Shown piece after piece: positions 1 through 64,000 of a DNA stretch of 64,000 nucleotides. The notes beneath the pieces are model-generated. The model saw only the letters and a list, made by a program, of their open reading frames with translations. It was not told the origin of the DNA and did not search any database. Position 1 is the stretch's first letter, and every line of letters starts with the position of its first letter. Origin of the DNA: Kaistia geumhonensis. Its GTDB lineage: Bacteria > Pseudomonadota > Alphaproteobacteria > Rhizobiales > Kaistiaceae. The stretch lies in the NCBI RefSeq assembly GCF_030815145.1, contig NZ_JAUSWJ010000001.1, positions 1,364,001 to 1,428,000 of the forward strand, written 5' to 3'. Both the position numbers and the translations under genes were made by a program.

Positions 1-1661
1 CATGCCTTGACGGAGAAATCGGCGAAGTTGATCGAGTTCGAGGTGTAGTAGGTGAAGCCCTCGACCTTGTCGCGACGCGCCATGGTGAAGTTCGGCGAGG
101 CGACGAACACCCAGGGCGCATCGGCCATCACGATCTTCTGGATCTCGAGCATCAGCTCGGTCCGCTTGGCGAGGTCGGTCATCTGCGAGCCGGCCTCGAT
201 CATCTCGTCGACCTTGGGGTTCGCATAGTTCGAATAATCGACGAAGGACTTCGAATAGAAGTAGAGCCGCAGCGCGAAGACCGGATCGGCGGTCCAGGGC
301 GCATCGACGAAGAACAGCATCGGCAGCTTCTTCGCCGAGACCTCGTTGAAATAGGTGCCGGCCGGGACCTTCCGCAGCACGAGTTCGACGCCGATCTTGC
401 GCAGCGAGCTCTGGAACAGGAGCGCGATCGGCTCCTGCACCGGATCGCCGGCATTGTAGGCGATTTCGACCTTGAAGCCGTCCGGCAGGCCCGCTTCCGC
501 CAGCAGCGCCTTCGCCTTGTCGAGGTCGAGCGAATACTGGTCGAAGGCGTCGCTGTAGCCGGGATAGATCGAGGGCATGCAGCCCTTCATCGGGCTCGCG
601 ATGTTCTGGAACACCGAGGCGATCACCGCGTCGCGCGGGAAGGCGTAGTTCATCGCCTGGCGCACTTCGGGCTTGTCGAACGGCGCGACCTTGGCGTTGA
701 GGATGATCCACATCATCGACGAGGCATCGACCGTCTCGATCTTGACGCCGGGTGCCTTGCCGAGCTGCTTGATCTCGAGCGGCTGGAGCGCCTGCGCGAT
801 ATCGACGGCGCCGCCCTGCAGCAGCGCGGTGCGGGTCGCGGAGGTCGGCACCTCCTTGTAGATGATGGTGTCGATGGCTGGCTTGCCGAGATAGTAGTCC
901 GGCCGCGCCGTGAAGACGGCCTGCTGGCCGCGCACCAGCGATTTGAGGCTATAGGGGCCGAAGCCGGCCGAGTTGCTCTCGAGGAACTTGCGCGCCCACG
1001 GGTCCTCGGCCGTCGCCATCTCCTTGCACTTCGTCGAGTCGAAGATGTTCGCATAGCGATGCGTCTGGATCTTCAACATGATCGGGTTGGGATGGGTCGG
1101 GTGGAACGAGACCGTGTAGCGGTCCTCGACCTTCACCGCGTCGGGCGAGGCGAGATCCATGAGCCCCACCTGGAAGCCGCCGATCGCGTTCAGCGCGAAC
1201 TTGCGGTCCCAGGTCCACTTGACGTCTTCAGCCGTCAGCTCGTTGCCCCAGTTGCTCTTGACGCCCTTCCGCAGGCGCAGGCGCAGCATCATGCCGTCGG
1301 GCGCGACTTCCCAGCTCTCGGCAAGCCGCCCTTCGAGGTCGGCGTCGCCGGGCAGCGACGGATCGTCGACGATGTTCTCGCGCAGGACACCAGGCACCTT
1401 CGGGTCCGGGATCTTCTTGTAGGCGACGAGACTGTCATAGAGCTGGCCGATGGCGTCGATCGTGCCGAGGCTTCCGTCGAACTCGTTGTCGAGACTCTGC
1501 GGCGTGCCGGGCGCCGCCACGACCAGCGTGCCGGGCGTCGCGGCATGGGCCGCCGAGCCGCCGATCAGGTCGCCCGCCAGCGTGGACGCTGCGAACAGCG
1601 ATGCAAGACGGAGCGTGTCGCGACGGGTGAGCGCCGTCGGCGCATTGGTGCCGTTGGTCAT
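1..1661 (-). CDS. ABC transporter substrate-binding protein, family 5 (peptide/nickel type), partial
   Basis: The 3' end lies beyond the left edge; about 553 residues are visible. The N-terminus has a twin-arginine motif (TRRDTLRLAS at about residues 13-22) followed by a hydrophobic stretch and an AHA-type cleavage site, so Tat export to the periplasm is likely. The body has the SBP_bac_5 pattern: a PQSLDNEFDG-like opening, a LAESWEV...LRLRKGVK block, a later FDKPEVRQAMNYA block, then a C-terminal lobe with LDKAKALLAEAG. This family binds oligopeptides, opines, glycosides or nickel for a Dpp/Opp-type permease, and the permease genes would be to the left of the window. The ligand cannot be read from sequence. 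The promoter region carries a copy of the GntR-type operator found elsewhere in the locus, so co-regulation is inferred. Confidence 0.88.
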   Translation of the reverse strand, partial: MTNGTNAPTALTRRDTLRLASLFAASTLAGDLIGGSAAHAATPGTLVVAAPGTPQSLDNEFDGSLGTIDAIGQLYDSLVAYKKIPDPKVPGVLRENIVDDPSLPGDADLEGRLAESWEVAPDGMMLRLRLRKGVKSNWGNELTAEDVKWTWDRKFALNAIGGFQVGLMDLASPDAVKVEDRYTVSFHPTHPNPIMLKIQTHRYANIFDSTKCKEMATAEDPWARKFLESNSAGFGPYSLKSLVRGQQAVFTARPDYYLGKPAIDTIIYKEVPTSATRTALLQGGAVDIAQALQPLEIKQLGKAPGVKIETVDASSMMWIILNAKVAPFDKPEVRQAMNYAFPRDAVIASVFQNIASPMKGCMPSIYPGYSDAFDQYSLDLDKAKALLAEAGLPDGFKVEIAYNAGDPVQEPIALLFQSSLRKIGVELVLRKVPAGTYFNEVSAKKLPMLFFVDAPWTADPVFALRLYFYSKSFVDYSNYANPKVDEMIEAGSQMTDLAKRTELMLEIQKIVMADAPWVFVASPNFTMARRDKVEGFTYYTSNSINFADFSVKA

Positions 1662-2053
1662 GTCTGGTCCCTGCTTTTCCTCTTGGCCCGTTGACGGCTC
1701 GATGACGGAAAGCGTCAGCGAAATCCTACAGACTGTCAACAGAAAACATAAATGATCGGACTGTTTGGGCGCCACGCTCTCGGAACCGATCGGTCAACCA
1801 GGCATAGCGATTGGCTTAATATGTTGATTATAATTGGATTTTTTGATTTTCTGTACTCGCGCATCAATGCGAAACAGGATTTCAAGAGCCCAATTTTCTG
1901 TCTACAAAATCGGGTATGTCCGGCTAAAGTGATCCGGCGGGTCCAGGCCCGCTGCCCGGCCAGCGCCAGCCCTCGGCGACGCGCTCCGGCGCGCTCCGGG
2001 AATGTCCGGAAATGTTGAAAAATGTTGACCAAACAGGATGCAGGGACAACGCG
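1662..2053. other. Divergent intergenic region with a GntR-type operator
   Basis: This 392-bp gap separates the leftward binding-protein gene from the rightward alcohol dehydrogenase gene. It contains an AT-rich core near 1815-1915 that stands out from the GC-rich surroundings and is suitable for divergent promoters. One copy of the locus operator sits at 1724-1744. I see no credible small gene in it. Confidence 0.6.
1724..1744 (-). promoter_or_regulatory. Candidate GntR/FCD operator, site A
   Basis: Read on the minus strand the site begins TTCTGTTGACAGTC and ends TGTAGGA. It matches the pattern TTCTGTA-N7-TACAGAA seen complete at 6884-6904 with a few mismatches. It contains a consensus -35 hexamer TTGACA in the direction of the leftward binding-protein gene. 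The regulator assignment to the GntR protein encoded at 7117 is inferred. Confidence 0.6.
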
Positions 2054-3109
2054 ATGATCGATGCGCTCGGATATGCCGCCGAGGATGCCAATTCGCCGCT
2101 CCGGCCGTTCACCTTCCAGCGGCGTAGCCCCGGTCCCCGGGACGTCGAGATCGAGATCCTCTATTGCGGCGTCTGCCATACGGACCTGCATCAGAGCCGC
2201 AACGACTGGGGCAATGCGCTCTACCCCATGGTGCCCGGTCACGAGATCGTCGGCCGTGTCGTCTCGGTCGGCGCCGAGGCGGGCCGCTTCAGCGTCGGCG
2301 ATATCGCCGGCGTTGGCTGCATGGTCGATTCCTGCCGCCATTGCCGCCCCTGCCGCAGCGCTCTGGAGCAGTATTGCGAGGAAATCCCGACCTGGACCTA
2401 CAATGCCCGCGAGCGTGGCTCGGACCAGCTCGCCTTCGGCGGCTATTCCGACCGGATCGTGGTCGACGAGCATTTCGTGGTGCGGATTCCCCCCTCGCTC
2501 GACCTGAAGGCTGTCGCTCCCCTCCTCTGCGCAGGCATCACCACCTATTCGCCGCTGAAGCACTGGAAGGTCGGGCCCGGACAGAAGGTCGGCGTGATCG
2601 GCCTCGGCGGTCTCGGCCATCTCGGCCTTCGCTTCGCGAAGGCGCTCGGCGCCGAGGTGGTGATGATCACCACGTCGGAAGCGAAGGGCGCCGACGCGTT
2701 GCGTCTCGGCGCCGACGAGGTGCTGGTTTCGACTGACCCCGCCGCGATGGAGCGCCATGCGGGCAGCTTCGATTTCCTGCTGAGCACCGTGCCGGTCAGC
2801 CACGACGCCAACCCCTACATGGCTCTGCTGCGCCTTGACGGGACCATGGCTGTGGTGGGCGCGCTGACCCCGCTCGCGCCGCTGCTCGGCGGCCATCTCA
2901 TCGCGGCGAGGCGCTCGATCGCCGGGTCCTCCATCGGCAGCCCGGCGGAAACGCAGGAGATGATGGATTTCTGCGCCGAGCACGGCATCGTCAGCGACGT
3001 CGAGGTGATCGACATCGCCGATATCAACGAGGCGTTCCGCCGTCTCGAAAAGGGCGATGTCCGCTATCGGTTCGTGATCGACATGGCCAGCCTCAAGGCG
3101 GCCGCCTGA
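2054..3109 (+). CDS. Zinc-dependent NAD(P) alcohol dehydrogenase (YahK/cinnamyl-alcohol-dehydrogenase type)
   Basis: The 351-residue protein is a medium-chain dehydrogenase that should interconvert an alcohol and aldehyde with NAD(P). The catalytic zinc ligands are visible as C41 in CGVCHTD, H63/E64 in PGHE and C159. The structural zinc set is C94, C97, C100 and C108. The Rossmann motif GLGGLGHLG starts near residue 183. The ATG at 2054 was chosen over an upstream start at 2012 because it follows an AGGGA ribosome site and gives the usual family N-terminus. The gene is divergent from the binding-protein gene across an operator-bearing gap and ends at a strong bidirectional hairpin. YahK relatives act on a broad range of aldehydes; the real substrate here is unknown. 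Confidence 0.92.
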   Translation: MIDALGYAAEDANSPLRPFTFQRRSPGPRDVEIEILYCGVCHTDLHQSRNDWGNALYPMVPGHEIVGRVVSVGAEAGRFSVGDIAGVGCMVDSCRHCRPCRSALEQYCEEIPTWTYNARERGSDQLAFGGYSDRIVVDEHFVVRIPPSLDLKAVAPLLCAGITTYSPLKHWKVGPGQKVGVIGLGGLGHLGLRFAKALGAEVVMITTSEAKGADALRLGADEVLVSTDPAAMERHAGSFDFLLSTVPVSHDANPYMALLRLDGTMAVVGALTPLAPLLGGHLIAARRSIAGSSIGSPAETQEMMDFCAEHGIVSDVEVIDIADINEAFRRLEKGDVRYRFVIDMASLKAAA

Positions 3110-3119
3110 CGGCAGCAAA

Positions 3120-3146
3120 AAGGCCGGGCGCGTTGCGCCCGGCCTT
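3120..3146. terminator. Bidirectional terminator hairpin
   Basis: A perfect 12-bp stem (AAGGCCGGGCGC at 3120-3131 with its complement at 3135-3146) closes a GTT loop between two convergent genes. A run of five A at 3116-3120 supplies the U-tract for the leftward transcript. Confidence 0.85.
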
Positions 3147-3168
3147 GGGGACCCCGCTTGGCACGCTC

Positions 3169-4158
3169 TCAGAACTGCTGTTCGGCGCGGCCGCGCACAA
3201 GCTGCGACAGCACGACGGCCACCAGCAGCGCGCCGCCGTAGAACATCGATTGCACATAGGAGCTCATCCCCATGAAGATGAGCCCGGTGATGCCGACGAC
3301 GAGGAAATAGACCGCGATCAGCGTGCCCCAGGCATTGAAGCGGCCGGGCGTGATCGCCGTTGAGCCGAGAAAGGCCGCGGCGAAGGCGGGCAGCTGGAAG
3401 GAAACGCCCGAGGACGGATCGGCGGCGCCCTGCGTGCCGCAATAGAGGACGCCCGCAACGGCGCCGAGCAGGCCCGAGGCGACCAGCGCCGCCCAGCGGA
3501 CGCGGTCGGTGTTGATGCCGCTCAGCCGCGCGACCTCGCGCCCGCGTCCGACGAACAGCACCCGACGCCCCGCGGCCGTCCGCTCGAAGAAATACCAGAT
3601 CACAAAGGCGAGCAGTACGGCGTAGTAGAAGACGATCGGGATGCCGAAGATGCGCTTCACGATCACATACTGCATGAGCGCGAAGTCGACGCCGCTGATG
3701 GTCTGGGCACCGCTGAACCAGACGGCGACGCCGGTCGCGAATGTCCCTGTGCCGATCGTCACGATCAGCGAGTGGATGCGGAAATAGGTGATCAGGAAGC
3801 CGTTGATCAGGCCGACGACGAGGCCCATGGCCAGCGCCGCGAGGATCGCCAGCCAGAGCGGCACGCCCATCTGCGCGTTGAGGACCGCGACGATGACCGA
3901 GGCGAGCGTCAGCACGCTGGCGAGCGACATGTCGAAGTCGTTGGCGGTCAGCGGGATGATCAGCGCCAGCGCCACGATGGCGAGGATCGCCTGGCTGCCG
4001 AGCATGCCGGAGATGTTGCCCCAGCTGAGGAAGGTGTCCGGGCGGATGGCTCCGAAAACCGCGACCAGGACGAGCAGGCCGAGAACGAGGCCGTAGCGTT
4101 CGAGCTGGAGGACGAGCTGCCGGGAACGGGGCGGAGAGCTGGAAACGGCGTTTGTCAT
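3169..4158 (-). CDS. Sugar ABC transporter permease (RbsC/BPD_transp_2 family)
   Basis: The 329-residue polytopic inner-membrane protein belongs to the carbohydrate-uptake-2 permease family (ribose, xylose, inositol and related ligands). About nine hydrophobic segments are visible. The typical substitutions of this family are present: a TANDFDMSLASVLTLA segment (the usual GEIDLSVG region) near residue 71 and a GLINGFLITYFRI segment after it. Its start overlaps the stop of the upstream ATPase gene by 4 bp (ATGA), so the two are translationally coupled. It is the last gene of the operon binding protein-ATPase-permease and ends at the convergent terminator. The ligand is not deducible. Confidence 0.92.
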   Translation of the reverse strand: MTNAVSSSPPRSRQLVLQLERYGLVLGLLVLVAVFGAIRPDTFLSWGNISGMLGSQAILAIVALALIIPLTANDFDMSLASVLTLASVIVAVLNAQMGVPLWLAILAALAMGLVVGLINGFLITYFRIHSLIVTIGTGTFATGVAVWFSGAQTISGVDFALMQYVIVKRIFGIPIVFYYAVLLAFVIWYFFERTAAGRRVLFVGRGREVARLSGINTDRVRWAALVASGLLGAVAGVLYCGTQGAADPSSGVSFQLPAFAAAFLGSTAITPGRFNAWGTLIAVYFLVVGITGLIFMGMSSYVQSMFYGGALLVAVVLSQLVRGRAEQQF

Positions 4159-5702
4159 GAGGCGGCTCGGAGAAGGGATGGGCTTTCGAGGCAGGCGCGC
4201 GCGATCTGGTCCTTGCTGACGTCGGCCCCTTCGAGGGTCCGGACCACGCGGCCGCCGGAGAAGATCAGCACGCGGTGGCAGAGGGCCGCGAGCTGTTCAT
4301 AGTCGGAACTGGCGCAGATGACGGCCGCGCCGCCATCGGTCGACTTGCGGATCGCATCGAACACGCGCTCGCGCGCCCCGACATCGACGCCTTGGGTCGG
4401 CTCGTCCAGGAGAATGAGCTTCGGACCCGTCTGCAGCCATTTGGCGAGCACCACCTTCTGGGCATTGCCGCCCGAAAGCGACGACAGCGGCTGGTGCGGC
4501 CGGTTGGGCGAGACGCCGAATGTCTCGCCGAGCTCCAGCGCCAGGTTGCGCATCGCCGCGCGGCGGACGTTCCAGCGACTGAGCCGCGAGCCGAGCACCG
4601 GCATCGTGACATTGTCCTCGATCGGCAGCACGCCGATCGCCGCCTTCTCGTTGCGGTCGCCGGGAATGAGCACCATGCCGGCCCGGATCGAGGCTGCCGG
4701 ATCATGGGCCGGGATATGGCTGGTCGTGCCGCCGAGCGTGAGCGTGCCTGCCCTCGCCGGCAGCGCGCCATAGAGAAGATAGTTCACCTGCTCGAAGCCG
4801 GAGCCGAGCAGGCCAGTCATGCCGACGATCTCGCCGGCCTTGAGATCGAGATCCAGCGCCTCGACGCCGCCGCCCGCGAGCCGGCTGATGCTGGCGAGGC
4901 CGGGCGCGCCGGCGGGCAGACGGGGAGCGCCGGAGGTCTGCGTCAGCTTGCGGCCGACGATGAGTTCGATGATCTGCTGGCGACTGCAATCCTTGGTATC
5001 GACCGTCCCGGTATTGCGTCCGTCGCGCAGGATCGTCGCCCGGTCGGTGATTTCCTGCACCTCGTCGATATCGTGCGAGACGAAGAGCACCCCGGCGCCC
5101 GTCGCCGCGATCTGGCGCACCAGTTCGAACAGCTTCTGGACGTCCCGCTTCGGCAGGAAGGGGGTTGGCTCGTCGAGGATCAGCACGCCGCCATCGCGGC
5201 CGGACGAGCGGAGGTCCTCGACGGCGCGGATGATGGCCACCATCGCCCGCTCCACCGCCGCGAGGCGCGAAAGGGGCAGCGCCGGGTCGATGTCGAGGCC
5301 GTAGCGCGCGAAGGTGGCAGCCGCCTTCTCGCGCTTCGCCCGCCACGAGATGGCGACTTCGCGCGACGCGCTCAGTTGAGACAGTTCCAGGTTCTCGACG
5401 ACGCTCAGGGAGGGGATAAGGCCGAGATGCTGGTGGACGATGCTGATGCCGAGTGCCTGCGACCGTCCGGACGGGAGCGGCAGCGAAACCGGCCGCCCGC
5501 CGAGAATGAGTTCCGCGCCGGGATCGGGAGCGTGATACCCGGCGAGAATCTTGATGAAGGTGGACTTGCCACAGCCGTTCTGGCCGAGGAGGCCGTGAAT
5601 CTCGCCCTTCCTGAGGGTCAACGAGACGTCGTCGAGCGCCCGGTGGCCACCAAAGGTCTTCGAAAAGTGAAGAGCTTGCAGACCCATGGCCTCCTCGGTC
5701 AT
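4155..5702 (-). CDS. Sugar ABC transporter ATP-binding protein (RbsA/MglA type, two ABC domains)
   Basis: The 515-residue protein carries two fused nucleotide-binding domains. Domain 1 has Walker A GQNGCGKST near residue 38 and Walker B VLILDEPT, but its signature motif is degenerate (LAAVERAM in place of LSGGQ). Domain 2 lacks a proper P-loop lysine (GLLGSGFEQV) but has the signature LSGGNAQK and LILLDEPTQGVD. This complementary pattern is known in the RbsA family. The start shares one base with the stop of the upstream binding-protein gene (TGATG). An internal ATG at 5687 is possible but lies too close to its ribosome site. It energises import of the same unknown solute. Confidence 0.92.
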   Translation of the reverse strand: MTEEAMGLQALHFSKTFGGHRALDDVSLTLRKGEIHGLLGQNGCGKSTFIKILAGYHAPDPGAELILGGRPVSLPLPSGRSQALGISIVHQHLGLIPSLSVVENLELSQLSASREVAISWRAKREKAAATFARYGLDIDPALPLSRLAAVERAMVAIIRAVEDLRSSGRDGGVLILDEPTPFLPKRDVQKLFELVRQIAATGAGVLFVSHDIDEVQEITDRATILRDGRNTGTVDTKDCSRQQIIELIVGRKLTQTSGAPRLPAGAPGLASISRLAGGGVEALDLDLKAGEIVGMTGLLGSGFEQVNYLLYGALPARAGTLTLGGTTSHIPAHDPAASIRAGMVLIPGDRNEKAAIGVLPIEDNVTMPVLGSRLSRWNVRRAAMRNLALELGETFGVSPNRPHQPLSSLSGGNAQKVVLAKWLQTGPKLILLDEPTQGVDVGARERVFDAIRKSTDGGAAVICASSDYEQLAALCHRVLIFSGGRVVRTLEGADVSKDQIARACLESPSLLRAAS

Positions 5703-6838
5703 CAGTTCAGCATCCAGAGCTTCTTGTAGCCTTCGACATAGGCGTCGCCGTAGCCCTTCGAGAGTTCGGGCGGCGTGCCGGCTTCAGCGGCGTTGTTCGC
5801 ATCGAACAGATAGAACGGAATGAACGGATCATCGACGGGCTCGAGGCCGCAGACCCGCCGCATGTTGGCGTCGAGCACGGCATGGGCGATCCAGTTGAGG
5901 TTCTCGCCGATCGTCATGTCGACCTGGCCGTTCTGGATCAGGCTGATCGCGCCCGGCGTGCCGTTGAAGCCGTTGATCAGCACGCGGTCCTGCGCGCCGG
6001 CCAGGATCACGCCCGGAACGACGAACTGGGTCATGCCGTCATAGATGGTGATGATGTAGTTGATCGACGGATCGGCCGTGAGCGCCGACTGGACGGTCGG
6101 CGTCAGGCGCGTCGCCCAGTCCGCCGGCGGCACGTTGACGGTCGTGCTCTTGCAGCTCGGGCACTTCTCGAGCTCTTCCTTGATGCCGGATTCGATCAGG
6201 CCGGTCGCGAGCGGTCCGGTGGCGATCAGCACCAGCGCATTGAGATTGCCCTCGCGCTTCACGATGGCCCAGTCGGCCAGGATGTTGCCGACGGTGCGGT
6301 AGTCGACGACGGCATCGCCATCGACATATTTCAGCATCTCGTCGCGCTGCTCCTTGCCGCTGTTGTGCGAGGCGATGACCGGGATGCCGGCCTCCTTGGC
6401 CGCGAGGACCTGCGGCACGAGCGTGCGCGGATCGGCGCCGGCGAGCAGGTCGATCAGGTTGACCTTCTCGGTGATGCCGGCATTGATGCCCTGCGCCCAC
6501 TGCTGGCTGGTGCCCTGGTTCTCCCAGATGATGAACTTGAAGCCGAGCTGGTCGGCAATCGACTTCATTTCCTTCTCGATCGCCGCCGTGAAGGTGTTCT
6601 CGCTCGAGACCGGGATCGAGAGGATGCTCTTGCCCGCCATGCACTGCTTGGCGTCGAACGCCGGCCCGGCCGCCTTGAACACCGGCTTCTGCTGGAAGCG
6701 CGCCAGATTGTCCTTGAAGGGCTGCAGATCGAGCGTATCAGCCGCCGCCGGCTGCGCCATCACGCTTGCCGCCACCCCGAACGTCATGGCGGCGAAACCC
6801 AGAGCGAGCCTCGCCAGTCTTCCCTGCTGTCGTGTCAT
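5702..6838 (-). CDS. Sugar ABC transporter substrate-binding protein (periplasmic binding protein type 1)
   Basis: The 378-residue protein starts with a basic n-region, a hydrophobic core and a Sec cleavage site after AQPAAA near residue 33. The mature part has the RbsB-like architecture, with KSILSIPVSSENTF near the first strand, DPRTLVPQVLAAKEAGIPVI marking the typical hinge region, and a later IGENLNWIAHAVLDA block. Paired cysteines in ECPSC may form a disulfide. A clear AAGAGGG ribosome site precedes the ATG. It is the first gene of the operon and its promoter region contains the best copy of the GntR-type operator (6884-6904), so it is presumably induced by the ligand sensed by the regulator at 7117. 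Confidence 0.9.
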   Translation of the reverse strand: MTRQQGRLARLALGFAAMTFGVAASVMAQPAAADTLDLQPFKDNLARFQQKPVFKAAGPAFDAKQCMAGKSILSIPVSSENTFTAAIEKEMKSIADQLGFKFIIWENQGTSQQWAQGINAGITEKVNLIDLLAGADPRTLVPQVLAAKEAGIPVIASHNSGKEQRDEMLKYVDGDAVVDYRTVGNILADWAIVKREGNLNALVLIATGPLATGLIESGIKEELEKCPSCKSTTVNVPPADWATRLTPTVQSALTADPSINYIITIYDGMTQFVVPGVILAGAQDRVLINGFNGTPGAISLIQNGQVDMTIGENLNWIAHAVLDANMRRVCGLEPVDDPFIPFYLFDANNAAEAGTPPELSKGYGDAYVEGYKKLWMLN

Positions 6839-6883
6839 TTCGACCCTCTTGTTGCGTCACTGCCGAAACCAAGATAAATGGGT

Positions 6884-6904
6884 TTCTGTATGCAGTCTAC
6901 AGAA
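6884..6904. promoter_or_regulatory. Candidate GntR/FCD operator, site B (perfect inverted repeat)
   Basis: The site is TTCTGTA, seven bases TGCAGTC, then TACAGAA: a perfect 7-bp inverted repeat. It lies between the divergent binding-protein gene and the GntR gene. On the minus strand it overlaps a possible promoter TAGACT-N17-TATCTT for the transporter operon. The binding protein is inferred. Confidence 0.72.
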
Positions 6905-7116
6905 TGGCTTTCCGATTGGAAGCGGTTTTTGAATGACTCGGGCGGTTCGAGCCGACGGAACGTCAGGGCGCCGCTGTTATCGCGGTGCCGTCATGCCGGA
7001 TAGCCTTCGTGGTCGACGGAATCCCGCGTACAGTCGACGCTCGCCAGTAAAACGTGTATTGGACCGGCTGGACATTTCAGCCCGCCAGACATTCGGACCA
7101 TCGAGGAAGGTTTCAC

Positions 7117-7869
7117 GTGACGCCCATCGACAGCCAACCGGCCGACGGCGAAGACCTGGCAGTTCCCGCCCAGGTGGCGCTGACCGAGCAGGTCGTCCAG
7201 AAGCTGATCAACGCGATCGTCGGCGGAACTCTGAAGCCTGGCGACCGGTTGATCGAGACCAAACTGGCAGCGCGCCTCGGCGTCAGCCGGGGTCCCTTGC
7301 GCGAAGCGCTCAAGATCCTCGCCGGCCAGGGCCTTGTTCAGACCAGCATGGGCCGCGGCACCCGGGTCGCTCAGCTCACGGCCGAGGAAGTGGAGAACAT
7401 GTCGCTGCTGCGCGCGCTCCTGGAAGGGCTCGCCGCGCGCCAGTTCGTCGCCGCCGCTACACCTGAATCGCTCGCCGGCATCCGCAAGATCTACGAGGAC
7501 ATGGTGAGCGCCGCCGAGAGCGGCGACGAGACCGCCTATCGCGACCTCGATTCGAAGTTTCACGAAGCGGTCGTGATCGGCTCGGGTAACCGCTTCCTGC
7601 TCTCGAGCTGGCGGTCACTGCGGACGCTGCTCTACGCCTATCTCGCCAAGAGCGCGCTCTATCACGACGAGCCAGCCGATGTCGCCCGACGTCACGGCGC
7701 CTTCCTGAAAGTGCTCGAATCAGGCGATCCGGGCGAGGCGGAGGCGCTGTTTCGTAGCGTCATCCTTCTGAAGGCCTACCAGAACATCAACAAGCCGATC
7801 CCGAGCTCGACCATGAGCTACATCACGCGCGACGTCCGCAAGGACGGCGCCATCATCAAGCTGGATTGA
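7117..7869 (+). CDS. GntR-family transcriptional regulator, FadR subfamily with FCD domain
   Basis: The 250-residue protein has a winged helix-turn-helix at about residues 20-90 (LIETKLAARLGVSRGPLREALKIL is the recognition region, given here only as a landmark spanning about residues 47-70). It is followed by an all-helical FCD ligand domain at about 95-225. Potential FCD metal ligands are in DSKFHEAVV and RRHGAF; the third histidine usual in metal-binding FCD domains is not obvious. The GTG at 7117 is preferred over an upstream in-frame start at 7054 because GAGGAAGG lies six bases before it. It sits in the middle of the genes that carry the shared TTCTGTA operators and is the natural candidate to bind them, probably as a repressor relieved by a small acid or sugar acid. 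Confidence 0.9.
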   Translation: MTPIDSQPADGEDLAVPAQVALTEQVVQKLINAIVGGTLKPGDRLIETKLAARLGVSRGPLREALKILAGQGLVQTSMGRGTRVAQLTAEEVENMSLLRALLEGLAARQFVAAATPESLAGIRKIYEDMVSAAESGDETAYRDLDSKFHEAVVIGSGNRFLLSSWRSLRTLLYAYLAKSALYHDEPADVARRHGAFLKVLESGDPGEAEALFRSVILLKAYQNINKPIPSSTMSYITRDVRKDGAIIKLD

Positions 7870-7877
7870 GGCCGATC

Positions 7878-8627
7878 ATGCCATCCGCATCCAAGGTCGC
7901 CCTTGTCACCGGGGCGCAGCAGGGTATCGGCCGCGCGACCGCGCTGACGCTCGCGCAGCAGGGTTACGACCTCGCTCTTCATTTCCTGGACGATGAGGCT
8001 GCTGTCGTAGCGCTCGGCGAGGAAATCACGGCCCTCGGCCAACGCACCAGCCGCCACCGCGCCGATCTCGTCGATACCGGCGCCGCGCAGCGCCTCGTCG
8101 AGGAGGCTTTCGAGACGCATGGTCGGCTCGATGGCGTCGTCAACAATGCCGGCATCTTCCACCGCGCCACACTCGACGAACTGACGGTCGGGCTGTGGGA
8201 CCTCACGCTCGACGTCAACCTCCGCGCGGCGACCTTCGTTATCCAGGCGGCCGTGGCGCAGATGCGCCGCACCGGCACCCGTGGCGCCATCGTCAATGTC
8301 TCGTCCGTGGCGGCATTCGGCACGGCGCGCGGCATCCACTACAGCGCCAGCAAGGGCGGCCTCGACGCGATGACCCGCGCGGCCGCGCTCGATGTCGCTC
8401 GCGACGGTATCCGCATCAACGGGGTCGCGCCGGGCATGGTGCTGACGGCGCAGGCGCTCGAGGGCGATGCACGCGAGGAGCTCGAGCGCATCGCCGCGGC
8501 GACCGTGGCGGGACGCATCGGCCGGCCCGAGGAGATCGCCGCGGTGATCGCTTTCCTACTCTCGGACGCCGCCAGCTTCATCAACGGCGAGGTCATCCAG
8601 GCGAACGGTGGCGCACGAATGGGGTGA
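7878..8627 (+). CDS. SDR-family NAD(P)-dependent oxidoreductase
   Basis: The 249-residue protein is a classical short-chain dehydrogenase. It has the cofactor motif TGAQQGIG near residue 11, NNAG near residue 90, the catalytic serine in VNVSS and the YSASK tetrad near residue 155. It probably oxidises a secondary alcohol such as a sugar or sugar alcohol. The ATG at 7878 lies 8 bp after the GntR stop and follows a GAGG ribosome site that overlaps the stop region, so the two genes form one transcript. The exact substrate is not deducible. Confidence 0.92.
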   Translation: MPSASKVALVTGAQQGIGRATALTLAQQGYDLALHFLDDEAAVVALGEEITALGQRTSRHRADLVDTGAAQRLVEEAFETHGRLDGVVNNAGIFHRATLDELTVGLWDLTLDVNLRAATFVIQAAVAQMRRTGTRGAIVNVSSVAAFGTARGIHYSASKGGLDAMTRAAALDVARDGIRINGVAPGMVLTAQALEGDAREELERIAAATVAGRIGRPEEIAAVIAFLLSDAASFINGEVIQANGGARMG

Positions 8628-8640
8628 TGCACGCCGCGCA

Positions 8641-8670
8641 TTGACTTCTGTAGACAGTCTACTGGATAAT
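8641..8670 (+). promoter_or_regulatory. Sigma-70-like promoter enclosing an operator
   Basis: TTGACT at 8641-8646 and GATAAT at 8665-8670 are separated by 18 bases, which is close to a consensus sigma-70 promoter. The operator copy at 8646-8666 occupies the whole spacer. It drives the DUF1446-DUF4387 pair. Confidence 0.7.
8646..8666. promoter_or_regulatory. Candidate GntR/FCD operator, site C
   Basis: The sequence TTCTGTAGACAGTCTAC followed by TGGA matches the inverted repeat at 6884 in its left half completely and in most of its right half. Its position between the -35 and -10 hexamers predicts repression by promoter occlusion. Confidence 0.7.
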
Positions 8671-8696
8671 GCGAGTCCTATTGAGGAGTTCGCATT

Positions 8697-10058
8697 GTGA
8701 CAGAGGTTCGCCTCCTTTCGACGACTGCCATTCTCGGCTACGGCTTTCCCGAAGATTCGCTGAAGCGCGGCATGGCCCGCAACCCTCACCTGATCGGCGC
8801 CGATGCCGGCAGCGTGGACCCCGGCCCGTATTATCTCGGATCAGGCAAGAGCTTCGCCTCGCCGCGCGCCATCAAGCGCGACCTTCAGCTCATGCTGCGC
8901 GCCTCGGCGGAAACGGGCGTCCCCGTCGCCATCAGCACAGCGGGTGGCGCGGGCGGCGCGCCGCATCTCGAGGCGACGGCGGAGCTTGCTCGCGAGATCG
9001 CCCGCGAGGACAAGCTCGATTTCAAGATGGCGCTGATCGGTTCCGAGCAGGACAAGGCGTTCCTCGCGAGGAAGGCGGCCGAGGGCAAGACCCGCGCCCT
9101 CGCCGGCCTGCCGGCGCTCGGCGGCGAGACCATCGAACGCGCGACCCGCATCGTCGGCCTGATGGGTCCGGAGCCCTATATGGCGGCGCTCGACGCGGGA
9201 GCGCAGGTGATCATCGGCGGTCGCAGCACGGATCCGGCGCCCTGGGCGGCGGCCGTCATCCGCGCAGGTCTGGGCCAGGCCGAGGCCTGGTATGCCGGCA
9301 AGATGCTCGAATGCGGCGCCGAGCCGGCCCTACCCAAGAAGGAGGACTGCCTCTTCGTGACGGTGACTGAGGGCGGCGTCGAATGCGAGCCGACCAACCC
9401 GATCCGCCGCTGCACGCCCATGTCGGTCGCGAACTTCGCCCTGCATGAGAATTCCAGCCCAGTGCGCCATGTCGAGCCAGGCGGCGTGCTCGACACGACC
9501 GACTGCATCTTCGAGGCGGTGAGCGACCGCGCCGTGCGCATCTCCGGCATGCGCTGGGAGCCTTCGGACCGGTTGACCATCAAGCTCGAGGGTGTCGAAC
9601 TCGTCGGCTACCGGGCGGTCGCGATCTGCGCCACGCGCGATCCGGTCCTCATCGCGACCATCGATCCCTATCTGGTCCGGGTCCGCGAGATCGTCGCGGA
9701 AAAGACGAGCGCCTTCGGCATCGCCGCCGCCGACTACGAGCTGGTGATCCGCGTTTATGGTCGCGACGGCGTCATGGGTGCGCTCGAGCCCTACAAGGGG
9801 CCGCTCGGACACGAACTCTGCTTCGTGATCGAAGCGATCTGCCCGACGCAGGAACAGGCGTCCGCCGTCATCGCCATCGCCCGCACCACGATGCTGCATT
9901 CGGACTTTCCCGGCCGCCTCTGCAAAGAGGGCAACATGGCGATCCCGTTTTCGCCGTCGGACCTCGAGGCCGGCGCAATGTATCGCTTCAGCGTCTTTCA
10001 CACGGTCGAAGTCGACACGCCGACCGAAATGTTCCCGATCCGCTACGAGAAAGTCTAG
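8697..10058 (+). CDS. DUF1446 protein (acyclic terpene utilisation AtuA-like)
   Basis: The 453-residue protein belongs to the family named after AtuA of Pseudomonas, whose biochemical activity is not settled. Visible family blocks include GADAGSVDPGPYYLGSGK near residue 35, STAGGAGGAPHLEAT near residue 80, a GGRSTDPAPWAAA block near residue 175 and a C-terminal EGNMAIPFSPSD block. There is no signal peptide, so it is cytoplasmic. It starts at GTG with GAGGAG upstream and is followed after 3 bp by a DUF4387 gene, the standard partner. Family members occur in catabolic operons for branched acids and dicarboxylates; a hydratase or lyase role on a CoA ester or acid is only a suggestion. Confidence 0.88.
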   Translation: MTEVRLLSTTAILGYGFPEDSLKRGMARNPHLIGADAGSVDPGPYYLGSGKSFASPRAIKRDLQLMLRASAETGVPVAISTAGGAGGAPHLEATAELAREIAREDKLDFKMALIGSEQDKAFLARKAAEGKTRALAGLPALGGETIERATRIVGLMGPEPYMAALDAGAQVIIGGRSTDPAPWAAAVIRAGLGQAEAWYAGKMLECGAEPALPKKEDCLFVTVTEGGVECEPTNPIRRCTPMSVANFALHENSSPVRHVEPGGVLDTTDCIFEAVSDRAVRISGMRWEPSDRLTIKLEGVELVGYRAVAICATRDPVLIATIDPYLVRVREIVAEKTSAFGIAAADYELVIRVYGRDGVMGALEPYKGPLGHELCFVIEAICPTQEQASAVIAIARTTMLHSDFPGRLCKEGNMAIPFSPSDLEAGAMYRFSVFHTVEVDTPTEMFPIRYEKV

Positions 10059-10061
10059 TCG

Positions 10062-10385
10062 ATGGCCTCCATCGCTTCCATCGCTCAGGTCTGCAAGAGC
10101 AAGAATGCCGGTCCCTTCTTCTTCACCATCGACGTGGTGTTCGAGAAGAAGGAGATGTTCGAGCGCGTCCGCAGCACCAATGTCCTCAACGCGCAGCTCT
10201 TCGCCGACCTCTACAAGGTTGATCTCGCCGACGTGCAGTTCACCATCTATCCGGCTGCGCTCGCCTTCAAGGCGACGGTGCCCCGCCGCATCCCGGCCGG
10301 CGAGATCGGCGACAGCGACGTCTATGGCGCGCAGCAGCACGCGCCGCTCCTCGCCGTGGACATCCCGATCAACGACCTGAACTAG
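10062..10385 (+). CDS. DUF4387 domain-containing protein
   Basis: This 107-residue protein is a complete DUF4387 family member. It opens with the characteristic VCKSKNAGPFFFTIDVVF stretch and includes the IYPAALAFKATVPR segment. DUF4387 proteins are nearly always encoded beside DUF1446 proteins, and in some relatives the two are fused, so they probably form one enzyme or complex. The gene begins 3 bp after the DUF1446 stop and is followed by a strong terminator, so the pair forms its own transcription unit. No catalytic residues are known. Confidence 0.9.
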   Translation: MASIASIAQVCKSKNAGPFFFTIDVVFEKKEMFERVRSTNVLNAQLFADLYKVDLADVQFTIYPAALAFKATVPRRIPAGEIGDSDVYGAQQHAPLLAVDIPINDLN

Positions 10386-10418
10386 GCTTCCATCTCAACC
10401 GACGCCGATCACGATGAT

Positions 10419-10449
10419 GGCCGGGGCGCACAGCGCCCCGGCCTTTTTT
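10419..10449 (+). terminator. Rho-independent terminator
   Basis: A perfect 11-bp stem (GGCCGGGGCGC, ACA loop, complement) is followed by six T at 10444-10449. It ends the DUF1446-DUF4387 transcript and lies directly before the 3' end of a convergent gene. Confidence 0.93.
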
Positions 10450-10451
10450 CG

Positions 10452-11480
10452 TCACGGCTGAAGGACGATGCGGCCGAAGAAGTTCCGGCTCTCCATGAGC
10501 GCCTGCGCCTCGGCGGCGGCGCTCAGTTCGAACACGTCGTGGATCACCGGCTTCAGATCGCCCCGCGCCATCAGGTCGAGCACGGTCGCGGCGATCTCGC
10601 GGGTGAAGCGACCGCAGCCCATCACGGTCAGATGACGGCGGAAGAAATCGATCATGTCGATGTCGACGACCTCGCCGCCATGAGCGCCGATCGAGGCGAT
10701 GCGGCCGCCATCGGCGAGCGCCTTGATGGTCCCCTTGAGGATGTCGCCGCCGACGCCGTCGAAAGCGAGATCGACGCCGCGGCCGTTGGTGAGGCGCATG
10801 ACGCCCTCAGCGAGGTCTTCCTCGCGATAGTTTACGACGTCATGGGCACCGAGCGCCTTGACCTTGTCGATCTTGTCAGCCGCGCCGACGCTCGCGATCA
10901 CGCGCGCCCCTGCGAGCCGCGCGACCTGGACGGCATGCGAGCCGACGCCGCCCGCCGCGGCATTGATGAGCACCGTCTCGCCGACGCGGATCCTTGCCGT
11001 GGCAACCAGCGCCTCCCAGGCGGTCGCGAACGGCACCATCGACGCGGCGGCATCGACGAAGGACAGCTTCTCAGGCAGGGCGATCAGCTGCGTCTGGCGA
11101 ACCTTCAGCTTCTCGGCATAGCCGCCCCAAACATCGACGCCGAGAATCTGCACGTTGAGGCAGATATTCTCGCGGCCCTCGCGGCAATTGACGCAGTGGC
11201 CGCAGGCCAGCACGAAATGCGGCGATACGCGATCGCCGACCTTCCAGCGCGTGACGTCCGGCCCGATCGCCGCGACCTCGCCGGCCGCATCGACGCCCAT
11301 GACATGGGGCAGCGGCTGCGTCACGCCGAAGACGCCGCGCCGGACATCAATGTCGCAGTGATTGAGTCCCGACGCCCGCACGCGGACGACGACCTCGTCC
11401 TTGACCGGCTCGGGATCGCCGACATCCTGATAGCTCAACTGGTCCGTGCCGCCATAGGCCTTGAGCACCACCGCCTTCAT
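10452..11480 (-). CDS. Zinc-binding medium-chain alcohol dehydrogenase / quinone oxidoreductase family
   Basis: The 342-residue protein has the GroES-like N-domain with LNHCDIDVRRG and a structural-zinc block in which four cysteines are visible (ACGHCVNCREGRENIC). A Rossmann domain follows with AAAGGVGSHAVQ near residue 175. A glycine-rich quinone-oxidoreductase signature and a cysteine set together place it in the zinc-binding MDR group, which reduces or oxidises carbonyls with NAD(P). The ATG at 11480 follows GAGGTGGCT. The longer open frame upstream has no homology and runs through the neighbouring SDR gene. It diverges from that SDR gene across an operator-bearing 97-bp gap. Confidence 0.9.
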   Translation of the reverse strand: MKAVVLKAYGGTDQLSYQDVGDPEPVKDEVVVRVRASGLNHCDIDVRRGVFGVTQPLPHVMGVDAAGEVAAIGPDVTRWKVGDRVSPHFVLACGHCVNCREGRENICLNVQILGVDVWGGYAEKLKVRQTQLIALPEKLSFVDAAASMVPFATAWEALVATARIRVGETVLINAAAGGVGSHAVQVARLAGARVIASVGAADKIDKVKALGAHDVVNYREEDLAEGVMRLTNGRGVDLAFDGVGGDILKGTIKALADGGRIASIGAHGGEVVDIDMIDFFRRHLTVMGCGRFTREIAATVLDLMARGDLKPVIHDVFELSAAAEAQALMESRNFFGRIVLQP

Positions 11481-11512
11481 AGCCACCTCGCATGCTGAAT
11501 CCGAATTCTGTC

Positions 11513-11533
11513 TTCTGTAGACAATTTTTGGGG
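11513..11533. promoter_or_regulatory. Candidate GntR/FCD operator, site D (one good half-site)
   Basis: The left half TTCTGTAGACA is identical to site C, while the right half is degenerate. It lies between the divergent MDR and SDR genes and overlaps a possible promoter for the SDR gene (TAGACA with TATAGA at 11539). Confidence 0.5.
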
Positions 11534-11577
11534 CGTGGTATAGACGGATACGACGATCGTTGGAGAGTGGATCCGAT

Positions 11578-12324
11578 ATGACCGACTTGAGCGGAAAAGT
11601 CGCCGTGGTGACGGGTGCGGGCAGTGGCATCGGCAAGGGTGTCGCGATGACCCTCGGCAAGGCCGGCGCGGCGATCGGCGTGCTCGATCGGAATGCGGCC
11701 TCTGCCGAGGCGGTGGCCGCGGGCCTGCGCGAGGCGGGCGTCGCGGCGATCGCCGTGGTGGCCGACGTCGCCGATGTCGCCATGGTGGAAGCGGCTTTCG
11801 CAAAGGTCGTCGCGGAATTCGGCGAGATCGACATCCTCTTCAACAATGCCGGCATCGACAATTCGGTCGACCTCGTCGACATGGAGCCCGATGTCTGGGA
11901 CGAGATGATCCGCGTCAACCTGCGCAGCCTCTATGTCTGCACGCGCGCCGTGCTGCCTGCGATGAAGCGCAAGGGCTGGGGCCGCATCATCAACACCGCC
12001 TCGCAGAGTGCCTACAAGGGCGCGCCGGGCATGGTGCACTACTGCGCGACGAAGGCGGGCGTGCTCGGCTTCACCCGCGCGCTCGCCTATGAGGTGATCG
12101 GCGACGGCATCACGGTCAACGCCATCGCGCCTGGTCCGATCGACACGCCGATCAAGGATACGCTGCCGCCGGAATGGGTGAAGGCCAAGGTCGAGGGGAC
12201 GCCGATCCGCCGCTTCGGAACGGTCGACGAGGTCGCCCCGACCGTGCTGCTGCTGGCCGGCGACGGCGGCGCCTACTATGTCGGCGCCTGCCTCAACATG
12301 AACGGCGGCGACCACATGGCCTGA
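11578..12324 (+). CDS. SDR-family oxidoreductase
   Basis: The 248-residue short-chain dehydrogenase has TGAGSGIGKG near residue 13, LDRN after the second strand (which favours NAD over NADP), NNAG near residue 89, NTASQSA with the catalytic serine, and YCATK as the active-site tyrosine/lysine. It is the first gene of a rightward unit that continues with an amidohydrolase and a deacetylase-like gene. The ATG at 11578 was chosen over a TTG six codons upstream, since the family usually begins a few residues before the first strand. The substrate is unknown. Confidence 0.92.
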   Translation: MTDLSGKVAVVTGAGSGIGKGVAMTLGKAGAAIGVLDRNAASAEAVAAGLREAGVAAIAVVADVADVAMVEAAFAKVVAEFGEIDILFNNAGIDNSVDLVDMEPDVWDEMIRVNLRSLYVCTRAVLPAMKRKGWGRIINTASQSAYKGAPGMVHYCATKAGVLGFTRALAYEVIGDGITVNAIAPGPIDTPIKDTLPPEWVKAKVEGTPIRRFGTVDEVAPTVLLLAGDGGAYYVGACLNMNGGDHMA

Positions 12325-12367
12325 GTGCGGCCGGCCGCATCATCGAGACGTTTTCCGGGAGTTCAAA

Positions 12368-13084
12368 GTGACCGATACTGACTGGCGCGACCTCCTCTCC
12401 GAGAATGATCGCGCGGTACTCGCGCGGGGACAGTGGGCCCAGCGCGCCGGCTACGGGCAGCGGCCGGCGCTCATCATAGTCGATGCCCAGAACTATATGA
12501 CGGGTATTCCCGGTGCAGCGGACAATGCGGAGAAGTTTCCGCTCTCCTGCGGAGCGGCCGGCTTCGCCGCCGTCGAACGGATCGCCGAGCTGCAGGCCGC
12601 GTGCCGGGCCAGCGGCGTTCCGGTCTTCCAGACGCGCTTCATCGTCAATCCGAATGCCGACGATTGCGGCATGTTCCACCGCAAGGTCGGCGTCGGCGCA
12701 GGGCGCAGCGAGAACCTCTATTTCGCCGGCACGTTCGGCGCCGAGATCGTCGAGACGCTGAAGCCGCGGCCCGACGAGATCGTCCTCGACAAGAAGAAGA
12801 AGTCGGCCTTCTACGGGACCCCGTTGCTGTCGCTTCTGATCGACGCGCGGGTCGATACCTGCATCGTCGTCGGCGGATCGACGTCGAACTGCGTGCGCGC
12901 CACGGCGATCGACAGCGAGCAGAACAACTTCTTCACGATCATCCCCGAAGAGGCGGTGTTCGACCGGATCGACATCTCGCATCGGATCAGCCTGTTCGAC
13001 ATGAACCGCTTCTGCGGCGATGTCGTGCCTCAGGCGGAAGTCCTTTCCTATCTCGCCGGCATCGGCAGCAAGGGCGCGACATGA
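12368..13084 (+). CDS. Isochorismatase-family cysteine hydrolase (N-carbamoylsarcosine amidase-like)
   Basis: The 238-residue protein shows the amidohydrolase triad of this fold: D39 in LIIVDAQN, a lysine in the KKKK run near residue 142-145, and C175 in GGSTSNCVRATA, preceded by a cis-peptide-type VVGGS turn. Such enzymes cleave carbamoyl or amide bonds, for example N-carbamoylsarcosine, ureidoacrylate or nicotinamide. It starts at GTG with GGGAG upstream, lies 43 bp after the SDR gene, and overlaps the next gene by 4 bp. The family assignment is firm; the substrate is not. Confidence 0.9.
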   Translation: MTDTDWRDLLSENDRAVLARGQWAQRAGYGQRPALIIVDAQNYMTGIPGAADNAEKFPLSCGAAGFAAVERIAELQAACRASGVPVFQTRFIVNPNADDCGMFHRKVGVGAGRSENLYFAGTFGAEIVETLKPRPDEIVLDKKKKSAFYGTPLLSLLIDARVDTCIVVGGSTSNCVRATAIDSEQNNFFTIIPEEAVFDRIDISHRISLFDMNRFCGDVVPQAEVLSYLAGIGSKGAT

Positions 13085-14004
13085 GCGTGTTTCGCCCCTT
13101 CGAGGAAACCGCCGTTCCCGGTCCGCGTCGCGATCTCGTCGGCTATGGGCGGACCGTCCCGTCGAAGCCACTGCCGAATGGCGGGCGGGTCGCCGTCAGC
13201 TTCGTCATCAACTACGAGGAAGGGTCGGAATATGCCCATCCCAATGGCGACGGCCGCAACGACGGAATGACGGAGTCGCTCTACGCGATGGATCCGCAAT
13301 ATCGCGATCTCTGCGCCGAGTCGGTCTACGAATATGGCTCGCGCGTCGGCATCTGGCGGCTCGAGCGGCTGTTCTCGTCGCGGAACATCCCGCTTACCTT
13401 CTTCGCGAGCGCCGTGGCGCTGGAGCGCAACCGCGAGGTTGCCGCCTGGATCGTCGAGAAGGGCCACGAGCCATGCTCGCACGGCTGGCGCTGGGAAGAG
13501 GTCTGGAAGCTCGATCGCAACGAGGAGGCCGACCATATTCGCCGCGCCATCGCCTCGTTCGAGGAGACCTGCGGCCAGCGGCCGCTCGGCTGGTATTGCC
13601 GCTATGGCGCCTCGGTCAACACGCGCGAATTGCTCGTCGAGGAAGGCGGCTTCGAATACGATTCGGATGCCTACAACGACGACCTCCCCTATTGGGTGAC
13701 GGTCTCGGGCAAGAAGCATCTCGTCGTCCCCTATTCGGCGACCTACAACGATGCGCGCTTCAGCCTGCTGCCGAGCTATGGCTCGCCGGCCGACTTTCTC
13801 GATAATCTGAAGCGCGGCTTCGACCTCCTGTGGGAGGAAGGCGAGACCAGTCCGCGCATGATGTCGATCGGCCTGCACCCGCGCATCATCGGCCAGGCCA
13901 GCCGCATCCACGCGCTGCGCGAGTTCATCGACTACGCGATCGACCGCGGCGGCGCCGAGTTCATGCGTCGCATCGACATCGCACGCTGGTGGAAGTTGGC
14001 CTGA
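13081..14004 (+). CDS. Polysaccharide deacetylase-family protein (PuuE allantoinase-like)
   Basis: The 307-residue protein has the NodB-like barrel features of the PuuE group: the INYEEGSEYAHPNGD segment near residue 45, the HEPCSHGWRW block near residue 137, and a late GLHPRIIGQ motif. PuuE-type proteins hydrolyse cyclic ureides such as allantoin without the usual deacetylase motifs. The start ATG overlaps the stop of the amidohydrolase gene (ATGA), which supports successive steps in the same pathway. No signal peptide is present, so it acts in the cytoplasm on a small molecule rather than on a polymer. Confidence 0.88.
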   Translation: MSVFRPFEETAVPGPRRDLVGYGRTVPSKPLPNGGRVAVSFVINYEEGSEYAHPNGDGRNDGMTESLYAMDPQYRDLCAESVYEYGSRVGIWRLERLFSSRNIPLTFFASAVALERNREVAAWIVEKGHEPCSHGWRWEEVWKLDRNEEADHIRRAIASFEETCGQRPLGWYCRYGASVNTRELLVEEGGFEYDSDAYNDDLPYWVTVSGKKHLVVPYSATYNDARFSLLPSYGSPADFLDNLKRGFDLLWEEGETSPRMMSIGLHPRIIGQASRIHALREFIDYAIDRGGAEFMRRIDIARWWKLA

Positions 14005-14045
14005 ACAAGGTGGTCCCATCGGAACGCCTGATTGGCCGGCACCTC

Positions 14046-14111
14046 GACTGCCTCCTCCCAGGATGGCAGTCGTTCACGATGGCCCTGCGGCGCCTCAATG
14101 CCTTGAGGCGC
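14046..14111 (+). terminator. Two successive hairpins after the catabolic operon
   Basis: GACTGCC/GGCAGTC (14046-14052 with 14065-14071) is followed by GCGCCTCAA/TTGAGGCGC with a 4-base loop (14090-14098 with 14103-14111). Neither has a U-tract, so Rho-independent termination is uncertain. Confidence 0.4.
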
Positions 14112-14122
14112 TTCGCAAAGCG

Positions 14123-14222
14123 CTAGAGCATGAGGAAGACGACCGGCGTCGTGACGAGCGTCAGGATCGGGCTGACAACGAGGCCGCCGACACTGGCGTA
14201 GCCGAGCCGATGGAGCAGCTCC
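14123..14222 (-). pseudogene. Remnant of the C-terminus of an RND efflux transporter
   Basis: A short leftward frame ends with LGYASVGGLVVSPILTLVTTPVVFLML and a stop, split here as LGYASVGGLVVSP and ILTLVTTPVVFLML. This matches the last transmembrane helix of AcrB/MdtC-type pumps, where a GGL-(I/V)-S...LT-TTPV pattern is standard. No upstream part of the roughly 1000-residue transporter is present, and the frame above it looks random. It appears to be the scar of a deletion between the two sugar transport loci. The match is by motif only. Confidence 0.5.
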
Positions 14223-14271
14223 GAGCCTGTGCCTGTTCCTCCAGCTGCCGCCTGAGCCCTGGTAACGGCCG

Positions 14272-15111
14272 TCAAGCAGCCTTCACGATCCGGAAGCCGT
14301 CGATCTCCTCGACGATCGGCAGCCCTGCCCATCGCTTCGTATCGTGCAGGATGATGAGTCGGTCGAGATCGCCACCGATCTCGGTATTGATCCTGTCGAT
14401 CGTCTTGAGCTGGTCCCAGGTGCTTCCGACGGCGTTGGCGAGCGGCACATAGACGCCGTCGTGGTTGTGGCCGCAGATATTGGCGGTCGTGTAGATGCAG
14501 TCGCCGGCCACCACCAGACGGCCCCTCGCGGTCTCGAGGATAATGAATTGCTGGCCGATCGTGTGGCCTGGACCGGTGCGCACATGCAGACCGGGAAGAA
14601 GATTGTCGCGGTCACCATCCACGAGGTCGAGACGGTGTTCGATCGAGGCGTCGAAGGCCCGGCGCATATCGTCCGGATTGATGATCGCCGTGAGGGCCCC
14701 GAACCGCGGCGGCAGCGCAAGCAGTTCGACCCAGCTCAGGATCTCATGCTTCTGCACATGGATCATCGCATTCGGGAACTTTCCGATCGAGCCCATATGG
14801 TCGAAATGCGCGTGGCTGAGGACGATGTCGGTGACGTCCCCCGCCTCCACGCCTAGCGCCTTGAGCATCGTCAGCGGCGAGATCCAGTCGGGGATGCCGA
14901 ACTTCTCGCTGAACGCGGCGCCGCTGCCTTCACGCATGAAGCCGGTATCGATCAGGACAACCCGGTCGCCACGTCGCGCCAGCACAAAGGAGAAGGGCAG
15001 ATCGACGACGCCAGCGTCGTGCGCCCCGAGGATCAGCCCGGCGACAAGTTGGTCCTTCGAGCGCGCGAATTCGAGGACATGAACGTCCCAGAGAGCCTGT
15101 CCATCTGTCAT
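14272..15111 (-). CDS. Metallo-beta-lactamase-fold hydrolase (AHL-lactonase-like family)
   Basis: The 279-residue protein has the metal-binding HxHxDH motif as SHAHFDHMG near residue 99, a further histidine in GPGHTIGQQ, an aspartate in VAGDCIY and a final histidine in ILHDTKRW. The group includes N-acyl-homoserine lactonases and other lactonases. It is the last gene of a sugar ABC operon, 10 bp after the permease stop, with GAGGAGG before the ATG. In this place a sugar-lactone hydrolase seems more likely than quorum quenching, but this is inference. There is no signal peptide. Confidence 0.88.
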   Translation of the reverse strand: MTDGQALWDVHVLEFARSKDQLVAGLILGAHDAGVVDLPFSFVLARRGDRVVLIDTGFMREGSGAAFSEKFGIPDWISPLTMLKALGVEAGDVTDIVLSHAHFDHMGSIGKFPNAMIHVQKHEILSWVELLALPPRFGALTAIINPDDMRRAFDASIEHRLDLVDGDRDNLLPGLHVRTGPGHTIGQQFIILETARGRLVVAGDCIYTTANICGHNHDGVYVPLANAVGSTWDQLKTIDRINTEIGGDLDRLIILHDTKRWAGLPIVEEIDGFRIVKAA

Positions 15112-15121
15112 CGATGCCTCC

Positions 15122-16117
15122 TCAGCTCTCGGAAATCATGCGGCCAAGGCTGGCCAGTCCCACGGCGACGATCAGGATCGCCCCCTGGAAGATGTACTGC
15201 GAAAAAGTCGGTGCGCCGAAGATGTTCAGGCCGTTGAAGCCGAACGCGATGATGAGCACGCCGACAAATGTGCCAAGCACATGGAACTCGCCGTCGCGCA
15301 TCGTCGCCGAGCCGAGGAAGACGGCTGCGAAGGCCGTGAGCAGATAACTGTCGGCTGCGCTGGTGGTGCCGCTGCCGAGGCGAGAGGCGAGCAGGATGCC
15401 GGTCAGCGCCGCGCACATGCCGGAGACCATGAAGCCGAGTATCTTGATCCGGTCGACATTGATGCCGGCGAGACGGGCCGCTGCCGGATTGCCGCCGACG
15501 GCCTGGATCTCCTGACCGAGGGCCGTGCGCTCGACGAGGATCCAGAGGCCGCCCAGCACGGCAGCCATGATGATGATGTTGTTGGGGATGCCGAACAGCC
15601 AGCGGCCGAGCGACAGCTGCAGGAACGCCTCGGGCACGCCGGCAACGATCGGGACGCCGGCCGAATAGGCAAAAGCGAGGCCGGTCAGGATGGTGCCGAC
15701 GCCAAGCGTCGCGATCACCGAATTGACCTTCGCCTTGGTGACGATGATGCCGTTGACGAAACCGATCAGCGCGCCAAGCGCAATCACAATCACGATGGCC
15801 ACCGGGATCGGCAGCTGGTTGGCGACAATGAGGCCGGTGACAAGCACGCCGTGCAGGCTCGCCGCGAAGCCGATCGACAGATCGAGTTCGCCGACGATGA
15901 CCGCGAGCGTCAATCCACCCGCGATGATCATCGCGAGCGACGCCTGGTTCAGCACATTGGTGAAGTTGGACAGCGTTGGAAACGCCCGCGGCGACAGAAA
16001 GGCGAAAACCGCGATCATCGCCAGAAGGCCGATGATGGTCGCGTAGCGGGCGAAGAAGCCGAGTGCTGCCCTCGATCCTGGCGAAAGGCGCCGTCCGCCG
16101 CTCATCACCATGCTCAT
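15122..16117 (-). CDS. Sugar ABC transporter permease (RbsC family)
   Basis: The 331-residue inner-membrane protein has about ten hydrophobic segments. It carries the carbohydrate-uptake-2 hallmark GELDLSIGFAASLHG near residue 75 and GFVNGIIVTKAKVNSVIATLG after it, both close to consensus. Its ATG overlaps the stop of the ATPase gene (ATGA). It is the third gene of binding protein-ATPase-permease-hydrolase and should import a monosaccharide or polyol. It is not a close copy of the permease at 3169, so the two transporters probably have different ligands. Confidence 0.93.
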   Translation of the reverse strand: MSMVMSGGRRLSPGSRAALGFFARYATIIGLLAMIAVFAFLSPRAFPTLSNFTNVLNQASLAMIIAGGLTLAVIVGELDLSIGFAASLHGVLVTGLIVANQLPIPVAIVIVIALGALIGFVNGIIVTKAKVNSVIATLGVGTILTGLAFAYSAGVPIVAGVPEAFLQLSLGRWLFGIPNNIIIMAAVLGGLWILVERTALGQEIQAVGGNPAAARLAGINVDRIKILGFMVSGMCAALTGILLASRLGSGTTSAADSYLLTAFAAVFLGSATMRDGEFHVLGTFVGVLIIAFGFNGLNIFGAPTFSQYIFQGAILIVAVGLASLGRMISES

Positions 16118-17676
16118 ATCGTACCCTCCTGGATCGGCTGGCGGCCGACAAAATAACTCGCTTCGACAATGGCGTTGCGAGTAATGGCATTGCCTTCGAG
16201 CGTGCTGACAATCTGGCCCTCGACCATGATCAGCACGCGGTCGCAGAGATCGGGAAGCTCATCGGGCTCGGACGAGATGACGATGACCGCCATGCCCCGC
16301 GCGGCGAGCTCCCGTACCAGGCGGTGGATCTCGCCCCGCGCGCCAATGTCGACGCCCCGCGTCGGTTCGTCGAGGATGAGGACCTTTGGCGCCCTCAGCA
16401 GCCAGCGCCCGATCACCACCTTCTGCTGGTTGCCGCCTGAGAGGCGTCCCGTCGGCGTGTCGATGCTCGGCGTCTTGACCGCCAGATCGCGAACGATCTG
16501 AAGCGAGAGCGCCTCGCGCTTGCGGCGATCGATCAGCCGAAGAGCCGGATTGCGCACGATATTGGCCAGGTTGGCAATTTGCAGATTGAACGCGACGCTC
16601 TTCGTCAGCAACAGGCCTTCCGCACGGCGCTCCTCCGGCACCAACCCAAGCCCTGCCTTGACCGCCTCGGTGGGGCTACGCGGCGAGAAGCTTGCTCCAT
16701 CGAGGCTCATCTCGCCTGAATCGGCTCGGTCCGCGCCATAGATCAGGCGCACCAGCTCCGTCCGTCCCGCGCCGACAAGCCCGCCTATGCCCAGCACCTC
16801 TCCCCGGCGCAGTTCGAAGCTCACGTCGTTGACCTTCGGCGCCCGGGTGAGCGCCCTCACTGTCAGAGCAACGTCCCCTTGAGCGATCGGACGGCGCTGC
16901 AACGCCACCGATGGCTCGGCCTTGCCGCCGACAATCGCTTCGATCAGGGCCGGGCGGGTGATCGCGCCACCCTCGAGACAGCCGACGGAACGTCCATCGC
17001 GAAAGATGCTGACGCGGCTGCAAAGCCGCATGATCTCGTCGAGCCGGTGCGACACATAGAGCACAGCGACTCCGGATGCCGACAGGTCCTCGACGATCGC
17101 GAACAGCTTTTCGGCCTCGGCTGCCGAAAGCGAGGCTGTCGGCTCGTCCATCACGATGAGCCGGGCGTTGCGGACAAGAGCCCGGCAGATGTTGATCAGC
17201 CAGTTCTCGGCGGTCGAAAGGCCCTTCACACTGGCGAAGAGGGGCGCCTTGATGCCGACACGCTCGGCAATAGGGGCCACATCGCGTGCCGCCGCCTGCC
17301 AGTCGACCATCCCGAACCGGGTCTTTTTCGGAACGCCGAGCAGGATGTTCTGCAAGACGGTCATGCCGGGAATGAAGGCGAGCTCCTGATGTATGAAGCT
17401 CATGCCGAGATCGGTGGCGTGGTGGGGCGTCGGCAGGGATACCGGCGCGTCATCGACCAGGATCCGGCCTGCGTCCGGTTGAACGAGGCCGGCCAGTACC
17501 TTGATGAAGGTCGATTTGCCGGCGCCATTGGCGCCGACGAGGCCATGCACCTCGCCCGGCGCGATCGCCAGCGAAACACCCGTCAGCGCTTGCACACCGC
17601 CGTAAGCCTTGGCGATATCCTCGGCCACGATGAAAGGCTTCATCGCGGCCGAGACGGATGTGTCAGGTGAAAGCAT
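16114..17676 (-). CDS. Sugar ABC transporter ATP-binding protein (two ABC domains)
   Basis: The 520-residue protein has a fused pair of nucleotide-binding domains. Domain 1 has Walker A GANGAGKST near residue 45 and Walker B LIVMDEPTASLS. Its signature region reads GLSTAENWLINICRAL instead of the usual LSVAxxQ pattern, an unusual change. Domain 2 has GLVGAGRTEL in the P-loop position, the signature LSGGNQQK and LILDEPTRGVDIG. The start at 17676 is used although the ribosome site is weak; an alternative ATG at 17643 (MKPFIVAED) gives a more typical N-terminus. It powers uptake with the neighbouring permease. Confidence 0.92.
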   Translation of the reverse strand: MLSPDTSVSAAMKPFIVAEDIAKAYGGVQALTGVSLAIAPGEVHGLVGANGAGKSTFIKVLAGLVQPDAGRILVDDAPVSLPTPHHATDLGMSFIHQELAFIPGMTVLQNILLGVPKKTRFGMVDWQAAARDVAPIAERVGIKAPLFASVKGLSTAENWLINICRALVRNARLIVMDEPTASLSAAEAEKLFAIVEDLSASGVAVLYVSHRLDEIMRLCSRVSIFRDGRSVGCLEGGAITRPALIEAIVGGKAEPSVALQRRPIAQGDVALTVRALTRAPKVNDVSFELRRGEVLGIGGLVGAGRTELVRLIYGADRADSGEMSLDGASFSPRSPTEAVKAGLGLVPEERRAEGLLLTKSVAFNLQIANLANIVRNPALRLIDRRKREALSLQIVRDLAVKTPSIDTPTGRLSGGNQQKVVIGRWLLRAPKVLILDEPTRGVDIGARGEIHRLVRELAARGMAVIVISSEPDELPDLCDRVLIMVEGQIVSTLEGNAITRNAIVEASYFVGRQPIQEGTI

Positions 17677-17694
17677 GGATTGACGGCTCGACGT

Positions 17695-18642
17695 TCACTT
17701 GCCGACAGCTTCCGGATGCTCGGCAATGAAGGCCGCGACATTGTCGGCCGAGATCAGAACAGCCGGAACTTCGACCGCCTTGGGCTGCCAGTCGGCCTTC
17801 GCCTTGATGATCTCGGGAAGCAGCTTGACCATGTCATAGCCTTCCTTGCGGCTGTCTTCCCAGGCCGTCGCGGTCATGTGACCGTTCTTGATGTTCTCGA
17901 TCGCCTGAGCATTGCCGTTCACGCCATAGACCTTGACGTCGGTCCTGTCCTGCTGGCGCAGAGAGCCGATGGCGCCGATCGCCGGATCGTCCCAGCAGCC
18001 CCAGATGGCGAGATTGCCGTCGCCGGGGGGATTCGAAGCGAGCCAGGCGTTGGCATACTGCGCGCCGTCCTCGAAATAGCCCGGGATGCGGACTTCGTTC
18101 TTGGTCACCTTGATGCCGGGGTGCTTGGCAAGAACCTCGTCCAGCAGCGCCTCGCGATTGCGGCAGACTTCGCCCGTGCGGTAGGTCAGGGCAAGAAGGC
18201 TCGCATTGTCGCCGAGGTCGGCGACCATCTTCTCGATCACCGGCAACGCGATCGGCGCGCCCGACCCGTTGGTCGCGGCAACGGAGCTTCCGATTCCACC
18301 GCCCCAGGTGACGACCGGGATGCCTGCGGTCTTCGCGGCCTCGAGGCCGGCGCCGATCGAGGAATACGGGAACACCATGTCGATGACGGCGACAGCGCCG
18401 CGCTGCGCGAAGTTCTGGATTGCCGCATTGGCCTGATCGGCATTTCCGGCCGCGTCGATGACCGAGACTTCCCAGCCCAGCTCCTCGCCGGCAGCCTTTG
18501 CACCGGTGATGTAGCGGACATTGTTCGCCTCGGTCGCGGCGATCGAAACGATGCCGAGCAGCGGCTTCTCCTGCGCCGCCGCAGCGCCCGCCGACAGGAC
18601 CAGACTCGCCAGCAGCGAGATGCCGAGTGTCATTTTGGTCAT
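17695..18642 (-). CDS. Sugar ABC transporter substrate-binding protein
   Basis: The 315-residue periplasmic protein has a signal peptide ending near SAGAAAA at about residue 23, then the RbsB-like fold: IVSIAATEANNVRYITGAKAA is the first-strand region, and DAAGNADQANAAIQNF the usual D-x-x-x-Q hinge block. The ATG at 18642 was chosen over an upstream in-frame ATG at 18684 because GGGGAGG lies just before it and the signal peptide then has normal length. It is the first gene of the LacI-linked operon. It binds a sugar or polyol that is probably also the effector, or is converted to the effector, of the regulator at 18820. Confidence 0.92.
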   Translation of the reverse strand: MTKMTLGISLLASLVLSAGAAAAQEKPLLGIVSIAATEANNVRYITGAKAAGEELGWEVSVIDAAGNADQANAAIQNFAQRGAVAVIDMVFPYSSIGAGLEAAKTAGIPVVTWGGGIGSSVAATNGSGAPIALPVIEKMVADLGDNASLLALTYRTGEVCRNREALLDEVLAKHPGIKVTKNEVRIPGYFEDGAQYANAWLASNPPGDGNLAIWGCWDDPAIGAIGSLRQQDRTDVKVYGVNGNAQAIENIKNGHMTATAWEDSRKEGYDMVKLLPEIIKAKADWQPKAVEVPAVLISADNVAAFIAEHPEAVGK

Positions 18643-18697
18643 TTGATTTCCTCCCCAAAGAACCACGTCAACACGCATCACCATGCAGCGAACGTGT

Positions 18698-18711
18698 GCT
18701 AACCGTTTTGC
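18698..18711 (-). promoter_or_regulatory. Candidate LacI-family operator, transporter side
   Basis: GCTAACCGTTTTGC contains the LacI-family core AAnCGnTT. It overlaps the -10 region of a possible leftward promoter whose -35 is TTGACT (18724-18719). It matches the site at 18796 in 12 of 14 positions when the latter is inverted. Confidence 0.65.
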
Positions 18712-18795
18712 TATGTGCAGTCAAAATGCGCGGTCTGGCAAGAGCCATTTATGGATTAATCGCCTAGACAAGCCATTTCTGGCGGCTAGAATACA

Positions 18796-18809
18796 GCGAA
18801 ACGATTAGC
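18796..18809 (+). promoter_or_regulatory. Candidate LacI-family operator, regulator side
   Basis: GCGAAACGATTAGC lies 10 bp before the regulator start codon and has the AAnCGnTT core. It is the inverted counterpart of the site at 18698, about 98 bp away centre to centre. Autoregulation and looping are inferred. Confidence 0.62.
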
Positions 18810-18819
18810 TCGGTGTCGT

Positions 18820-19833
18820 ATGGCAACCATCAAGGATGTGGCTAAGGCTGCGGGAGTTTCGACGGCGACCGTATCGGCTGTGATCAACGATTCCGCCTAT
18901 GTCAGCCCTCCGCTGAGGGCGCGCGTTCAGGCGGCGATCCATGATCTGAAATACGAGCCATCCCAGATGGCGCGGAATCTCAAGAAGGGGCGCAGCGAAC
19001 TCATCGCGCTGATCGTGGCCGATCTCGCCAATCCGTTCTTCGCGCGCATGGTGTGGGCGGCGGAGGCGGCCGTGGCAGCCTGGGGCTATTCGCTGGTCGT
19101 GTTCAACAGCGACGAGAAGCCCGAGAATGAGAGGAAGGCGCTTGCGCGCATCCGGGCTTTATCGTGCGATGGTGCCCTGGTCGTTCCCGTCGGCCTGCCG
19201 GCCCACTATGCCCTCCGCGATCCGGAGGGGCGCGGCTTTCCGACAGTGCTTTTCGGACGCGTCGTCGATGATCGGCATTCCGATACCGTCACCATCGACA
19301 ACGTTGCCGCGGCAAGCCAGGTGACAAACTATCTGCTCGATCTCGGCCACACCCGGATCGGCTCGATCACCGGTCCGCTGCACCTGACGACAGGCCGGGG
19401 GCGCCTGGACGGCATGCTGCAGGCGATGGCGCAGCGCGGCGTCGCGCCCGAGCCGGGGCATGTCCGCTCGGGCGAGTTCCGCGAGGATGTCGCCTATTCC
19501 GTGGCGCGGGAAATGCTCGATCGTCCGGACCGGCCAACGGCGTTGTATGTGGCCAACGGCGTGATGGCACTCGGCGTCATGCGGGCATTGGCCGATCTGT
19601 CGATCCATTGCCCCAACGATATCTCGATCGCCTCGACCGACACGATCTCCGGAATCGGCGGCTTGCGGCCACGGCTGACACGAACTGAGCACCCCATCAT
19701 CGAGATGACCAACGAGGCACTTCGTCTGTTGGTTGATCGCATCCAGCGCGGCAAGGACAAGCCCCCGCGCAACGTCGTCTTCCAGCCTGCCCTCGTTCTC
19801 GGCGAGAGCTGCGCGCCCTTGCGGCGGAGCTGA
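18820..19833 (+). CDS. LacI-family transcriptional regulator
   Basis: The 337-residue protein starts with the LacI helix-turn-helix and hinge (MATIKDVAKAAGVSTATVS). A periplasmic-binding-protein-like effector domain follows, with LIALIVADLANPFFARM near residue 62, a YSVAREML block near residue 226 and the typical VYVANGVMALG-like stretch. It is divergent from the sugar ABC operon and is followed by unrelated DNA, so it is the obvious repressor of that operon. The two operator-like sequences in the 177-bp gap support this. The effector is unknown. Confidence 0.93.
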   Translation: MATIKDVAKAAGVSTATVSAVINDSAYVSPPLRARVQAAIHDLKYEPSQMARNLKKGRSELIALIVADLANPFFARMVWAAEAAVAAWGYSLVVFNSDEKPENERKALARIRALSCDGALVVPVGLPAHYALRDPEGRGFPTVLFGRVVDDRHSDTVTIDNVAAASQVTNYLLDLGHTRIGSITGPLHLTTGRGRLDGMLQAMAQRGVAPEPGHVRSGEFREDVAYSVAREMLDRPDRPTALYVANGVMALGVMRALADLSIHCPNDISIASTDTISGIGGLRPRLTRTEHPIIEMTNEALRLLVDRIQRGKDKPPRNVVFQPALVLGESCAPLRRS

Positions 19834-20305
19834 CCGATCATCGCTCGGCGTCCTCATCCTGCCGGAGATGACTGCGCCGGACCTTCGTGACGCCTAGCAT
19901 GTACGTCTGCCGATCAGGCATGCCCACATCCTTGCCGACATCCTGACGACGCTCAGTCGCGCCTGAGACGAAGGCACCCTCGCAACATCGCAGCGGCAGA
20001 ACAAACGACCCAGCCCGCCTCGAACATTAAAAACGACTATCTTTATCGAGTTAGGTGTCTAACGCAGACTGGGGATGTGGTCGCAGAGCGGCCGCCGCGG
20101 AGATTTGAGGGAGCAGCTTGCCCCGCGAACCAAAGGCTAAAGCGCCACGAACGGCTTCGTGGTTCCCGACGAAAGGAACGACGCGCATGACCCGCCTTCG
20201 CTGTTGACGCCGGCGCAACACCCGCATCGGACCAGCCTTCAGGACAGATTTCAGCAGCGCGACGCCTCCGCGAACGGACGCGTGCGCCTTCATGAGGATC
20301 ATGAC
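19834..20305. other. Intergenic region before the taurine operon
   Basis: This 472-bp stretch contains no convincing gene. A locally AT-rich block at about 20020-20060 (ending in AGTTAGGTGTCTAAC, an imperfect inverted repeat TTAG/CTAA) may hold the tau promoter. The open frame that runs from 20159 into tauA has no signal-peptide or family features before residue 50 and is not counted as coding. I found no recognisable riboswitch. Confidence 0.5.
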
Positions 20306-21340
20306 ATGAGCCAGAACGCATTCCCCATTTCCCGCCGCGCGGCGCTTGCCGCCGCCGCGGCCGTCGCCCTGACGCTCGGTGCCGGGATCGGCACTCTCAA
20401 GGCCGAGGAGAAGACGCTCACCATCGCCTACCAGACCGTGGTCGAGCCGTCGAAGATCCCTCAGGCAGACGGCACCTACGAACAGGCGACCGGCGCCAGG
20501 ATCGACTGGCGGAAGTTCGACTCCGGCGCCGACGTCATCGCGGCCATCGCATCCGGCGCCGTCGATATCGGCTATGTCGGTTCGAGCCCGCTCGCCGCCG
20601 CGGCGAGCCGCGAACTGCCGATCGAGACGATCTTCGTCGTCGGCATCATCGGCGAGTCGGAGGCGCTGGTGGCGCGCAACGGCTCCGGCATCGAGAGCGG
20701 CAAGGATCTCGTCGGCAAGAAGGTCGCGGTGCCCTTCGTCTCGACGACTCATTACAGCCTGCTCGCCGCGCTCAAGCATTGGGGCATCGATCCGAAGAGC
20801 GTCGAGATCCTGAACCTGCGCCCGCCGGAGATCGCCGCCGCCTGGTCGCGCGGCGACATCGACGCTGCCTATGTCTGGGATCCGGCGCTCGGCAAGATTA
20901 AGGAGAACGGCAAGGTCGTGACGAGTTCGGCCGAGGTCGGGGCCTGGGGTGCTCCGACCTTCGACGCCTGGATCGTCCGGAAGGACTATGCCGCCGCCCA
21001 TCCGGACGTCGTGAGCTCGTTCGTCAAGGTCACCGGCGACTCCTACGCCGCCTATCGCAAGGCGCCCGACGCCTGGACCGCGACCTCGCCCGAGGCCGAG
21101 AAGATCGCGCGGTTGACCGGCGCCAAGCTGGACGAAGTGCCGGCGCTGCTGAAGGGCTACGAGTTCCCGCTGCTCGACGAGCAGGCCTCGGCCAGGCTGC
21201 TGGGCGGCGGCACCACGACCGCGATCGCCGACGCGTCGGCCTTCCTGAAAGAGCAGGGAAAGATCCCGGCCGTGCTCCCCGACTATAGCCCCTATGTGAC
21301 GACCCGCTTCGTCACCGAGGCACTCGCCGCCACCAACTGA
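20306..21340 (+). CDS. tauA: Taurine ABC transporter substrate-binding protein
   Basis: The 344-residue protein starts with a twin-arginine signal (ISRRAALAAAA) and an Ala-rich core. The mature part has the sulfonate-binding family pattern: TIAYQTVVEPSKIPQADG, DWRKFDSGADVIAAIASGAVDIGYVGSSPLAA (two landmarks near residues 40 and 68), and VPFVSTTHYSLLAAL near residue 140. It captures taurine or a related alkanesulfonate in the periplasm. The ATG at 20306 follows GAGGA. It is the first gene of tauABCD and is followed by a hairpin before tauB, as often seen where the binding protein is made in excess. Confidence 0.92.
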   Translation: MSQNAFPISRRAALAAAAAVALTLGAGIGTLKAEEKTLTIAYQTVVEPSKIPQADGTYEQATGARIDWRKFDSGADVIAAIASGAVDIGYVGSSPLAAAASRELPIETIFVVGIIGESEALVARNGSGIESGKDLVGKKVAVPFVSTTHYSLLAALKHWGIDPKSVEILNLRPPEIAAAWSRGDIDAAYVWDPALGKIKENGKVVTSSAEVGAWGAPTFDAWIVRKDYAAAHPDVVSSFVKVTGDSYAAYRKAPDAWTATSPEAEKIARLTGAKLDEVPALLKGYEFPLLDEQASARLLGGGTTTAIADASAFLKEQGKIPAVLPDYSPYVTTRFVTEALAATN

Positions 21341-21347
21341 CGCGATC

Positions 21348-21381
21348 GACCGGCGCGGAAGCTCCTCCTTCCGCGCCGGTC
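21348..21381 (+). terminator. Intercistronic hairpin between tauA and tauB
   Basis: A perfect 14-bp stem (GACCGGCGCGGAAG and complement) with a 6-base loop follows the tauA stop directly. No U-tract is present, so it is more likely an mRNA-stabilising or attenuating element than a full terminator. Confidence 0.7.
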
Positions 21382-21393
21382 GTCGAGGATGCC

Positions 21394-22167
21394 ATGGCCC
21401 AGCTCGACTTCGCCCATATCACGACGACCTATGACGGCGCGGCATCACCGGTGCTGTCTGACGTATCGCTGTCGATCGCGTCCGGGGAATTCGTCGTCGT
21501 CATCGGCCGGTCCGGCTGCGGCAAGACCACGCTTCTCAACATAGCCGCCGGATTCACGGTGCCTGATGCGGGCCGGGTGACGCTGGACGGTCGGCCGGTC
21601 ACCGGTCCGGGCGCCGAGCGCGCGGTGGTGTTCCAGGACGACGCGCTGTTTCCATGGCTGACGACGGCGGAGAATGTCGCGTTCGCGCTGCGGCTTCGCG
21701 GAGAGGACAAGGCCGGGCGTCGTGAGGCTGCCGATGCGCTGCTCCAGAGGGTTGGCCTCGACGCGTTCGGTGACCGTCCGATCTGGCAGCTCTCGGGTGG
21801 GCAGCGCCAGCGGATCGGCCTCGCGCGCGCGCTGGCGGCGCAGCCCGACTTCCTGCTGATGGACGAACCGCTCGGCGCGCTCGATGCGATGACTCGCGAG
21901 CAGATGCAGGAACTGCTGCTCGATATCTCGCACGAGACCCGGGCCGGGATCCTGCTCATCACCCACAGCGTCGAGGAAGCGCTCTTTCTCGCCACCCGCA
22001 TTGTCGTCATGGCGCCCTCCCCCGGCCGTATCGTGCGCTCCCTCGAATTCGACTTCAGCCGCCGGATCCTGGCTGGCGAAAGCGCGCGGTCGATCAAGAC
22101 GTCGCCAGAGTTCGCAGCCGCGCGTGCCAGTGTGCTCGACCTCGTCTTCGACCGGGTGCCGGCATGA
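21394..22167 (+). CDS. tauB: Taurine ABC transporter ATP-binding protein
   Basis: The 257-residue ATPase has Walker A GRSGCGKTT near residue 38, the Q-loop FQDDALFPWLT, the signature LSGGQRQR and Walker B FLLMDEPLGALD, all canonical. The Q-loop text and size are those of the nitrate/sulfonate/taurine (TauB/SsuB) group. The switch histidine is in ITHSVEEA. It lies between tauA and tauC and overlaps tauC by 4 bp. It supplies ATP hydrolysis for sulfonate import. Confidence 0.95.
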   Translation: MAQLDFAHITTTYDGAASPVLSDVSLSIASGEFVVVIGRSGCGKTTLLNIAAGFTVPDAGRVTLDGRPVTGPGAERAVVFQDDALFPWLTTAENVAFALRLRGEDKAGRREAADALLQRVGLDAFGDRPIWQLSGGQRQRIGLARALAAQPDFLLMDEPLGALDAMTREQMQELLLDISHETRAGILLITHSVEEALFLATRIVVMAPSPGRIVRSLEFDFSRRILAGESARSIKTSPEFAAARASVLDLVFDRVPA

Positions 22168-23006
22168 CGCTGGTCGCGGAGGAGACGAGAACCATCGCGG
22201 TGCGCCCCGCCAAGGCAAAACCGCGCGCGCGCAACCGCCATGGACGCACCCGGGCCATCGCCACGGTCGCGACGCTGCTGGCGTTGCTGGCGGCATGGAC
22301 GCTGGCGTCCTCTCTCGGCTGGGTGCCGGCGCTCTTCCTCCCCTCCCCGCCCGCGGTCGCCAAGGCCTTCTGGACCGTCGCGACATCGGGCTTCGTCGAT
22401 GCGACGCTGCTGCAGCATCTCGCCGCAAGCCTCGCCCGGGTCTTCGCGGCCCTCATCGCTTCCATCGTCGTCGCCGTGCCGATCGGCTTTGCGATCGGCC
22501 TTTCGCCGGTCGGCCGCGGGATCTTCGATCCGATCATCGAGTTCCTGCGGCCGCTCCCGCCGCTCGCCTATCTGCCGCTGGTCATCATCTGGTTCGGCAT
22601 CGGCGAGGCCTCGAAGATCCTCGTCATCGCGATCGCCATGCTGGCACCGATCGTCATCTCGACGGCGGCGGGCGTCGCGTCCGTCTCGCGCGACCATCTG
22701 AACGCGGCCCGCTCGCTCGGCGCGACGCGGTTGCAGCTGCTGCGTCATGTCGTGCTGCCCTCGGCGCTTGGCGAGATCCTGACCGGAATTCGAATCGCGC
22801 TCGGCACAGGCTGGACGACCCTCGTCGCCGCCGAACTCGTCGCTGCCTCGCGCGGCGTCGGCTTCATGATCCAGTCGGCCGCGCAGTTCCTGGTCACCGA
22901 CGTCGTCATCATGGGCATCGTTCTGATCGCCGCCGTCGCCTTCGCCCTCGAGGCGGGCATCCGGCTGCTCCAGCGCTGGCTGGTGCCCTGGCTCGGCAAG
23001 TCCTGA
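22164..23006 (+). CDS. tauC: Taurine ABC transporter permease
   Basis: The 280-residue protein has a basic N-terminal extension (about 35 residues), then about six transmembrane segments. The EAA loop of BPD_transp_1 permeases is visible as NAARSLGATRLQLLRHVVLPSALGEILTG (landmark at about residues 173-201). The segment FLRPLPPLAYLPL near residue 128 is typical of the TauC/SsuC group. It starts with ATGA overlap on tauB. It forms the membrane channel for taurine or other sulfonates. Confidence 0.95.
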   Translation: MTLVAEETRTIAVRPAKAKPRARNRHGRTRAIATVATLLALLAAWTLASSLGWVPALFLPSPPAVAKAFWTVATSGFVDATLLQHLAASLARVFAALIASIVVAVPIGFAIGLSPVGRGIFDPIIEFLRPLPPLAYLPLVIIWFGIGEASKILVIAIAMLAPIVISTAAGVASVSRDHLNAARSLGATRLQLLRHVVLPSALGEILTGIRIALGTGWTTLVAAELVAASRGVGFMIQSAAQFLVTDVVIMGIVLIAAVAFALEAGIRLLQRWLVPWLGKS

Positions 23007-23024
23007 CCTTATGGGAGACCACGC

Positions 23025-23900
23025 ATGACTGCCCAAACCTCTCTCGCAATCCACCCGATCGCCCCGGCGCTCGGTGCCGTCGTCGGCGGCGTCGACCTCG
23101 CGCGTCCGCTGACACCGGTCCTCGTCGCAGCGCTGCAGGAGGCGCTGGTGACGCATCATGTCCTGTTCTTCGAAGGCCAACAGGTCACGCCCGCGACGCA
23201 GCGCGACGTCGCCGCGGCCTTCGGCTCGCTGCACATCCACCCGATCTACCCACATGTCGAGGATGTGCCGGAAATCATCGTGCTCGACACGTCGGCGGAC
23301 AACCTGCCCGACAACGACAACTGGCACACCGACGTCACCTTCATCGAAAACCCGCCGCTCGGCGCGCTGCTCGCCGCCAAGCAGCTGCCGCCCAATGGCG
23401 GCGATACGAGCTGGTCCTCGACCATCGCGGCCTATGAGGCTCTCTCGCCGGCCTTGAGGGACTTTCTCGACGGTCTCTCCGCCGTTCACGACATCCAGAA
23501 GTCCTTCCCCTTCGAGCGCTGGGGCGCCGGCGGGAATGAGGATCGCTGGCAAGAGGCGCGGCGGAAGAACCCGCCCGTCATCCATCCGGTCGTGCGCGTC
23601 CATCCCGTGACCCGTCGCAAGGGCCTCTTCGTCAATGAAGGCTTCACCACGCGGATCCTGGGGCTGAGTGCGCCCGAGAGCGACGCCGTGCTGCGCTTTC
23701 TGTTCGCTCACGTCGCCAAGCCGGAGTTCACGATCCGCTGGCGCTGGCGAGAAGGCGACGTCGCCTTCTGGGACAACCGCTTGACCCAGCACTACGCGCT
23801 CGCCGACTACCTGCCCCATCGGCGGATCATGCACCGGGCGACGATCCTCGGCGATCGGCCGGTGGGGCCGCAGAAGTCCGAGACCGGCGCCGCAGGATAG
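23025..23900 (+). CDS. tauD: Taurine dioxygenase (2-oxoglutarate/Fe(II) dependent)
   Basis: The 291-residue enzyme converts taurine with 2-oxoglutarate and oxygen to aminoacetaldehyde and sulfite. The iron ligands are H and D in NWHTDVTF near residue 103 and a distal histidine in THY-like TQHYALADY near residue 254. The 2-oxoglutarate-binding arginine is in the RRIMHRAT segment. Length and motifs fit TauD well. It is 18 bp after tauC, with GGGAG upstream of the ATG, and completes tauABCD. Such operons are normally expressed under sulfate limitation via CysB/Cbl, but no such regulator is encoded here. Related alkyl-sulfate dioxygenases cannot be fully excluded. Confidence 0.92.
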
Positions 23901-24039
23901 AGGCTCCCGCTTTGTGATAACTCGGTGCTCCCGCGCTCGGCGCGAGAGTCGCCTGTCTGCCCGCCCCGCGCGCCGCGCCAGATGGCCGGCCGCGCAGCAC
24001 ATGATGCCTGCCGTCGCTCGTGGCAGCGCCGGTCGACGG

Positions 24040-24384
24040 GTCGGACATGGTCGTGTCCCTGCGACGCCGTCATGGGGGCGGTTCGAGCGAATAGCCCTCC
24101 ATGCCGTCCTGATCGCAACGGGGCCGGCGCATGGACGCATCCTCGCCAGTCATCCGCTCCTGTCGAGCCTCGGCGATCTCGGCCTGATCTGCGCCGATCC
24201 AGTCAGCTTCGGCATCGACACTGCGCTCGACGGCAGCTTCCTCGCCGCTTCCGGCGAGAGGGTACCGGACATCCTCATCGCCGGACCGCTCGCCCGTGGT
24301 ACCTTCGGCAAGCTCATGGGCCTGCCGGAAGCCGCCACATATGCCGGGTTCATTGCCGAGAGGGTTGCGCAGTGGATATCGAGG
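24040..24384 (+). pseudogene. 5'-truncated FAD/NAD(P)-binding oxidoreductase (YdhS-like C-terminal remnant)
   Basis: An open frame shows HAVLIATGPAHG, then ASHPLLSSLGDLGLICADP, FGIDTALDGSFLAASGE and ILIAGPLARGTFGKLMGLPEA in order. These are the C-terminal landmarks of the large FAD-NAD(P)-binding YdhS family (an N/C-x-TGP turn, a GLDT-x-DG block and a GPL-RG block before the last helix). The N-terminal FAD-binding half, about 350 residues, is absent in all frames upstream. Genes of this family are sometimes found beside sulfonate genes, so it may be a decayed fifth gene of the tau operon. The whole 23901-24692 gap holds nothing else that I can support. Confidence 0.6.
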
Positions 24385-24692
24385 CCGGTTGAGCAATCGG
24401 AGATCGCAGGTTCCCTTCCTGGATCGCGTCGCATCCGCGCCTCGTCGATCGATCCCGCAACGCGGCCGACAGGATAAGCGCACCGGTCGGACCACGATCT
24501 TCCCGACCGTTATGCATGCCCGCGACTCGAACACGAGGCGCATAGGGTCACGAAGACACTATTCGCGAAAAATCGCAGTTCTAGAGGCTCCGCCGTTCAT
24601 TCCGATGCGAAGTCTCGGTGGCAGATGACATGCAAAGCATCTAGCCTCCAAGCAGCGATCGCGGCAGGCAACTTCGGCTGGGGGATGGATCA

Positions 24693-26570
24693 TTGGGACT
24701 TGCGGATATCGCCATTTCGGCAGCCTGCGCCGTAGCCTTGACTTTAGGCAGCATCGGATGGGGATTACTCCTCATCCAGAACGCCTCACGCGACAAAACC
24801 GTTGAGGCCAAGGCGATACCACTGGCTGCCGCCCTCGGCATTGTCTTTCTTTGCTTGATCGGCGCGATGCTCAACATCGCGTCGGCCTACGACATCGCCG
24901 TCTATTGCGTGGCCGGGCTCGTGGGCAGCGGATGGCTGGTCTGGAGCGCATTCCGTCCACATGCATGGACGAAGCGCGTCGATCTCTGGACGCTGCTGCC
25001 GATCGCCGTCGTATGGCTGATGTTCGTCGTCATCCCGCCCGCGATCAATCTCAACGACGACACCGCGGCCTATCTGGTCTTCGCCAAGAAGCTTGCGGAA
25101 ACGGGCGCAACCGGCTCGGAATACTTCAGTGAGCGCCGCCTCTTCACCTTTGGCGGCCAATTTGCCCTGCAAGCCCCATTCGCGTCATTCGCAAGGCTGC
25201 GCCTGATCGGTGTGGTGGAGCCGGGTCTTGGCCTGACTGTCCTGGGTTGGCTGATCGCAACGCTGCCGACATCGCGAGGATTGCGTCGGCTGCTGGCCTT
25301 CGTGGTGAGCATCGCCGTCATCGGCAGCAGTGTGATCGGGGCGAATTATCTCGCGAACACGGTGCCGACGCTCCTGCCCGGATCGCTTCTCGCCGGCGCC
25401 GTGGTGGCAGCCTTCGCCTGGCGCGCCGCGCCACGCGACTCTGGCCTGCTCCTGGTATCGGCTCTCGTACTCGGCGCGGGATCATTGCTTTTCCGGCCAA
25501 CGCCCTTGCCGTTCGTTGGTCTTCTGGGTCTCCTGCTGCTGATTGACAGCCTCAGAAACAAGCAGATCAAGGCTTTCGTGGTGGCATGCGCGGTGGCTGC
25601 CCTGGTCATCGCGCCCTTCGCGCTTCTGTTGCTTTTGAGTTCGAGAACGCTTTTCTACCCGTTCCTTGGCGAGGGCGTGCATCTCCTGATCCCGGGATCG
25701 GCCATCGTCTCGTCCGGCCGGCTCTCCGGAATATCGGCTCCTTCCGTCCGCGAACTGACAACGCTGATCTTTGCCCTGTTGCCGGCCGTGATGATCCTGC
25801 TCGGCAGCCCACAATCCCGCAGGAGCGCACTGCTCGTCCTCGCGCTTGCCGTCATCGCCGCCGGCGTGATCGCGGTCGGCGTCGATGGAGTCGCCTTGCA
25901 CCGCTACACCTTTGCGACGGTCTTCGGCTGCTCCGTCGGCGCGGCCTGTCTCTCGATCCTGTCGCCGCGTCCAGTGGCCTTTCCGCGTGTGAGCGGGAAG
26001 CAACTCGCATTCGGCGCGGCTGCCCTCGGCGTTCTTGTTCTCGGTGTCCTGGTTATGCGCGGTGCGACCGTGTCTGCCGTCGCCGCGAACGCGCTCGGCA
26101 AGCGTTTCTCGCAGCCCGTCTGGACGTCGGCCTTCGCCGACCGGTGCGCCGACGCGCAGTCTGCCTTCCCCGGCGGCGCCGTTGTGCTCGGAGTTAAGCT
26201 CGATTGCGCCAACGCCTTCGACTTCGCCCGCGATGAGGTTCTGGTGCACGACCAGCTCGGCGGCTCCTGGGCAGACCCGAGCCTGGATCTGACGCCAACC
26301 GCACTCCTCGAATCTCTTGCCCGATCGCGGGTGGATTGGATCATCGTGCCGGCGACGGTCATGAACTGGAGCGCGGAGGCCGGCGGCTCGGGCGAAGATG
26401 CCGGAAAACCGCGGGGCTGGCTAGACACCCTTGCGGTCCGCGCCGACAGGATGGCGACTGCCCTGAAGAGCCTCGTCGGCGGGGTCGAACCCACCTATCG
26501 CAACGACGCGGTCTCGGTCTATTCCGTCGCCAGCCTCTGCCGCGCCAAGGCAGCCGGCGCCTGCGACTGA
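24693..26570 (+). CDS. Polytopic membrane protein, GT-C glycosyltransferase-like
   Basis: The 625-residue protein has about 12 transmembrane segments up to residue 460 and then a soluble C-terminal domain of about 150 residues with five cysteines (ADRCADAQ, KLDCANAF and the C-terminal LCRAKAAGACD). After the third or fourth helix there is a NLNDDTAAYLVFAKKL loop. An acidic pair in this first large periplasmic loop is the catalytic hallmark of GT-C enzymes that use polyprenyl-phosphate sugars. No closer family is recognised. The start is a TTG with GGGGATGG upstream; no in-frame ATG is better placed. It is convergent with a GT2-GtrA operon, and together they resemble the three-part Gtr glycosylation systems. 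Confidence 0.72.
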   Translation: MGLADIAISAACAVALTLGSIGWGLLLIQNASRDKTVEAKAIPLAAALGIVFLCLIGAMLNIASAYDIAVYCVAGLVGSGWLVWSAFRPHAWTKRVDLWTLLPIAVVWLMFVVIPPAINLNDDTAAYLVFAKKLAETGATGSEYFSERRLFTFGGQFALQAPFASFARLRLIGVVEPGLGLTVLGWLIATLPTSRGLRRLLAFVVSIAVIGSSVIGANYLANTVPTLLPGSLLAGAVVAAFAWRAAPRDSGLLLVSALVLGAGSLLFRPTPLPFVGLLGLLLLIDSLRNKQIKAFVVACAVAALVIAPFALLLLLSSRTLFYPFLGEGVHLLIPGSAIVSSGRLSGISAPSVRELTTLIFALLPAVMILLGSPQSRRSALLVLALAVIAAGVIAVGVDGVALHRYTFATVFGCSVGAACLSILSPRPVAFPRVSGKQLAFGAAALGVLVLGVLVMRGATVSAVAANALGKRFSQPVWTSAFADRCADAQSAFPGGAVVLGVKLDCANAFDFARDEVLVHDQLGGSWADPSLDLTPTALLESLARSRVDWIIVPATVMNWSAEAGGSGEDAGKPRGWLDTLAVRADRMATALKSLVGGVEPTYRNDAVSVYSVASLCRAKAAGACD

Positions 26571-26613
26571 GGCGGCCCGGTGCCCGGTATCGAGCAGCGC
26601 TGCGGAAAAGCGA

Positions 26614-27432
26614 TCAGCTCTTCGGCGAAAAGCGGCCGGAAGCGGCCGCGAAGGTCTGCTTGAGAACGTCGAACTTTCCGCCGAGCCCGTTGATCTTGGT
26701 CGGGGTCGCGGCATTGGCCGGGTAGCGCCGCTGAACAGGCACCTGTGCCACCTTCATGCCGATCTGTCCGGCGCGGACGGTCAGGTAGAAGAGCAGCTCG
26801 TAGCGCTGGAAGACGTCGCGGAACGGCTGGACCCGCGGATCGAGAAGGTAACGCGCCGAATATCCGCGAAAGCCGTTGGTGGTATCGGTGAACCAATGCC
26901 GCCCCGCGAGGCTGAGCACGGGCGCGTGAATTCCGCGATTGGCGATGGTTCGCTCGAGCGGCGTATTCTCCGCCACGCCACCCGGCAGGTAGCGTGAGCC
27001 CTGCACGTAGTCGTAGCCCTGCTCAAGCTTTCCGACCATATCGGCCACAGCCTCGACGCCATCCTTGCCGTTGCCGTCGATGGTGACGATCCCGGTGTAG
27101 CCCTCGCGCAGACACCATGCATAGGCCATCCGCAGCTGAGCGCTGAGCTTTCCCGGGCCCGTCTTGGTCAGGACCGCCCGCACACCGGCGGTGGATATGA
27201 ATGCCGGATCGAGGGAGCCGTCGGTCGAGCCGCCATCGGCCACGATCACGTCGACCGGCAGCTTCGCCTCGCGGATGCGAAGCAGCTGATCGCGAATACG
27301 GTCGCCCTCGTTGATGACCGGGATCACGAGCGCATGGTCATGCTCGCGGATGCCGTGGACAGTTACCGTGAAGGTCGGAACTTCCCACAGCTGCGAACCG
27401 GGAAGCAGATCGGCTTCGGCGTCGGACATCAT
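26614..27432 (-). CDS. GT2-family glycosyltransferase (polyprenyl-phosphate sugar synthase type)
   Basis: The 272-residue protein has the GT-A fold landmarks of DPM1/GtrB-like enzymes: HALVIPVINEGDRI near residue 33, VIVADGGSTDGS near residue 61, TIDGNGKDG in the position of the DxD motif near residue 117, GSRYLPGG near residue 145, and DTTNGFRGYS near residue 183. There are no clear transmembrane helices at the C-terminus, so the GtrA neighbour may anchor it. It should charge undecaprenyl phosphate with a sugar at the inner face. The start overlaps the gtrA-like stop (ATGA). It is the last gene of a six-gene operon. Confidence 0.88.
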   Translation of the reverse strand: MMSDAEADLLPGSQLWEVPTFTVTVHGIREHDHALVIPVINEGDRIRDQLLRIREAKLPVDVIVADGGSTDGSLDPAFISTAGVRAVLTKTGPGKLSAQLRMAYAWCLREGYTGIVTIDGNGKDGVEAVADMVGKLEQGYDYVQGSRYLPGGVAENTPLERTIANRGIHAPVLSLAGRHWFTDTTNGFRGYSARYLLDPRVQPFRDVFQRYELLFYLTVRAGQIGMKVAQVPVQRRYPANAATPTKINGLGGKFDVLKQTFAAASGRFSPKS

Positions 27433-27830
27433 GAAGTTCCATCCTGTAGTCCGGCAGGTTTGAGAAAGACGAAGTACTTGCTGACCAGATAGTTGACGCA
27501 GAACGAAATGCCCGCGCCCGCCACCAGAACGGGCAAGGCATGGCTATCGCCGAAGACGGCGACGAGTGCGGCGACACCGACGACGCGCGCGGCCAATGTC
27601 GCGACCAGCGCCATACCGTAGCGCAGCGCGCGGACGACGGAGAGCTGGCGGGCACCGGAGCGAAAAGTCCAAAGCTCGTGAAGGGCATAGTTGAGCCCGG
27701 CAGCAACGACGAATCCCGCCGCCGCCGCCAGCCAGAGAGGCACTCCGAGCAGCCGGGCAGCGCTCCAGGCGACGCCGAGGTCGAGCACCAGCCCCGCGAC
27801 CGAGACGACGAAGAAGCGCGCAGCCTCCAT
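27429..27830 (-). CDS. GtrA-family membrane protein (putative lipid-linked sugar flippase)
   Basis: This 133-residue protein is made of four transmembrane helices, with the family motif FVVAAGLNYALHELWTF (a N-Y helix followed by aromatic WTF) near residue 41 and FCVNYLVSKYFVFLKP at the end. GtrA proteins are proposed to flip polyprenyl-phosphate sugars. It shares one base with the stop of the upstream FAD enzyme gene (TGATG) and four with the downstream GT2 gene, so all three are translationally coupled. Confidence 0.92.
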   Translation of the reverse strand: MEAARFFVVSVAGLVLDLGVAWSAARLLGVPLWLAAAAGFVVAAGLNYALHELWTFRSGARQLSVVRALRYGMALVATLAARVVGVAALVAVFGDSHALPVLVAGAGISFCVNYLVSKYFVFLKPAGLQDGTS

Positions 27831-28975
27831 CAGGCGTCCCTATCCAGAAGAAGAGTCTCGTTGGCTCCGGCGAATTCCGGCTCCATCCGGGTCACGAGCT
27901 CGAACAGATCGTAAATATTGTCGAGCTTTCCGCCCAGGATGGACAAGACCCGGCTGCCGGACGGCTTGCGCTGGTAAAGGATCGGCCGCCCGTCGTCGCG
28001 CTCGTTCTTGGTCAGAACCGTCTTGACATCATAGATCGACTTGCGCGGGATAGCCCTATCGAGGGATGGCAGGTACCGTCGTCCATCGTGGATCATGTGC
28101 TGGACGCGGCTGTTCGCGACCGCTTCCTGCAAACGGGCCGGAGACATGCCCGGCCCCGCGTCGTCCGTCCAGCTGTCATGCGGCGTGTAGCGGACATGGG
28201 TGAGGGAATGCAGCCCCTCCGACGGGTATGGCATGCACGAGAAGAACGGGCCATCCATCAACGTCACACCGACATTTTTCAACTCTTCCGGCGGTTCGAC
28301 CAACGCGATCTCGGCCAGTTCATATTTGAGTTGCGCGCGCGGCAGGCGGGAGCGATCGAGCACCGCATTGATCCCCGCATAGGTGATGTTGAACGCGTAT
28401 CGCGCGGCAACCTCGGAGCCGTCGGACAGCGTGGCCACGACCGATCCGGGCCGGTCCTCGACCGCCTCCACCGCGGTGGACATGAGGACGTCCACCCCGG
28501 CCCGATCCAGCCGCGCGGCGAGCAGTCGGCGCAGCACCGAATAGTCGAAGGCAGCCTCGGAGCAGGCGAACACGCCCTCGACCATGGACTGGTCGAACAG
28601 CGCCTCCTGGCTCGGCAAGGCCGGCCTGATCGGCGCACCGATGTCCCGGAACATGCGATAGAAGCGCTTCGCCGAGACCTTGGATCGGTGGCGGGCGATG
28701 GCATAGAGCATCTGGAAATCATCGACGACCGCCTCGGGGAAATCGTCCATGAACCGGCGATGCAGCAGCATCGACTTGACGGCCGTCAGAGCCGAGCGGG
28801 GATAATGGAAGCCTGTATGAATGCGCGCCTGGTTGACGCGCGATGCGCGATCCAGCAGGGTCTCGCCAGCCTCGACCAGCAGCACGCGCGACGAGATCGA
28901 CCGCAGGAACAGCGCGAGGCAGCAGCCATAGAAGCCGCCGCCTATCACGAGATAGTCCACCTCCCTTGGGCTCAT
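27830..28975 (-). CDS. FAD-dependent oxidoreductase (DAO superfamily)
   Basis: The 381-residue protein has an N-terminal dinucleotide-binding motif (LVIGGGFYGCCLALFL, near residue 9), an acidic residue ending the second strand (VEAGETLLDRAS) and an ARIHTGFHYPRS segment near residue 51 reminiscent of the L-2-hydroxyglutarate/glycerol-3-phosphate group. The C-terminus has a SILGGKLDNIYDL block. It probably oxidises a hydroxyl or amine of a sugar or precursor. Its start overlaps the preceding gene by 4 bp and its stop overlaps gtrA. A role in making or modifying the sugar passed to the GT2 enzyme is inferred from position only. Confidence 0.85.
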   Translation of the reverse strand: MSPREVDYLVIGGGFYGCCLALFLRSISSRVLLVEAGETLLDRASRVNQARIHTGFHYPRSALTAVKSMLLHRRFMDDFPEAVVDDFQMLYAIARHRSKVSAKRFYRMFRDIGAPIRPALPSQEALFDQSMVEGVFACSEAAFDYSVLRRLLAARLDRAGVDVLMSTAVEAVEDRPGSVVATLSDGSEVAARYAFNITYAGINAVLDRSRLPRAQLKYELAEIALVEPPEELKNVGVTLMDGPFFSCMPYPSEGLHSLTHVRYTPHDSWTDDAGPGMSPARLQEAVANSRVQHMIHDGRRYLPSLDRAIPRKSIYDVKTVLTKNERDDGRPILYQRKPSGSRVLSILGGKLDNIYDLFELVTRMEPEFAGANETLLLDRDA

Positions 28976-29997
28976 GGCTTCGGTATCTGCCGAAGACCGG
29001 CGAGATCGTGCTCGAAGTCGACATTGAGATCGGAGGCGACCTGCCCGAACAGATCAATGCGATTCACCTCGGCGGCGACCGAGTCGAGGCGGCCTCCATT
29101 GGTCCGCGACAGCAATTGCTGCAACCCGAGACTGAGGCCCGTGATCGAAATGCCCAGGAAGACCATCGACAGGCTGAGAACCGCCGACAAGGTCAGCCAG
29201 CCCGGCGCCAGGTCGTGCACCAGGATCCAGGCAGCCACGACATAGAGGCCATAGAAGAAGCCGAGCATGGCGAGGAACGCCGAAGCCAGCGTCACCGCCA
29301 GCAGAAGGTTCGGCGCCATGTAGACGAGGAGCTTCTGCAGCAGGTCGAGGCGCCGCCGCAGTCCCGCATTGCGCGGAACGGTCACGCCGGCCGCCACCTC
29401 GATGAATGCGAGCGGCACCCTCGGGTCGCGTGGCGGGAAGCGCAAGGCGAGGTCGGGATCGGGATGCGCGAGCAACTGATTGAGCAGCGTGCGCGGAAGC
29501 GCCAGAGACTGCAGGTCGCGCGGATTGACCTTGAAGCCGGCCAGACGACCCAGCAGCACCAGCACGGATCCGGGGCTGCCATGGCGGATCTTCGGCCGCC
29601 TCGTCGCCAGCACCCCGCGCTGTTCGTCGGCCGCCCTCTCGATCATCTCGATCGGATCGACACAGCCGAGCTCCGCCGAACTGACGAGGAGAACGACATC
29701 GCCGATCGCCTCCTCGGCGGCGATCACCCGACGACGGTAATAGGCCGTGCCGTCGCGCACCGTGAACAGGCGCACATTGGCGACGCGGCGGATCAGCGGC
29801 AGAAAGTCGGCCCGGCGACTGTCGTCGGCTACCACGATGATCTCGCGGAAACGAAAGCGCGCATCGACCCTCGCCGCCAGCGCGGCAATCGCGTCGAATG
29901 TCTCATGATCCGAGGCCAGATCGCCGAAGCAGATCGACACGAGAACGTCCTCGCGCAGGGCGACCGGCGGCAGATGGGCTGGCGCGGCATCCATCAT
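28972..29997 (-). CDS. Degenerate GT2-like glycosyltransferase with C-terminal transmembrane pair
   Basis: The 341-residue protein begins like a GT-A glycosyltransferase (VLVSICFGDLASD near residue 18, REIIVVADDSRR near residue 51). Where the DxD metal motif is expected it has VLLVSSAELGCVDP, so the acidic pair is missing. Two transmembrane helices follow at about residues 232-290 (LLLAVTLASAFLAMLGFF and VLSLSMVFLGISITGL), as in GtrB-like enzymes, and then a soluble tail. It may be a catalytically altered or regulatory partner of the intact GT2 enzyme in the same operon. The overlap with both neighbours is 4 bp. The assignment is by fold-level pattern only. Confidence 0.7.
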   Translation of the reverse strand: MMDAAPAHLPPVALREDVLVSICFGDLASDHETFDAIAALAARVDARFRFREIIVVADDSRRADFLPLIRRVANVRLFTVRDGTAYYRRRVIAAEEAIGDVVLLVSSAELGCVDPIEMIERAADEQRGVLATRRPKIRHGSPGSVLVLLGRLAGFKVNPRDLQSLALPRTLLNQLLAHPDPDLALRFPPRDPRVPLAFIEVAAGVTVPRNAGLRRRLDLLQKLLVYMAPNLLLAVTLASAFLAMLGFFYGLYVVAAWILVHDLAPGWLTLSAVLSLSMVFLGISITGLSLGLQQLLSRTNGGRLDSVAAEVNRIDLFGQVASDLNVDFEHDLAGLRQIPKP

Positions 29998-30830
29998 CGT
30001 CCCTCCCCTTCCGCCGCCCGGACCAAGGCGGCGATGCGGTCCCGCACCGTGGCGAGACCGCCCTCGTGGCGTTTCATCTCGATCGATACGGCGCGGCCAT
30101 AGCCGCCGGCCCGGAGCCCGGCCAGGACCGGCGCGAGGTCCGTCGCGTCGTCCGGCGCCGGCGCGAGATTGGGCTCGCTGACATGCACATGGCTGAGACG
30201 GGGCGCCAGCGCAGCGGCTCGCTCCGCGACCGTTCCAAAACTGCCGTTCATGTGCATCGCACCGAGATCGAGGATCACGGCCACGGCCGGGTGAGACACC
30301 AGTTCGACGAAGGCCTCGGCATCCTCCAGCGTGTTGAGGAAATTCGTGCCATAGGCCGGCGGGTTCGACTCCACCGCGATGACCGTGCCGGATGCGGCGG
30401 CCCGATCTCCCAGTCTCCGGAAGGTCTCGGCCGCCTGATCCAGCGCATCGCCCGGCGCCATGTCGTCGGGTATGCGGCGCTGGCCCGGCGATCCGAAGAC
30501 GATGTTGGGGATACCGAAACGTCCCGCGAGGTCGATCGCCCGCGTCATTCCGCGCTCGAAGGCCGCCCTCGCCGCAGCATCGCCAAACAGAGCGGCCCCC
30601 TGGACGCCGAAAAGCAGGGCCTGCATCGACACCAGCGAAAAGCCGCGGGCGCGGATCTCCGCGAGAGCGGCGTCGGCGATGGCATCGTCCGGAACGAAGG
30701 GATCCGCGGCGCCGGCGAAGAAGATCGCCGGAGCGATCTCGAGCCCGCTCAATCCGGCCTCCTCCATGAGGTCATAAGCGCCCAGGCGCTCCTCAGGCAG
30801 CCAGGCGATGTTGGAGACGGACAGGATCAT
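29994..30830 (-). CDS. Sugar phosphate isomerase/epimerase family protein (TIM barrel)
   Basis: The 278-residue protein has the AP-endonuclease-2/xylose-isomerase-like barrel: MILSVSNIAW at the first strand, LSGLEIAPAIFF for the second, an IAVESNPPAYGTNF segment with a metal-binding glutamate near residue 161, an ILDLGAMHMNG segment near residue 196 with D and H, SHVHVSEPN, and a final glutamate in VSIEMKRHE. These are the expected E-D-H-E metal ligands. The ATG at 30830 overlaps the upstream stop (ATGA), so the longer open frame upstream is rejected. It probably isomerises the sugar used by the cluster. Confidence 0.88.
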   Translation of the reverse strand: MILSVSNIAWLPEERLGAYDLMEEAGLSGLEIAPAIFFAGAADPFVPDDAIADAALAEIRARGFSLVSMQALLFGVQGAALFGDAAARAAFERGMTRAIDLAGRFGIPNIVFGSPGQRRIPDDMAPGDALDQAAETFRRLGDRAAASGTVIAVESNPPAYGTNFLNTLEDAEAFVELVSHPAVAVILDLGAMHMNGSFGTVAERAAALAPRLSHVHVSEPNLAPAPDDATDLAPVLAGLRAGGYGRAVSIEMKRHEGGLATVRDRIAALVRAAEGEGR

Positions 30831-31783
30831 TGGCCGTGCTTCTCCGAGGCGAAGAACTCGGACAGCTTGTCCAGCACCGTGCCCGCGTCCTCGAGATACG
30901 GTCCCGTCCGTCCCCACAGGGGCGCATGGCGCGTGTGCATGTCTTCACGATGCAGGCGTGCACCCGTCTGGGGCATGTCGGCCCCGAGCAGCCGCGCATG
31001 GATGTTGCCGGCCCGCAGCGGCTCGACGGCGAGGTGCAGGGTGCCCAGCCCGGCGCGGGTCGCGACGCCGATATCCCGCCAGAGCCGCGACATGTCGTAA
31101 TACTGGTAGGTCGTATCCGGGTTGTGGAACTGCGTCGCCGACATGCCGGCCGCCCGCACGGCGTCGTCAAGTTCGGGACGAAGTGGATCGCCGTTCAAGC
31201 CCTCGCGGTCGAGCACCATCATCCCCGCCGCATTGGGCGTGTAGAGCCTCGCAAGAGCCTCGCGAAGGCGCGATGGCACCTGCTGCAACAACTCGTCAAG
31301 GCGCGGCTGCGTAAGCATCGTCGGGACGGGGTTCAACAAATCGAAGATGAAGTTCTTCCGCAGTCCGGGACCGAACAGCGCCGGCAAACGGACGACGAGG
31401 CAATCGTCGAAGCGCGACTGGCAGAAGGCCTCAAGCGCACGTCGATGACGGCCATAGGCCAGCTCCTGCTGGAAGGACTGCGTATCCTCATCGTCCTCGC
31501 CGGCGAAATCGGCGAGCACGGCGATGGACGAAATCAGCACGAAACGGCGCGCGCGGGCGCGGTCGAGAGCAGAGACCAACGCATCGACCTGCTCGCGGTC
31601 ACGCTCCGGCTCACGGTTGGCGGTGAACATCGAACCGGGCGCCGCAGCACAGACCAGCGTATCGAACTGCTCGCCGCCAATTTCGGCAATGTTCGCGCTG
31701 TTGAAGCGTCCGTCGAATCTATGCTGCCGTAGAAGTATTCCGCCGACAAACCCCGTATGCCCCACGACGGCGTCGATACTCAT
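30827..31783 (-). CDS. NAD(P)-dependent epimerase/dehydratase-like protein
   Basis: The 318-residue protein opens with a Rossmann motif (VVGHTGFVGG near residue 6), then TLVCAAAPG at the fourth strand and RFVLISSIAVL, which provides the serine. The active-site pair appears as ELAYGRHRRALE (Y-x-x-x-R instead of Y-x-x-x-K), followed by VVRLPALFGPG. This is the extended-SDR layout with an altered catalytic lysine. It is the first gene of a six-gene overlapping operon and so may make or modify a nucleotide sugar. Substrate unknown. Confidence 0.82.
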   Translation of the reverse strand: MSIDAVVGHTGFVGGILLRQHRFDGRFNSANIAEIGGEQFDTLVCAAAPGSMFTANREPERDREQVDALVSALDRARARRFVLISSIAVLADFAGEDDEDTQSFQQELAYGRHRRALEAFCQSRFDDCLVVRLPALFGPGLRKNFIFDLLNPVPTMLTQPRLDELLQQVPSRLREALARLYTPNAAGMMVLDREGLNGDPLRPELDDAVRAAGMSATQFHNPDTTYQYYDMSRLWRDIGVATRAGLGTLHLAVEPLRAGNIHARLLGADMPQTGARLHREDMHTRHAPLWGRTGPYLEDAGTVLDKLSEFFASEKHGQ

Positions 31784-32517
31784 GCATCCTTACCATCAGG
31801 TTCGCTTGCATCAAAGCCCTAAGCACAGGTCTAGCAGATCATGCAAGAAGGCGCCAGCCGTATTCATCGATATGACAGCAATCCTTCCTTTATTCATATC
31901 TAGCCGCGCAAGAGAATGGACTCCTGTTCGCTGCCGCGATTTTGTCGGTCCGCAGCCGTATTTTCAGGAATCGAGTCGAGGATGATGCCTTGGAATTGAA
32001 GCCGAGGTGAAAATTCTTGTTTCGACTCAGACTCTTCTGCCATTCTAGGACGATAGAAACCCACCTCGGGCACGAAGACTCGAACTAATCGATTATACCC
32101 GGTATTGGCGAAGAAACGCGTGATCCAGGTCACAGCGCGGCGCCGCCGATCGTGCCTGCGACCGGCCCAGTTCCAGAGGCCGCGAGGAGGGAGCAGATCA
32201 GGACGACGGCAATACGGCCGATGGCTCACGCTCTTCGCAGATCATCTGCATCCCGAACCGATCGAGCGGCGAAGTGGAGCGCAACGGCCGATGGGCACGA
32301 GCCGCAGCATGATCGCGCAGCCGGCAGCAGACACGGCGAACGGCTTCGGCTGCCGGAGGATACAGGTCCGCGACTGCCGCACATGCCTCCGCCCTACCCG
32401 ACACTACCGCGTGAGCCGGAGCGAAGCGATCTCGCGTCTGTGCATTGCCCAGACGCGACGATTGACTCATGCAGCGACAAGAACAAAATAGGAACATTGT
32501 CTCATCGGGAGGGTGTC
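31784..32517. other. Gene-poor region upstream of the glycosylation operon
   Basis: This 734-bp stretch has its lowest GC content at about 31800-32100 and contains no frame with family features. The AT-rich part lies directly before the leftward operon and probably holds its promoter. Open frames on either strand have scrambled Arg-rich composition and look non-coding. Confidence 0.5.
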
Positions 32518-32781
32518 GTGAGCGAAATGGCAGGCGGGATCGAAGAGGGGGCGCGGGCGCTCGACGCGCGCGTCGACGACATCCTCGCGACGCATGGCGG
32601 CGACGCGCGCGCGGCGATCGAGGTCCTGCTGCTTGTCAGCGACGCGCGGGCGCGCTCGATCTCGCGGGGCTATGTGCGCGGCCTGCTGCCGGGGCGACAG
32701 CTTGCGGGTGACGGGCATCGATGGCCCGCCTATCCGCCGGGCGAGAACTCGATGGCGGCCCCTGAACCCGAGGAGGCTTGA
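32518..32781 (+). CDS. Small conserved alphaproteobacterial protein of unknown function
   Basis: The 87-residue protein starts at GTG after GGGAGGG. It has an acidic helical N-terminal half with LDARVDDILATHGGDARAA followed by IEVLLLVSDARARSISRGYVRG, and a Pro-rich tail. The pattern of a D-D-I-L-x-x-x-G-G-D-x-R-A-A helix pair followed by SRGYVRG is one I associate with small proteins in Hyphomicrobiales, but no function is known. It is convergent with the nickel transporter operon. Confidence 0.65.
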   Translation: MSEMAGGIEEGARALDARVDDILATHGGDARAAIEVLLLVSDARARSISRGYVRGLLPGRQLAGDGHRWPAYPPGENSMAAPEPEEA

Positions 32782-32912
32782 CCGATGTGCCCTCCGAGCC
32801 GGACCTGGCGCCAGCTCGGACTTCCTGTCGGCGCAGGACGTGTCGCGAGGGCGTCGTGTCTCGTGCGCGACCGCTCGTCCTTGGGCGGCCGCCCCGAGGC
32901 CGATCCGCCGCT

Positions 32913-33617
32913 CTAGGATCCGACATGGATATGGCGGTGGCGGTGCGTGTGGGCGTGATCGTGGATTTCGGCAGGGAGCAGCCGCCCGTCACGCACGACC
33001 ATCGCGCGCGTCGCGAGGTCGGCGACGAAATCGGCATCATGCGAGACCAGGATCATTGCTCCGGGAAAGTCGCGCAGCGCCTTGCGCAGCCGCTCGCCAT
33101 TGACGGCGTCGACGCCGTTGGTCGGCTCGTCGAGCATGAGCATGTCAGGCTCCATGGCGAAGAGGCCGGCGAGGCAGACGAGCCGCTTCTCGCCGCCGGA
33201 GAGACGGTGGCTGATGCGGTCGGCGAGATCGGCGATGCCGAGCCTTGCGAGCGCAGCCTCGGCCATCGACCGCGCGGCGGCCGGACCGTGGCCGAGATTG
33301 AGCGGCCCGAAGGAGACATCCTCGATCACGGTCGGGCAGAAGAGCTGGTCGTCGCTGTCCTGAAAGAGAAAGCCGATCCTCGGGCGCAGCCTCGCAAAGT
33401 GCCGCTCCGTGCGGCACTCCTCCCCGAACAGGCGGATGCTGCCGCCGCCGCTCGCCTCAAGGCCGAGAATGGTGCGCAGCAGCGTCGTCTTGCCCGCCCC
33501 GTTCGGTCCGATGAGGGCCAGACGCTCGCCTTGCGCGAGGTCGAGATGGACGTCGGAGAGGACCGACCGGCCCTTACGGCCGACGGAAAGGCCGGAGAGT
33601 TCGATGAGCTTCGTCAT
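32913..33617 (-). CDS. nikO: Nickel ECF transporter ATP-binding protein
   Basis: The 234-residue ATPase has Walker A GPNGAGKTT near residue 38, Q-loop FLFQDSDDQLFCPTV (the CbiO/EcfA-type text), signature LSGGEKR and Walker B MLMLDEPTNGVD. The C-terminus ends in a histidine-rich tail (HDHAHTHRHRHIHVGS), which is consistent with binding of Ni or Co. The ATG at 33617 overlaps the stop of the T-component gene by 4 bp; the longer frame that reads upstream is not used. It is the last gene of the operon nikK-M-L-Q-O and drives metal uptake. Confidence 0.92.
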   Translation of the reverse strand: MTKLIELSGLSVGRKGRSVLSDVHLDLAQGERLALIGPNGAGKTTLLRTILGLEASGGGSIRLFGEECRTERHFARLRPRIGFLFQDSDDQLFCPTVIEDVSFGPLNLGHGPAAARSMAEAALARLGIADLADRISHRLSGGEKRLVCLAGLFAMEPDMLMLDEPTNGVDAVNGERLRKALRDFPGAMILVSHDADFVADLATRAMVVRDGRLLPAEIHDHAHTHRHRHIHVGS

Positions 33618-34327
33618 AGCCGGTCGACCGCCAGCAGGAGGAGACCCGTCGCGGAGACGGCGGCGGCGGCGGTCCAGTCGCGGAACGCCGGAGGCGCGAA
33701 GGTCGCATAGGGATAGCGGCCCGAATAGCCGCGGCAGCGCATCGCTTCCGTCACGCGCTCGGCGCGGTCGAGAGCACGGACCAGAACCATGCCGACGAGA
33801 TGGCCGTAGCTGCGCCATGTATGGCGGTTCGAGCGGGGCCGGAAGCCGCGCGCCCGCATCGATTCGCGCAGCCGCATCGTCTCGGCGCGGACGAGCTCGA
33901 CATACCGCGCCGTCATCACGAGCAGCCGGTTGAACCGCTCCGGCACATGCAGCGCATGCAGCGTCGCTCCGAGCCGGGCCGGCTCCATGGAGCCGACGAG
34001 CACGGCGAGGAGCAGCACCGAGGCCGAGACCTTGAGCGCGATCAGCGCTGCGAGCGCGAGGCCGTCGGCGCTCACCGCGAGCGGACCCACCCGGGCGATG
34101 GCCGGGCCGGGCATCGTCAGCGGCAGCATGATGAAGAGGAGAAGCATGTAGCCCTCGACATGCAGCAGGCGCCGGACGAGCGGCCAACCCGGCCGCTGCA
34201 GGATGGCCAGAAACGCCGCGAGGCCGAACGCCGTGAGCGCCGCCTGAAGGCCGTGAAGCTGCGCGACCGCCGCGATCGCGATCAGGCTGGCGACGAGGCC
34301 GAGGCGGGGATCGTCGATGACGGTCAT
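33614..34327 (-). CDS. nikQ: Nickel ECF transporter T component
   Basis: The 237-residue integral membrane protein has about five transmembrane segments. It carries the two coupling-helix motifs of CbiQ-type proteins: RLRESMRARGF near residue 152 and RVTEAMRCRGYSG near residue 191, each an A/M-x-R-x-R-G variant. It couples the ATPase to the substrate-specific membrane component. It overlaps both neighbours by 4 bp. Nickel rather than cobalt is favoured by the gene content of the operon and by the NikR-type box upstream. Confidence 0.92.
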   Translation of the reverse strand: MTVIDDPRLGLVASLIAIAAVAQLHGLQAALTAFGLAAFLAILQRPGWPLVRRLLHVEGYMLLLFIMLPLTMPGPAIARVGPLAVSADGLALAALIALKVSASVLLLAVLVGSMEPARLGATLHALHVPERFNRLLVMTARYVELVRAETMRLRESMRARGFRPRSNRHTWRSYGHLVGMVLVRALDRAERVTEAMRCRGYSGRYPYATFAPPAFRDWTAAAAVSATGLLLLAVDRL

Positions 34328-34911
34328 CGCCTGCGTCCCCGCGCCCAGAGACCGATGCCGGCGAGACCGATGATGAGGAAGACGCCGGAGAGGATGTCGG
34401 CGAAGCGGAGGCGCGAATCCATGAGCTCGATCCGCTCCTGGAGAGGCTCCGTTCCCCGCTCGACGGCGGCGGCGACGAGCGCCGCGAGGCGGGCGTCCTC
34501 GGTCATGCGAGGGGCGGCGGGTGCGGGCCGCGCCGGGGTCGGCGCCTCGCCGGCATCGGCGGCGCCGATCGTGCGGGCTGCGAGCGTCGCCGAGGCGATG
34601 TGCGCCTCATGGGTGTCCACGGTTACCGTTACGTCGCTGGAAGATGTGGCCGGCAGATCGAAGGCCAAGCGGCCTTCGGCGTCGGTCGTCCCGCTCGCGA
34701 TCTCGGCGCCTGCGGCGTCCTTCGCGACCCAGGCGCTGCCCTCGGGCCGACCGCCGCCGATGAAGAAGGCATAGCCATGGACGGACCGCCCTTCCACCGC
34801 TGCGAAGACCTTGAGCTTGTGGGCCTCCGCCGGGAGCGCAAGCGACAGGAACACCGCGAGGACAAGGAGAGGTCGCGCCCAAACCGCGCGCAGCCTGCGC
34901 GGCACGATCAT
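34324..34911 (-). CDS. nikL: Nickel transporter accessory membrane protein
   Basis: The 195-residue protein has a signal peptide ending at PAEAHKLKVFA. The new N-terminus then begins with a histidine, a feature of NikL/CbiL-type periplasmic loops. Its soluble middle resembles an Ig-like domain (DAEGRLAFDLPA), followed by an Ala/Pro linker and a final transmembrane helix (ILSGVFLIIGLAGIGLWA near residue 172). In NikMLQO systems NikL lies between M and Q, as here. It is needed for metal access to NikM. Overlaps both neighbours. Confidence 0.85.
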   Translation of the reverse strand: MIVPRRLRAVWARPLLVLAVFLSLALPAEAHKLKVFAAVEGRSVHGYAFFIGGGRPEGSAWVAKDAAGAEIASGTTDAEGRLAFDLPATSSSDVTVTVDTHEAHIASATLAARTIGAADAGEAPTPARPAPAAPRMTEDARLAALVAAAVERGTEPLQERIELMDSRLRFADILSGVFLIIGLAGIGLWARGRRR

Positions 34912-35522
34912 GCGGGCACCGGCCGCAGCGCATCCGGCTGCACCCGCGCAAGAAACGACACGACGGCCACGGTGACAAGGGCCTCGCCGATCATCAGCGG
35001 CAGATAGGTGGCGATCAGGACGCGGGCGACCGGCGTGTAGCTCGATGACGAAAGGGCGAGCGACAGCGCCACGAGGCCGCCGGTCCCGGCGACCGACAGG
35101 GCGCCGAGCAGTGCCGCCAGCGCGCCGCGCGCCATGGCTCCGGTGCTGGCACGGATCGCAGGGCCGAGAAGCGCCGCGGCCACGAAGCCCGGCAGCGCGA
35201 TGTTGACCGTGTTGACGCCGAGCGTGGTCAGCCCGCCGAAGCCGAACAGCAGCGCCTGCAGCAGCAGCATGACGAGAACGGCCGGAAAGACGGCCGCGCC
35301 CAGCATGAGCCCCATCAGGCCGCTGAGCAGGAGATGCACGCTCGACGGGCCGACGGGGACCGAGATGAGCGAGACGACGAACACTGCCGCCGCCAGCACG
35401 CCGGCGCGCGGGATCAGCCGATCGTCGAGCAGCCTGAGGCCGAGCGCGACGCCGGCTGCCGCGATCACCGTGCCGCCGACCAGCACCGGACCGGAAAGGA
35501 CGCCGTCGGGGATATGCGCCAT
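34908..35522 (-). CDS. nikM: Nickel ECF transporter S component
   Basis: The 204-residue membrane protein begins MAHIPDGVLS, which contains the N-terminal metal-coordinating histidine of the CbiM/NikM family. Further on it has PVGPSSVHLLLSGLMGLMLG near residue 56, in which a second conserved histidine lies, and about six transmembrane helices. It binds the metal ion. The gene starts 8 bp after the nikK stop and overlaps nikL. The NikM/CbiM distinction rests on the operon (presence of nikK and nikL and absence of CbiN) rather than on this sequence. Confidence 0.92.
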   Translation of the reverse strand: MAHIPDGVLSGPVLVGGTVIAAAGVALGLRLLDDRLIPRAGVLAAAVFVVSLISVPVGPSSVHLLLSGLMGLMLGAAVFPAVLVMLLLQALLFGFGGLTTLGVNTVNIALPGFVAAALLGPAIRASTGAMARGALAALLGALSVAGTGGLVALSLALSSSSYTPVARVLIATYLPLMIGEALVTVAVVSFLARVQPDALRPVPA

Positions 35523-35529
35523 CGCCGCC

Positions 35530-36306
35530 CTACCGGGAAACCGGCATGTCGGTCGCCTTCACCCAGATGAGTGCGCCCTCCTCGACCGGAACCTCCTTGC
35601 CGTCCGGCGCTCGGCCGGGAGCATCGCCTTCCGTCAGCGCCGCGAAGCCCCACCATCCCGCGCGCGGCATCGCATAGGAGAAGACACCGGCCGCGTCCGC
35701 CTTGAGGACCTGCGTGACGAAGGCGTCGTTGGGCGCCGCGACCGAACCGTCATTGACGAATTCGACCTCGATCTCGGCGAAGGGCACCGGCTCGCCGTTC
35801 CTGAGCACGACGCCGGAAAAGAGATTGCCGGTCCACAGACCGGTCGGCCGGGTCAGCGGCCGGATCTCCACGGGCAGGCCGACCAGGGCGTCCCACCCTT
35901 CGCCCGAGGCATAGCCGTCGACGAGGACTTTGGCGTAGTGGACGATCAGCTTGTTCTCGGCCGGCTCGAAATAGGGCTGTGGCTCGACATAGAAGATCGC
36001 CGCGCCCGGCTCGTCGATCGTTCTGGTCAGCGTCCATGCGGTCGCCTCGCCGATCGGCTTCGCGACGATCGACGGGGTGAGGTCGGTGCGCTTGCCCCCA
36101 GCGAGCACGCCGACCGCCACCGGACGCTTCATGTCCATGACCGGTCCACCCTCGAAGGGATGGGTGAACACCATGTCGAGCGTCACGCTCCCGCCTTCCG
36201 GCAGGACCTCCGCGGAGGGGATGATCTCCTGGAAATGCGCGAAGACGGGCGTAGCGCCGATGGCGACAAGGAAAGCAAGGCCAGTGGCCACGGCGCGACG
36301 GCTCAT
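35530..36306 (-). CDS. nikK: DUF4198 periplasmic protein, nickel transport accessory
   Basis: The 258-residue exported protein has a Sec signal ending at TPVFAHFQEI, so the mature protein starts with His. It has the DUF4198 features DMVFTHPFEGGPVMDM near residue 44 and a C-terminal GVFSYAMPRAGWWGFAAL block. DUF4198 proteins named NikK accompany nickel ECF transporters and probably deliver the metal. It is the first gene of the operon and starts directly after the NikR-type box at 36325. Confidence 0.88.
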   Translation of the reverse strand: MSRRAVATGLAFLVAIGATPVFAHFQEIIPSAEVLPEGGSVTLDMVFTHPFEGGPVMDMKRPVAVGVLAGGKRTDLTPSIVAKPIGEATAWTLTRTIDEPGAAIFYVEPQPYFEPAENKLIVHYAKVLVDGYASGEGWDALVGLPVEIRPLTRPTGLWTGNLFSGVVLRNGEPVPFAEIEVEFVNDGSVAAPNDAFVTQVLKADAAGVFSYAMPRAGWWGFAALTEGDAPGRAPDGKEVPVEEGALIWVKATDMPVSR

Positions 36307-36324
36307 GGTCAGCTCCGAATTGGG

Positions 36325-36352
36325 GTATGAAAAACCAGACGATTGATCATAC
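36325..36352. promoter_or_regulatory. NikR-type operator, exact match to GTATGA-N16-TCATAC
   Basis: GTATGA at 36325-36330 and TCATAC at 36347-36352 are separated by exactly 16 bases. This is the published operator pattern of NikR in E. coli. It lies 18 bp upstream of nikK. NikR is not encoded in the window. Confidence 0.85.
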
Positions 36353-36362
36353 CGGCACGACG

Positions 36363-36391
36363 GCGCCGGGCAAGCCGCTTTTGCCCGGCGC
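36363..36391. terminator. Hairpin between dabA and the nickel operon
   Basis: An 11-bp perfect stem (GCGCCGGGCAA and complement) closes a 7-base loop. It lies after the dabA stop and before the NikR box. There is no U-tract on the leftward side, so termination may be partial. Confidence 0.5.
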
Positions 36392-36423
36392 GGGCACTTT
36401 CACTGACCGCGGAACGAAACTGC

Positions 36424-38874
36424 CTATACCGCCTGCCAGCCTGCCGCGGTCCGGCGCCGGCAGGTTTCGCCGTCGAGCGCCAGCATGTAGATCCAGCCGT
36501 TCTCGACCAGCGCACGAACCGGCTGGTGGGTGGCCAGAACGCGGTCGATCGCATCGGTCGGGGCGGCGATCACCGCGGTCAGCCGAAGCGGCTCGTGCAC
36601 GAGCTCGCGACCGTCGGAGATGGATTGCAGCGGCAGGCCGACCCGAAGATCGCCGCCCGCGCCCTCGAAGACGCCGACGCCGCCGACGACATTATGCAGG
36701 ACCTTGTCGCCGCTGCCGAAGACGCGATTGTCCACGGTCGAGGCGTAGTATTGCAGGTTGATCCAGCTCGCGACGACGAGGGGCGCGGTCAGGATGAGTT
36801 CCAGCGTGCGGAAGCCGTCGTCCGTCCGCCAGTCATAGCTGTGCAGGAAGGCGCGGCCGCCGAGGTCGAGCCCGCGCGTCAGCACGCGCGGCGCGGCGAT
36901 GAACGCGGCGCAGCCCGCGAGGCCCCATTCCGGGCGCATTTCACTCCAGTCGCGCGCCCGGACCATCACCCGGCTCTCGACCGACACGTCCCCCTCGAGG
37001 CCGAGTCGCGCCGCCCGCTCGATCCGCGCCGCCCTCCCCGCCTCCGCGAGTTGCGCCTTCAGCAAGGCGAGGTCCTTCGCATGGCTCGCCGGCAGCATCG
37101 CCCCGTCGAGGATCGAGACGAGGTCGGTGGTGGTGTCGTGCAGCGCCGCGACGAACAGCGTGTCCGCGGGAACCTCGATGCCCATGTCGCCGAGGCCGGC
37201 CCGGACGGTCGGATCGTTCAGGATCGCCGCCGCCACGCGGGCATTGACGTCGCCGGCATGTCCGCCGCAGGCGCCGCAGGCGAGGCCTGCCGCATGCGGA
37301 TTGTTCCGCGTCGTCGCGCCATGCCCGACGAGGAGGACGAGCCGCGCGAGATTCTGCGTCAGCCCCATGGCGCGCAGGATCGCCGCGGCGCTCGCCAGCC
37401 GATCGGCCGCCGGGATGCCGGTGAGCCGCCCGTCCCTGTCCGATGGATCGAGCGCGGGCCTGCCCGACGCTGCCTCCGCGTCGCGGCGCCGGCCGAGGCG
37501 AAGGCTGTCCGCCACCAGCTTGCCGAGATAGCCGAGACCGGCCGCTTCCACGAAGGCGAAGGACGAGACGGCTGCGCCGCGGAAGCCCTGCACGACCCGC
37601 GACGCGTCCCGCCCGAGCCGCTGCGCGGCAGCAGCGGTCACTGACGACGGGACGCCTTCGCAGACCATGAAGCGGGGCTCGAGCAGCACTGGGCAGAGCG
37701 CCTCCCCCGACGTCTCCCCGGCAGCGACATGCTCGACGGCCACGCCGAAGAAGCCGGCGAAGCCGAGCGTCTCCACGTCAGGGGCGGCAGCTTCGAGCGC
37801 CCGCCGTATGACCTCGGAGCGGACATCGATGCAAAAGACCGCCTGCGCCGCCGGCCGGCCGCTCGCGGCGGACGACGCCGGCTGCATCAGCGCCGGCAGA
37901 AACCGCCGCTGCCAGGCATGTTCATAGGCGGCCTGAAGCAGGCAGTCGCCGGCCTCGGAGAGCGGGTCGGCCGGCGCCGCATAGGCGCAGCGGGCAGCGG
38001 CGAAGGCGCCGCGCACAAGAGAGTCGTCTCCGAGCCAGGCATGCAGCGCGACCTCGTGCGCCAGCCTGATCGCGAGAAGGTCGACCACGGTTTCGCCCGG
38101 CCGCCCCGCGCGTTCGCCCGACCAGTCGTGCCCCCGGGCGAAGGCGGCCCAGCCGCCGACGCTGCGCAGCAGCCGCTCGAAATAGGCCGGAAGCTGGGCG
38201 GGTGCGAGCGCCAGCCGCTCAACACCCTCGACGAGCATCGCGTCGCGATCGTCCGGCAGCGCGGCGACGGCCTCGCGGAAGCCTGCGATCCCCGCCACTT
38301 CAGGAGCGCGGTCGATCGCCGCCTCGGCCTTCCACGCCGCATAGAGCCCGGCGTAAGCGGGAATGCTGCGCCACGACGCCTGGCCACGGTCGAAATGGCG
38401 GGCGGCAAAGCTGGAGATGCGCCCGACGACATGGCCGGACCAGTCGCGCCGCATCCGCCGGCCGGCGATATCGGCAAGCGTATCGAGCGGCGTCTCCCGC
38501 TCTCTCTCGCCGGAGACGGCAAGGGCGGCCAGCCTGCCCGCGTCGAAGAGCCGGGCGCTGGACGGGGGTGCAAGCGCGAGCGCCGCCGAGAGATCGGCCA
38601 TGTCCATGCGGCCATCGGCCAGGGCGGCGGCATAGAAGGCACGCGGCATGGTGGTCCGCGCTCCGGCGGTGCGGGCGAGCGCGGCGGCCGCTTCGACGAA
38701 GCGGTGATCGGCGAGGCCGAGATAGGGATTGACCGCGACGAAGCTGTCGAGCGGCCAGAGCGGAGCGATGCGGCGCGCCGCCGACCGCGCCGCATCGAGG
38801 ACGGTCGCGGTGTCGAGCGTATCGGCGGGCGTGATGGCGATCGCCGAGGCGGCGTGACTGGGAAGGGCGTCCAT
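36424..38874 (-). CDS. dabA: Inorganic carbon uptake protein DabA (DUF2309)
   Basis: The 816-residue protein is a full-length DUF2309 member. It is a peripheral beta-carbonic-anhydrase-like subunit that takes up CO2 as bicarbonate when coupled to DabB. The predicted zinc set is C348 and D350 in FCIDVRSE, H518 in VGHGATT and C533 in GLACGACGG. Their spacing matches that described for Halothiobacillus DabA (351, 353, 524, 539). A YYASTVDNRVFGSG block near residue 690 is also typical. The ATG at 38874 was chosen because the upstream extension of the open frame reads through dabB in another frame. It follows dabB by 17 bp. There is no carboxysome or Rubisco gene in this window. Confidence 0.92.
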   Translation of the reverse strand: MDALPSHAASAIAITPADTLDTATVLDAARSAARRIAPLWPLDSFVAVNPYLGLADHRFVEAAAALARTAGARTTMPRAFYAAALADGRMDMADLSAALALAPPSSARLFDAGRLAALAVSGERERETPLDTLADIAGRRMRRDWSGHVVGRISSFAARHFDRGQASWRSIPAYAGLYAAWKAEAAIDRAPEVAGIAGFREAVAALPDDRDAMLVEGVERLALAPAQLPAYFERLLRSVGGWAAFARGHDWSGERAGRPGETVVDLLAIRLAHEVALHAWLGDDSLVRGAFAAARCAYAAPADPLSEAGDCLLQAAYEHAWQRRFLPALMQPASSAASGRPAAQAVFCIDVRSEVIRRALEAAAPDVETLGFAGFFGVAVEHVAAGETSGEALCPVLLEPRFMVCEGVPSSVTAAAAQRLGRDASRVVQGFRGAAVSSFAFVEAAGLGYLGKLVADSLRLGRRRDAEAASGRPALDPSDRDGRLTGIPAADRLASAAAILRAMGLTQNLARLVLLVGHGATTRNNPHAAGLACGACGGHAGDVNARVAAAILNDPTVRAGLGDMGIEVPADTLFVAALHDTTTDLVSILDGAMLPASHAKDLALLKAQLAEAGRAARIERAARLGLEGDVSVESRVMVRARDWSEMRPEWGLAGCAAFIAAPRVLTRGLDLGGRAFLHSYDWRTDDGFRTLELILTAPLVVASWINLQYYASTVDNRVFGSGDKVLHNVVGGVGVFEGAGGDLRVGLPLQSISDGRELVHEPLRLTAVIAAPTDAIDRVLATHQPVRALVENGWIYMLALDGETCRRRTAAGWQAV

Positions 38875-38891
38875 GGCGGGCTCCGTTCGGA

Positions 38892-40469
38892 TCAGGACGG
38901 GAGATTGGGCTGCGCCTTGGCCATGAAGCGGTCGGCGAAAGCGTCGAGATAGAGGCCGTTGGCAAGATGAATGCGGGCCGCGCGCCCGGCGGGCGTCGCG
39001 ATCCAGCGATGCGCCGTGAGCTGCAACAGGGCCAGCAGCGCGAAGCTCGCGAAGGCGAGGATGAGGATCGCTTCTGCGACGGCGCCCTGCAGTGAGGCGA
39101 CGGGCAGTTCGGCCGCGAAGAGATGGTTCGCCCCCGCATGGAGCAGGGCATAGGCGAGGCTCGCGGCGAGCGCCGTTCCGAGGGCGGCGACGAGGCTCCC
39201 CACCCCGTCGCGCCCCTCGGCCGCCGGAAGAGCGAGCAGCGCGAGGCCGAGCCCGAAGATGCCGGCGAGCGTGAGCGACGCAGGATCGGCCGCGATCGGC
39301 AGCAGCAGCCACGCGACTGCCGCCACAAGAGCGACGGCCGCGCCCACAAGCGCAACGCGCCACGCTGGAGACCTTGCATCGCGTCCGCCGGCTTGCGTCC
39401 GCGCGGTGGCGCGGATCGCAGCCACGGCTGTCCCGGAAGAGAGGAAGGCATGCGCCTTGTAGAGCGAATGGGCGAGGATATGCAGGAGCGCGATCGAGAA
39501 GGCGCCGATGCCGCACTGGAAGAGCATGAAACCCATCTGCGCGATCGTCGACCAGGCCAACTGGATCTTCACGGCGGGCTGGGTGAGCATGACGGCACTG
39601 GCGAAAAGGGCCGTGAAGCCGCCGACGAGCGCGAGGAGATGCAAGGCTGGCGGCGCCAGCAGCATCACGTCGGCCAAACGCAGCACCAGGAATCCGCCGG
39701 CATTGATGATGCCGGCATGCAGCAGCGCCGAGACGGGCGTCGGGGTCTCGACGATCTCCGGCAGCCAGCCATGGCTCGGGAACTGCGCCGACTTCAGCAT
39801 GGCGGCGAGGGCGAGAAGGATCGCCGCCGCGACCAGCGCGGTGTCGGTCGCGCCGGGCGGAGCCGCCTTCGCCGCCTCCGCGATAGCGGCGATATCGGCG
39901 GTTCCGAAGCGGAGCCAGATGACCGCGAGCGACGCCGCGAGGGCGAGATCGGCAAGCCGCGCGACGAGGAACTTCTTCCGCGCCGCGATCACCGCCTTGG
40001 GACGGTTCGGATAGAACAGGAGCAGGCGGTGTAGCGCGAGGCTGGTCGCCACGAAGGCGAGTAGGAGCTGCACGAGGTTGCCCGCGATCACCAGTGCCAT
40101 GACGGCGGCGAGCGTCAGCGCCAGACCGCCGGCGAAGCGCGGCTGTCCGGGATCGCCGGCCAGATAGTTGCGGCTGAAGCGCAGCACGACGAGACCGACC
40201 ACCGCGACCAGCAGCAGCATCGAGACCGACAGGGCATCGATGCGGGCGGACAGGCCGAGGCCGGCGACGCCGATCAGCGGGCTCGTCTGCCTGCCACCGA
40301 GGAGCAGCTCGAGAAGCGTCGCGAGCGCCACGACGAGCGCGGCGACGCCGCTCGCCTCGGCGAAGCGCTGCACGCGGCGGGGATCGTCTGGATGCCGTCC
40401 GGCATGGACCGCCGCGGCGAGCATGACGAGCGGGGCGAGGTAGGGGATGAAGGCCTGGAAAGCCGGCAT
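38892..40469 (-). CDS. dabB: Inorganic carbon uptake membrane subunit DabB (NuoL/MrpA-like)
   Basis: The 525-residue protein has about 13 transmembrane helices of the proton-conducting antiporter family. Landmarks are KSAQFPSHGWLPEIVETPTPVSALLHAG (about residues 222-249, the family signature with conserved lysine and PTPVSALLHA) and SLYKAHAFLSSG near residue 332, which holds a second conserved lysine and histidine. It carries a cation flux that drives DabA. The ATG at 40469 follows AAGGGAG and removes an N-terminal extension that lacks family similarity. It is shorter than NuoL proper, as expected for DabB. Confidence 0.92.
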   Translation of the reverse strand: MPAFQAFIPYLAPLVMLAAAVHAGRHPDDPRRVQRFAEASGVAALVVALATLLELLLGGRQTSPLIGVAGLGLSARIDALSVSMLLLVAVVGLVVLRFSRNYLAGDPGQPRFAGGLALTLAAVMALVIAGNLVQLLLAFVATSLALHRLLLFYPNRPKAVIAARKKFLVARLADLALAASLAVIWLRFGTADIAAIAEAAKAAPPGATDTALVAAAILLALAAMLKSAQFPSHGWLPEIVETPTPVSALLHAGIINAGGFLVLRLADVMLLAPPALHLLALVGGFTALFASAVMLTQPAVKIQLAWSTIAQMGFMLFQCGIGAFSIALLHILAHSLYKAHAFLSSGTAVAAIRATARTQAGGRDARSPAWRVALVGAAVALVAAVAWLLLPIAADPASLTLAGIFGLGLALLALPAAEGRDGVGSLVAALGTALAASLAYALLHAGANHLFAAELPVASLQGAVAEAILILAFASFALLALLQLTAHRWIATPAGRAARIHLANGLYLDAFADRFMAKAQPNLPS

Positions 40470-40535
40470 GGCGAGCGCTCCCTTGAGTTGCGCGGGACCA
40501 TAGCCTTGGGCATATGTTCTTCTAAATTGATTGTT

Positions 40536-40552
40536 TGGAACGGATCGTTCCA
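40536..40552. promoter_or_regulatory. LysR-type palindromic operator candidate
   Basis: TGGAACG, three bases GAT, then CGTTCCA form a perfect 7-bp inverted repeat located 18 bp before the lysR start and 66 bp before dabB. Its T/A ends 15 bases apart differ a little from the classic T-N11-A box, although the inner part also fits. Confidence 0.68.
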
Positions 40553-40570
40553 TAAAAGAGAACGCATCGC

Positions 40571-41473
40571 ATGTCCGGCCTCAACTACAATCACCTCCGC
40601 TACTTCTGGGCCGTCGCGCATGACGGCAATCTCACGCGCACAGCCGATCGGCTCGGGGTTTCGCAATCGGCGCTGTCGGTGCAGATCCGCAAGCTCGAGG
40701 ACCGGATCGGTCATGCGCTGTTCGAGCGGCGCGGCAAGCAGTTGCTGCTGACCGAGGCCGGCCACATCGCGCTCGACCATGCCGATGCCATCTTCGCGGC
40801 CGGCGACGAGCTTCTCGGCACGTTGCGCGAGCGGTCGGGCGGCCGGCGGCAGGTGCTGCGGGTCGGGTCTCTCGCGACGCTGTCGCGCAATTTCCAGACC
40901 GGGTTCCTGAGGCCGCTGCTCGGGCGCGACGATGTCGAGATCGTGCTGCGCTCCGGCTCGGCCGGCGACCTGCTGCAGGCGCTCGAAGCGCATCGGCTCG
41001 ATGTCGTGCTGGTCAATCTGGCGCCGATGCGCGACGCGGCGACGCCGTGGATCGCCCATCCCATCGCCGAGCAGCCCGTCAGCCTCATGGGGACGCCCGA
41101 GCGCGTCGGCGGATCGCGCGACGTCGCGGCGCTGCTCGCAAGCGGGCCGCTGGTTCTTCCGACGCCCGAGAGCAGCATCCGCGGCGGCGTCGATGCGCTG
41201 CTCGACCGGCTGGGCATCCGCCCGCGCATCGCGGCGGAGGTGGACGACATGGCGATGATGCGTCTTCTGACACGCGAAGGCGTCGGCCTCGCCGCCGTGC
41301 CGCCGATCGTCGTTCAGGACGAACTCGCGAGCGGCATGCTCGAGGAGGTCGGCACCCTGCCGGGGATCAGCGAAACCTTCTGCGCGCTGACGCTGTCGCG
41401 GCGTTTCCCCAACCCGCTGCTGCGCGCGCTGCTCGCGCCGCATCCAAGCGGCGGTGAAACGACCGGGCAGTGA
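40571..41473 (+). CDS. LysR-family transcriptional regulator (NhaR-like), putative dabBA regulator
   Basis: The 300-residue protein begins LNYNHLRYFWAVAHDGNLTRTADRL, the NhaR-group version of the LysR helix-turn-helix (given as a landmark covering residues 4-28), then SQSALSVQIRKLE. A substrate-binding domain follows from about residue 95, with a DVVLVNLAPM block. It is divergent from dabBA with a palindrome between them. The same arrangement (lysR beside dab genes) is known in autotrophs. The effector is unknown; a response to CO2 or bicarbonate limitation is plausible. Confidence 0.9.
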   Translation: MSGLNYNHLRYFWAVAHDGNLTRTADRLGVSQSALSVQIRKLEDRIGHALFERRGKQLLLTEAGHIALDHADAIFAAGDELLGTLRERSGGRRQVLRVGSLATLSRNFQTGFLRPLLGRDDVEIVLRSGSAGDLLQALEAHRLDVVLVNLAPMRDAATPWIAHPIAEQPVSLMGTPERVGGSRDVAALLASGPLVLPTPESSIRGGVDALLDRLGIRPRIAAEVDDMAMMRLLTREGVGLAAVPPIVVQDELASGMLEEVGTLPGISETFCALTLSRRFPNPLLRALLAPHPSGGETTGQ

Positions 41474-41497
41474 GCAGTGCCGCGTGATCGCGCTCCG

Positions 41498-42343
41498 TCA
41501 GGGGATCGTCTGTCCCTCGGCGACCGACGCCCGGCGCGGAGGGTGGCCGAGAAGAGCACGGCCCCAGTCAGGCAGCGCGACGCCGCGCGCCACGAGCCTT
41601 GCCGAAGCGAGGACGACGAGGACGTACAGTGCCGAGGCGACGAGGATCGCGGCGCCGGCCGCGGCGGCTGGCAGCAGAAGGTCCAGCACCAGCCCCGCGA
41701 GCGGCAGTGCCTGCATCGCATGGGTACCGAGGAAATGCGGGATCCGCCGATCCGCGACCGACAGCGACCAGCCGGTCAGCGGCATGCGCATCTCGTCGGC
41801 GGGCGGCTTTCCGACATGGCGCGACAGCGCGGCGCCGATCGGAAAGGCGGTGAGGAAGGTCAAGACCGTGCCGCCGACGAGCCCGATGACGGTCCCCATC
41901 CATGTCGCGGGCCCGAGGGCTGGCGCGCCTCCGACGACGACGGCGAGACCGACGGCGCCCGCCGCCAGCGTGATCACGACGGCGCCGAACGCCATGCCGG
42001 CATAGAGCGCCGCGGCGAGGCGGGTCGCAACGTTGAAATGCGAGCGCTCGCCCCGCGCGGCGCGGAAGACGATGTAGGCCATCTCATAGAGCGTGGCCGC
42101 TGCCGCGGCGGAGGCGACGATGGTCAGCGGCAGGCTGCCGGACACCGCGGGCGCAAGCGCCGCCGTGACGAGCGCCAGCGTCAGGAAGTGGATGGCCAGC
42201 GAGATCGAGAACTTGATCGGCTTCGCCCAGACATTGCCGCCGTCCAGCCGTCGGCGGTCGAGGAAGGGCAGTGGTATCAGGAGAGCGGCGAGGACCGCCA
42301 TGGAGGTGGCCAGCAGCCACCAGATTGCGAGCGCGTCGATCAT
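41498..42343 (-). CDS. Uncharacterised polytopic membrane protein
   Basis: The 281-residue protein has about seven or eight transmembrane helices and short loops. Conserved-looking polar spots inside the membrane part are NVWAKPIKFSISLAIH near residue 36 (with a KPxKFxxSxxxH pattern) and FNVATRLAAALYAG near residue 102. The PHFLGTHAMQALPLAG segment near residue 204 has two histidines. I do not recognise the family. The ATG at 42343 follows GGAGG and replaces a longer frame that starts inside the operator region. It is divergent from an SDR-tetR pair with shared palindromes, so it is likely the regulated partner of that TetR protein. Confidence 0.75.
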   Translation of the reverse strand: MIDALAIWWLLATSMAVLAALLIPLPFLDRRRLDGGNVWAKPIKFSISLAIHFLTLALVTAALAPAVSGSLPLTIVASAAAAATLYEMAYIVFRAARGERSHFNVATRLAAALYAGMAFGAVVITLAAGAVGLAVVVGGAPALGPATWMGTVIGLVGGTVLTFLTAFPIGAALSRHVGKPPADEMRMPLTGWSLSVADRRIPHFLGTHAMQALPLAGLVLDLLLPAAAAGAAILVASALYVLVVLASARLVARGVALPDWGRALLGHPPRRASVAEGQTIP

Positions 42344-42363
42344 GCCTGAGCCTCCGAGACCGA

Positions 42364-42378
42364 GTAGACAGTGTCTAC
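42364..42378. promoter_or_regulatory. TetR-type operator 1
   Basis: GTAGACA-G-TGTCTAC is a perfect 15-bp palindrome. Its centre is 23 bp from the centre of the second copy. Confidence 0.78.
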
Positions 42379-42385
42379 ATTGCGG

Positions 42386-42402
42386 TGTAGACACTGTCTA
42401 CA
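42386..42402. promoter_or_regulatory. TetR-type operator 2
   Basis: TGTAGACA-C-TGTCTACA is a perfect 17-bp palindrome that ends 21 bp before the SDR start. It shares the same half-site with the neighbouring palindrome. Binding by the TetR protein encoded at 43230 is inferred. Confidence 0.8.
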
Positions 42403-42423
42403 TCCCAAGCGGAGCGAAATCCG

Positions 42424-43233
42424 ATGTCTCATCCTGCGGAAGCCTTCCTGCGACTCTACGGCCCGGCCGCGCTCGTGACCGGCGCCAGCAACGGCATCGG
42501 CCGTGCTATCGCCTCCGCCCTCGCTTCATACGGTCTCGACCTCGTGATGGTTGCGCGGAACGAGACGGCGCTCGGCGAACTCGCCGACGACCTCGCCGCC
42601 CGGCACGGCATCGCCGTGACCGTCATCGCGGCCGATCTCTCCGCGCCCGGCGCGGCAGGCGCGATCCTCGGCCATCCGTCCGTCGACCGGGTCGGCCTTC
42701 TCGTGGCCGCAGCCGGCTTCGGATCGGCGGGGCGCTTCGACACGCTGCCGCTCGCCGACGAGCTCGCGATGGTCGACGTCAACTGCCGCGCCGTGGTCGC
42801 GCTCGCGCATGGCATGGCGCCGCGTCTGGTCGCGCGCGGACAAGGCGGCATGATTATCTTCGCGTCCCTGGTCGGATGGCAGGGCGCGCCTTTCGCCGCG
42901 ACCTATGCCGCGACCAAGGCGTTCGTGCAGTCCTTCGGCGAGGCGCTCCATCGCGAACTGCGGCCGGCGGGCGTCGATGTGCTCGTCGCCGCCCCCGGCC
43001 CCGTCGCCACGGGGTTCGGCAACCGGGCCGGCATGGCGCTCACCATGACGGATACGGCCGACATCGTCGCGGCCGATATCCTCCGCGCGCTCGGGAAACG
43101 CGGTCAGGTGACACCCGGCCGTGTCGGACGGCTGTTGACGATGGCGCTCTGGCCTTTGCCGCGGACGCTTCGGGTCGGCATCATGGGCCGTATCATGAAG
43201 GGCATGGTTCAAGGCAAGGCAGGCATTCCGTGA
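42424..43233 (+). CDS. SDR-family oxidoreductase
   Basis: The 269-residue protein is a short-chain dehydrogenase of the DltE/lipid-type group. It has TGASNGIGRA near residue 20, MVARNETALGEL after the second strand (which favours NADP), a catalytic serine in FASLVGWQ and the YAATK motif near residue 160. The C-terminal part is basic and hydrophobic (MGRIMKGMVQGKAG), which may associate with membranes. Its stop overlaps the tetR start by 4 bp (GTGA). A substrate cannot be named. Confidence 0.9.
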   Translation: MSHPAEAFLRLYGPAALVTGASNGIGRAIASALASYGLDLVMVARNETALGELADDLAARHGIAVTVIAADLSAPGAAGAILGHPSVDRVGLLVAAAGFGSAGRFDTLPLADELAMVDVNCRAVVALAHGMAPRLVARGQGGMIIFASLVGWQGAPFAATYAATKAFVQSFGEALHRELRPAGVDVLVAAPGPVATGFGNRAGMALTMTDTADIVAADILRALGKRGQVTPGRVGRLLTMALWPLPRTLRVGIMGRIMKGMVQGKAGIP

Positions 43234-43835
43234 CCGTCGCGGCGGTCCGCTCGACGACGCTGAGGGATGCATGCGTCACCGAAGCACTCGCGATCATTGC
43301 CGATGAGGGCCTCGAGCATCTCAGCCTGCGGGAGGTCGCGCGCCGGCTCGGCGTGTCGCATGGCGCGCCGTATCGCCATTTCGAGAGCCGCGATCATCTG
43401 CTGGCGGCGGTGGTCGCGCGTTGCTACGACGCCTTCGCCCGCCATCTCGACGCGCGGCCCGAGGGCGGCGACGCCGATGCCGATCTCTGGTCCATGGGCG
43501 TCGCCTATCTCGACTATGCGCTGCGCGAGCCGCTCAGCTACCAGTTGATGTTCTCGACGCGCCTGCCGCCGCCCGAGGACCATCCGGCGATGCTGGCGAG
43601 CGCGGACCATGCCTTCGGCCTGCTCAGGAGCGCGCTGCGCCGACGCGCGCCTTCGCGGAGCGAGGCGGAGATCGACGCGGACGCGCTGTTCGTCTGGTCG
43701 AGCCTGCACGGCCTCGCCGGAACGCTGAAATCCGACATCGTCGGAGGCCTCGCCCTGGCGCCCGAGACGATCGGCGACGCCGGCGCGCACATGTTGCGGC
43801 GGATCGGCGAGGCGCTCGGCCCCGCCGAAACCTGA
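43230..43835 (+). CDS. TetR/AcrR-family transcriptional regulator
   Basis: The 201-residue protein has an N-terminal helix-turn-helix ([19 protein letters not shown] near residue 31-49) and a helical ligand domain with a [13 protein letters not shown] segment near residue 158, typical of the WHG-domain TetR group. The GTG start overlaps the upstream SDR stop. The tandem palindromes at 42364-42402 are the obvious binding sites, so it probably represses both its own operon and the divergent membrane-protein gene. Confidence 0.92.
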
Positions 43836-43980
43836 TGGCGCGACGACCGAAAGGCGCCTGCGCCCGGCGAATGGCGGCCGTTCATTGCACGGTGTGCGAG
43901 GAACCCGCCTCGGCGAGGCTGCGTTGCGACTTCCGACGCGCTCGTGTAACCGTGTCGAACGCAAACCATATCGGCTCGCA

Positions 43981-45903
43981 ATGACCGGCAAGCTCGACAC
44001 GCCTCTTCTCGACAGCGTCGCCACTCCTCACGACCTGCGCAAGCTCCCCGAGACCGCCCTGGCCCAGCTCGCCGACGAGTTGCGCGCCGAGACGATCAAT
44101 GCCGTCTCGGTGACAGGCGGCCATCTCGGCGCCGGGCTCGGCGTGGTCGAGCTGACCGTCGCGCTGCACTACGTCTTCGATACGCCCAACGACCGCATCG
44201 TCTGGGATGTCGGACACCAGGCCTATCCGCACAAGATCCTGACCGGCCGGCGCAAGCGCATCCGCACCCTGCGCCAGGGCGGCGGCCTTTCCGGCTTCAC
44301 GCGCCGCGCCGAAAGCCCCTACGACCCCTTCGGCGCCGCCCATTCCTCGACCTCGATTTCGGCCGGCCTTGGCATGGCGGTGGCGCGCGATCTTGCGCAG
44401 CGCGACAATGCCGTCGTCTGCGTGATCGGCGACGGCGCGATGTCGGCCGGCATGGCCTATGAGGCGATGAACAATGCCGGCGCGCTGCGCTCGCGCCTGA
44501 TCGTCATCCTCAACGACAACGACATGTCGATCGCCCCGCCGGTCGGGGCCATGTCGGCCTATCTCGCCCGCCTCGTCTCCGGCCGTGCCTATCGGTCGAT
44601 CCGCGAGGCCGCCAAGCAGCTCGCGAGCCACCTGCCCCGCTTCTTCCACGACAAGGCCAAGCGCACCGAGGAATATGCGCGCGGCTTCTGGACCGGCGGA
44701 ACGCTGTTCGAGGAGCTCGGCTTCTACTATGTCGGCCCGATCGACGGGCACAATCTCGACCATCTGCTGCCCGTCTTGCGCAATCTGCGCGACGCGCCGG
44801 ACGGACCGATCCTGCTGCATGTCGTCACGCAGAAGGGCAAGGGCTACGCCCCGGCCGAGGCTGCGCCCGACAAGTATCACGGCGTCAACCGCTTCGACGT
44901 GATCACCGGCAAGCAGGCCAAGGCGACGCCGAATGCGCCGAGCTATACCCGCGTCTTCGCCGAGAGCCTCGTCAAGGAAGCCGAGCGCGACGACAAGGTG
45001 GTGGCGATCACCGCGGCCATGCCCTCCGGCACCGGTCTCGACCTGTTCGGACAGGCGTTCCCGACCCGCACCTTCGATGTCGGCATCGCCGAGCAGCATG
45101 CCGTGACATTCGCGGCCGGCCTCGCCGCCGAAGGCTACAAGCCGTTCTGCGCGATCTACTCGACCTTCCTGCAGCGCGGCTATGACCAGGTCGTGCACGA
45201 CGTCGCCATCCAGAAGCTGCCGGTCCGCTTCGCCATCGACCGTGCCGGCTATGTCGGTGCCGACGGCCCGACGCATGCCGGCTCGTTCGACACGACGTTC
45301 CTCGCCAGCCTTCCCGGCATGGTGGTCATGGCGCCGGCCGACGAGGCCGAACTCGTGCACATGATCGCCACGGCCGTCGCCATCGACGACGCGCCCTCCT
45401 CCTTCCGCTATCCGCGCGGCGAAGGCGTCGGCATCGAGCTGCCGCAGCGCGGCGAGGTTCTGCCGATCGGCCGCGGCCGCGTGCTGCGCGAGGGCTCCAA
45501 GGTCGCCATCCTCTCCTTCGGAACGCGGCTCGCCGACGCGCTGAAGGCGGCCGAGGAACTCGAGACCTATGGCCTGCCGGCCACCGTCGCCGACGCCCGA
45601 TTCGCGAAGCCCCTCGACCGCGACCTCATTCTCAACCTCGCGCGCAACCACGAGGTCATGATCACGATCGAGGAAGGCGCCATCGGCGGCTTCGGCAGTC
45701 AGGTGCTGGCGCTGCTGGCCGGGGCCGGCGCGCTCGATCGCGGCCTGCGCATCCGCACGCTGACCATGCCCGATGCCTTCATCGAGCAGGACAAGCCCGA
45801 GTTGCTCATCGCCAACAGCGGCCTCGATTCACGCGGCATCGTCGCCACGGTCTTCGAGGCGCTGGGCCGCGAGAGCGAGGCCGCCGCGATCCGCCGCGCC
45901 TGA
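43981..45903 (+). CDS. dxs: 1-deoxy-D-xylulose-5-phosphate synthase
   Basis: The 640-residue thiamin-diphosphate enzyme makes DXP from pyruvate and glyceraldehyde-3-phosphate, the first step of the MEP isoprenoid pathway. Landmarks are [18 protein letters not shown] (residues 47-64), [15 protein letters not shown] near residue 76, the TPP-binding [16 protein letters not shown] near residue 151, and [15 protein letters not shown] with the catalytic glutamate near residue 368. The start ATG at 43981 gives the standard N-terminus; no strong ribosome site is visible. It stands alone here and not beside tlyA (56057) or exonuclease VII genes. Confidence 0.96.
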
Positions 45904-45992
45904 TTTCCGGCGCAAGCCCCGGAAGCGGTTGCGAGACCACTTCTCCGCCTCGCCGCGATCCGCTACGTCCTTGTAGGACAAGCGGAGGAATC

Positions 45993-46367
45993 ATGACACT
46001 TGCAGCAACCCTGATCGCCGTCGGGCGGATCGTGCTCGGCCTGTTCTTCGTGATCGCCGGCATCAGGAACCTGATCGGCTTCTCGAAGAATCCCACTCCC
46101 GAAACCAATTACGGATGGAAGCTGCCGGCGCCGCTGGTGCTCGTCGGCTTCGCGATGCAGCTTGTCGGCGGCCTCTCCGTGATGCTCGGCATCATGCCGG
46201 CCTATGGCGCCGCCCTCCTGATCGTCTTCCTGATCGGCGCGACGTCGCTCTTCCACAACCTGTTCCTGTTCACGGGCGAGGCGCGGGCGCCGCATCTCTA
46301 TTTCACGCTCGTGAACTGCGCGCTCGCCGGCTACTGCCTGATGGTGATCGGGCTCTCGATCATCTGA
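45993..46367 (+). CDS. DoxX-family membrane protein
   Basis: The 124-residue protein has four transmembrane helices. It shows the DoxX opening RIVLGLFFVIAGIRNLIGF near residue 9 and the ALVLVGFAMQLVGGLSVMLG-type second helix. DoxX proteins are small inner-membrane proteins linked to terminal oxidases or thiol stress, with no defined activity. The ATG follows GCGGAGGA. Confidence 0.88.
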   Translation: MTLAATLIAVGRIVLGLFFVIAGIRNLIGFSKNPTPETNYGWKLPAPLVLVGFAMQLVGGLSVMLGIMPAYGAALLIVFLIGATSLFHNLFLFTGEARAPHLYFTLVNCALAGYCLMVIGLSII

Positions 46368-46433
46368 CAGGCGCCGCCCGCAATCGGCGGATCGTGATTT
46401 GGCGGATCCGCCGGCGGCGGCTATGGGAGGCGC

Positions 46434-47045
46434 ATGACACGAAAGCCCATCCCCGCCCGCCGGCCGATCCAGGTGATCCGGCTCGTCCTGTGGCTGCTCG
46501 TCGCCGTCGCGATCGCCGGCACGCTGGCGCTCGTCTTTCTCGCTCCGGGCAAGAAGATGACGGCAAGCGCGATCGGCGGGCCGTTCAGCCTCGTCGACCA
46601 GAACGGCACGACCGTCACCGAGGCGGCCCTCAAGGGCCATCCCTCGCTGATGTTTTTCGGCTATACCTTCTGTCCGGATGTGTGCCCGACGACGCTCCTG
46701 TCGGCGTCGAACTGGCTGAAGGCGCTCGGGCCGGATGGTGACCGGCTCAAGGTCTATTTCGTGACCGTCGATCCGGAGCGCGACACGGTCCCGCAGATGA
46801 AGGCCTATCTGCAGGCCTTCGATCCGCGCATCGTGGGGCTCACGGGCGCGCGCGACGCGGTCGACCCGATGCTGAAGGAATTCCGCGTCTATTCGAAGAA
46901 GTCCGGCGAGGGCGACGACTACGCCATGGACCATAGCGCCGCCGTCTACATGCTGGACGGCAACGGCGATTTCGTCGGCACGGTCGACTATCAGGAAGAC
47001 GAGAAGACGGCGATGGAGAAGATCCGCCGCCTGCTGAAGGGCTGA
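46434..47045 (+). CDS. SCO-family protein (copper chaperone for cytochrome oxidase)
   Basis: The 203-residue protein has one N-terminal transmembrane helix at about residues 14-37 and a thioredoxin-like domain outside. The copper ligands are CPDVC near residue 83 and the distal histidine in YAMDHSAAVYML near residue 169. SCO1/SenC proteins insert copper into the CuA site of cytochrome c oxidase. The ATG follows GGGAGG. It is probably transcribed with the DoxX gene 66 bp upstream. Confidence 0.93.
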   Translation: MTRKPIPARRPIQVIRLVLWLLVAVAIAGTLALVFLAPGKKMTASAIGGPFSLVDQNGTTVTEAALKGHPSLMFFGYTFCPDVCPTTLLSASNWLKALGPDGDRLKVYFVTVDPERDTVPQMKAYLQAFDPRIVGLTGARDAVDPMLKEFRVYSKKSGEGDDYAMDHSAAVYMLDGNGDFVGTVDYQEDEKTAMEKIRRLLKG

Positions 47046-47059
47046 CGCCGCACTTCGCC

Positions 47060-47635
47060 TCAGTCGCGCGCGATGATCTCGCGGCCGTCGACGCGGCCGG
47101 CATCGGCCATGGTGCCCATCTTGCGGCGCTTCAGGAAGCGGGGACGGCGGCGCTTGACGGTGGCCAGCGCGCGACGGCTTCGCGGCGCGGAGGCCGGGCC
47201 GGAGATCGGGCCGGGCGCCGCCTCGCGGACTGAGCCGTCATGATCGACGATCAGCAGCGGCAGGCCGAGTGCCTTGCCCCAGGCCTGCCAGTCCGCCGCG
47301 ACGTCCTCGGCATCGCCGAGATCCTCGACGGAGGCCAGCGGCAGCGACATGGCGCTGTCGGCATGCATCAGCTCGATTTCGGTGCGCAGCGCCTCGGTGG
47401 CCGGATCGACCGTCATGCGCACGGCGACGCCGCGGAACATGCGGATCGGGCAGGCGAGCGTCGCCTCGACACCGCCGATCGGGCGGCGGACGACGACGCG
47501 GTCACGGTCGAGCCAGACGGCGGCGACGCCGGCGGAAGGGGCGGTCAGACGGGCGGAATAGCGCACCGGAAGGGAGAACGGATCGAGCCGGAGATCGCGG
47601 AGCGTCGCGTTCGTGTTGGCGGCCTGACGGACCAT
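47060..47635 (-). CDS. DUF6101 family protein
   Basis: The 191-residue protein has an N-terminal PilZ-like beta-rich part (RYSARLTAP, VWLDRDRVVVRRPIGGVEA) and a basic C-terminal tail RRRPRFLKRRKMG ending REIIARD. This ending is the family hallmark in Hyphomicrobiales. No function is known. It is convergent with the SCO gene across 14 bp. Confidence 0.8.
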   Translation of the reverse strand: MVRQAANTNATLRDLRLDPFSLPVRYSARLTAPSAGVAAVWLDRDRVVVRRPIGGVEATLACPIRMFRGVAVRMTVDPATEALRTEIELMHADSAMSLPLASVEDLGDAEDVAADWQAWGKALGLPLLIVDHDGSVREAAPGPISGPASAPRSRRALATVKRRRPRFLKRRKMGTMADAGRVDGREIIARD

Positions 47636-47837
47636 TCTTGCCTCGCTTCAACTGGTTAACAAGGTCTGAAGCGATGGTCCCGCCGAAGAGGTCCACCGCC
47701 TCGCTTGCAGGGAGAATGGCACAGGCAGGGCCGGTTCCGGCTTAAGGAACGTGGTTAATATCCTCCGCTTTGTCCGAGGGTTAGCAGGGGGTGACCGGAC
47801 AAGGTTGACGGCCGGTAACCCCTCGGCCGGCCGACCG

Positions 47838-48548
47838 TCAGCGCACGAAGGTGTTCCTCACCCGGCGCGAGCGCAGCACATAGGCAGCCCAGACGAAGCT
47901 GACGCCGAGTTCGATCGCCATCGGCAGCAGCACGGCGCGTGTCGCGAGGCGGGCCGGGTCCATGCCGAGGACGGCGATGGCGAGCAGCGGCTCGATGCGG
48001 CCGATCAGGAAGAAGGCGACGATCGCGACAAGGAAGAGCGGTTTGAAGTAGCGGCTGCGCAGGACCATCATGACGATGACGCCGAGTTGCAGCAACAGCG
48101 CCACGCCATAGAGCCCTAGATCGGCCGTCACCAGTCCCGGATGATCGTCCCAGAGCTCCGTGCCGACGAGGCCGGCCATGCGCGTCAGCGTGTCGACCAT
48201 GCGGGCCGTGACGATCAACTGGCCCAGGGCGAGCAGCCACAGCCAGCCACCGAAACCCGTGGGGCCGCGCGCGGCATCGAGGGCCTTGGCCTTCCGCTTG
48301 CCGTCGACGGCGCGCCGTTTCGCTGCCGGCTTCGCCTTCGCGGCGGCGTCCCGGGGCTTCGCCTTCGGTCGGCCGGCCCCGCTCGCGGAAGCCGGGACGC
48401 GGCGCGGCGGCTTTTTTGGTTCGGCCGGCGGCGCGCTGTCGAAGGGAAGTTCGCCCTGCCCTTCCCCGCTCGACGGCGGCGGGCGGCGGCCGGCGCCGCC
48501 GCTACTCTTTCTCGGCGCCTTGGTCATGCTTCTCGGCGCCTTGGTCAT
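47838..48548 (-). CDS. Membrane protein with basic low-complexity N-terminus (DUF2569-like)
   Basis: The 236-residue protein has an N-terminal 85 residues rich in Lys, Ala and Pro and then four transmembrane helices beginning at GFGGWLWLLALGQLIVTAR (near residue 93), a layout like DUF2569 proteins. The first 14 residues are a perfect doubling (MTKAPRS, MTKAPRK), caused by a 21-bp tandem repeat in the DNA. The second copy also supplies an alternative ATG at 48527. Ribosome sites for both are weak. The function is unknown. Confidence 0.72.
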   Translation of the reverse strand: MTKAPRSMTKAPRKSSGGAGRRPPPSSGEGQGELPFDSAPPAEPKKPPRRVPASASGAGRPKAKPRDAAAKAKPAAKRRAVDGKRKAKALDAARGPTGFGGWLWLLALGQLIVTARMVDTLTRMAGLVGTELWDDHPGLVTADLGLYGVALLLQLGVIVMMVLRSRYFKPLFLVAIVAFFLIGRIEPLLAIAVLGMDPARLATRAVLLPMAIELGVSFVWAAYVLRSRRVRNTFVR

Positions 48549-48550
48549 GC
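48509..48550. repeat. Two exact tandem copies of a 21-bp unit
   Basis: The unit TTCTCGGCGCCTTGGTCATG plus C occurs at 48509-48529 and 48530-48550 without mismatch. It duplicates seven codons including the start codon of the leftward gene. Confidence 0.95.
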
Positions 48551-48701
48551 CGTCGCAGCCGCTCCGGGAGAAGCAGCGCGCAGGGCGGCAGATGCGAAGG
48601 ACACTTCCATCGGCGCGCTCATGGTCCGCAATTGTAGGATGGCGCCAACATAGCGCCGCGGCCGCCGCGCGGCGATGCGCATGCCGTCGCAGCCCTGCCG
48701 G

Positions 48702-50123
48702 TCAGAGCATCTTGCCGGGATTGAGGATGCCATTCGGATCGAGCGCGGCCTTGATCGACCGCATCATGTCCATGGCGACCGGGCCCTTCACGCCGGGGAG
48801 CAGATCGCGCTTCAGCCGGCCGATGCCGTGCTCGGCCGAGATGGAGCCGTGATAGCGCGCGACGATGCCGTGCACGAGCGCGTTCATCTCCTCCCAGCGC
48901 GCCAGATAGGCGGCCTTGTCGGCGCCGACCGGCTGCGAGACGTTGAAATGGATATTGCCGTCGCCGAGATGGCCGAAAGGGACGGGGCGGCAGCCGGGCA
49001 CCATCGCCTCCACCGCCGCGATCGCCTCGTCCAGAAAGGCGGGAACGCGGGCGACCGGCACCGAGATGTCATGCTTGATCGAGCCGCCTTCGGGCTTCTG
49101 CGCCTCGGACATGCCGTGGCGGAGATGCCAGAAGGCCTGCCGATCGGCCAGCGATTGCGCCAGCGCGGCATCGGCGACCGTGCCGGCCTCGAAGGCCGTG
49201 CCGAGCACGTCTTCCAGCGTCGCACTCGCCGCCTCGTCGGAATGGCCGGAGCCGATCTCGATCAGCACATACCAGGGTGACGGCGCCGCGAGCGGATCGC
49301 GCGTTCCCGGCAGATGGCCGAGAACGAAGTCGAGCCCGATTCGCGGCATGAGCTCGAAGCCGGAGAGATCATGGCCGGCCCGCTCACGCGCAAGCTGGAA
49401 CAGCGCCAGCGCCGCAGCAGGGCTTTCGACAGCCACGAAGGCGACCGCCTGGCCCTTCGGCCGCGGAAAGAGCTTCAGGACCGCGGCCGTGATGACCCCC
49501 AGCGTGCCCTCGCCACCGATGAATAGCTGCTTCAGGTCGTAGCCGGTATTGTCCTTCCTGAGTGCGTTGAGCCCCTCCCAGACACGGCCGTCGGCGAGAA
49601 CGACCTCGAGCCCCAGCACCAGGTCGCGGGTGTTGCCATAGGCGAGCACGGCCGTGCCACCGGCATTCGACGAGATGTTGCCGCCGATGCGGCAGGAACC
49701 CTCGGCGCCGAGCGACAGCGGGAAAAGCCGGTCAGCCGCCTCGGCCGCCGCCTGGACATCGGCGAGCACGGCGCCGGCCTCGACGGTCATCGTGTAGCCC
49801 TCGGCATCGACGGCGCGGATGCGCGTCATGCGGTCGAGCGAGAGCACCACTTCTGTGCCGCTCTGGTCGGGCACCTGCGCCCCGACGAGCCCGGTATTGC
49901 CGCCCTGCGGCACGATGGACGTCCGCGTCTCGTTGGCGAGCGCCAGGATCGCCGCGACCTCGGCCGTGCTGCCCGGGCGCAGCACCAGCGGCGTTTGCCC
50001 CGGGAATCGGTCTCGCCATTCGATGCGATAGGGCAGCGTGTCGTCGTCGCGGGTGAGGGCATGGGCCGGGCCGACGATGGCGGCGAAGCGGGCGACGAGA
50101 TCGGGGGAAGGAGCGTTGGTCAT
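48702..50123 (-). CDS. FAD-binding oxidase/dehydrogenase (GlcD / D-2-hydroxyacid type)
   Basis: The 473-residue protein is a VAO-type flavoenzyme. Landmarks are PQGGNTGLVGAQ near residue 72 (FAD pyrophosphate loop), RIGGNISSNAGG near residue 146, IGGEGTLGVIT near residue 202, and the C-terminal FGHLGDGNIHFN and SAEHGIG motifs that contain the metal-binding histidines. This group includes D-2-hydroxyglutarate and D-lactate dehydrogenases. The gene stands alone. The substrate is best guessed as a D-2-hydroxy acid. Confidence 0.92.
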   Translation of the reverse strand: MTNAPSPDLVARFAAIVGPAHALTRDDDTLPYRIEWRDRFPGQTPLVLRPGSTAEVAAILALANETRTSIVPQGGNTGLVGAQVPDQSGTEVVLSLDRMTRIRAVDAEGYTMTVEAGAVLADVQAAAEAADRLFPLSLGAEGSCRIGGNISSNAGGTAVLAYGNTRDLVLGLEVVLADGRVWEGLNALRKDNTGYDLKQLFIGGEGTLGVITAAVLKLFPRPKGQAVAFVAVESPAAALALFQLARERAGHDLSGFELMPRIGLDFVLGHLPGTRDPLAAPSPWYVLIEIGSGHSDEAASATLEDVLGTAFEAGTVADAALAQSLADRQAFWHLRHGMSEAQKPEGGSIKHDISVPVARVPAFLDEAIAAVEAMVPGCRPVPFGHLGDGNIHFNVSQPVGADKAAYLARWEEMNALVHGIVARYHGSISAEHGIGRLKRDLLPGVKGPVAMDMMRSIKAALDPNGILNPGKML

Positions 50124-50321
50124 GGCCGGGGAAGCGCTGGGGAAGGGTCGGCGGCGAACCTAGCCTCCCCTCGCCCGCGCGTCATCCCGCATTCGCGCTC
50201 TCGCGGCTTCGCAAACGGCTTTCGCCAACTGTGATGGGATCGCAGGCGGCGTCGCTTGAAGGCGAAAAACGCCTGTGCGATAGGAGGCGCGCGTCCTTAA
50301 GGCCAAGAAGAGAGACAGCGC

Positions 50322-51140
50322 ATGCATTCAGCCGGTGGATTGATGAAGGGCAAACGCGGTCTCCTGATGGGCGTCGCCAACAATCGGTCGATCGCCTGGG
50401 GCATCGCCCAGGCCTGCCACCAGCATGGCGCCGAGCTCGCCTTCACCTATCAGGGCGACGCCCTCAAGAAGCGCGTGGAGCCGCTGGCCGCCGAGGTCGG
50501 TGGTATCGTGGTCGGCCATTGCGACGTCACGGACGGCGCCTCGATCGATGCCGTCTTCGCCGAGGTGGAGCGCGTCTGGGGCGGCCTCGACTTCGTCGTG
50601 CATGCGATCGGCTTCTCCGACAAGGACGAGCTGACCGGCCGCTATGTCGATACCAGCGAAGCCAATTTCTCCAAGACGATGCTGATTTCGGTCTATTCGC
50701 TGACCGCGGTCACGCAGCGCGCCGAGAAGCTGATGACCAATGGCGGCTCGATACTGACGCTGACCTATTACGGCGCCGAGAAGGTTATGCCGAACTACAA
50801 CGTCATGGGCGTCGCCAAGGCGGCACTCGAGGCGAGCGTCAAATATCTCGCGGTCGATCTCGGCCCGAAGAACATCCGCGTCAACGCGATCTCGGCCGGC
50901 CCGATCAAGACGCTGGCCGCCTCGGGCATCGGCGACTTCCGCTACATCCTGAAGTGGAACGAATACAACGCGCCCCTGCGCCGCACGGTCACGACCGAAG
51001 AGGTGGGCGATTCGGGCGTCTATTTCCTGTCCGATCTCTCGCGCGCGGTGACCGGAGAGGTCCACCATGTCGATTCCGGCTACCACGTCGTCGGCATGAA
51101 GGCCGTCGACGCGCCGGACATTTCCGTCATCAAGGACTGA
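50322..51140 (+). CDS. fabI: Enoyl-[acyl-carrier-protein] reductase (NADH)
   Basis: The 272-residue protein is a FabI-type SDR that completes each cycle of fatty acid elongation. Characteristic text is MKGKRGLLMGVANNRSIAWGIA near the N-terminus (landmark residues 8-29), DVTDGASIDAVF near residue 68, SLTAVTQRAEK, a YYGAEKVMPNYNVMGVAKAALEA region with the catalytic Y-x6-Y-x-x-x-x-x-x-K spacing, and SAGPIKTLAASGIGDF. An alternative start at 50343 omits seven residues. It precedes a histidine phosphatase gene by 20 bp, an arrangement also seen in relatives. Confidence 0.96.
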   Translation: MHSAGGLMKGKRGLLMGVANNRSIAWGIAQACHQHGAELAFTYQGDALKKRVEPLAAEVGGIVVGHCDVTDGASIDAVFAEVERVWGGLDFVVHAIGFSDKDELTGRYVDTSEANFSKTMLISVYSLTAVTQRAEKLMTNGGSILTLTYYGAEKVMPNYNVMGVAKAALEASVKYLAVDLGPKNIRVNAISAGPIKTLAASGIGDFRYILKWNEYNAPLRRTVTTEEVGDSGVYFLSDLSRAVTGEVHHVDSGYHVVGMKAVDAPDISVIKD

Positions 51141-51160
51141 ACCGCCGTCCGGGGCTGGCT

Positions 51161-51739
51161 GTGCCGCGCATCATCTTCATCCGGCACGGCGAGACCGACT
51201 GGAACGCCGAGGGCCGCTTCCAGGGCCAGAAGGACATTCCGCTCAACGCGCGCGGCCGCGCCCAGGCGCGCCGCAACGGCGAGACGCTGATCGCCGCATT
51301 GCCGGATGTCGTGGAATTCGATTTCGTCGCGAGCCCGCTGTATCGCACCCGCGAGACGATGGAGATCGCCCGCGGCGCCATGGGCCTCGATCCGGCCGGG
51401 TATCGTACCGACCCGATCCTGAAGGAGATCACCTTCGGCCATTGGGAGGGCTTTACGGCTCCCGAGCTCGAGGTCCGTTTTCCCGATCTCGTCGCGCAGC
51501 GCGACATCGACAAATGGGGTTTCGTGCCACCCGGCGGCGAGAGCTATGCGGATCTCTCGGTCCGTATCGGCGCCTGGCTCGACACCGTCGCCTATGACAC
51601 CGTGGTCGTGTCGCATGGCGGCGTCTGCCGCGTCCTGCAGGGACTGCTGTCGAGCCTCGATCCCCATTCGGTGACGATGCTCAACATCCGCCAGGACCGC
51701 GTGATGGTCTGGGACGGCGAGCACGTTTCCTGGATCTGA
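51161..51739 (+). CDS. Histidine phosphatase family protein
   Basis: The 192-residue protein starts at GTG and has the RHG signature IFIRHGETDWN with the nucleophilic histidine near residue 9. ASPLYRTRETME follows, then a glutamate in LKEITFGHWEG and the second catalytic histidine in VVVSHGGVCR. It may be a phosphoglycerate mutase-like or cobalamin-phosphate phosphatase; the substrate is unknown. It probably shares a transcript with fabI. Confidence 0.92.
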   Translation: MPRIIFIRHGETDWNAEGRFQGQKDIPLNARGRAQARRNGETLIAALPDVVEFDFVASPLYRTRETMEIARGAMGLDPAGYRTDPILKEITFGHWEGFTAPELEVRFPDLVAQRDIDKWGFVPPGGESYADLSVRIGAWLDTVAYDTVVVSHGGVCRVLQGLLSSLDPHSVTMLNIRQDRVMVWDGEHVSWI

Positions 51740-51784
51740 TCTCCCCTGCCTGAGTTCCCTTCTGGCGGTCCGGCCAAAAGAAAA

Positions 51785-51808
51785 CCCCCGGCTGGGGTGG
51801 GCCGGGGG
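51785..51808. terminator. Bidirectional terminator hairpin
   Basis: CCCCCGGC at 51785-51792 pairs with GCCGGGGG at 51801-51808 around an 8-base loop. Leftward, the hairpin is followed by an A-rich run (TTTTCTTTT on the minus strand), which makes a good terminator for the DUF1344 gene; rightward it is weaker. Confidence 0.82.
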
Positions 51809-51870
51809 GCTTCTTCATCAGGGAGAGGTCAGTCTATGACGGCTGCTTCCAGACCGCCGGCCTCATGCAG

Positions 51871-52128
51871 TCAGTTGGCCGGCTCGGGATTGAAGGCGCC
51901 GATGCCCTGGCCCTGGCCGGTGTAGCTCACGCCCACATAGTCACCCGGCATGATGCCGAGCAGCACCGAACGGTCGCTGAAGGTATAGCTCTGGCCCGAC
52001 TGGAGGGTCAGGGTGCCCGCGCTCGCGTTGACGCTGCTCACCGTGCCGGTTGCCTGCTCGGCGGCCATTGCGGCGCCGGCGGAAGCCAGAAGACCGATCG
52101 TAGCGGCTGCTATCATAAGTCCACGCAT
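51871..52128 (-). CDS. DUF1344 small exported protein
   Basis: The 85-residue protein has a clean Sec signal (ending SAGAAMA near residue 22) and a mature part of about 60 residues forming a small beta barrel: TGTVSSVNASAGTLTLQSG then FSDRS and LGIMPGDYVGVSY. DUF1344 proteins are common in Hyphomicrobiales and of unknown function. The ATG at 52128 was chosen because GGAG lies eight bases before it; a GTG at 52137 is possible. Confidence 0.85.
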   Translation of the reverse strand: MRGLMIAAATIGLLASAGAAMAAEQATGTVSSVNASAGTLTLQSGQSYTFSDRSVLLGIMPGDYVGVSYTGQGQGIGAFNPEPAN

Positions 52129-52550
52129 GGTATTCACTCCGTAGTCCCGTTTGCCTGGCTCACGCGGGTTTGGACCGGCTCCCTACCGAGACGCCGCGCC
52201 CGTTGCCAGCACCAGAGAGATGATAGCGTTGCTCACGATAAGGAAATCACAAGCGCGTGATGTCAGGAAACCTTAGGTTTTTCCAGGAGATCGCCGTTGG
52301 CGGCCCTGAGCATCCCGATACCTCCGGAAGCCTTGCGTCCATTGGTGTCCGGCGATGAGAGGCGCTGGATTCCTGCCGTGGCTCACGAAAATTCCTCCTG
52401 ATCGTAGCCACGCTTATCATCAAGAATCATCGACTTATCCCCAATCGCCGCCCGGCCGTTCCCGCGTTGCATCGCAGAGCCCGGCGCGTGAGCGTTTGAC
52501 GGCACGGCGCCGGCTTTCTAGAACCGCACGCGAAGCCCCGGGAACAATCC
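52129..52550. other. Intergenic region between the DUF1344 gene and aroC
   Basis: The gap of about 420 bp separates divergent genes and should contain both promoters. I see no gene, repeat or recognised regulatory motif. A short AT-rich stretch at about 52395-52440 is a possible promoter zone for aroC. Confidence 0.5.
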
Positions 52551-53636
52551 ATGTCGCACAACACCTTCGGCCACCTCTTCCGCGTGACGACCTGGGGCGA
52601 GAGCCATGGCCCGGCCCTCGGCGCCGTGGTCGACGGCTGCCCGCCGCGCATTCCGATTTCCGAGGCGGAGATCCAGCATTGGCTCGACAAGCGCCGCCCC
52701 GGCCAGTCGCGCTTCACGACCCAGCGGCGCGAGCCTGACGAAGTGAGAATCCTCTCCGGCGTCCTGCCGCAGGAGGACGGGACGCTTCTGACAACGGGCA
52801 CGCCGATCGCGCTCGAGATCCAGAATGTCGACCAGCGCTCCAAGGACTACGGCGACATCAAGGACCGCTACCGGCCGGGTCATGCCGACTTCACCTATGA
52901 CGTGAAATACGGCATCCGCGACTATCGCGGCGGCGGGCGTTCCTCGGCGCGCGAGACCGCGGCGCGGGTCGCGGCCGGCGCCATCGCGCGCAAGGTGGTT
53001 CCGGGCCTCGTGATCCGCGGCGCGCTCGTGCAGATCGGTCCGCATGCCATCGAGCGCGGGCGCTGGAACTGGAACACGGTCGACGAGAACCCGTTCTTCT
53101 GCCCCGACGAAGAGACCGCGGCGCTGTGGGAGACCTATCTCGACGGCATCCGCAAGGCGGGGTCGTCGGTCGGCGCGGTCATCGAGATCGTCGCGGAGGG
53201 GGTGCCCGCCGGTCTCGGCGCCCCGATCTACGGCAAGCTCGATCAGGACATCGCCAGCCTTCTCATGTCGATCAACGCCGTGAAGGGCGTCGAGATCGGC
53301 GAAGGCTTCGCGGCGGCGGCGCTTACCGGCGAGGAGAATGCCGACGAGATGCGGATGGGCAATGACGGCGAGCCGCTGTTCCTGTCCAACCATGCCGGCG
53401 GCATTCTCGGCGGCATCTCGACCGGACAGCCGATCATCGCGCGCTTCGCCGTTAAGCCGACCTCCTCGATCCTCACGACGCGGCGCTCGATCACGGCGGG
53501 CGGCGAGGAGGTGGACGTGATGACCAAGGGACGGCACGATCCGTGTGTCGGCATCCGCGCCGTTCCGATCGGCGAGGCGATGGTCGCCTGCGCGATCGCC
53601 GACCACTACCTGCGCCATCGCGGCCAGAACGGTTGA
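52551..53636 (+). CDS. aroC: Chorismate synthase
   Basis: The 361-residue enzyme converts EPSP to chorismate with reduced FMN in the shikimate pathway. Signatures are [16 protein letters not shown] (residues 14-29), [16 protein letters not shown] near residue 45, [14 protein letters not shown] near residue 106, [19 protein letters not shown] near residue 125, and [11 protein letters not shown] toward the C-terminus. The full length and all three PROSITE-type blocks are intact. Confidence 0.97.
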
Positions 53637-53683
53637 ACCGGCGCCGCACTGCGGCGTTGCAGCAAGCGACGAGGGAGGACTCC

Positions 53684-54802
53684 ATGAATAACCCGACATT
53701 TCTGTCGCAGGCCGCGCTTGCGGCCTTCTTGCTGACGGCTGCGCCGGCTTCTCTGCTTTCGGCAGCGCCGGCCCTTGCCGACACCGCCGCCAAGGCGGGC
53801 GAGCTCAAGGACTACAAGGACTGGGAAGTCGGCTGCGACAACACGCGGTCCTGCGTCGCGATCGGCATGACGCCGGACGAAAGCTCGCTGTCGGGCTATC
53901 TGCGGATCGCGCGGTCCGGCGAGGCGAACGCGGTGCCCGACGTCACCTTCACCGTCTATCCGCCCGACGACACGACCAACAAGCTGAAGAAGCCCATGGT
54001 CCGCCTTTCGCTCGACTCGAACAAGGCGGGGGGCCTTCCGACGGGCTCGCTCCCGCTCACCGAGGCCGGCGATCTCTTCGAGCTGAAGCTGGCGCAGGAG
54101 GCGCTGCCCGACCTGCTCGCGGCACTGCGGTCCGCCAAGAAGATCACGATGGACCTCTACGACGGCAACAAGAAGGTGAGCAGCCAGGTCATCTCGCTTG
54201 CCGGTTCTTCGGCCGCGCTGCTCCAGATGGACGACCAGCAGAAGCGCGTCGGCACGGTGACCGCGCTCGTCAAGAAGGGCGATGCCGGCGCCGATACGAT
54301 CCCGCCGGTCCCTGCCCTGCCCAAGGTCAAGTCGCTGCCGGTCAGCGAAATGCCCGATCCGCTTCCGAAGCCGCCGAAGACCGCCGCCAAGCCGATGCCC
54401 GACGGTTGCGGCGAGGGTCCCGCTCCCTATGTCGCTTTCCAGCTGCCCGGCGGCGCATCGCTCTGGGGGACCTGCGCCTCGGCTGGCGCCTACAATTTCG
54501 CCTATGACTACCGCCTCTTCGTGGACGGCAAGCCCGGCCGGCCCTGGAACGCGATCGTTCCCGGAACGAAGCGCGGCGGCGAGGGCGACGACATCACGTG
54601 GCTCTGGAACGCCTATGTCGACGACCAGACCAAGCGCCTCAATTCCTACATCAAGGGCCGCGGCCTCGGCGATTGCGGCGACGCGACCGAATGGGCCTTC
54701 GACGGCCAGAACTTCGCCGCCCTCACCTATATCGCGATGGGCGATTGCCGCGGCGTGATGCAGGACGACTGGCCGGTGCTCTATCGCGCGGAGGCGGAGT
54801 AG
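53684..54802 (+). CDS. DUF1176 domain-containing exported protein
   Basis: The 372-residue protein has a signal peptide ending at APALA (about residue 32) and mature parts typical of DUF1176: KDYKDWEVGCDNTRSCVAIG near residue 43, a TALVKKGDAG middle, and a C-terminal GDCGDATEWAFDGQNFAL-type block. Three cysteine pairs suggest disulfides in the periplasm. GAGGGAGG precedes the ATG. No function is known. It is convergent with the methyltransferase gene across 16 bp. Confidence 0.88.
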   Translation: MNNPTFLSQAALAAFLLTAAPASLLSAAPALADTAAKAGELKDYKDWEVGCDNTRSCVAIGMTPDESSLSGYLRIARSGEANAVPDVTFTVYPPDDTTNKLKKPMVRLSLDSNKAGGLPTGSLPLTEAGDLFELKLAQEALPDLLAALRSAKKITMDLYDGNKKVSSQVISLAGSSAALLQMDDQQKRVGTVTALVKKGDAGADTIPPVPALPKVKSLPVSEMPDPLPKPPKTAAKPMPDGCGEGPAPYVAFQLPGGASLWGTCASAGAYNFAYDYRLFVDGKPGRPWNAIVPGTKRGGEGDDITWLWNAYVDDQTKRLNSYIKGRGLGDCGDATEWAFDGQNFAALTYIAMGDCRGVMQDDWPVLYRAEAE

Positions 54803-54818
54803 CTCTCCCCAGAGGTGG

Positions 54819-56060
54819 TCAGCCTTTCTCGAAGGCTGCCACCACCTCGACATGCGACGACCAGAGGAACTGGTCGACGGGGGTGACGCGGGTTAGCCGG
54901 TAACCGCCATCGATCAGGATACGGGCGTCGCGCGCGAGCGTCGCGGCGTTGCAGGAAACGCCGACGATGCGCTGCACCGTGGATTTCGCCAGCATCTCGG
55001 ACTGCGCCTTGGCGCCGGCGCGCGGCGGATCGAAGACGACGGCCTTGAACGGCTTCAGCTCCGGCGGCGCCATCGGATTGAGGAAGAGGTCGCGGCGCCG
55101 CATCGTGATGGTGCGGATCCCCTTCGAGAAGCGCATCGAGCGGTCGAGCGCCTTCAGCAGCGCGGCATCGCCTTCGACGGCCAGCACCGGGAAGCGGCGG
55201 GCGAGCCGCAGCGAGAAGGTCCCGATGCCGGCGAAGAGGTCGACGACCGGCGCCGACCGCGGGCCGGCCTTGCCGATGCCGGCATCGACGAGATCGGCCA
55301 GCGCCTGCTCCGAGGCGGCCGTCGCCTGCAGGAACCCTCCGGCGGCCGGATAGAGCACGGTGTCGCCGAGCCGGAGCTCCGGCTGGCGGCTGGTCGCGAC
55401 CTCGGTGCCTTCGACCGTGAGCCGCGCGAGCCAGCCTTCGGCGACATGCCGGCCGAGGATATCGTAGAGGGCCCGTCCCGGCGTCGCGGCGCCGTCGATC
55501 GCGACGTCGAGGCCGGTGTCGGTGGCGGTGACCGTCATGCGCGCGCGCTTGCCGCGGCCGATCACCAGCCCGGCAAGCTGCGACAGCCGGCCGAGCCTCG
55601 TCTCGATCGCCGGGACCAGCAGCGGACATTCCTCGATCGCCAGCAGATCGTGGCTTTCACGGCGGTTGAAGCCGAGCCGCGTCGTGTCGCCCTCCTTCTC
55701 GACCGTGAACACCGCGCGGCGCCGGCTGTGCGGACCGATGGCGAGGAGCGGCTCGACCTCGACGGCGATGCCGCGCTGCTCGAAGGCGCGTTGCACCAGA
55801 TCGCGCTTGAACGCGCGATAGGGCGCCTCCGCAAGATGTTGCAGCGTGCAGCCGCCGCAGGTGCCGAAGTGCCGGCAAGGTGGCTCCGTCCGGTCGGGGC
55901 TGCGCTCGAGGATCTTTACGAGGTGGCCGCGCTCGCCCGCGACATCCGCCTCGACGACCTCTCCCGGCAGGGCGAAGGGCACGAAGACCTTGGCACCGCC
56001 GTCTTCGGCGACGCCGTCGCCTTCATGGCCGAGCGAGGTGATGGTCAGGCGATGCCTCAT
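54819..56060 (-). CDS. TRAM-domain RNA 5-methyluridine methyltransferase (RumA/TrmA class)
   Basis: The 413-residue protein has an N-terminal TRAM domain (HEGDGVAEDGGAKVFVPFALPGE near residue 12), then four cysteines in CRHFGTCGGC and ECPLL that likely bind a 4Fe-4S cluster. The methyltransferase domain has VVDLFAGIGTFSL near residue 268, VFDPPRAGAKA and VSCNAATLARD, whose cysteine is the catalytic nucleophile for uridine C5. It methylates 23S rRNA or tRNA uridine. Its start overlaps the upstream tlyA stop by 4 bp. Confidence 0.93.
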   Translation of the reverse strand: MRHRLTITSLGHEGDGVAEDGGAKVFVPFALPGEVVEADVAGERGHLVKILERSPDRTEPPCRHFGTCGGCTLQHLAEAPYRAFKRDLVQRAFEQRGIAVEVEPLLAIGPHSRRRAVFTVEKEGDTTRLGFNRRESHDLLAIEECPLLVPAIETRLGRLSQLAGLVIGRGKRARMTVTATDTGLDVAIDGAATPGRALYDILGRHVAEGWLARLTVEGTEVATSRQPELRLGDTVLYPAAGGFLQATAASEQALADLVDAGIGKAGPRSAPVVDLFAGIGTFSLRLARRFPVLAVEGDAALLKALDRSMRFSKGIRTITMRRRDLFLNPMAPPELKPFKAVVFDPPRAGAKAQSEMLAKSTVQRIVGVSCNAATLARDARILIDGGYRLTRVTPVDQFLWSSHVEVVAAFEKG

Positions 56061-56809
56061 CGCGCAGGCTCCTTGCGGGCGCCGAGAAGAAATTCGTGAT
56101 TGCCGTCGCCGCCTGCGATGGGCGAAGGGACGAGCCCGTCGACCTGCCAGCCCTGCCCGCTGCCGAGCCAGCCGGCGATCGCGAGCGCGGCGGCATGGCC
56201 CTCGGCCGGGTCGCGCACGATCCCGCCCTTTCCGATGCCGGCCCGACCGACCTCGAATTGCGGTTTCACGAGAAAGATGCCCCAGGCGCCGGGGGCCGCG
56301 AGCGCGAGGGCTGGCGGCAAAGCGAGGCGCAGCGAGATGAACGACATGTCGGAGACCACGGCCTCGGGCGCCTCGCCGAGATCGTCCGCGACGAGGTCGC
56401 GCGCATTGAGACCCTCCCGGGCGAGGACGCGCGCGTCGCCGGCAAGGCGCGGGTCGAGCTGGCCGTGGCCGACATCGATCGCGTGCACCCGCCGCGCGCC
56501 GCGCTCGAGCAGCACCTCGGTGAAGCCGCCGGTCGAAGCGCCGAGATCGAGCGCCACGCGCCCCTCGGCGCCATAGCCGAAATGATCGAGCCCCGCGACC
56601 AGCTTCAGCGCCGAGCGCGAGACATAGGCGGCGGCGGGATCGTCGAGCGCGAGCGCGGCATCGGGGCCGACGGCGAGCGAGGGCTTGGTCGCCGGCCGCC
56701 CGTCGACGGTGACATGGCCGCGCAGGACCGCGTCGCGCGCCCGTGCCCGGGTCGGCGCGAGCCCACGCGCCACAAGTGCCTGGTCGAGGCGGAGCGGGGC
56801 GTCGGTCAT
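56057..56809 (-). CDS. tlyA: TlyA-family rRNA (cytidine-2'-O)-methyltransferase
   Basis: The 250-residue protein has an N-terminal S4-like RNA-binding part (LRLDQALVARGLAPTRARARDA near residue 6, as a landmark) and an FtsJ-type methyltransferase domain with ALDLGASTGGFTEVLL near residue 83 and FLVKPQFEVGR near residue 183. TlyA 2'-O-methylates cytidines in 16S and/or 23S rRNA. The start at 56809 (MTDAPLRLDQ) was preferred to an upstream ATG at 56848 because TlyA proteins begin just before the RLD motif; neither has a strong ribosome site. Confidence 0.9.
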   Translation of the reverse strand: MTDAPLRLDQALVARGLAPTRARARDAVLRGHVTVDGRPATKPSLAVGPDAALALDDPAAAYVSRSALKLVAGLDHFGYGAEGRVALDLGASTGGFTEVLLERGARRVHAIDVGHGQLDPRLAGDARVLAREGLNARDLVADDLGEAPEAVVSDMSFISLRLALPPALALAAPGAWGIFLVKPQFEVGRAGIGKGGIVRDPAEGHAAALAIAGWLGSGQGWQVDGLVPSPIAGGDGNHEFLLGARKEPAR

Positions 56810-56891
56810 CGGCGGAAAGCGTGGTGCGGTCGCGTCATGGAGGCGCATCAGATGACCGCTCGGCAGCGGGGGCGCAAGGGAAATCGCGGCC

Positions 56892-57593
56892 TCACATCAG
56901 CATGCCGGTCTCCTGCGGCGGCTCGTGCGCCTTCATGAGCGCGATGAAGGCGGTGACCGCGACGGCCATCGCGAGGCAGCGGAGCCCAACGAAATGAAAG
57001 CTCGCGGCGGCGGTCATGGCGCCGATGCCGAAGGAGAGGATCGCCCTCAGAAGCGCATGGAAGCGCTTTCGCGCAGCCTCGCCGGCAAGGGTGGCACGGC
57101 CTGACAGGCGGTCGGCGAGATCGATGGCAAACTGCGTGGTCGTGCCGGTCAGGATGGTGGTGGGCGGCTCGCTGGCGAGATGGATCCGCTGCACGGCGTT
57201 CTGGATCGACATCGCCATGACGCCGACGACGCCGGTGATCACGGCCGGCAGTGCGTCGCCATCCGGAAAGGGGCCGAGTACCGTCGCGAGGACGAAGAAG
57301 AGCAGGAGCAGCAGGGTCTGGCCGATCATCAGACGCGGCACCGGAGCCCGGCCGCTGTCGGCGAGCCTGTTTCCGACGAGGCGCGCCAGCACCACGACGG
57401 TGATGAAGACCGGGATGGCCAGAAGCTTGGTGATCGCTCCGGTGAGGCCGAGCACCAGCGAGGCGGCGAGGGTGACGAAGTTGCCTGTCACATGCGAGGT
57501 GAACAGGCCCTGCAAGCCGAGAAATCCGGCGGTATCGACGAAGCCGCCGTTGAAGCCGAGCAGCACAGCGACGGGAATCATGGGCGTCCGCAC
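56892..57593 (-). CDS. YoaK/DUF1275 family membrane protein
   Basis: The 233-residue protein has six predicted transmembrane helices and the family text FNGGFVDTAGFLGLQGLFTSHVTGNFV near residue 13 (a landmark spanning about 27 residues), followed by SIQNAVQRIHL and GTTTQFAIDLAD. The function is unknown. The start is set at the GTG at 57593 because GAGGAGG ends eight bases before it. The next ATG (57581) and the upstream ATGs have no comparable ribosome site. The gene stands alone, divergent from the cytochrome gene. Confidence 0.85.
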   Translation of the reverse strand: MRTPMIPVAVLLGFNGGFVDTAGFLGLQGLFTSHVTGNFVTLAASLVLGLTGAITKLLAIPVFITVVVLARLVGNRLADSGRAPVPRLMIGQTLLLLLFFVLATVLGPFPDGDALPAVITGVVGVMAMSIQNAVQRIHLASEPPTTILTGTTTQFAIDLADRLSGRATLAGEAARKRFHALLRAILSFGIGAMTAAASFHFVGLRCLAMAVAVTAFIALMKAHEPPQETGMLM

Positions 57594-57748
57594 CGGCCGG
57601 GCCTCCTCAAGGTGTGACCTCGATCCTATCCGGCGCACCCACATCTGCGGCAAGGGATTCTTCATTGTCGCAGCCGGGAGACCGCTGTTCGCCTGCCGCG
57701 ACCAATGGTAGCATCCTTGGAACAAGTCAAAAGACTTCGGGGGGAATC

Positions 57749-58645
57749 ATGAAGGCGGCGGCTCTCACACTGCTGGCGGGCTCGGCGCTCGCGCTTCTCG
57801 GCGGCACTGCACTGGCGGACGATGCTCTCGTGGCGCGCGGCGACTATCTGGTGAACGGGCCGGTGGCCTGCGGCAGCTGCCACACCCCGCTCGGGCCCGA
57901 CTTCAAGCCGATCGCCGACAAGACGCTGGCCGGCGGTTTCCACTTCGACGAAATGGCGTTCAACAGCTACTCGGCCAACATCACGCCGGACAAGGAAACC
58001 GGCATCGGCAACTGGACGGACGAGGAAATCATCCACGCCATCCGCGAGGGCGCGCAGAAGGACGGGCGGATCATCTTCCCGCCCATGCCGGTGCCCACCT
58101 ACAACAACATGTCGGACGACGACGTGAAGGCGATCGTCGCCTATCTGCGCACGGTCAAGCCGGTCAAGAACGCGGTCCCGCTCGCGAAATACAATATCCC
58201 GCAGCAGACCATGCCGCCGGCCAAGGGCCTGCCGGCGCCGCCGAAGACCGACAAGGTCGCCTATGGCGGCTATATCGTGAACGCCCTCGGCCACTGCTTC
58301 GAATGCCACACGACGCCCGGCGCCAACGGCATTCCCGATTTCGCCGGCCATCTCGGCGCGGGCGGCTTCGAGATCAAGCTCGGCCCCGGCATGTCGGTCA
58401 TGACGGCCAATATCACGTCCGACAAGGAGACCGGCATCGGCGACTGGACCGACGCCGAGATCAATCGGGCGATCACGCAGGGCATCGGCAGGGACGGCAA
58501 GCCGCTCGCGCCGCCCATGGCCTATGCCTATTACAAGAACATGACCGACGAGGATGTCGACGCCGTCGTCGCCTATCTCCGGACGCTGAAGCCGATCAGC
58601 AACAAGGTCGAGCCGACCGCCTTCCAGCAGAAAGCCTTCCCCTGA
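57749..58645 (+). CDS. Diheme c-type cytochrome (periplasmic)
   Basis: The 298-residue protein has a Sec signal ending GTALA (about residue 23) and two tandem cytochrome c domains, each with a CxxCH site: CGSCH near residue 44 and CFECH near residue 182. Candidate axial methionines are in FPPMPVPT and APPMAYAY. The internal symmetry (TPDKETGIGNWTDEEI against TSDKETGIGDWTDAEI) shows domain duplication. Such subunits accept electrons from membrane dehydrogenases of the alcohol or gluconate type. No dehydrogenase is encoded next to it. Confidence 0.93.
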   Translation: MKAAALTLLAGSALALLGGTALADDALVARGDYLVNGPVACGSCHTPLGPDFKPIADKTLAGGFHFDEMAFNSYSANITPDKETGIGNWTDEEIIHAIREGAQKDGRIIFPPMPVPTYNNMSDDDVKAIVAYLRTVKPVKNAVPLAKYNIPQQTMPPAKGLPAPPKTDKVAYGGYIVNALGHCFECHTTPGANGIPDFAGHLGAGGFEIKLGPGMSVMTANITSDKETGIGDWTDAEINRAITQGIGRDGKPLAPPMAYAYYKNMTDEDVDAVVAYLRTLKPISNKVEPTAFQQKAFP

Positions 58646-59103
58646 AGACCGGGAGCCTCGCTTCCGCCTTCGCCGGCGTCATACTCCTGAACGCGGCGAC
58701 GACGCCGGCGCTGGCCGATGCCGCCGGCGACATCCGCGCCCGCCTGCTGCAATGGACGGCCGACTTCAATGCCGGCCGGAAGGCCGAGGCGTGCGAGCTG
58801 TTCTCGACGACGCTGATCTCGGACTATCGCGGCCAAAGCGAAGCCGGCTACGAGACCCGTTGCCGGCTGCTCGAAAAGGCGATCGACAACCCTGCGCGCC
58901 GCTTCCGCTACGACGAGCCGCTGATCAAGGAGATCATCGTCTCGGGCGATCTAGCCGTCGTGCGCCTGGAATGGACGATGAGCGTGACGCCGGGCGAGAT
59001 CAGGGTCGTGGAACCGGGCATCGACATCTTCCGGAAAGAGGCGGACGGACGGTGGCGGATCATCCGATACATGGCCTACGAGGCCGATCCGGCACCACCC
59101 TGA
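58642..59103 (+). CDS. Exported NTF2/DUF4440-like protein with probable CTG start
   Basis: The in-frame protein reads KTGSLASAFAGVILLNAATTPALA from residue 2, a good signal peptide (landmark of about 24 residues), followed by a SnoaL/NTF2-like domain with LLQWTADFNAGRKAEACELF and FRKEADGRWRIIRYM. No ATG, GTG or TTG lies in the frame before the signal peptide. The only candidate is the CTG at 58642, which overlaps the stop of the cytochrome gene (CTGA). This predicts translation coupled to the cytochrome gene. The product is 153 residues; the function is unknown. Confidence 0.72.
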   Translation: MKTGSLASAFAGVILLNAATTPALADAAGDIRARLLQWTADFNAGRKAEACELFSTTLISDYRGQSEAGYETRCRLLEKAIDNPARRFRYDEPLIKEIIVSGDLAVVRLEWTMSVTPGEIRVVEPGIDIFRKEADGRWRIIRYMAYEADPAPP

Positions 59104-59116
59104 CGGGAGCGCGCGC

Positions 59117-60049
59117 TCAGGCGAGGCCGTCCAGCACGAGCCCGGCCAGAAGGATCAGTCCGAAGGTCCAGTTGGACTTGAAGAGGCGGAGCGCCAGGGC
59201 GCCATCGGAAAGATCGATGCGCGCCACCTGCCAGCCGAGATGGACGGCGCCCGCGGCGAGCCCGGCATAGGCCACGGGCCCGGCCCCCGCGAGGACGAGC
59301 GACAGCGCGAAGAACGCGACCGCACCGGCATAGAGAAAGCCGACATAGAGCGGCGCCCGCTCGCCGAACAGCAGCGCCGTCGAGCGCACGCCGACGATCG
59401 CGTCGTCCTCCTTGTCCTGCAGCGCGTAGATCGTGTCGTAGCCGATCGTCCACAGCACGCCGCCGGCATAGAGCGCCAGCGGCGCGACGGCGAGGCTGCC
59501 ATACCATGCGGCCCATCCCATCAGCGCTCCCCAGGAGAAGGCGAGCCCGAGCACCGATTGCGGCCAGTCGGTGATGCGCTTCATGAACGGATAGGCGGCG
59601 ACGACGCCGAGCGAGGCCAGGCCGACCAGAATCGCGAAGCCGTTGAACGACAGCAGCACGGCGAGCCCGACCAGGGCCTGCGCGACGAGGAAGATCTTGG
59701 CGGCGCGGACGCTGACCTGGCCGCTCGGGATCGGTCGCGAGCGCGTGCGGGCTACCCCGGCATCGAGTTCGCGATCGATGATGTCGTTATAGGTGCAGCC
59801 GGCGCCGCGCATGGCGATGGCCCCGGCGAGGAAGAGCAGCAGATGGCCGAGGTCCGGCCATGCCGACCCCGCCGCGCCGCTGGCGAGGACGGAGGACCAC
59901 CAGCAGGGCAGGACGAGAAGCTGCCAGCCGATCGGCCGGTCCCAGCGCGCGAGCCGCGCATAGGGCTTCAGCCAGGCCGGCGCGTGTCGATCGACGAAAT
60001 TGCCCCGCGCGGCATCGGCAACGGGCGCCGGTTCGGCGATGGGCGGCAT
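59117..60049 (-). CDS. ubiA: 4-hydroxybenzoate polyprenyltransferase
   Basis: The 310-residue membrane protein attaches the polyprenyl tail to 4-hydroxybenzoate in ubiquinone synthesis. The two Asp-rich motifs of the family are present: AGCTYNDIIDRELD near residue 84 (NDxxD) and LQDKEDDAIVGVRST near residue 209 (DxxD). The region between has RPIPSG, also conserved. About eight transmembrane helices are visible. GAGGAG precedes the ATG. It is convergent with the NTF2-like gene across 13 bp. Confidence 0.95.
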   Translation of the reverse strand: MPPIAEPAPVADAARGNFVDRHAPAWLKPYARLARWDRPIGWQLLVLPCWWSSVLASGAAGSAWPDLGHLLLFLAGAIAMRGAGCTYNDIIDRELDAGVARTRSRPIPSGQVSVRAAKIFLVAQALVGLAVLLSFNGFAILVGLASLGVVAAYPFMKRITDWPQSVLGLAFSWGALMGWAAWYGSLAVAPLALYAGGVLWTIGYDTIYALQDKEDDAIVGVRSTALLFGERAPLYVGFLYAGAVAFFALSLVLAGAGPVAYAGLAAGAVHLGWQVARIDLSDGALALRLFKSNWTFGLILLAGLVLDGLA

Positions 60050-60082
60050 GTCGGTCGGTCTCCTCGTTGGACTGCCGGGCGC

Positions 60083-60886
60083 TTATACGACGATCGTCGC
60101 CTTCGGCGCAGTGTGGTGCGTGAGCGTCAGGAAATGGCGAAGGCCGAGGCGGGCGGCAAGGCGCAGCGAGCCCGGATTCGTCTCCTCGACATTGTAGCGC
60201 GCGCTGTGGCCGTTTTCCCGGAGCACCGCCAGCGCGGTCGTGACGACGCGGGGCGCGAGCCCCTGCCCGCGCCTGTCCGGCCGGGTGAAGACGCCGCCGA
60301 TCTCGTGTACCGGCCCATGATTGACGAAGGCGCAGCAGACGGCGGCGGCAGCGCCGCTTCCGGGATCGTCGAGCGCGCAGACGAAGGCGTCGCCGGCAAC
60401 GAGCAGAGGCTCCAGCACGGCACGGTCATGGCCCTGCATGGCGAGCAGGGCATAGTCGTCGTCGCGCGGCTGGCGCGTGACACGGACCGACGGATCGCGC
60501 TCGTGAGCGGCTGCGGCGGTGAAGGAATGGAAGGCCGTCGTTCGCGTCGTCGCGAGCATGCCGGCGAGCGCGGCGCGGTCGGCGTCACGGGCGAGCTTGA
60601 AGACGGCCCCGCCCCCGAGCGGGACATGCCGAAGCAGGTGGCCGGACAGGACTTCGGAATCGCTCGCGAGGAAGGCCACGACGTCCGCCTCCGGATAGGT
60701 GGCCCGGTCATAGGGGCTGGCGGCGGCGTTGAGCAGCACCAGCGTCGCGTTCTCGTCGCCCTCGGCGGCCGAAAGCGCACGGGTCGCTTCCGGATAGGCG
60801 GTGAGGTGCTTCAGCAGGACGACATTCTCGAGCGGGTCCGCTGCGAGGCGGGCGATGATCGCCGCGCGGTCGTTCGAAAGCTCCAT
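60083..60886 (-). CDS. GNAT-family N-acetyltransferase
   Basis: The 267-residue protein has a GNAT domain in its C-terminal half with VNHGPVHEIGGVFTRPDRRGQGLAPRVVTTAL (landmark from about residue 180), where RRGQGLA is the acetyl-CoA pyrophosphate loop. The N-terminal 140 residues form a second GNAT-like region without clear motifs, as in FR47-type enzymes. The substrate is unknown. Start 60886 was chosen; an ATG five codons earlier (60901) is also possible. The longer open frame upstream overlaps an opposing gene. Confidence 0.8.
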   Translation of the reverse strand: MELSNDRAAIIARLAADPLENVVLLKHLTAYPEATRALSAAEGDENATLVLLNAAASPYDRATYPEADVVAFLASDSEVLSGHLLRHVPLGGGAVFKLARDADRAALAGMLATTRTTAFHSFTAAAAHERDPSVRVTRQPRDDDYALLAMQGHDRAVLEPLLVAGDAFVCALDDPGSGAAAAVCCAFVNHGPVHEIGGVFTRPDRRGQGLAPRVVTTALAVLRENGHSARYNVEETNPGSLRLAARLGLRHFLTLTHHTAPKATIVV

Positions 60887-61028
60887 CTCGCATCGCCCCA
60901 TGTTGCCGGCCGAGCTTGCAGGCTCGAAGAACCAATCGCAATCTCGCGGGCGCATGTCGGAAAGTCCTGCGGCCATTCGTCCTCGGTCGAGGGCCTTCGG
61001 GCTGCCATGACGATGAGAGGAGATCATC

Positions 61029-61730
61029 ATGACCGAGAATCTGGAGCCCGCCGCCGCGCTCGCCGCTCGCAATCCCGTTCGCATCGTCAACGAGAGCGCG
61101 GAATACCGGGCCGCCCGGCAGGAACTGCTCATCCAGGAATACGAACTGCGCCGGCTGACCGAGAAGGTCGCCGCCATGCGCCGCGCGCTGCCCGAGGGCG
61201 CGGCCGTGACCGGCAATTATCGCTTCATCGCCGAGGATGGCCGCGAGGTTGGCCTCGCCGAGATGTTCGCCGACAAGACCAGCCTCGCCATCTACAATTT
61301 CATGTTCGGGCCACAGCGCGCCCGTCCCTGCCCGATGTGCACCAACCTTCTCGGCGCGCTCGAGGGCAACGCCAACGACATCCAGCAGAAGATGGCGCTC
61401 GCCGTCGTCGCGCGCTCGCCGATCGAGCGGCTGATCGCCTTCAAGAAGGAGCGCGGCTGGCGCTTCCTGAAGCTCTACAGCGACGCGAACGGCGAATGGT
61501 CGCGCGATTTCCACGCCGTCGGCGACGATGGCGGCGACATTCCGGGTCTCCACGTCTTCACGCGCCGCGAGGGCTCCATCCGCCATTTCTGGAGCGGCGA
61601 GATGACGGAAGCCGATCCCGGACAGGACCCGCGCGGCGCCCCGGAGCTCGGCACCCTGTGGCACCTGCTCGACCTCCGTCCCGAAGGCCGCGACCCCGAC
61701 TGGTATCCGGAGCTCGATTATCCGACCTGA
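61029..61730 (+). CDS. DUF899 thioredoxin-like family protein
   Basis: The 233-residue protein has the DUF899 layout: a helical N-terminus with EYRAARQELLIQEYELRR near residue 25, then a thioredoxin-like fold containing ARPCPMCTNLLGAL near residue 96 (a CPMC redox pair) and a WSRDFHAVGDDGGDIPGL block. GAGAGGAG precedes the ATG. The function is unknown; a redox role is suggested by the CxxC pair. It is divergent from the acetyltransferase gene. Confidence 0.88.
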   Translation: MTENLEPAAALAARNPVRIVNESAEYRAARQELLIQEYELRRLTEKVAAMRRALPEGAAVTGNYRFIAEDGREVGLAEMFADKTSLAIYNFMFGPQRARPCPMCTNLLGALEGNANDIQQKMALAVVARSPIERLIAFKKERGWRFLKLYSDANGEWSRDFHAVGDDGGDIPGLHVFTRREGSIRHFWSGEMTEADPGQDPRGAPELGTLWHLLDLRPEGRDPDWYPELDYPT

Positions 61731-61808
61731 AGGGCGGGACCGCGCCTCTCAGTCCTCTCCTCGTCATTTCAGGGTTCGTGCCGGGCACGAGGGAAGTTGG
61801 CGCGCTCC

Positions 61809-62237
61809 TCAGTCCGGGAGCCGCTTCTGCATGAAATAGCGGGCTTTGCCGCGCGGATGGTCGTCGATCTTGCCAAAGGGCTCGAAGCCAAGCTTCGTGT
61901 AGAAGCCGGGCGCCTGGAAGGCGAAGGTGTCGAGCCAGATCCCGGCACAACCGCGGGCACGGGCGCGTGTCTCCGCCTCGGCCATCAGGCGGCTGCCGAT
62001 TCCCTCGCCGCGAGCCTCCTTCGGGACGACCAGCAGTTCGACGAACAGCCAGTCGAAGACGATCCGTCCCCAGAGCCCGCCGATGGTCGCGCCGGTCTCT
62101 GGATGCTTGACCAGCACCGCGACCGGTTCGTGGCCGGACGGACCGTGCGCTTCGTCGTTATAGGCGACCAGCACGTCGAGGATCGCCTCGCGATCCGCCG
62201 CGCTCGGGGCGTCCGGTGTCACGATGAGCGGCTGCAT
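61809..62237 (-). CDS. GNAT-family N-acetyltransferase
   Basis: The 142-residue protein is a single-domain GNAT enzyme with WLFVELLVVPKEARGEGIGSRLMAEAE near residue 63 (the acetyl-CoA loop is ARGEGIGS) and a late FYTKLGFEPFG motif with the common tyrosine. The ATG at 62237 follows GGAGAAAG; a longer frame upstream is not used. It is convergent with the DUF899 gene. The acceptor is unknown. Confidence 0.9.
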   Translation of the reverse strand: MQPLIVTPDAPSAADREAILDVLVAYNDEAHGPSGHEPVAVLVKHPETGATIGGLWGRIVFDWLFVELLVVPKEARGEGIGSRLMAEAETRARARGCAGIWLDTFAFQAPGFYTKLGFEPFGKIDDHPRGKARYFMQKRLPD

Positions 62238-62369
62238 GATCTTTCTCCGGCATGAGCGTGTGGCGGGCTGTCCGCGACGCGCTGCGCGACGCTCGACTTT
62301 CACCGCCCTGCTTGCTAAGCGCCGCGCAAGGAATCTTCAACCGCCGCGGCGGCAGGAAACGGGTGGGAC

Positions 62370-63659
62370 ATGACCGACGAACGCCTCAACGTGCTGCTGA
62401 TCGGCTCCGGCGGGCGCGAGCATGCGCTGGCCTGGAAACTCTCCGAATCGCCACGCCTCAAGCGGCTGTTCGCGGCGCCGGGCAATCCGGGCATCTGCGA
62501 GTATGCCGTCATGTGCGCGCTCGACATCACCGATCACGCGGCGGTCGTGGATTTCTGCAAGCGCGAGGCGATCGACCTCGTCGTGGTCGGCCCGGAGGCG
62601 CCGCTCGTCGCCGGCATCGCCGATGCGCTGAACGCGGCCGGCATCTCCGTCTTCGGCCCGTCGCAGGCCGCGGCGGCGCTGGAGGGCTCGAAGGGCTTCA
62701 CCAAGGATCTCTGCGCCGAGGCCGGAATTCCCACCGCCGCCTATCGCCGCTTCACCGATGCCGACGCCGCCCGCGCCTATCTCGCAGAGAAGGGCGTGCC
62801 GATCGTCGTCAAGGCGGACGGCATCGCGGCCGGCAAGGGGGTCGTCGTCGCGGCGACCCTCGACGAGGCAATCGAGGCGGTCGACGCCTGTTTCGCCGGC
62901 GCCTTCGGCGAAGCCGGGGCGGAGGTGGTGATCGAGGACTGCCTCGTCGGCGAGGAGGCGAGCTTCTTCGCGATCTCCGACGGCGTCACGGTGGTGCCGT
63001 TCGGCGCGGCTCAGGACCACAAGCGCGCCTTCGACGGCGACACCGGCCCCAACACCGGCGGAATGGGCGCCTACGCGCCGCCGCCGGTCATGACCGATGC
63101 GATGATGGCCCGGACCATGGACGAGATCGTGCGCCCGACCATCGCCGCCATGGCGGCGCGCGGGACGCCGTTCAAGGGCGTGCTCTTCGCGGGTCTCATG
63201 ATCACCGAGAGCGGACCGCAGCTCATCGAATACAATGTCCGCTTCGGCGACCCGGAATGCCAGGTGCTGATGATGCGGCTCGAATGCGACCTGCTCGATC
63301 TCCTGTGCTCGGCCGCCGCCGGCAGGCTTGACAGTGCGCCGCCGACCTTCAGGCAAACGCCGGCGCTCACCGTCGTGATGGCGGCCAAGGGCTACCCCGG
63401 CAGCTATCGCAAGGGAACGCCGATCGGCGGCATCGCGGCGGCCGAGGCGATCGACGGCGTCAAGGTGTTCCAGGCCGGAACGGCGCTCTCGGCTGGCAAG
63501 CTGGTCGCTTCGGGCGGCCGGGTGCTCAATGTCTCGGCGACGGGGCGAACCATCGCCGAAGCACGCGAGCGCGCCTATCGCGGCGTCGCGGCGATCCAGT
63601 GGGACGACGGCTTCTGCCGCTCCGACATCGCCTGGCGCGCGATGGAACGCGGCGCCTGA
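62370..63659 (+). CDS. purD: Phosphoribosylamine-glycine ligase (GARS)
   Basis: The 429-residue ATP-grasp enzyme joins glycine to phosphoribosylamine in purine synthesis. Landmarks are [15 protein letters not shown] near residue 10, [14 protein letters not shown] near residue 71, [15 protein letters not shown] near residue 148 (ATP-binding), [22 protein letters not shown] near residue 213 and [12 protein letters not shown] near residue 288 with metal-binding residues. Length and all motifs are intact. It stands alone and is followed by mutL 64 bp later. Confidence 0.97.
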
Positions 63660-63723
63660 GCTGGCTTTCGCCGCGACCGCGAATCCGGCAGACTCGCCCC
63701 TCACGCGAGACACGCAAGAACCC

Positions 63724-64000
63724 ATGCCGATCCGTCGCCTGACCGAGGACATGATCAACCGCATCGCCGCAGGCGAGGTGGTCGAACGCCCGGCGAGCGT
63801 CGTCAAGGAGCTGGTCGAGAACGCGATCGACGCCGGCGCGCGGCGGATCGAGATCGTCACCGCCGGGGGCGGGGCAGCGCTCATCCGCGTCACGGACGAC
63901 GGCTCGGGCATGAATGCCGAAGACCTGGCCCTGTCCGTCGACCGGCACGCGACCTCGAAGCTTACCGATCTCGACGATATCCGCACGCTAGGCTTCCGCG
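63724..64000 (+). CDS. mutL: DNA mismatch repair endonuclease/ATPase MutL, partial
   Basis: Only the first 92 residues are in the window; the gene continues to the right. The GHKL ATPase motifs are clear: [29 protein letters not shown] (landmark residues 11-39, with motif I E and N) and DDGSGM near residue 58, then RHATSKL and TLGFRG-type motif III at the very end. MutL couples MutS mismatch recognition to strand removal. Confidence 0.97.

Follow-up and report, generated by a model that had tools for sequence, protein, structure and literature searches.

A mobile six-gene cassette with a putative sugar-inversion module and Gtr-like components in Kaistia geumhonensis

Gene content and layout of the locus

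The stretch of 64,000 nucleotides that we analysed in Kaistia geumhonensis (contig NZ_JAUSWJ010000001.1, hereafter the window) carries six leftward genes faced by a single rightward one. The coordinates of the leftward genes include stop codons.

24693..26570, plus strand: putative GT-C glycosyltransferase; 625 aa, polytopic, TTG start, convergent with the other genes; early loop with an N-D-D motif (NLNDDTAAY)
26614..27432, minus strand: GT2, polyprenyl-phosphate-sugar synthase-like (DPMS-like); 272 aa; PF00535; matches the Pyrococcus DPMS profile
27429..27830, minus strand: GtrA family membrane protein, putative flippase; 133 aa; PF04138, E=7e-19
27830..28975, minus strand: DAO-fold FAD oxidoreductase; 381 aa; PF01266, E=9e-18; N-Q-x-R-x-H...H-Y-P-R signature
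28972..29997, minus strand: pseudo-glycosyltransferase (pseudo-GT) of GtrB/ArnC fold with C-terminal membrane helices; 341 aa; profile match
29994..30830, minus strand: ketose-3-epimerase-like TIM barrel; 278 aa from ATG 30830; PF01261
30827..31783, minus strand: extended SDR (epimerase/RmlD-like), putative NAD(P)H ketone reductase; 318 aa; PF01370; Y-x-x-x-R for Y-x-x-x-K

The TIM-barrel frame as listed starts at GTG 30917 and shares 91 bp with the SDR gene, an overlap that shrinks to 4 bp if the in-frame ATG 30830 is taken as the start. With this start, successive overlaps along the six leftward genes are 4, 1, 4, 4 and 4 bp, which bears out the seven reading frames and the 1-4 bp overlaps reported in a preliminary description of the locus. 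The membrane protein gene is separated from the convergent GT2 gene by 43 bp. Pfam backs the assignment of the GT2, GtrA, the DAO oxidoreductase, the xylose-isomerase-like TIM barrel and the epimerase-type SDR, while neither Pfam nor NCBIfam returned a family match for the degenerate GT2 (listed above as pseudo-GT) or for the window membrane protein.

Conservation and mobility of the six genes

We gathered 80 loci through their FAD protein, mostly from Alphaproteobacteria judging by their titles. All six genes are present in 70 (of 80) loci, on the same strand in 68 of these 70 complete loci, and the six families are arranged in seven gene orders among the FAD-protein loci. The pseudo-GT is present in every one of the 80 loci, and directly adjoins the FAD gene in only 48 of the 70 complete ones.

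A second sample, drawn with HMMs and independent of DNA patterns, consisted of 384 other genomes of the class. The FAD enzyme was detected in seven of them and the SDR in six, with the FAD gene at most 3 kb away in 6/6 cases. In the 385-genome sample, the SDR is found in 7 genomes, the FAD enzyme in 8 and both in 6, against about 0.15 shared genomes (7 x 8 / 385) expected if they were distributed independently. Within the genus of the window's host, the FAD gene occurs in one of 14 genomes, namely the window's own.

The pseudo-GT directly adjoins the FAD gene in all seven class-sample loci. A GT2 synthase is clear in only three of the seven, with a weaker GT2 in two more, and GtrA is absent from 7/7, a single one of which has an SMR-like gene; class- and phylum-sample loci were scored with first-round profiles, the first GtrA profile having also taken in fused membrane proteins. 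Two class-sample loci (L107 and L108) have no SDR of the cassette family and no clear TIM barrel; the FAD enzyme and the pseudo-GT are still there.

As the six genes occur together in 70 of the 80 loci and largely together in the HMM-drawn samples, they are not neighbours by chance: they form a genuine, mobile unit. Conservation of the gene set as a unit had been anticipated in the preliminary description, and the genome co-occurrence check, run on the six genes, agrees with it.

Protein families, catalytic residues and the membrane partner

The profile of the GT2 synthase matches Pyrococcus DPMS (5mlz, E=1.5e-10), and its residues D66 and D124 are conserved in 91/91 loci, D119 and N121 in 90/91. 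By homology, this protein would qualify as a polyprenyl-phosphate-sugar synthase of the kind required in Gtr-type systems. GtrA (PF04138) is found in the window and, after cleaning of the profile, in 74 of the 80 genome loci; the first profile had given 80/88 (80 genome loci, seven plasmid loci and the window). An SMR family protein takes its place in L087, L137 and L110, and perhaps in L109 (E 1e-5), so that GtrA or SMR would provide the predicted flippase. A single open frame joins GT2 to a membrane part in 21 loci; two loci have GtrA fused to GT2, and one has GtrA fused to a membrane part. When these fusion frames were examined in Pfam, matches bore out L019 and, for L064, the GtrA portion, and L093 only below the cut-off.

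The second GT2-related protein had been described as degenerate, and its profile matches GtrB sll0501 (5eke, E=2e-18) and ArnC. The canonical DAD-type DxD is missing in 94/94 sequences, a different D-x-D occurs in that stretch in three of the 94 and a DDGS-like motif is retained in six. Judging from these residues, we read the protein as a conserved pseudoenzyme with a GtrB fold, which keeps the degeneracy noted previously and changes its interpretation. That it acts as a second active synthase was considered and set aside as improbable, its catalytic motifs being lost.

DAO flavoenzymes oxidise secondary alcohols; DprE1 is a VAO-type flavoprotein, and the Ycj dehydrogenases of E. coli are of a family different from those of the cassette FAD enzyme and SDR. 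The nearest solved relative of the FAD enzyme is L-alpha-glycerophosphate oxidase (4x9m), over the N-terminal part only. The signature N-Q-x-R-x-H...H-Y-P-R is found in 99 of 100 relatives, the exception (L109) being cut by a contig end.

Both sequence and profile searches relate the TIM barrel to ketose 3-epimerases and to a 3-keto-D-glucoside 4-epimerase (6wn6, which we take to be YcjR). Aligned to ketose 3-epimerases, the site E154/D188/H216/E251 is intact in 94/95 loci and presumably corresponds to the metal and catalytic Glu-Asp-His-Glu set of ketose 3-epimerases and 3-keto-glycoside epimerases, so the cassette protein is predicted to share their catalytic equipment.

The SDR matches dTDP-4-dehydrorhamnose reductase (8g22, E=2e-5). 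Extended SDRs are marked by GxxGxxG and YxxxK; the cassette family has the glycine motif in 93/93 sequences, and Y110 and R114 (YxxxR) likewise in 93/93. By its residues, it would thus lack the extended-SDR motif pair, the Pfam Epimerase match still standing, and its reductase activity is not assured, since arginine replaces the usual catalytic lysine throughout. Among the SDR-less loci, L108 has a GFO/IDH/MocA oxidoreductase at the vacant position and L107 a classical SDR. The flavoenzyme is therefore accompanied by NAD(P)-type oxidoreductases from three families, suggesting that the ketone is reduced again.

The window membrane protein has 14 hydrophobic segments (counted with a simple script) and sits where relatives carry their membrane partners. 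A large membrane ORF is adjacent to, inside or fused to the cassette in 69/87 loci, versus 41/370 control points. These ORFs fall into 13 multi-member clusters plus singletons, and some are clearly something else (exosortase, symporter, MBOAT); no large membrane ORF was found within 3.5 kb in L037, L055, L059 and L071, even when the threshold was relaxed. For the partner in the closest relative (L007), the predicted model (pLDDT 91) has GT-C enzymes as all of its 13 best PDB matches, only the first with an E value below 0.001, and the partner thus models as a GT-C enzyme. The window protein yielded an uninformative AlphaFold model (pLDDT 37) and no PDB sequence match, and searches of the plasmid collection and of the 384 other genomes of the class turned up no homologue. 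Compared with the profile of the relatives' GT-C family, which itself has no match among PDB sequences, it gave no significant match (14 columns over the N-D-D loop, probability 3%). The preliminary description was right about the reading frame and its N-D-D loop and overstated the GT-C label, which is plausible for this protein. Likewise, the three-part Gtr-type pathway proposed there holds for the DPMS-like GT2, GtrA and the GT-C partner of the closest relative; the window membrane protein, which has no family match, is a candidate for the third part.

A proposed pathway, its alternatives and known systems

On balance, we lean towards reading the cassette as a mobile, extracytoplasmic three-component (Gtr-like) glycosylation system to which a sugar-inversion module has been added, a reading supported by the gene fusions, the replacement of GtrA by SMR and the reductase swaps. 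The DPMS-like GT2 would first load a sugar onto polyprenyl phosphate. The DAO flavoenzyme would then oxidise a ring CH-OH to a ketone with the help of the membrane-anchored pseudo-GT, which may hold the flavoenzyme, the lipid-sugar or both. Third, the metal-dependent TIM-barrel enzyme would invert the carbon beside the ketone, and fourth, the SDR would reduce the ketone to give the epimerised sugar. Finally, GtrA (SMR in some relatives) would flip the lipid-sugar, and a swappable GT-C enzyme would transfer the sugar to a surface glycan or protein. What we observe is the conservation of the unit, the protein families, the kept and lost catalytic residues, the fusions, the component swaps and the GT-C fold predicted for the partner protein in a relative; we infer each reaction, their order, inversion on the lipid, the identity of the sugar and the acceptor. 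More tentatively, the pseudo-GT could be a membrane platform that holds the polyprenyl-phosphate sugar while flavoenzyme, epimerase and reductase remodel the stereocentres of the lipid-bound sugar, making the cassette an exchangeable module that decorates surfaces with rare sugars without dedicated nucleotide-sugar pathways.

The same three components could also operate in another order: the FAD-TIM-SDR trio would first convert a sugar that is either soluble or nucleotide-linked, and the GT2 would load the resulting unusual sugar onto the lipid once it is complete. We consider this unlikely, though a serious competitor. Two loci carry the bare trio without GT2 genes: L091, where it is split up by insertion sequences, and L121, where the neighbouring DeoR gene and Rbs-type importer of sugars hint at a soluble substrate. 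The closest solved relatives of the TIM barrel (ketose epimerases and the 3-keto-glucoside epimerase) are also soluble-sugar enzymes. However, this order leaves no role for the pseudo-GT, despite its presence in 80/80 loci and its position next to the FAD gene in every class-sample locus, and the epimerase-less L107 and L108 retain precisely the FAD enzyme and the pseudo-GT.

We give distinctly less credit to a product that is finally oxidised or rearranged (a keto-sugar or a ring-altered sugar) instead of a simple epimer. DAO chemistry, the kinship with glycerophosphate oxidase and the missing lysine of the SDR would fit such a product, but the three oxidoreductase families accompanying the flavoenzyme argue for reduction of the ketone. 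Since the flavoenzyme comes with an NAD(P)-type reductase and with a TIM barrel of ketose-epimerase type whose active site is intact, an epimer formed via a transient ketone is likelier. The unusual oxidised sugar of the preliminary description is thus retained as to sugar modification and revised as to outcome. Lastly, chance neighbourhood, or an ordinary O-antigen cluster fragment without joint function, is scarcely credible: L092, L090 and L088 are situated among polysaccharide genes, but the joint occurrence of the six families across seven arrangements and the excess of genomes sharing SDR and FAD genes already contradict it.

With Gtr-type O-antigen glucosylation (GtrA, GtrB and a serotype-specific GT-C), the cassette has in common a cytoplasmic GT2 polyprenyl-phosphate-sugar synthase, a GtrA flippase and mobility, and a variable GT-C is a candidate fourth feature. 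It differs by its added FAD, TIM and SDR enzymes and by its synthase: the Gtr-type synthase is a GtrB-type enzyme that carries a DxD motif and membrane helices at its C-terminus, whereas here the GtrB-fold protein, without the DAD-type DxD, is a probable pseudoenzyme and the likely active synthase is the other GT2, which best matches DPMS.

Unlike the mycobacterial DprE1/DprE2 pair, in which a VAO-type flavoprotein and an SDR partner work with a PRPP-derived donor, the cassette has a flavoprotein of the DAO family and a TIM-barrel epimerase as an added third enzyme. According to the excerpts of Kelly et al. 2024 on which we draw (PMC11127046), DprE1/DprE2 convert DPR to DPA, an oxidase and a reductase acting on a polyprenyl-phosphate sugar as proposed here, with an SMR-type exporter like that of some cassette relatives. 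The same excerpts describe pentofuranose systems made of PPPRS, a MATE flippase, GT136 and optional SDR or DprE1/E2 epimerases, so that DprE1/DprE2 and an SDR are precedents for epimerising a lipid-linked pentofuranose (PMC11127046). These systems would share with the cassette a lipid-linked donor, GT-C transfer and, in some, epimerisation before flipping (PMC11127046); the cassette differs by its DAO flavoenzyme, TIM-barrel epimerase and pseudo-GT, and none of its seven proteins has a Pfam or NCBIfam match to PPPRS- or MATE-type families. In E. coli, YcjS-YcjR-YcjQ interconvert D-gulosides and D-glucosides, likewise by pairing a TIM-barrel epimerase with two dehydrogenases that act on sugars, but as a soluble sugar pathway adjoining an ABC importer, with neither GT2 nor flippase in the portions of the source cited (PMC11543891).

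Searches of the literature on the cassette and on 3-keto-glucosides returned no description of such a combination, in line with the earlier remark that no named system has this exact gene set. In the excerpts cited, Kelly et al. state that they know of no further epimerases taking part in the side-chain glycosylation of O-antigens (PMC11127046); the cassette may be such a case, with different chemistry. If so, lipid-linked sugar epimerisation would extend beyond pentofuranoses to flavoenzyme, TIM-barrel and reductase chemistry, a conserved pseudo-glycosyltransferase would act in envelope synthesis, and the FAD signature together with the pseudo-GT would provide genetic markers for unusual surface sugars, chiefly in Alphaproteobacteria.

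Layout and conservation of the cassette

The cassette is a real, mobile, conserved unit. We read it as a putative Gtr-like three-component glycosylation system combined with a flavoenzyme/TIM-epimerase/reductase module and a degenerate GT2 (pseudo-GT). No description of this combination was found in the literature searched, which largely excluded subscription papers, so that the status of undescribed system proposed in the preliminary description holds within these limits; the nearest system located there is that of Kelly et al. 2024 (PMC11127046). The genes are arranged in the window as follows:

24693-26570, converging on the six genes below (gap of 43 bp): membrane protein of 625 aa
26614-31783, leftward: six genes, in order from the 5' end SDR, TIM barrel, pseudo-GT (341 aa), FAD oxidoreductase, GtrA and GT2

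The six overlapping leftward genes and the facing membrane protein noted earlier are thus confirmed, with successive overlaps of 4, 4, 4, 1 and 4 bp when the in-frame ATG 30830, and not the listed GTG 30917, is taken as the start of the TIM gene. Pfam matches in the cassette are Epimerase, AP_endonuc_2, DAO, GtrA and Glycos_transf_2, and neither the pseudo-GT nor the membrane protein has any Pfam or NCBIfam match.

Among 199 genomes of the order, the pseudo-GT is present in the window genome and in one other, Afifella marina, which carries all six genes in a different order and a distinct membrane protein gene whose start precedes the end of the TIM gene. An alignment of the FAD protein was then compared with 84,980 species genomes, and the best 80 of 87 confirmed loci were used. 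According to record titles, these 80 are mostly from Alphaproteobacteria, with single loci titled Burkholderiales, Desulfovibrionaceae, Nitratidesulfovibrio, Glaciecola, Cytophagales and "bacterium". With cleaned profiles, FAD and pseudo-GT are found in all 80 loci, TIM in 79, GT2 in 77, SDR in 76 and GtrA in 74. The conserved co-occurrence anticipated in the preliminary description is therefore borne out for six families, as 70 of these 80 loci are complete (68 of them on a single strand), in seven gene orders, the most frequent of which accounts for 48 loci. Four of the ten incomplete loci (L007, L020, L031 and L085) are truncated by a contig edge on the flank where the missing gene would lie, and five (L064, L065, L069, L073 and L083) are incomplete despite sufficient room on the contig. 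The tenth is a degraded cassette in Bradyrhizobium archetypum (L040, 4898-7297), where TIM is a fragment and SDR, GtrA and GT2 were not found.

As these loci had been selected through FAD, we also screened samples drawn without DNA patterns. In 385 genomes of the class, the FAD profile is positive in the window genome and seven others. The pseudo-GT is the immediate neighbour of FAD in all seven, SDR is present in five, a clear TIM in four, and GT2 is clear in three (L103, L104 and L106) and weaker in two (L105, 1e-14; L108, 2e-5); GtrA is found in none of the seven, and an SMR-like gene in one (L109, a contig of 4.1 kb). In the same 385 genomes, the SDR profile detects the window genome and six others, five of which are FAD genomes, and the sixth has an immediately adjoining FAD gene under the initial cut-off (4e-37). 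Among 398 genomes of the phylum, FAD is positive in five others: three with FAD, pseudo-GT, SDR, TIM and GT2, one with FAD and pseudo-GT on a 7.5-kb contig, and one with a solitary remote FAD gene.

Mobility and genomic surroundings

Besides the window genome, the FAD gene is absent from all 13 genomes of the genus and the GT2 gene from all 27 of the family. The closest FAD relatives among the best 80 of 87 loci, at 76% and 73% identity, come from records titled uncultured Rhodobacteraceae and Aurantiacibacter luteus, whose orders differ from that of Afifella. Two members of the genus, neither carrying the FAD gene, bracket the cassette: to its left, the long nucleotide match of G585 ends near 23.9 kb (with one extra 58-bp match at 24.3 kb), and to its right, that of G130 is limited at 32.9 kb, beginning at 32916. 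Plasmids and one viral-collection contig also carry cassette relatives. The cassette is mobile.

The viral-collection locus (L110, 6919-13679) comprises pseudo-GT, FAD, SDR, TIM, an SMR transporter and GT2, as well as a membrane protein with a PMT_2 match under the cut-off, and is possibly a prophage-borne glycosylation cassette. In Ruegeria conchae (L092, 10492-12246), a VPLPA-CTERM exosortase directly follows the cassette, then rfbC, rfbB, rfbD and rfbA, hinting at a possible connection with exopolysaccharide or with protein sorting.

Genes flanking the cassette in the window were named by reading translations. Taurine-type ABC transporter genes and a TauD-like dioxygenase lie on one side (20159-23900), the latter having a close homologue (E <1e-80) in two of 14 genus genomes, the window's among them. 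On the other side are CbiM/N/Q/O-like metal transporter genes (32913-36306), then a large DUF2309 (DabA)-like protein followed by a membrane protein (36424-40553), perhaps an inorganic-carbon transporter.

The GT2, GtrA and membrane components and the pseudo-GT

The GT2 profile matches the Pyrococcus dolichol-phosphate-mannose synthase, and GtrA is replaced by an SMR/EamA-type transporter in L087, L137 and L110. GT2, GtrA and the membrane part are found joined within one open frame in all three possible combinations: GT2 with the membrane part in 21 loci (20 among the best 80 of 87 genome loci, plus plasmid L093), and, among the same 80, GtrA with GT2 in two (L019 and L058) and GtrA with the membrane part in one (L064). 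Pfam confirms the L019 fusion and the GtrA portion of L064; the GT2 match of L093 is under the curated cut-off, although a single long GT2 protein is annotated there in the record.

In 69 of 87 loci, the cassette has a large membrane ORF beside it, within it or fused to it, versus 41 of 370 points placed at random in the flanks. With a looser threshold, L010 joins these loci, and even then none is found near L037, L055, L059 and L071. The membrane ORFs close to cassettes form 13 multi-member clusters plus singletons, most without a family match, and a few are clearly other proteins (exosortase, symporter, MBOAT, Wzx-type). For the partner in the closest relative (L007), a model predicted at pLDDT 91 has only GT-C enzymes as its 13 top PDB matches, led by ALG12 (E 1e-4, TM-score 0.52; the sole match <0.001) and followed by ALG9, ArnT, AftA, AftD, Pmt4, PimE and oligosaccharyltransferase. 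Profile comparison found no link between the window membrane protein and the relatives' GT-C family, and the former is a putative GT-C by its place, size and N-D-D loop only.

The pseudo-GT profile aligns to GtrB sll0501 (E 2e-18) and ArnC over most of its length, and the protein retains the C-terminal membrane segment. The DAD-type DxD is absent from all 94 members, three of which have another D-x-D within the same stretch. Six of the 94 (L043, L084, L088, L104, L107 and L109) show a DDGS-like motif under a strict pattern and two more (L103 and L105) show DNAS; distant members are thus less decayed. We infer a putative scaffold or lipid-sugar holder. The idea that it holds the lipid-sugar or the FAD enzyme at the membrane is slightly weakened, within the stated uncertainty, by its immediate adjacency to FAD in only 48 of 70 complete loci (best 80 of 87) and by the clear GT2 in only three of the seven class-sample loci.

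A candidate sugar-inverting module

TIM aligns with ketose 3-epimerases and 3-keto-D-glucoside 4-epimerase, and its four residues that align with the metal/catalytic set are kept in 94 of 95 loci, all except the degraded L040. Enzymes of this type require a ketone adjacent to the inverted carbon, and the flavoenzyme could be its source. The latter belongs to the DAO family, with glycerophosphate oxidase as nearest solved relative (N-terminal part), and its signature N-Q-x-R-x-H...H-Y-P-R is present in 99 of 100 relatives, the remaining one being interrupted by a contig end. SDR resembles dTDP-4-dehydrorhamnose reductase and has YxxxR in all 93 members. Two loci without the cassette-family SDR carry another NAD(P)-type enzyme: a GFO/IDH/MocA enzyme by the flavoenzyme in L108, and a classical SDR gene overlapping FAD in L107.

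Because the TIM site is kept, the flavoenzyme is of the DAO family and the replacements are of NAD(P) type, the economical reading of the trio is that the flavoenzyme would oxidise a sugar to a ketone, the TIM barrel would epimerise the neighbouring carbon and the NAD(P)-type reductase (SDR) would reduce the ketone. Precedents for such chemistry are YcjS/R/Q (PMC11543891) and DprE1/DprE2 (PMC11127046).

One locus (L121, 7943-17149) carries the FAD-SDR-TIM trio and no GT genes; its neighbours are a DeoR regulator and an Rbs-type sugar ABC importer. As these genes adjoin it, a soluble substrate is possible at this locus, and the trio is perhaps a catabolic form of the inversion module.
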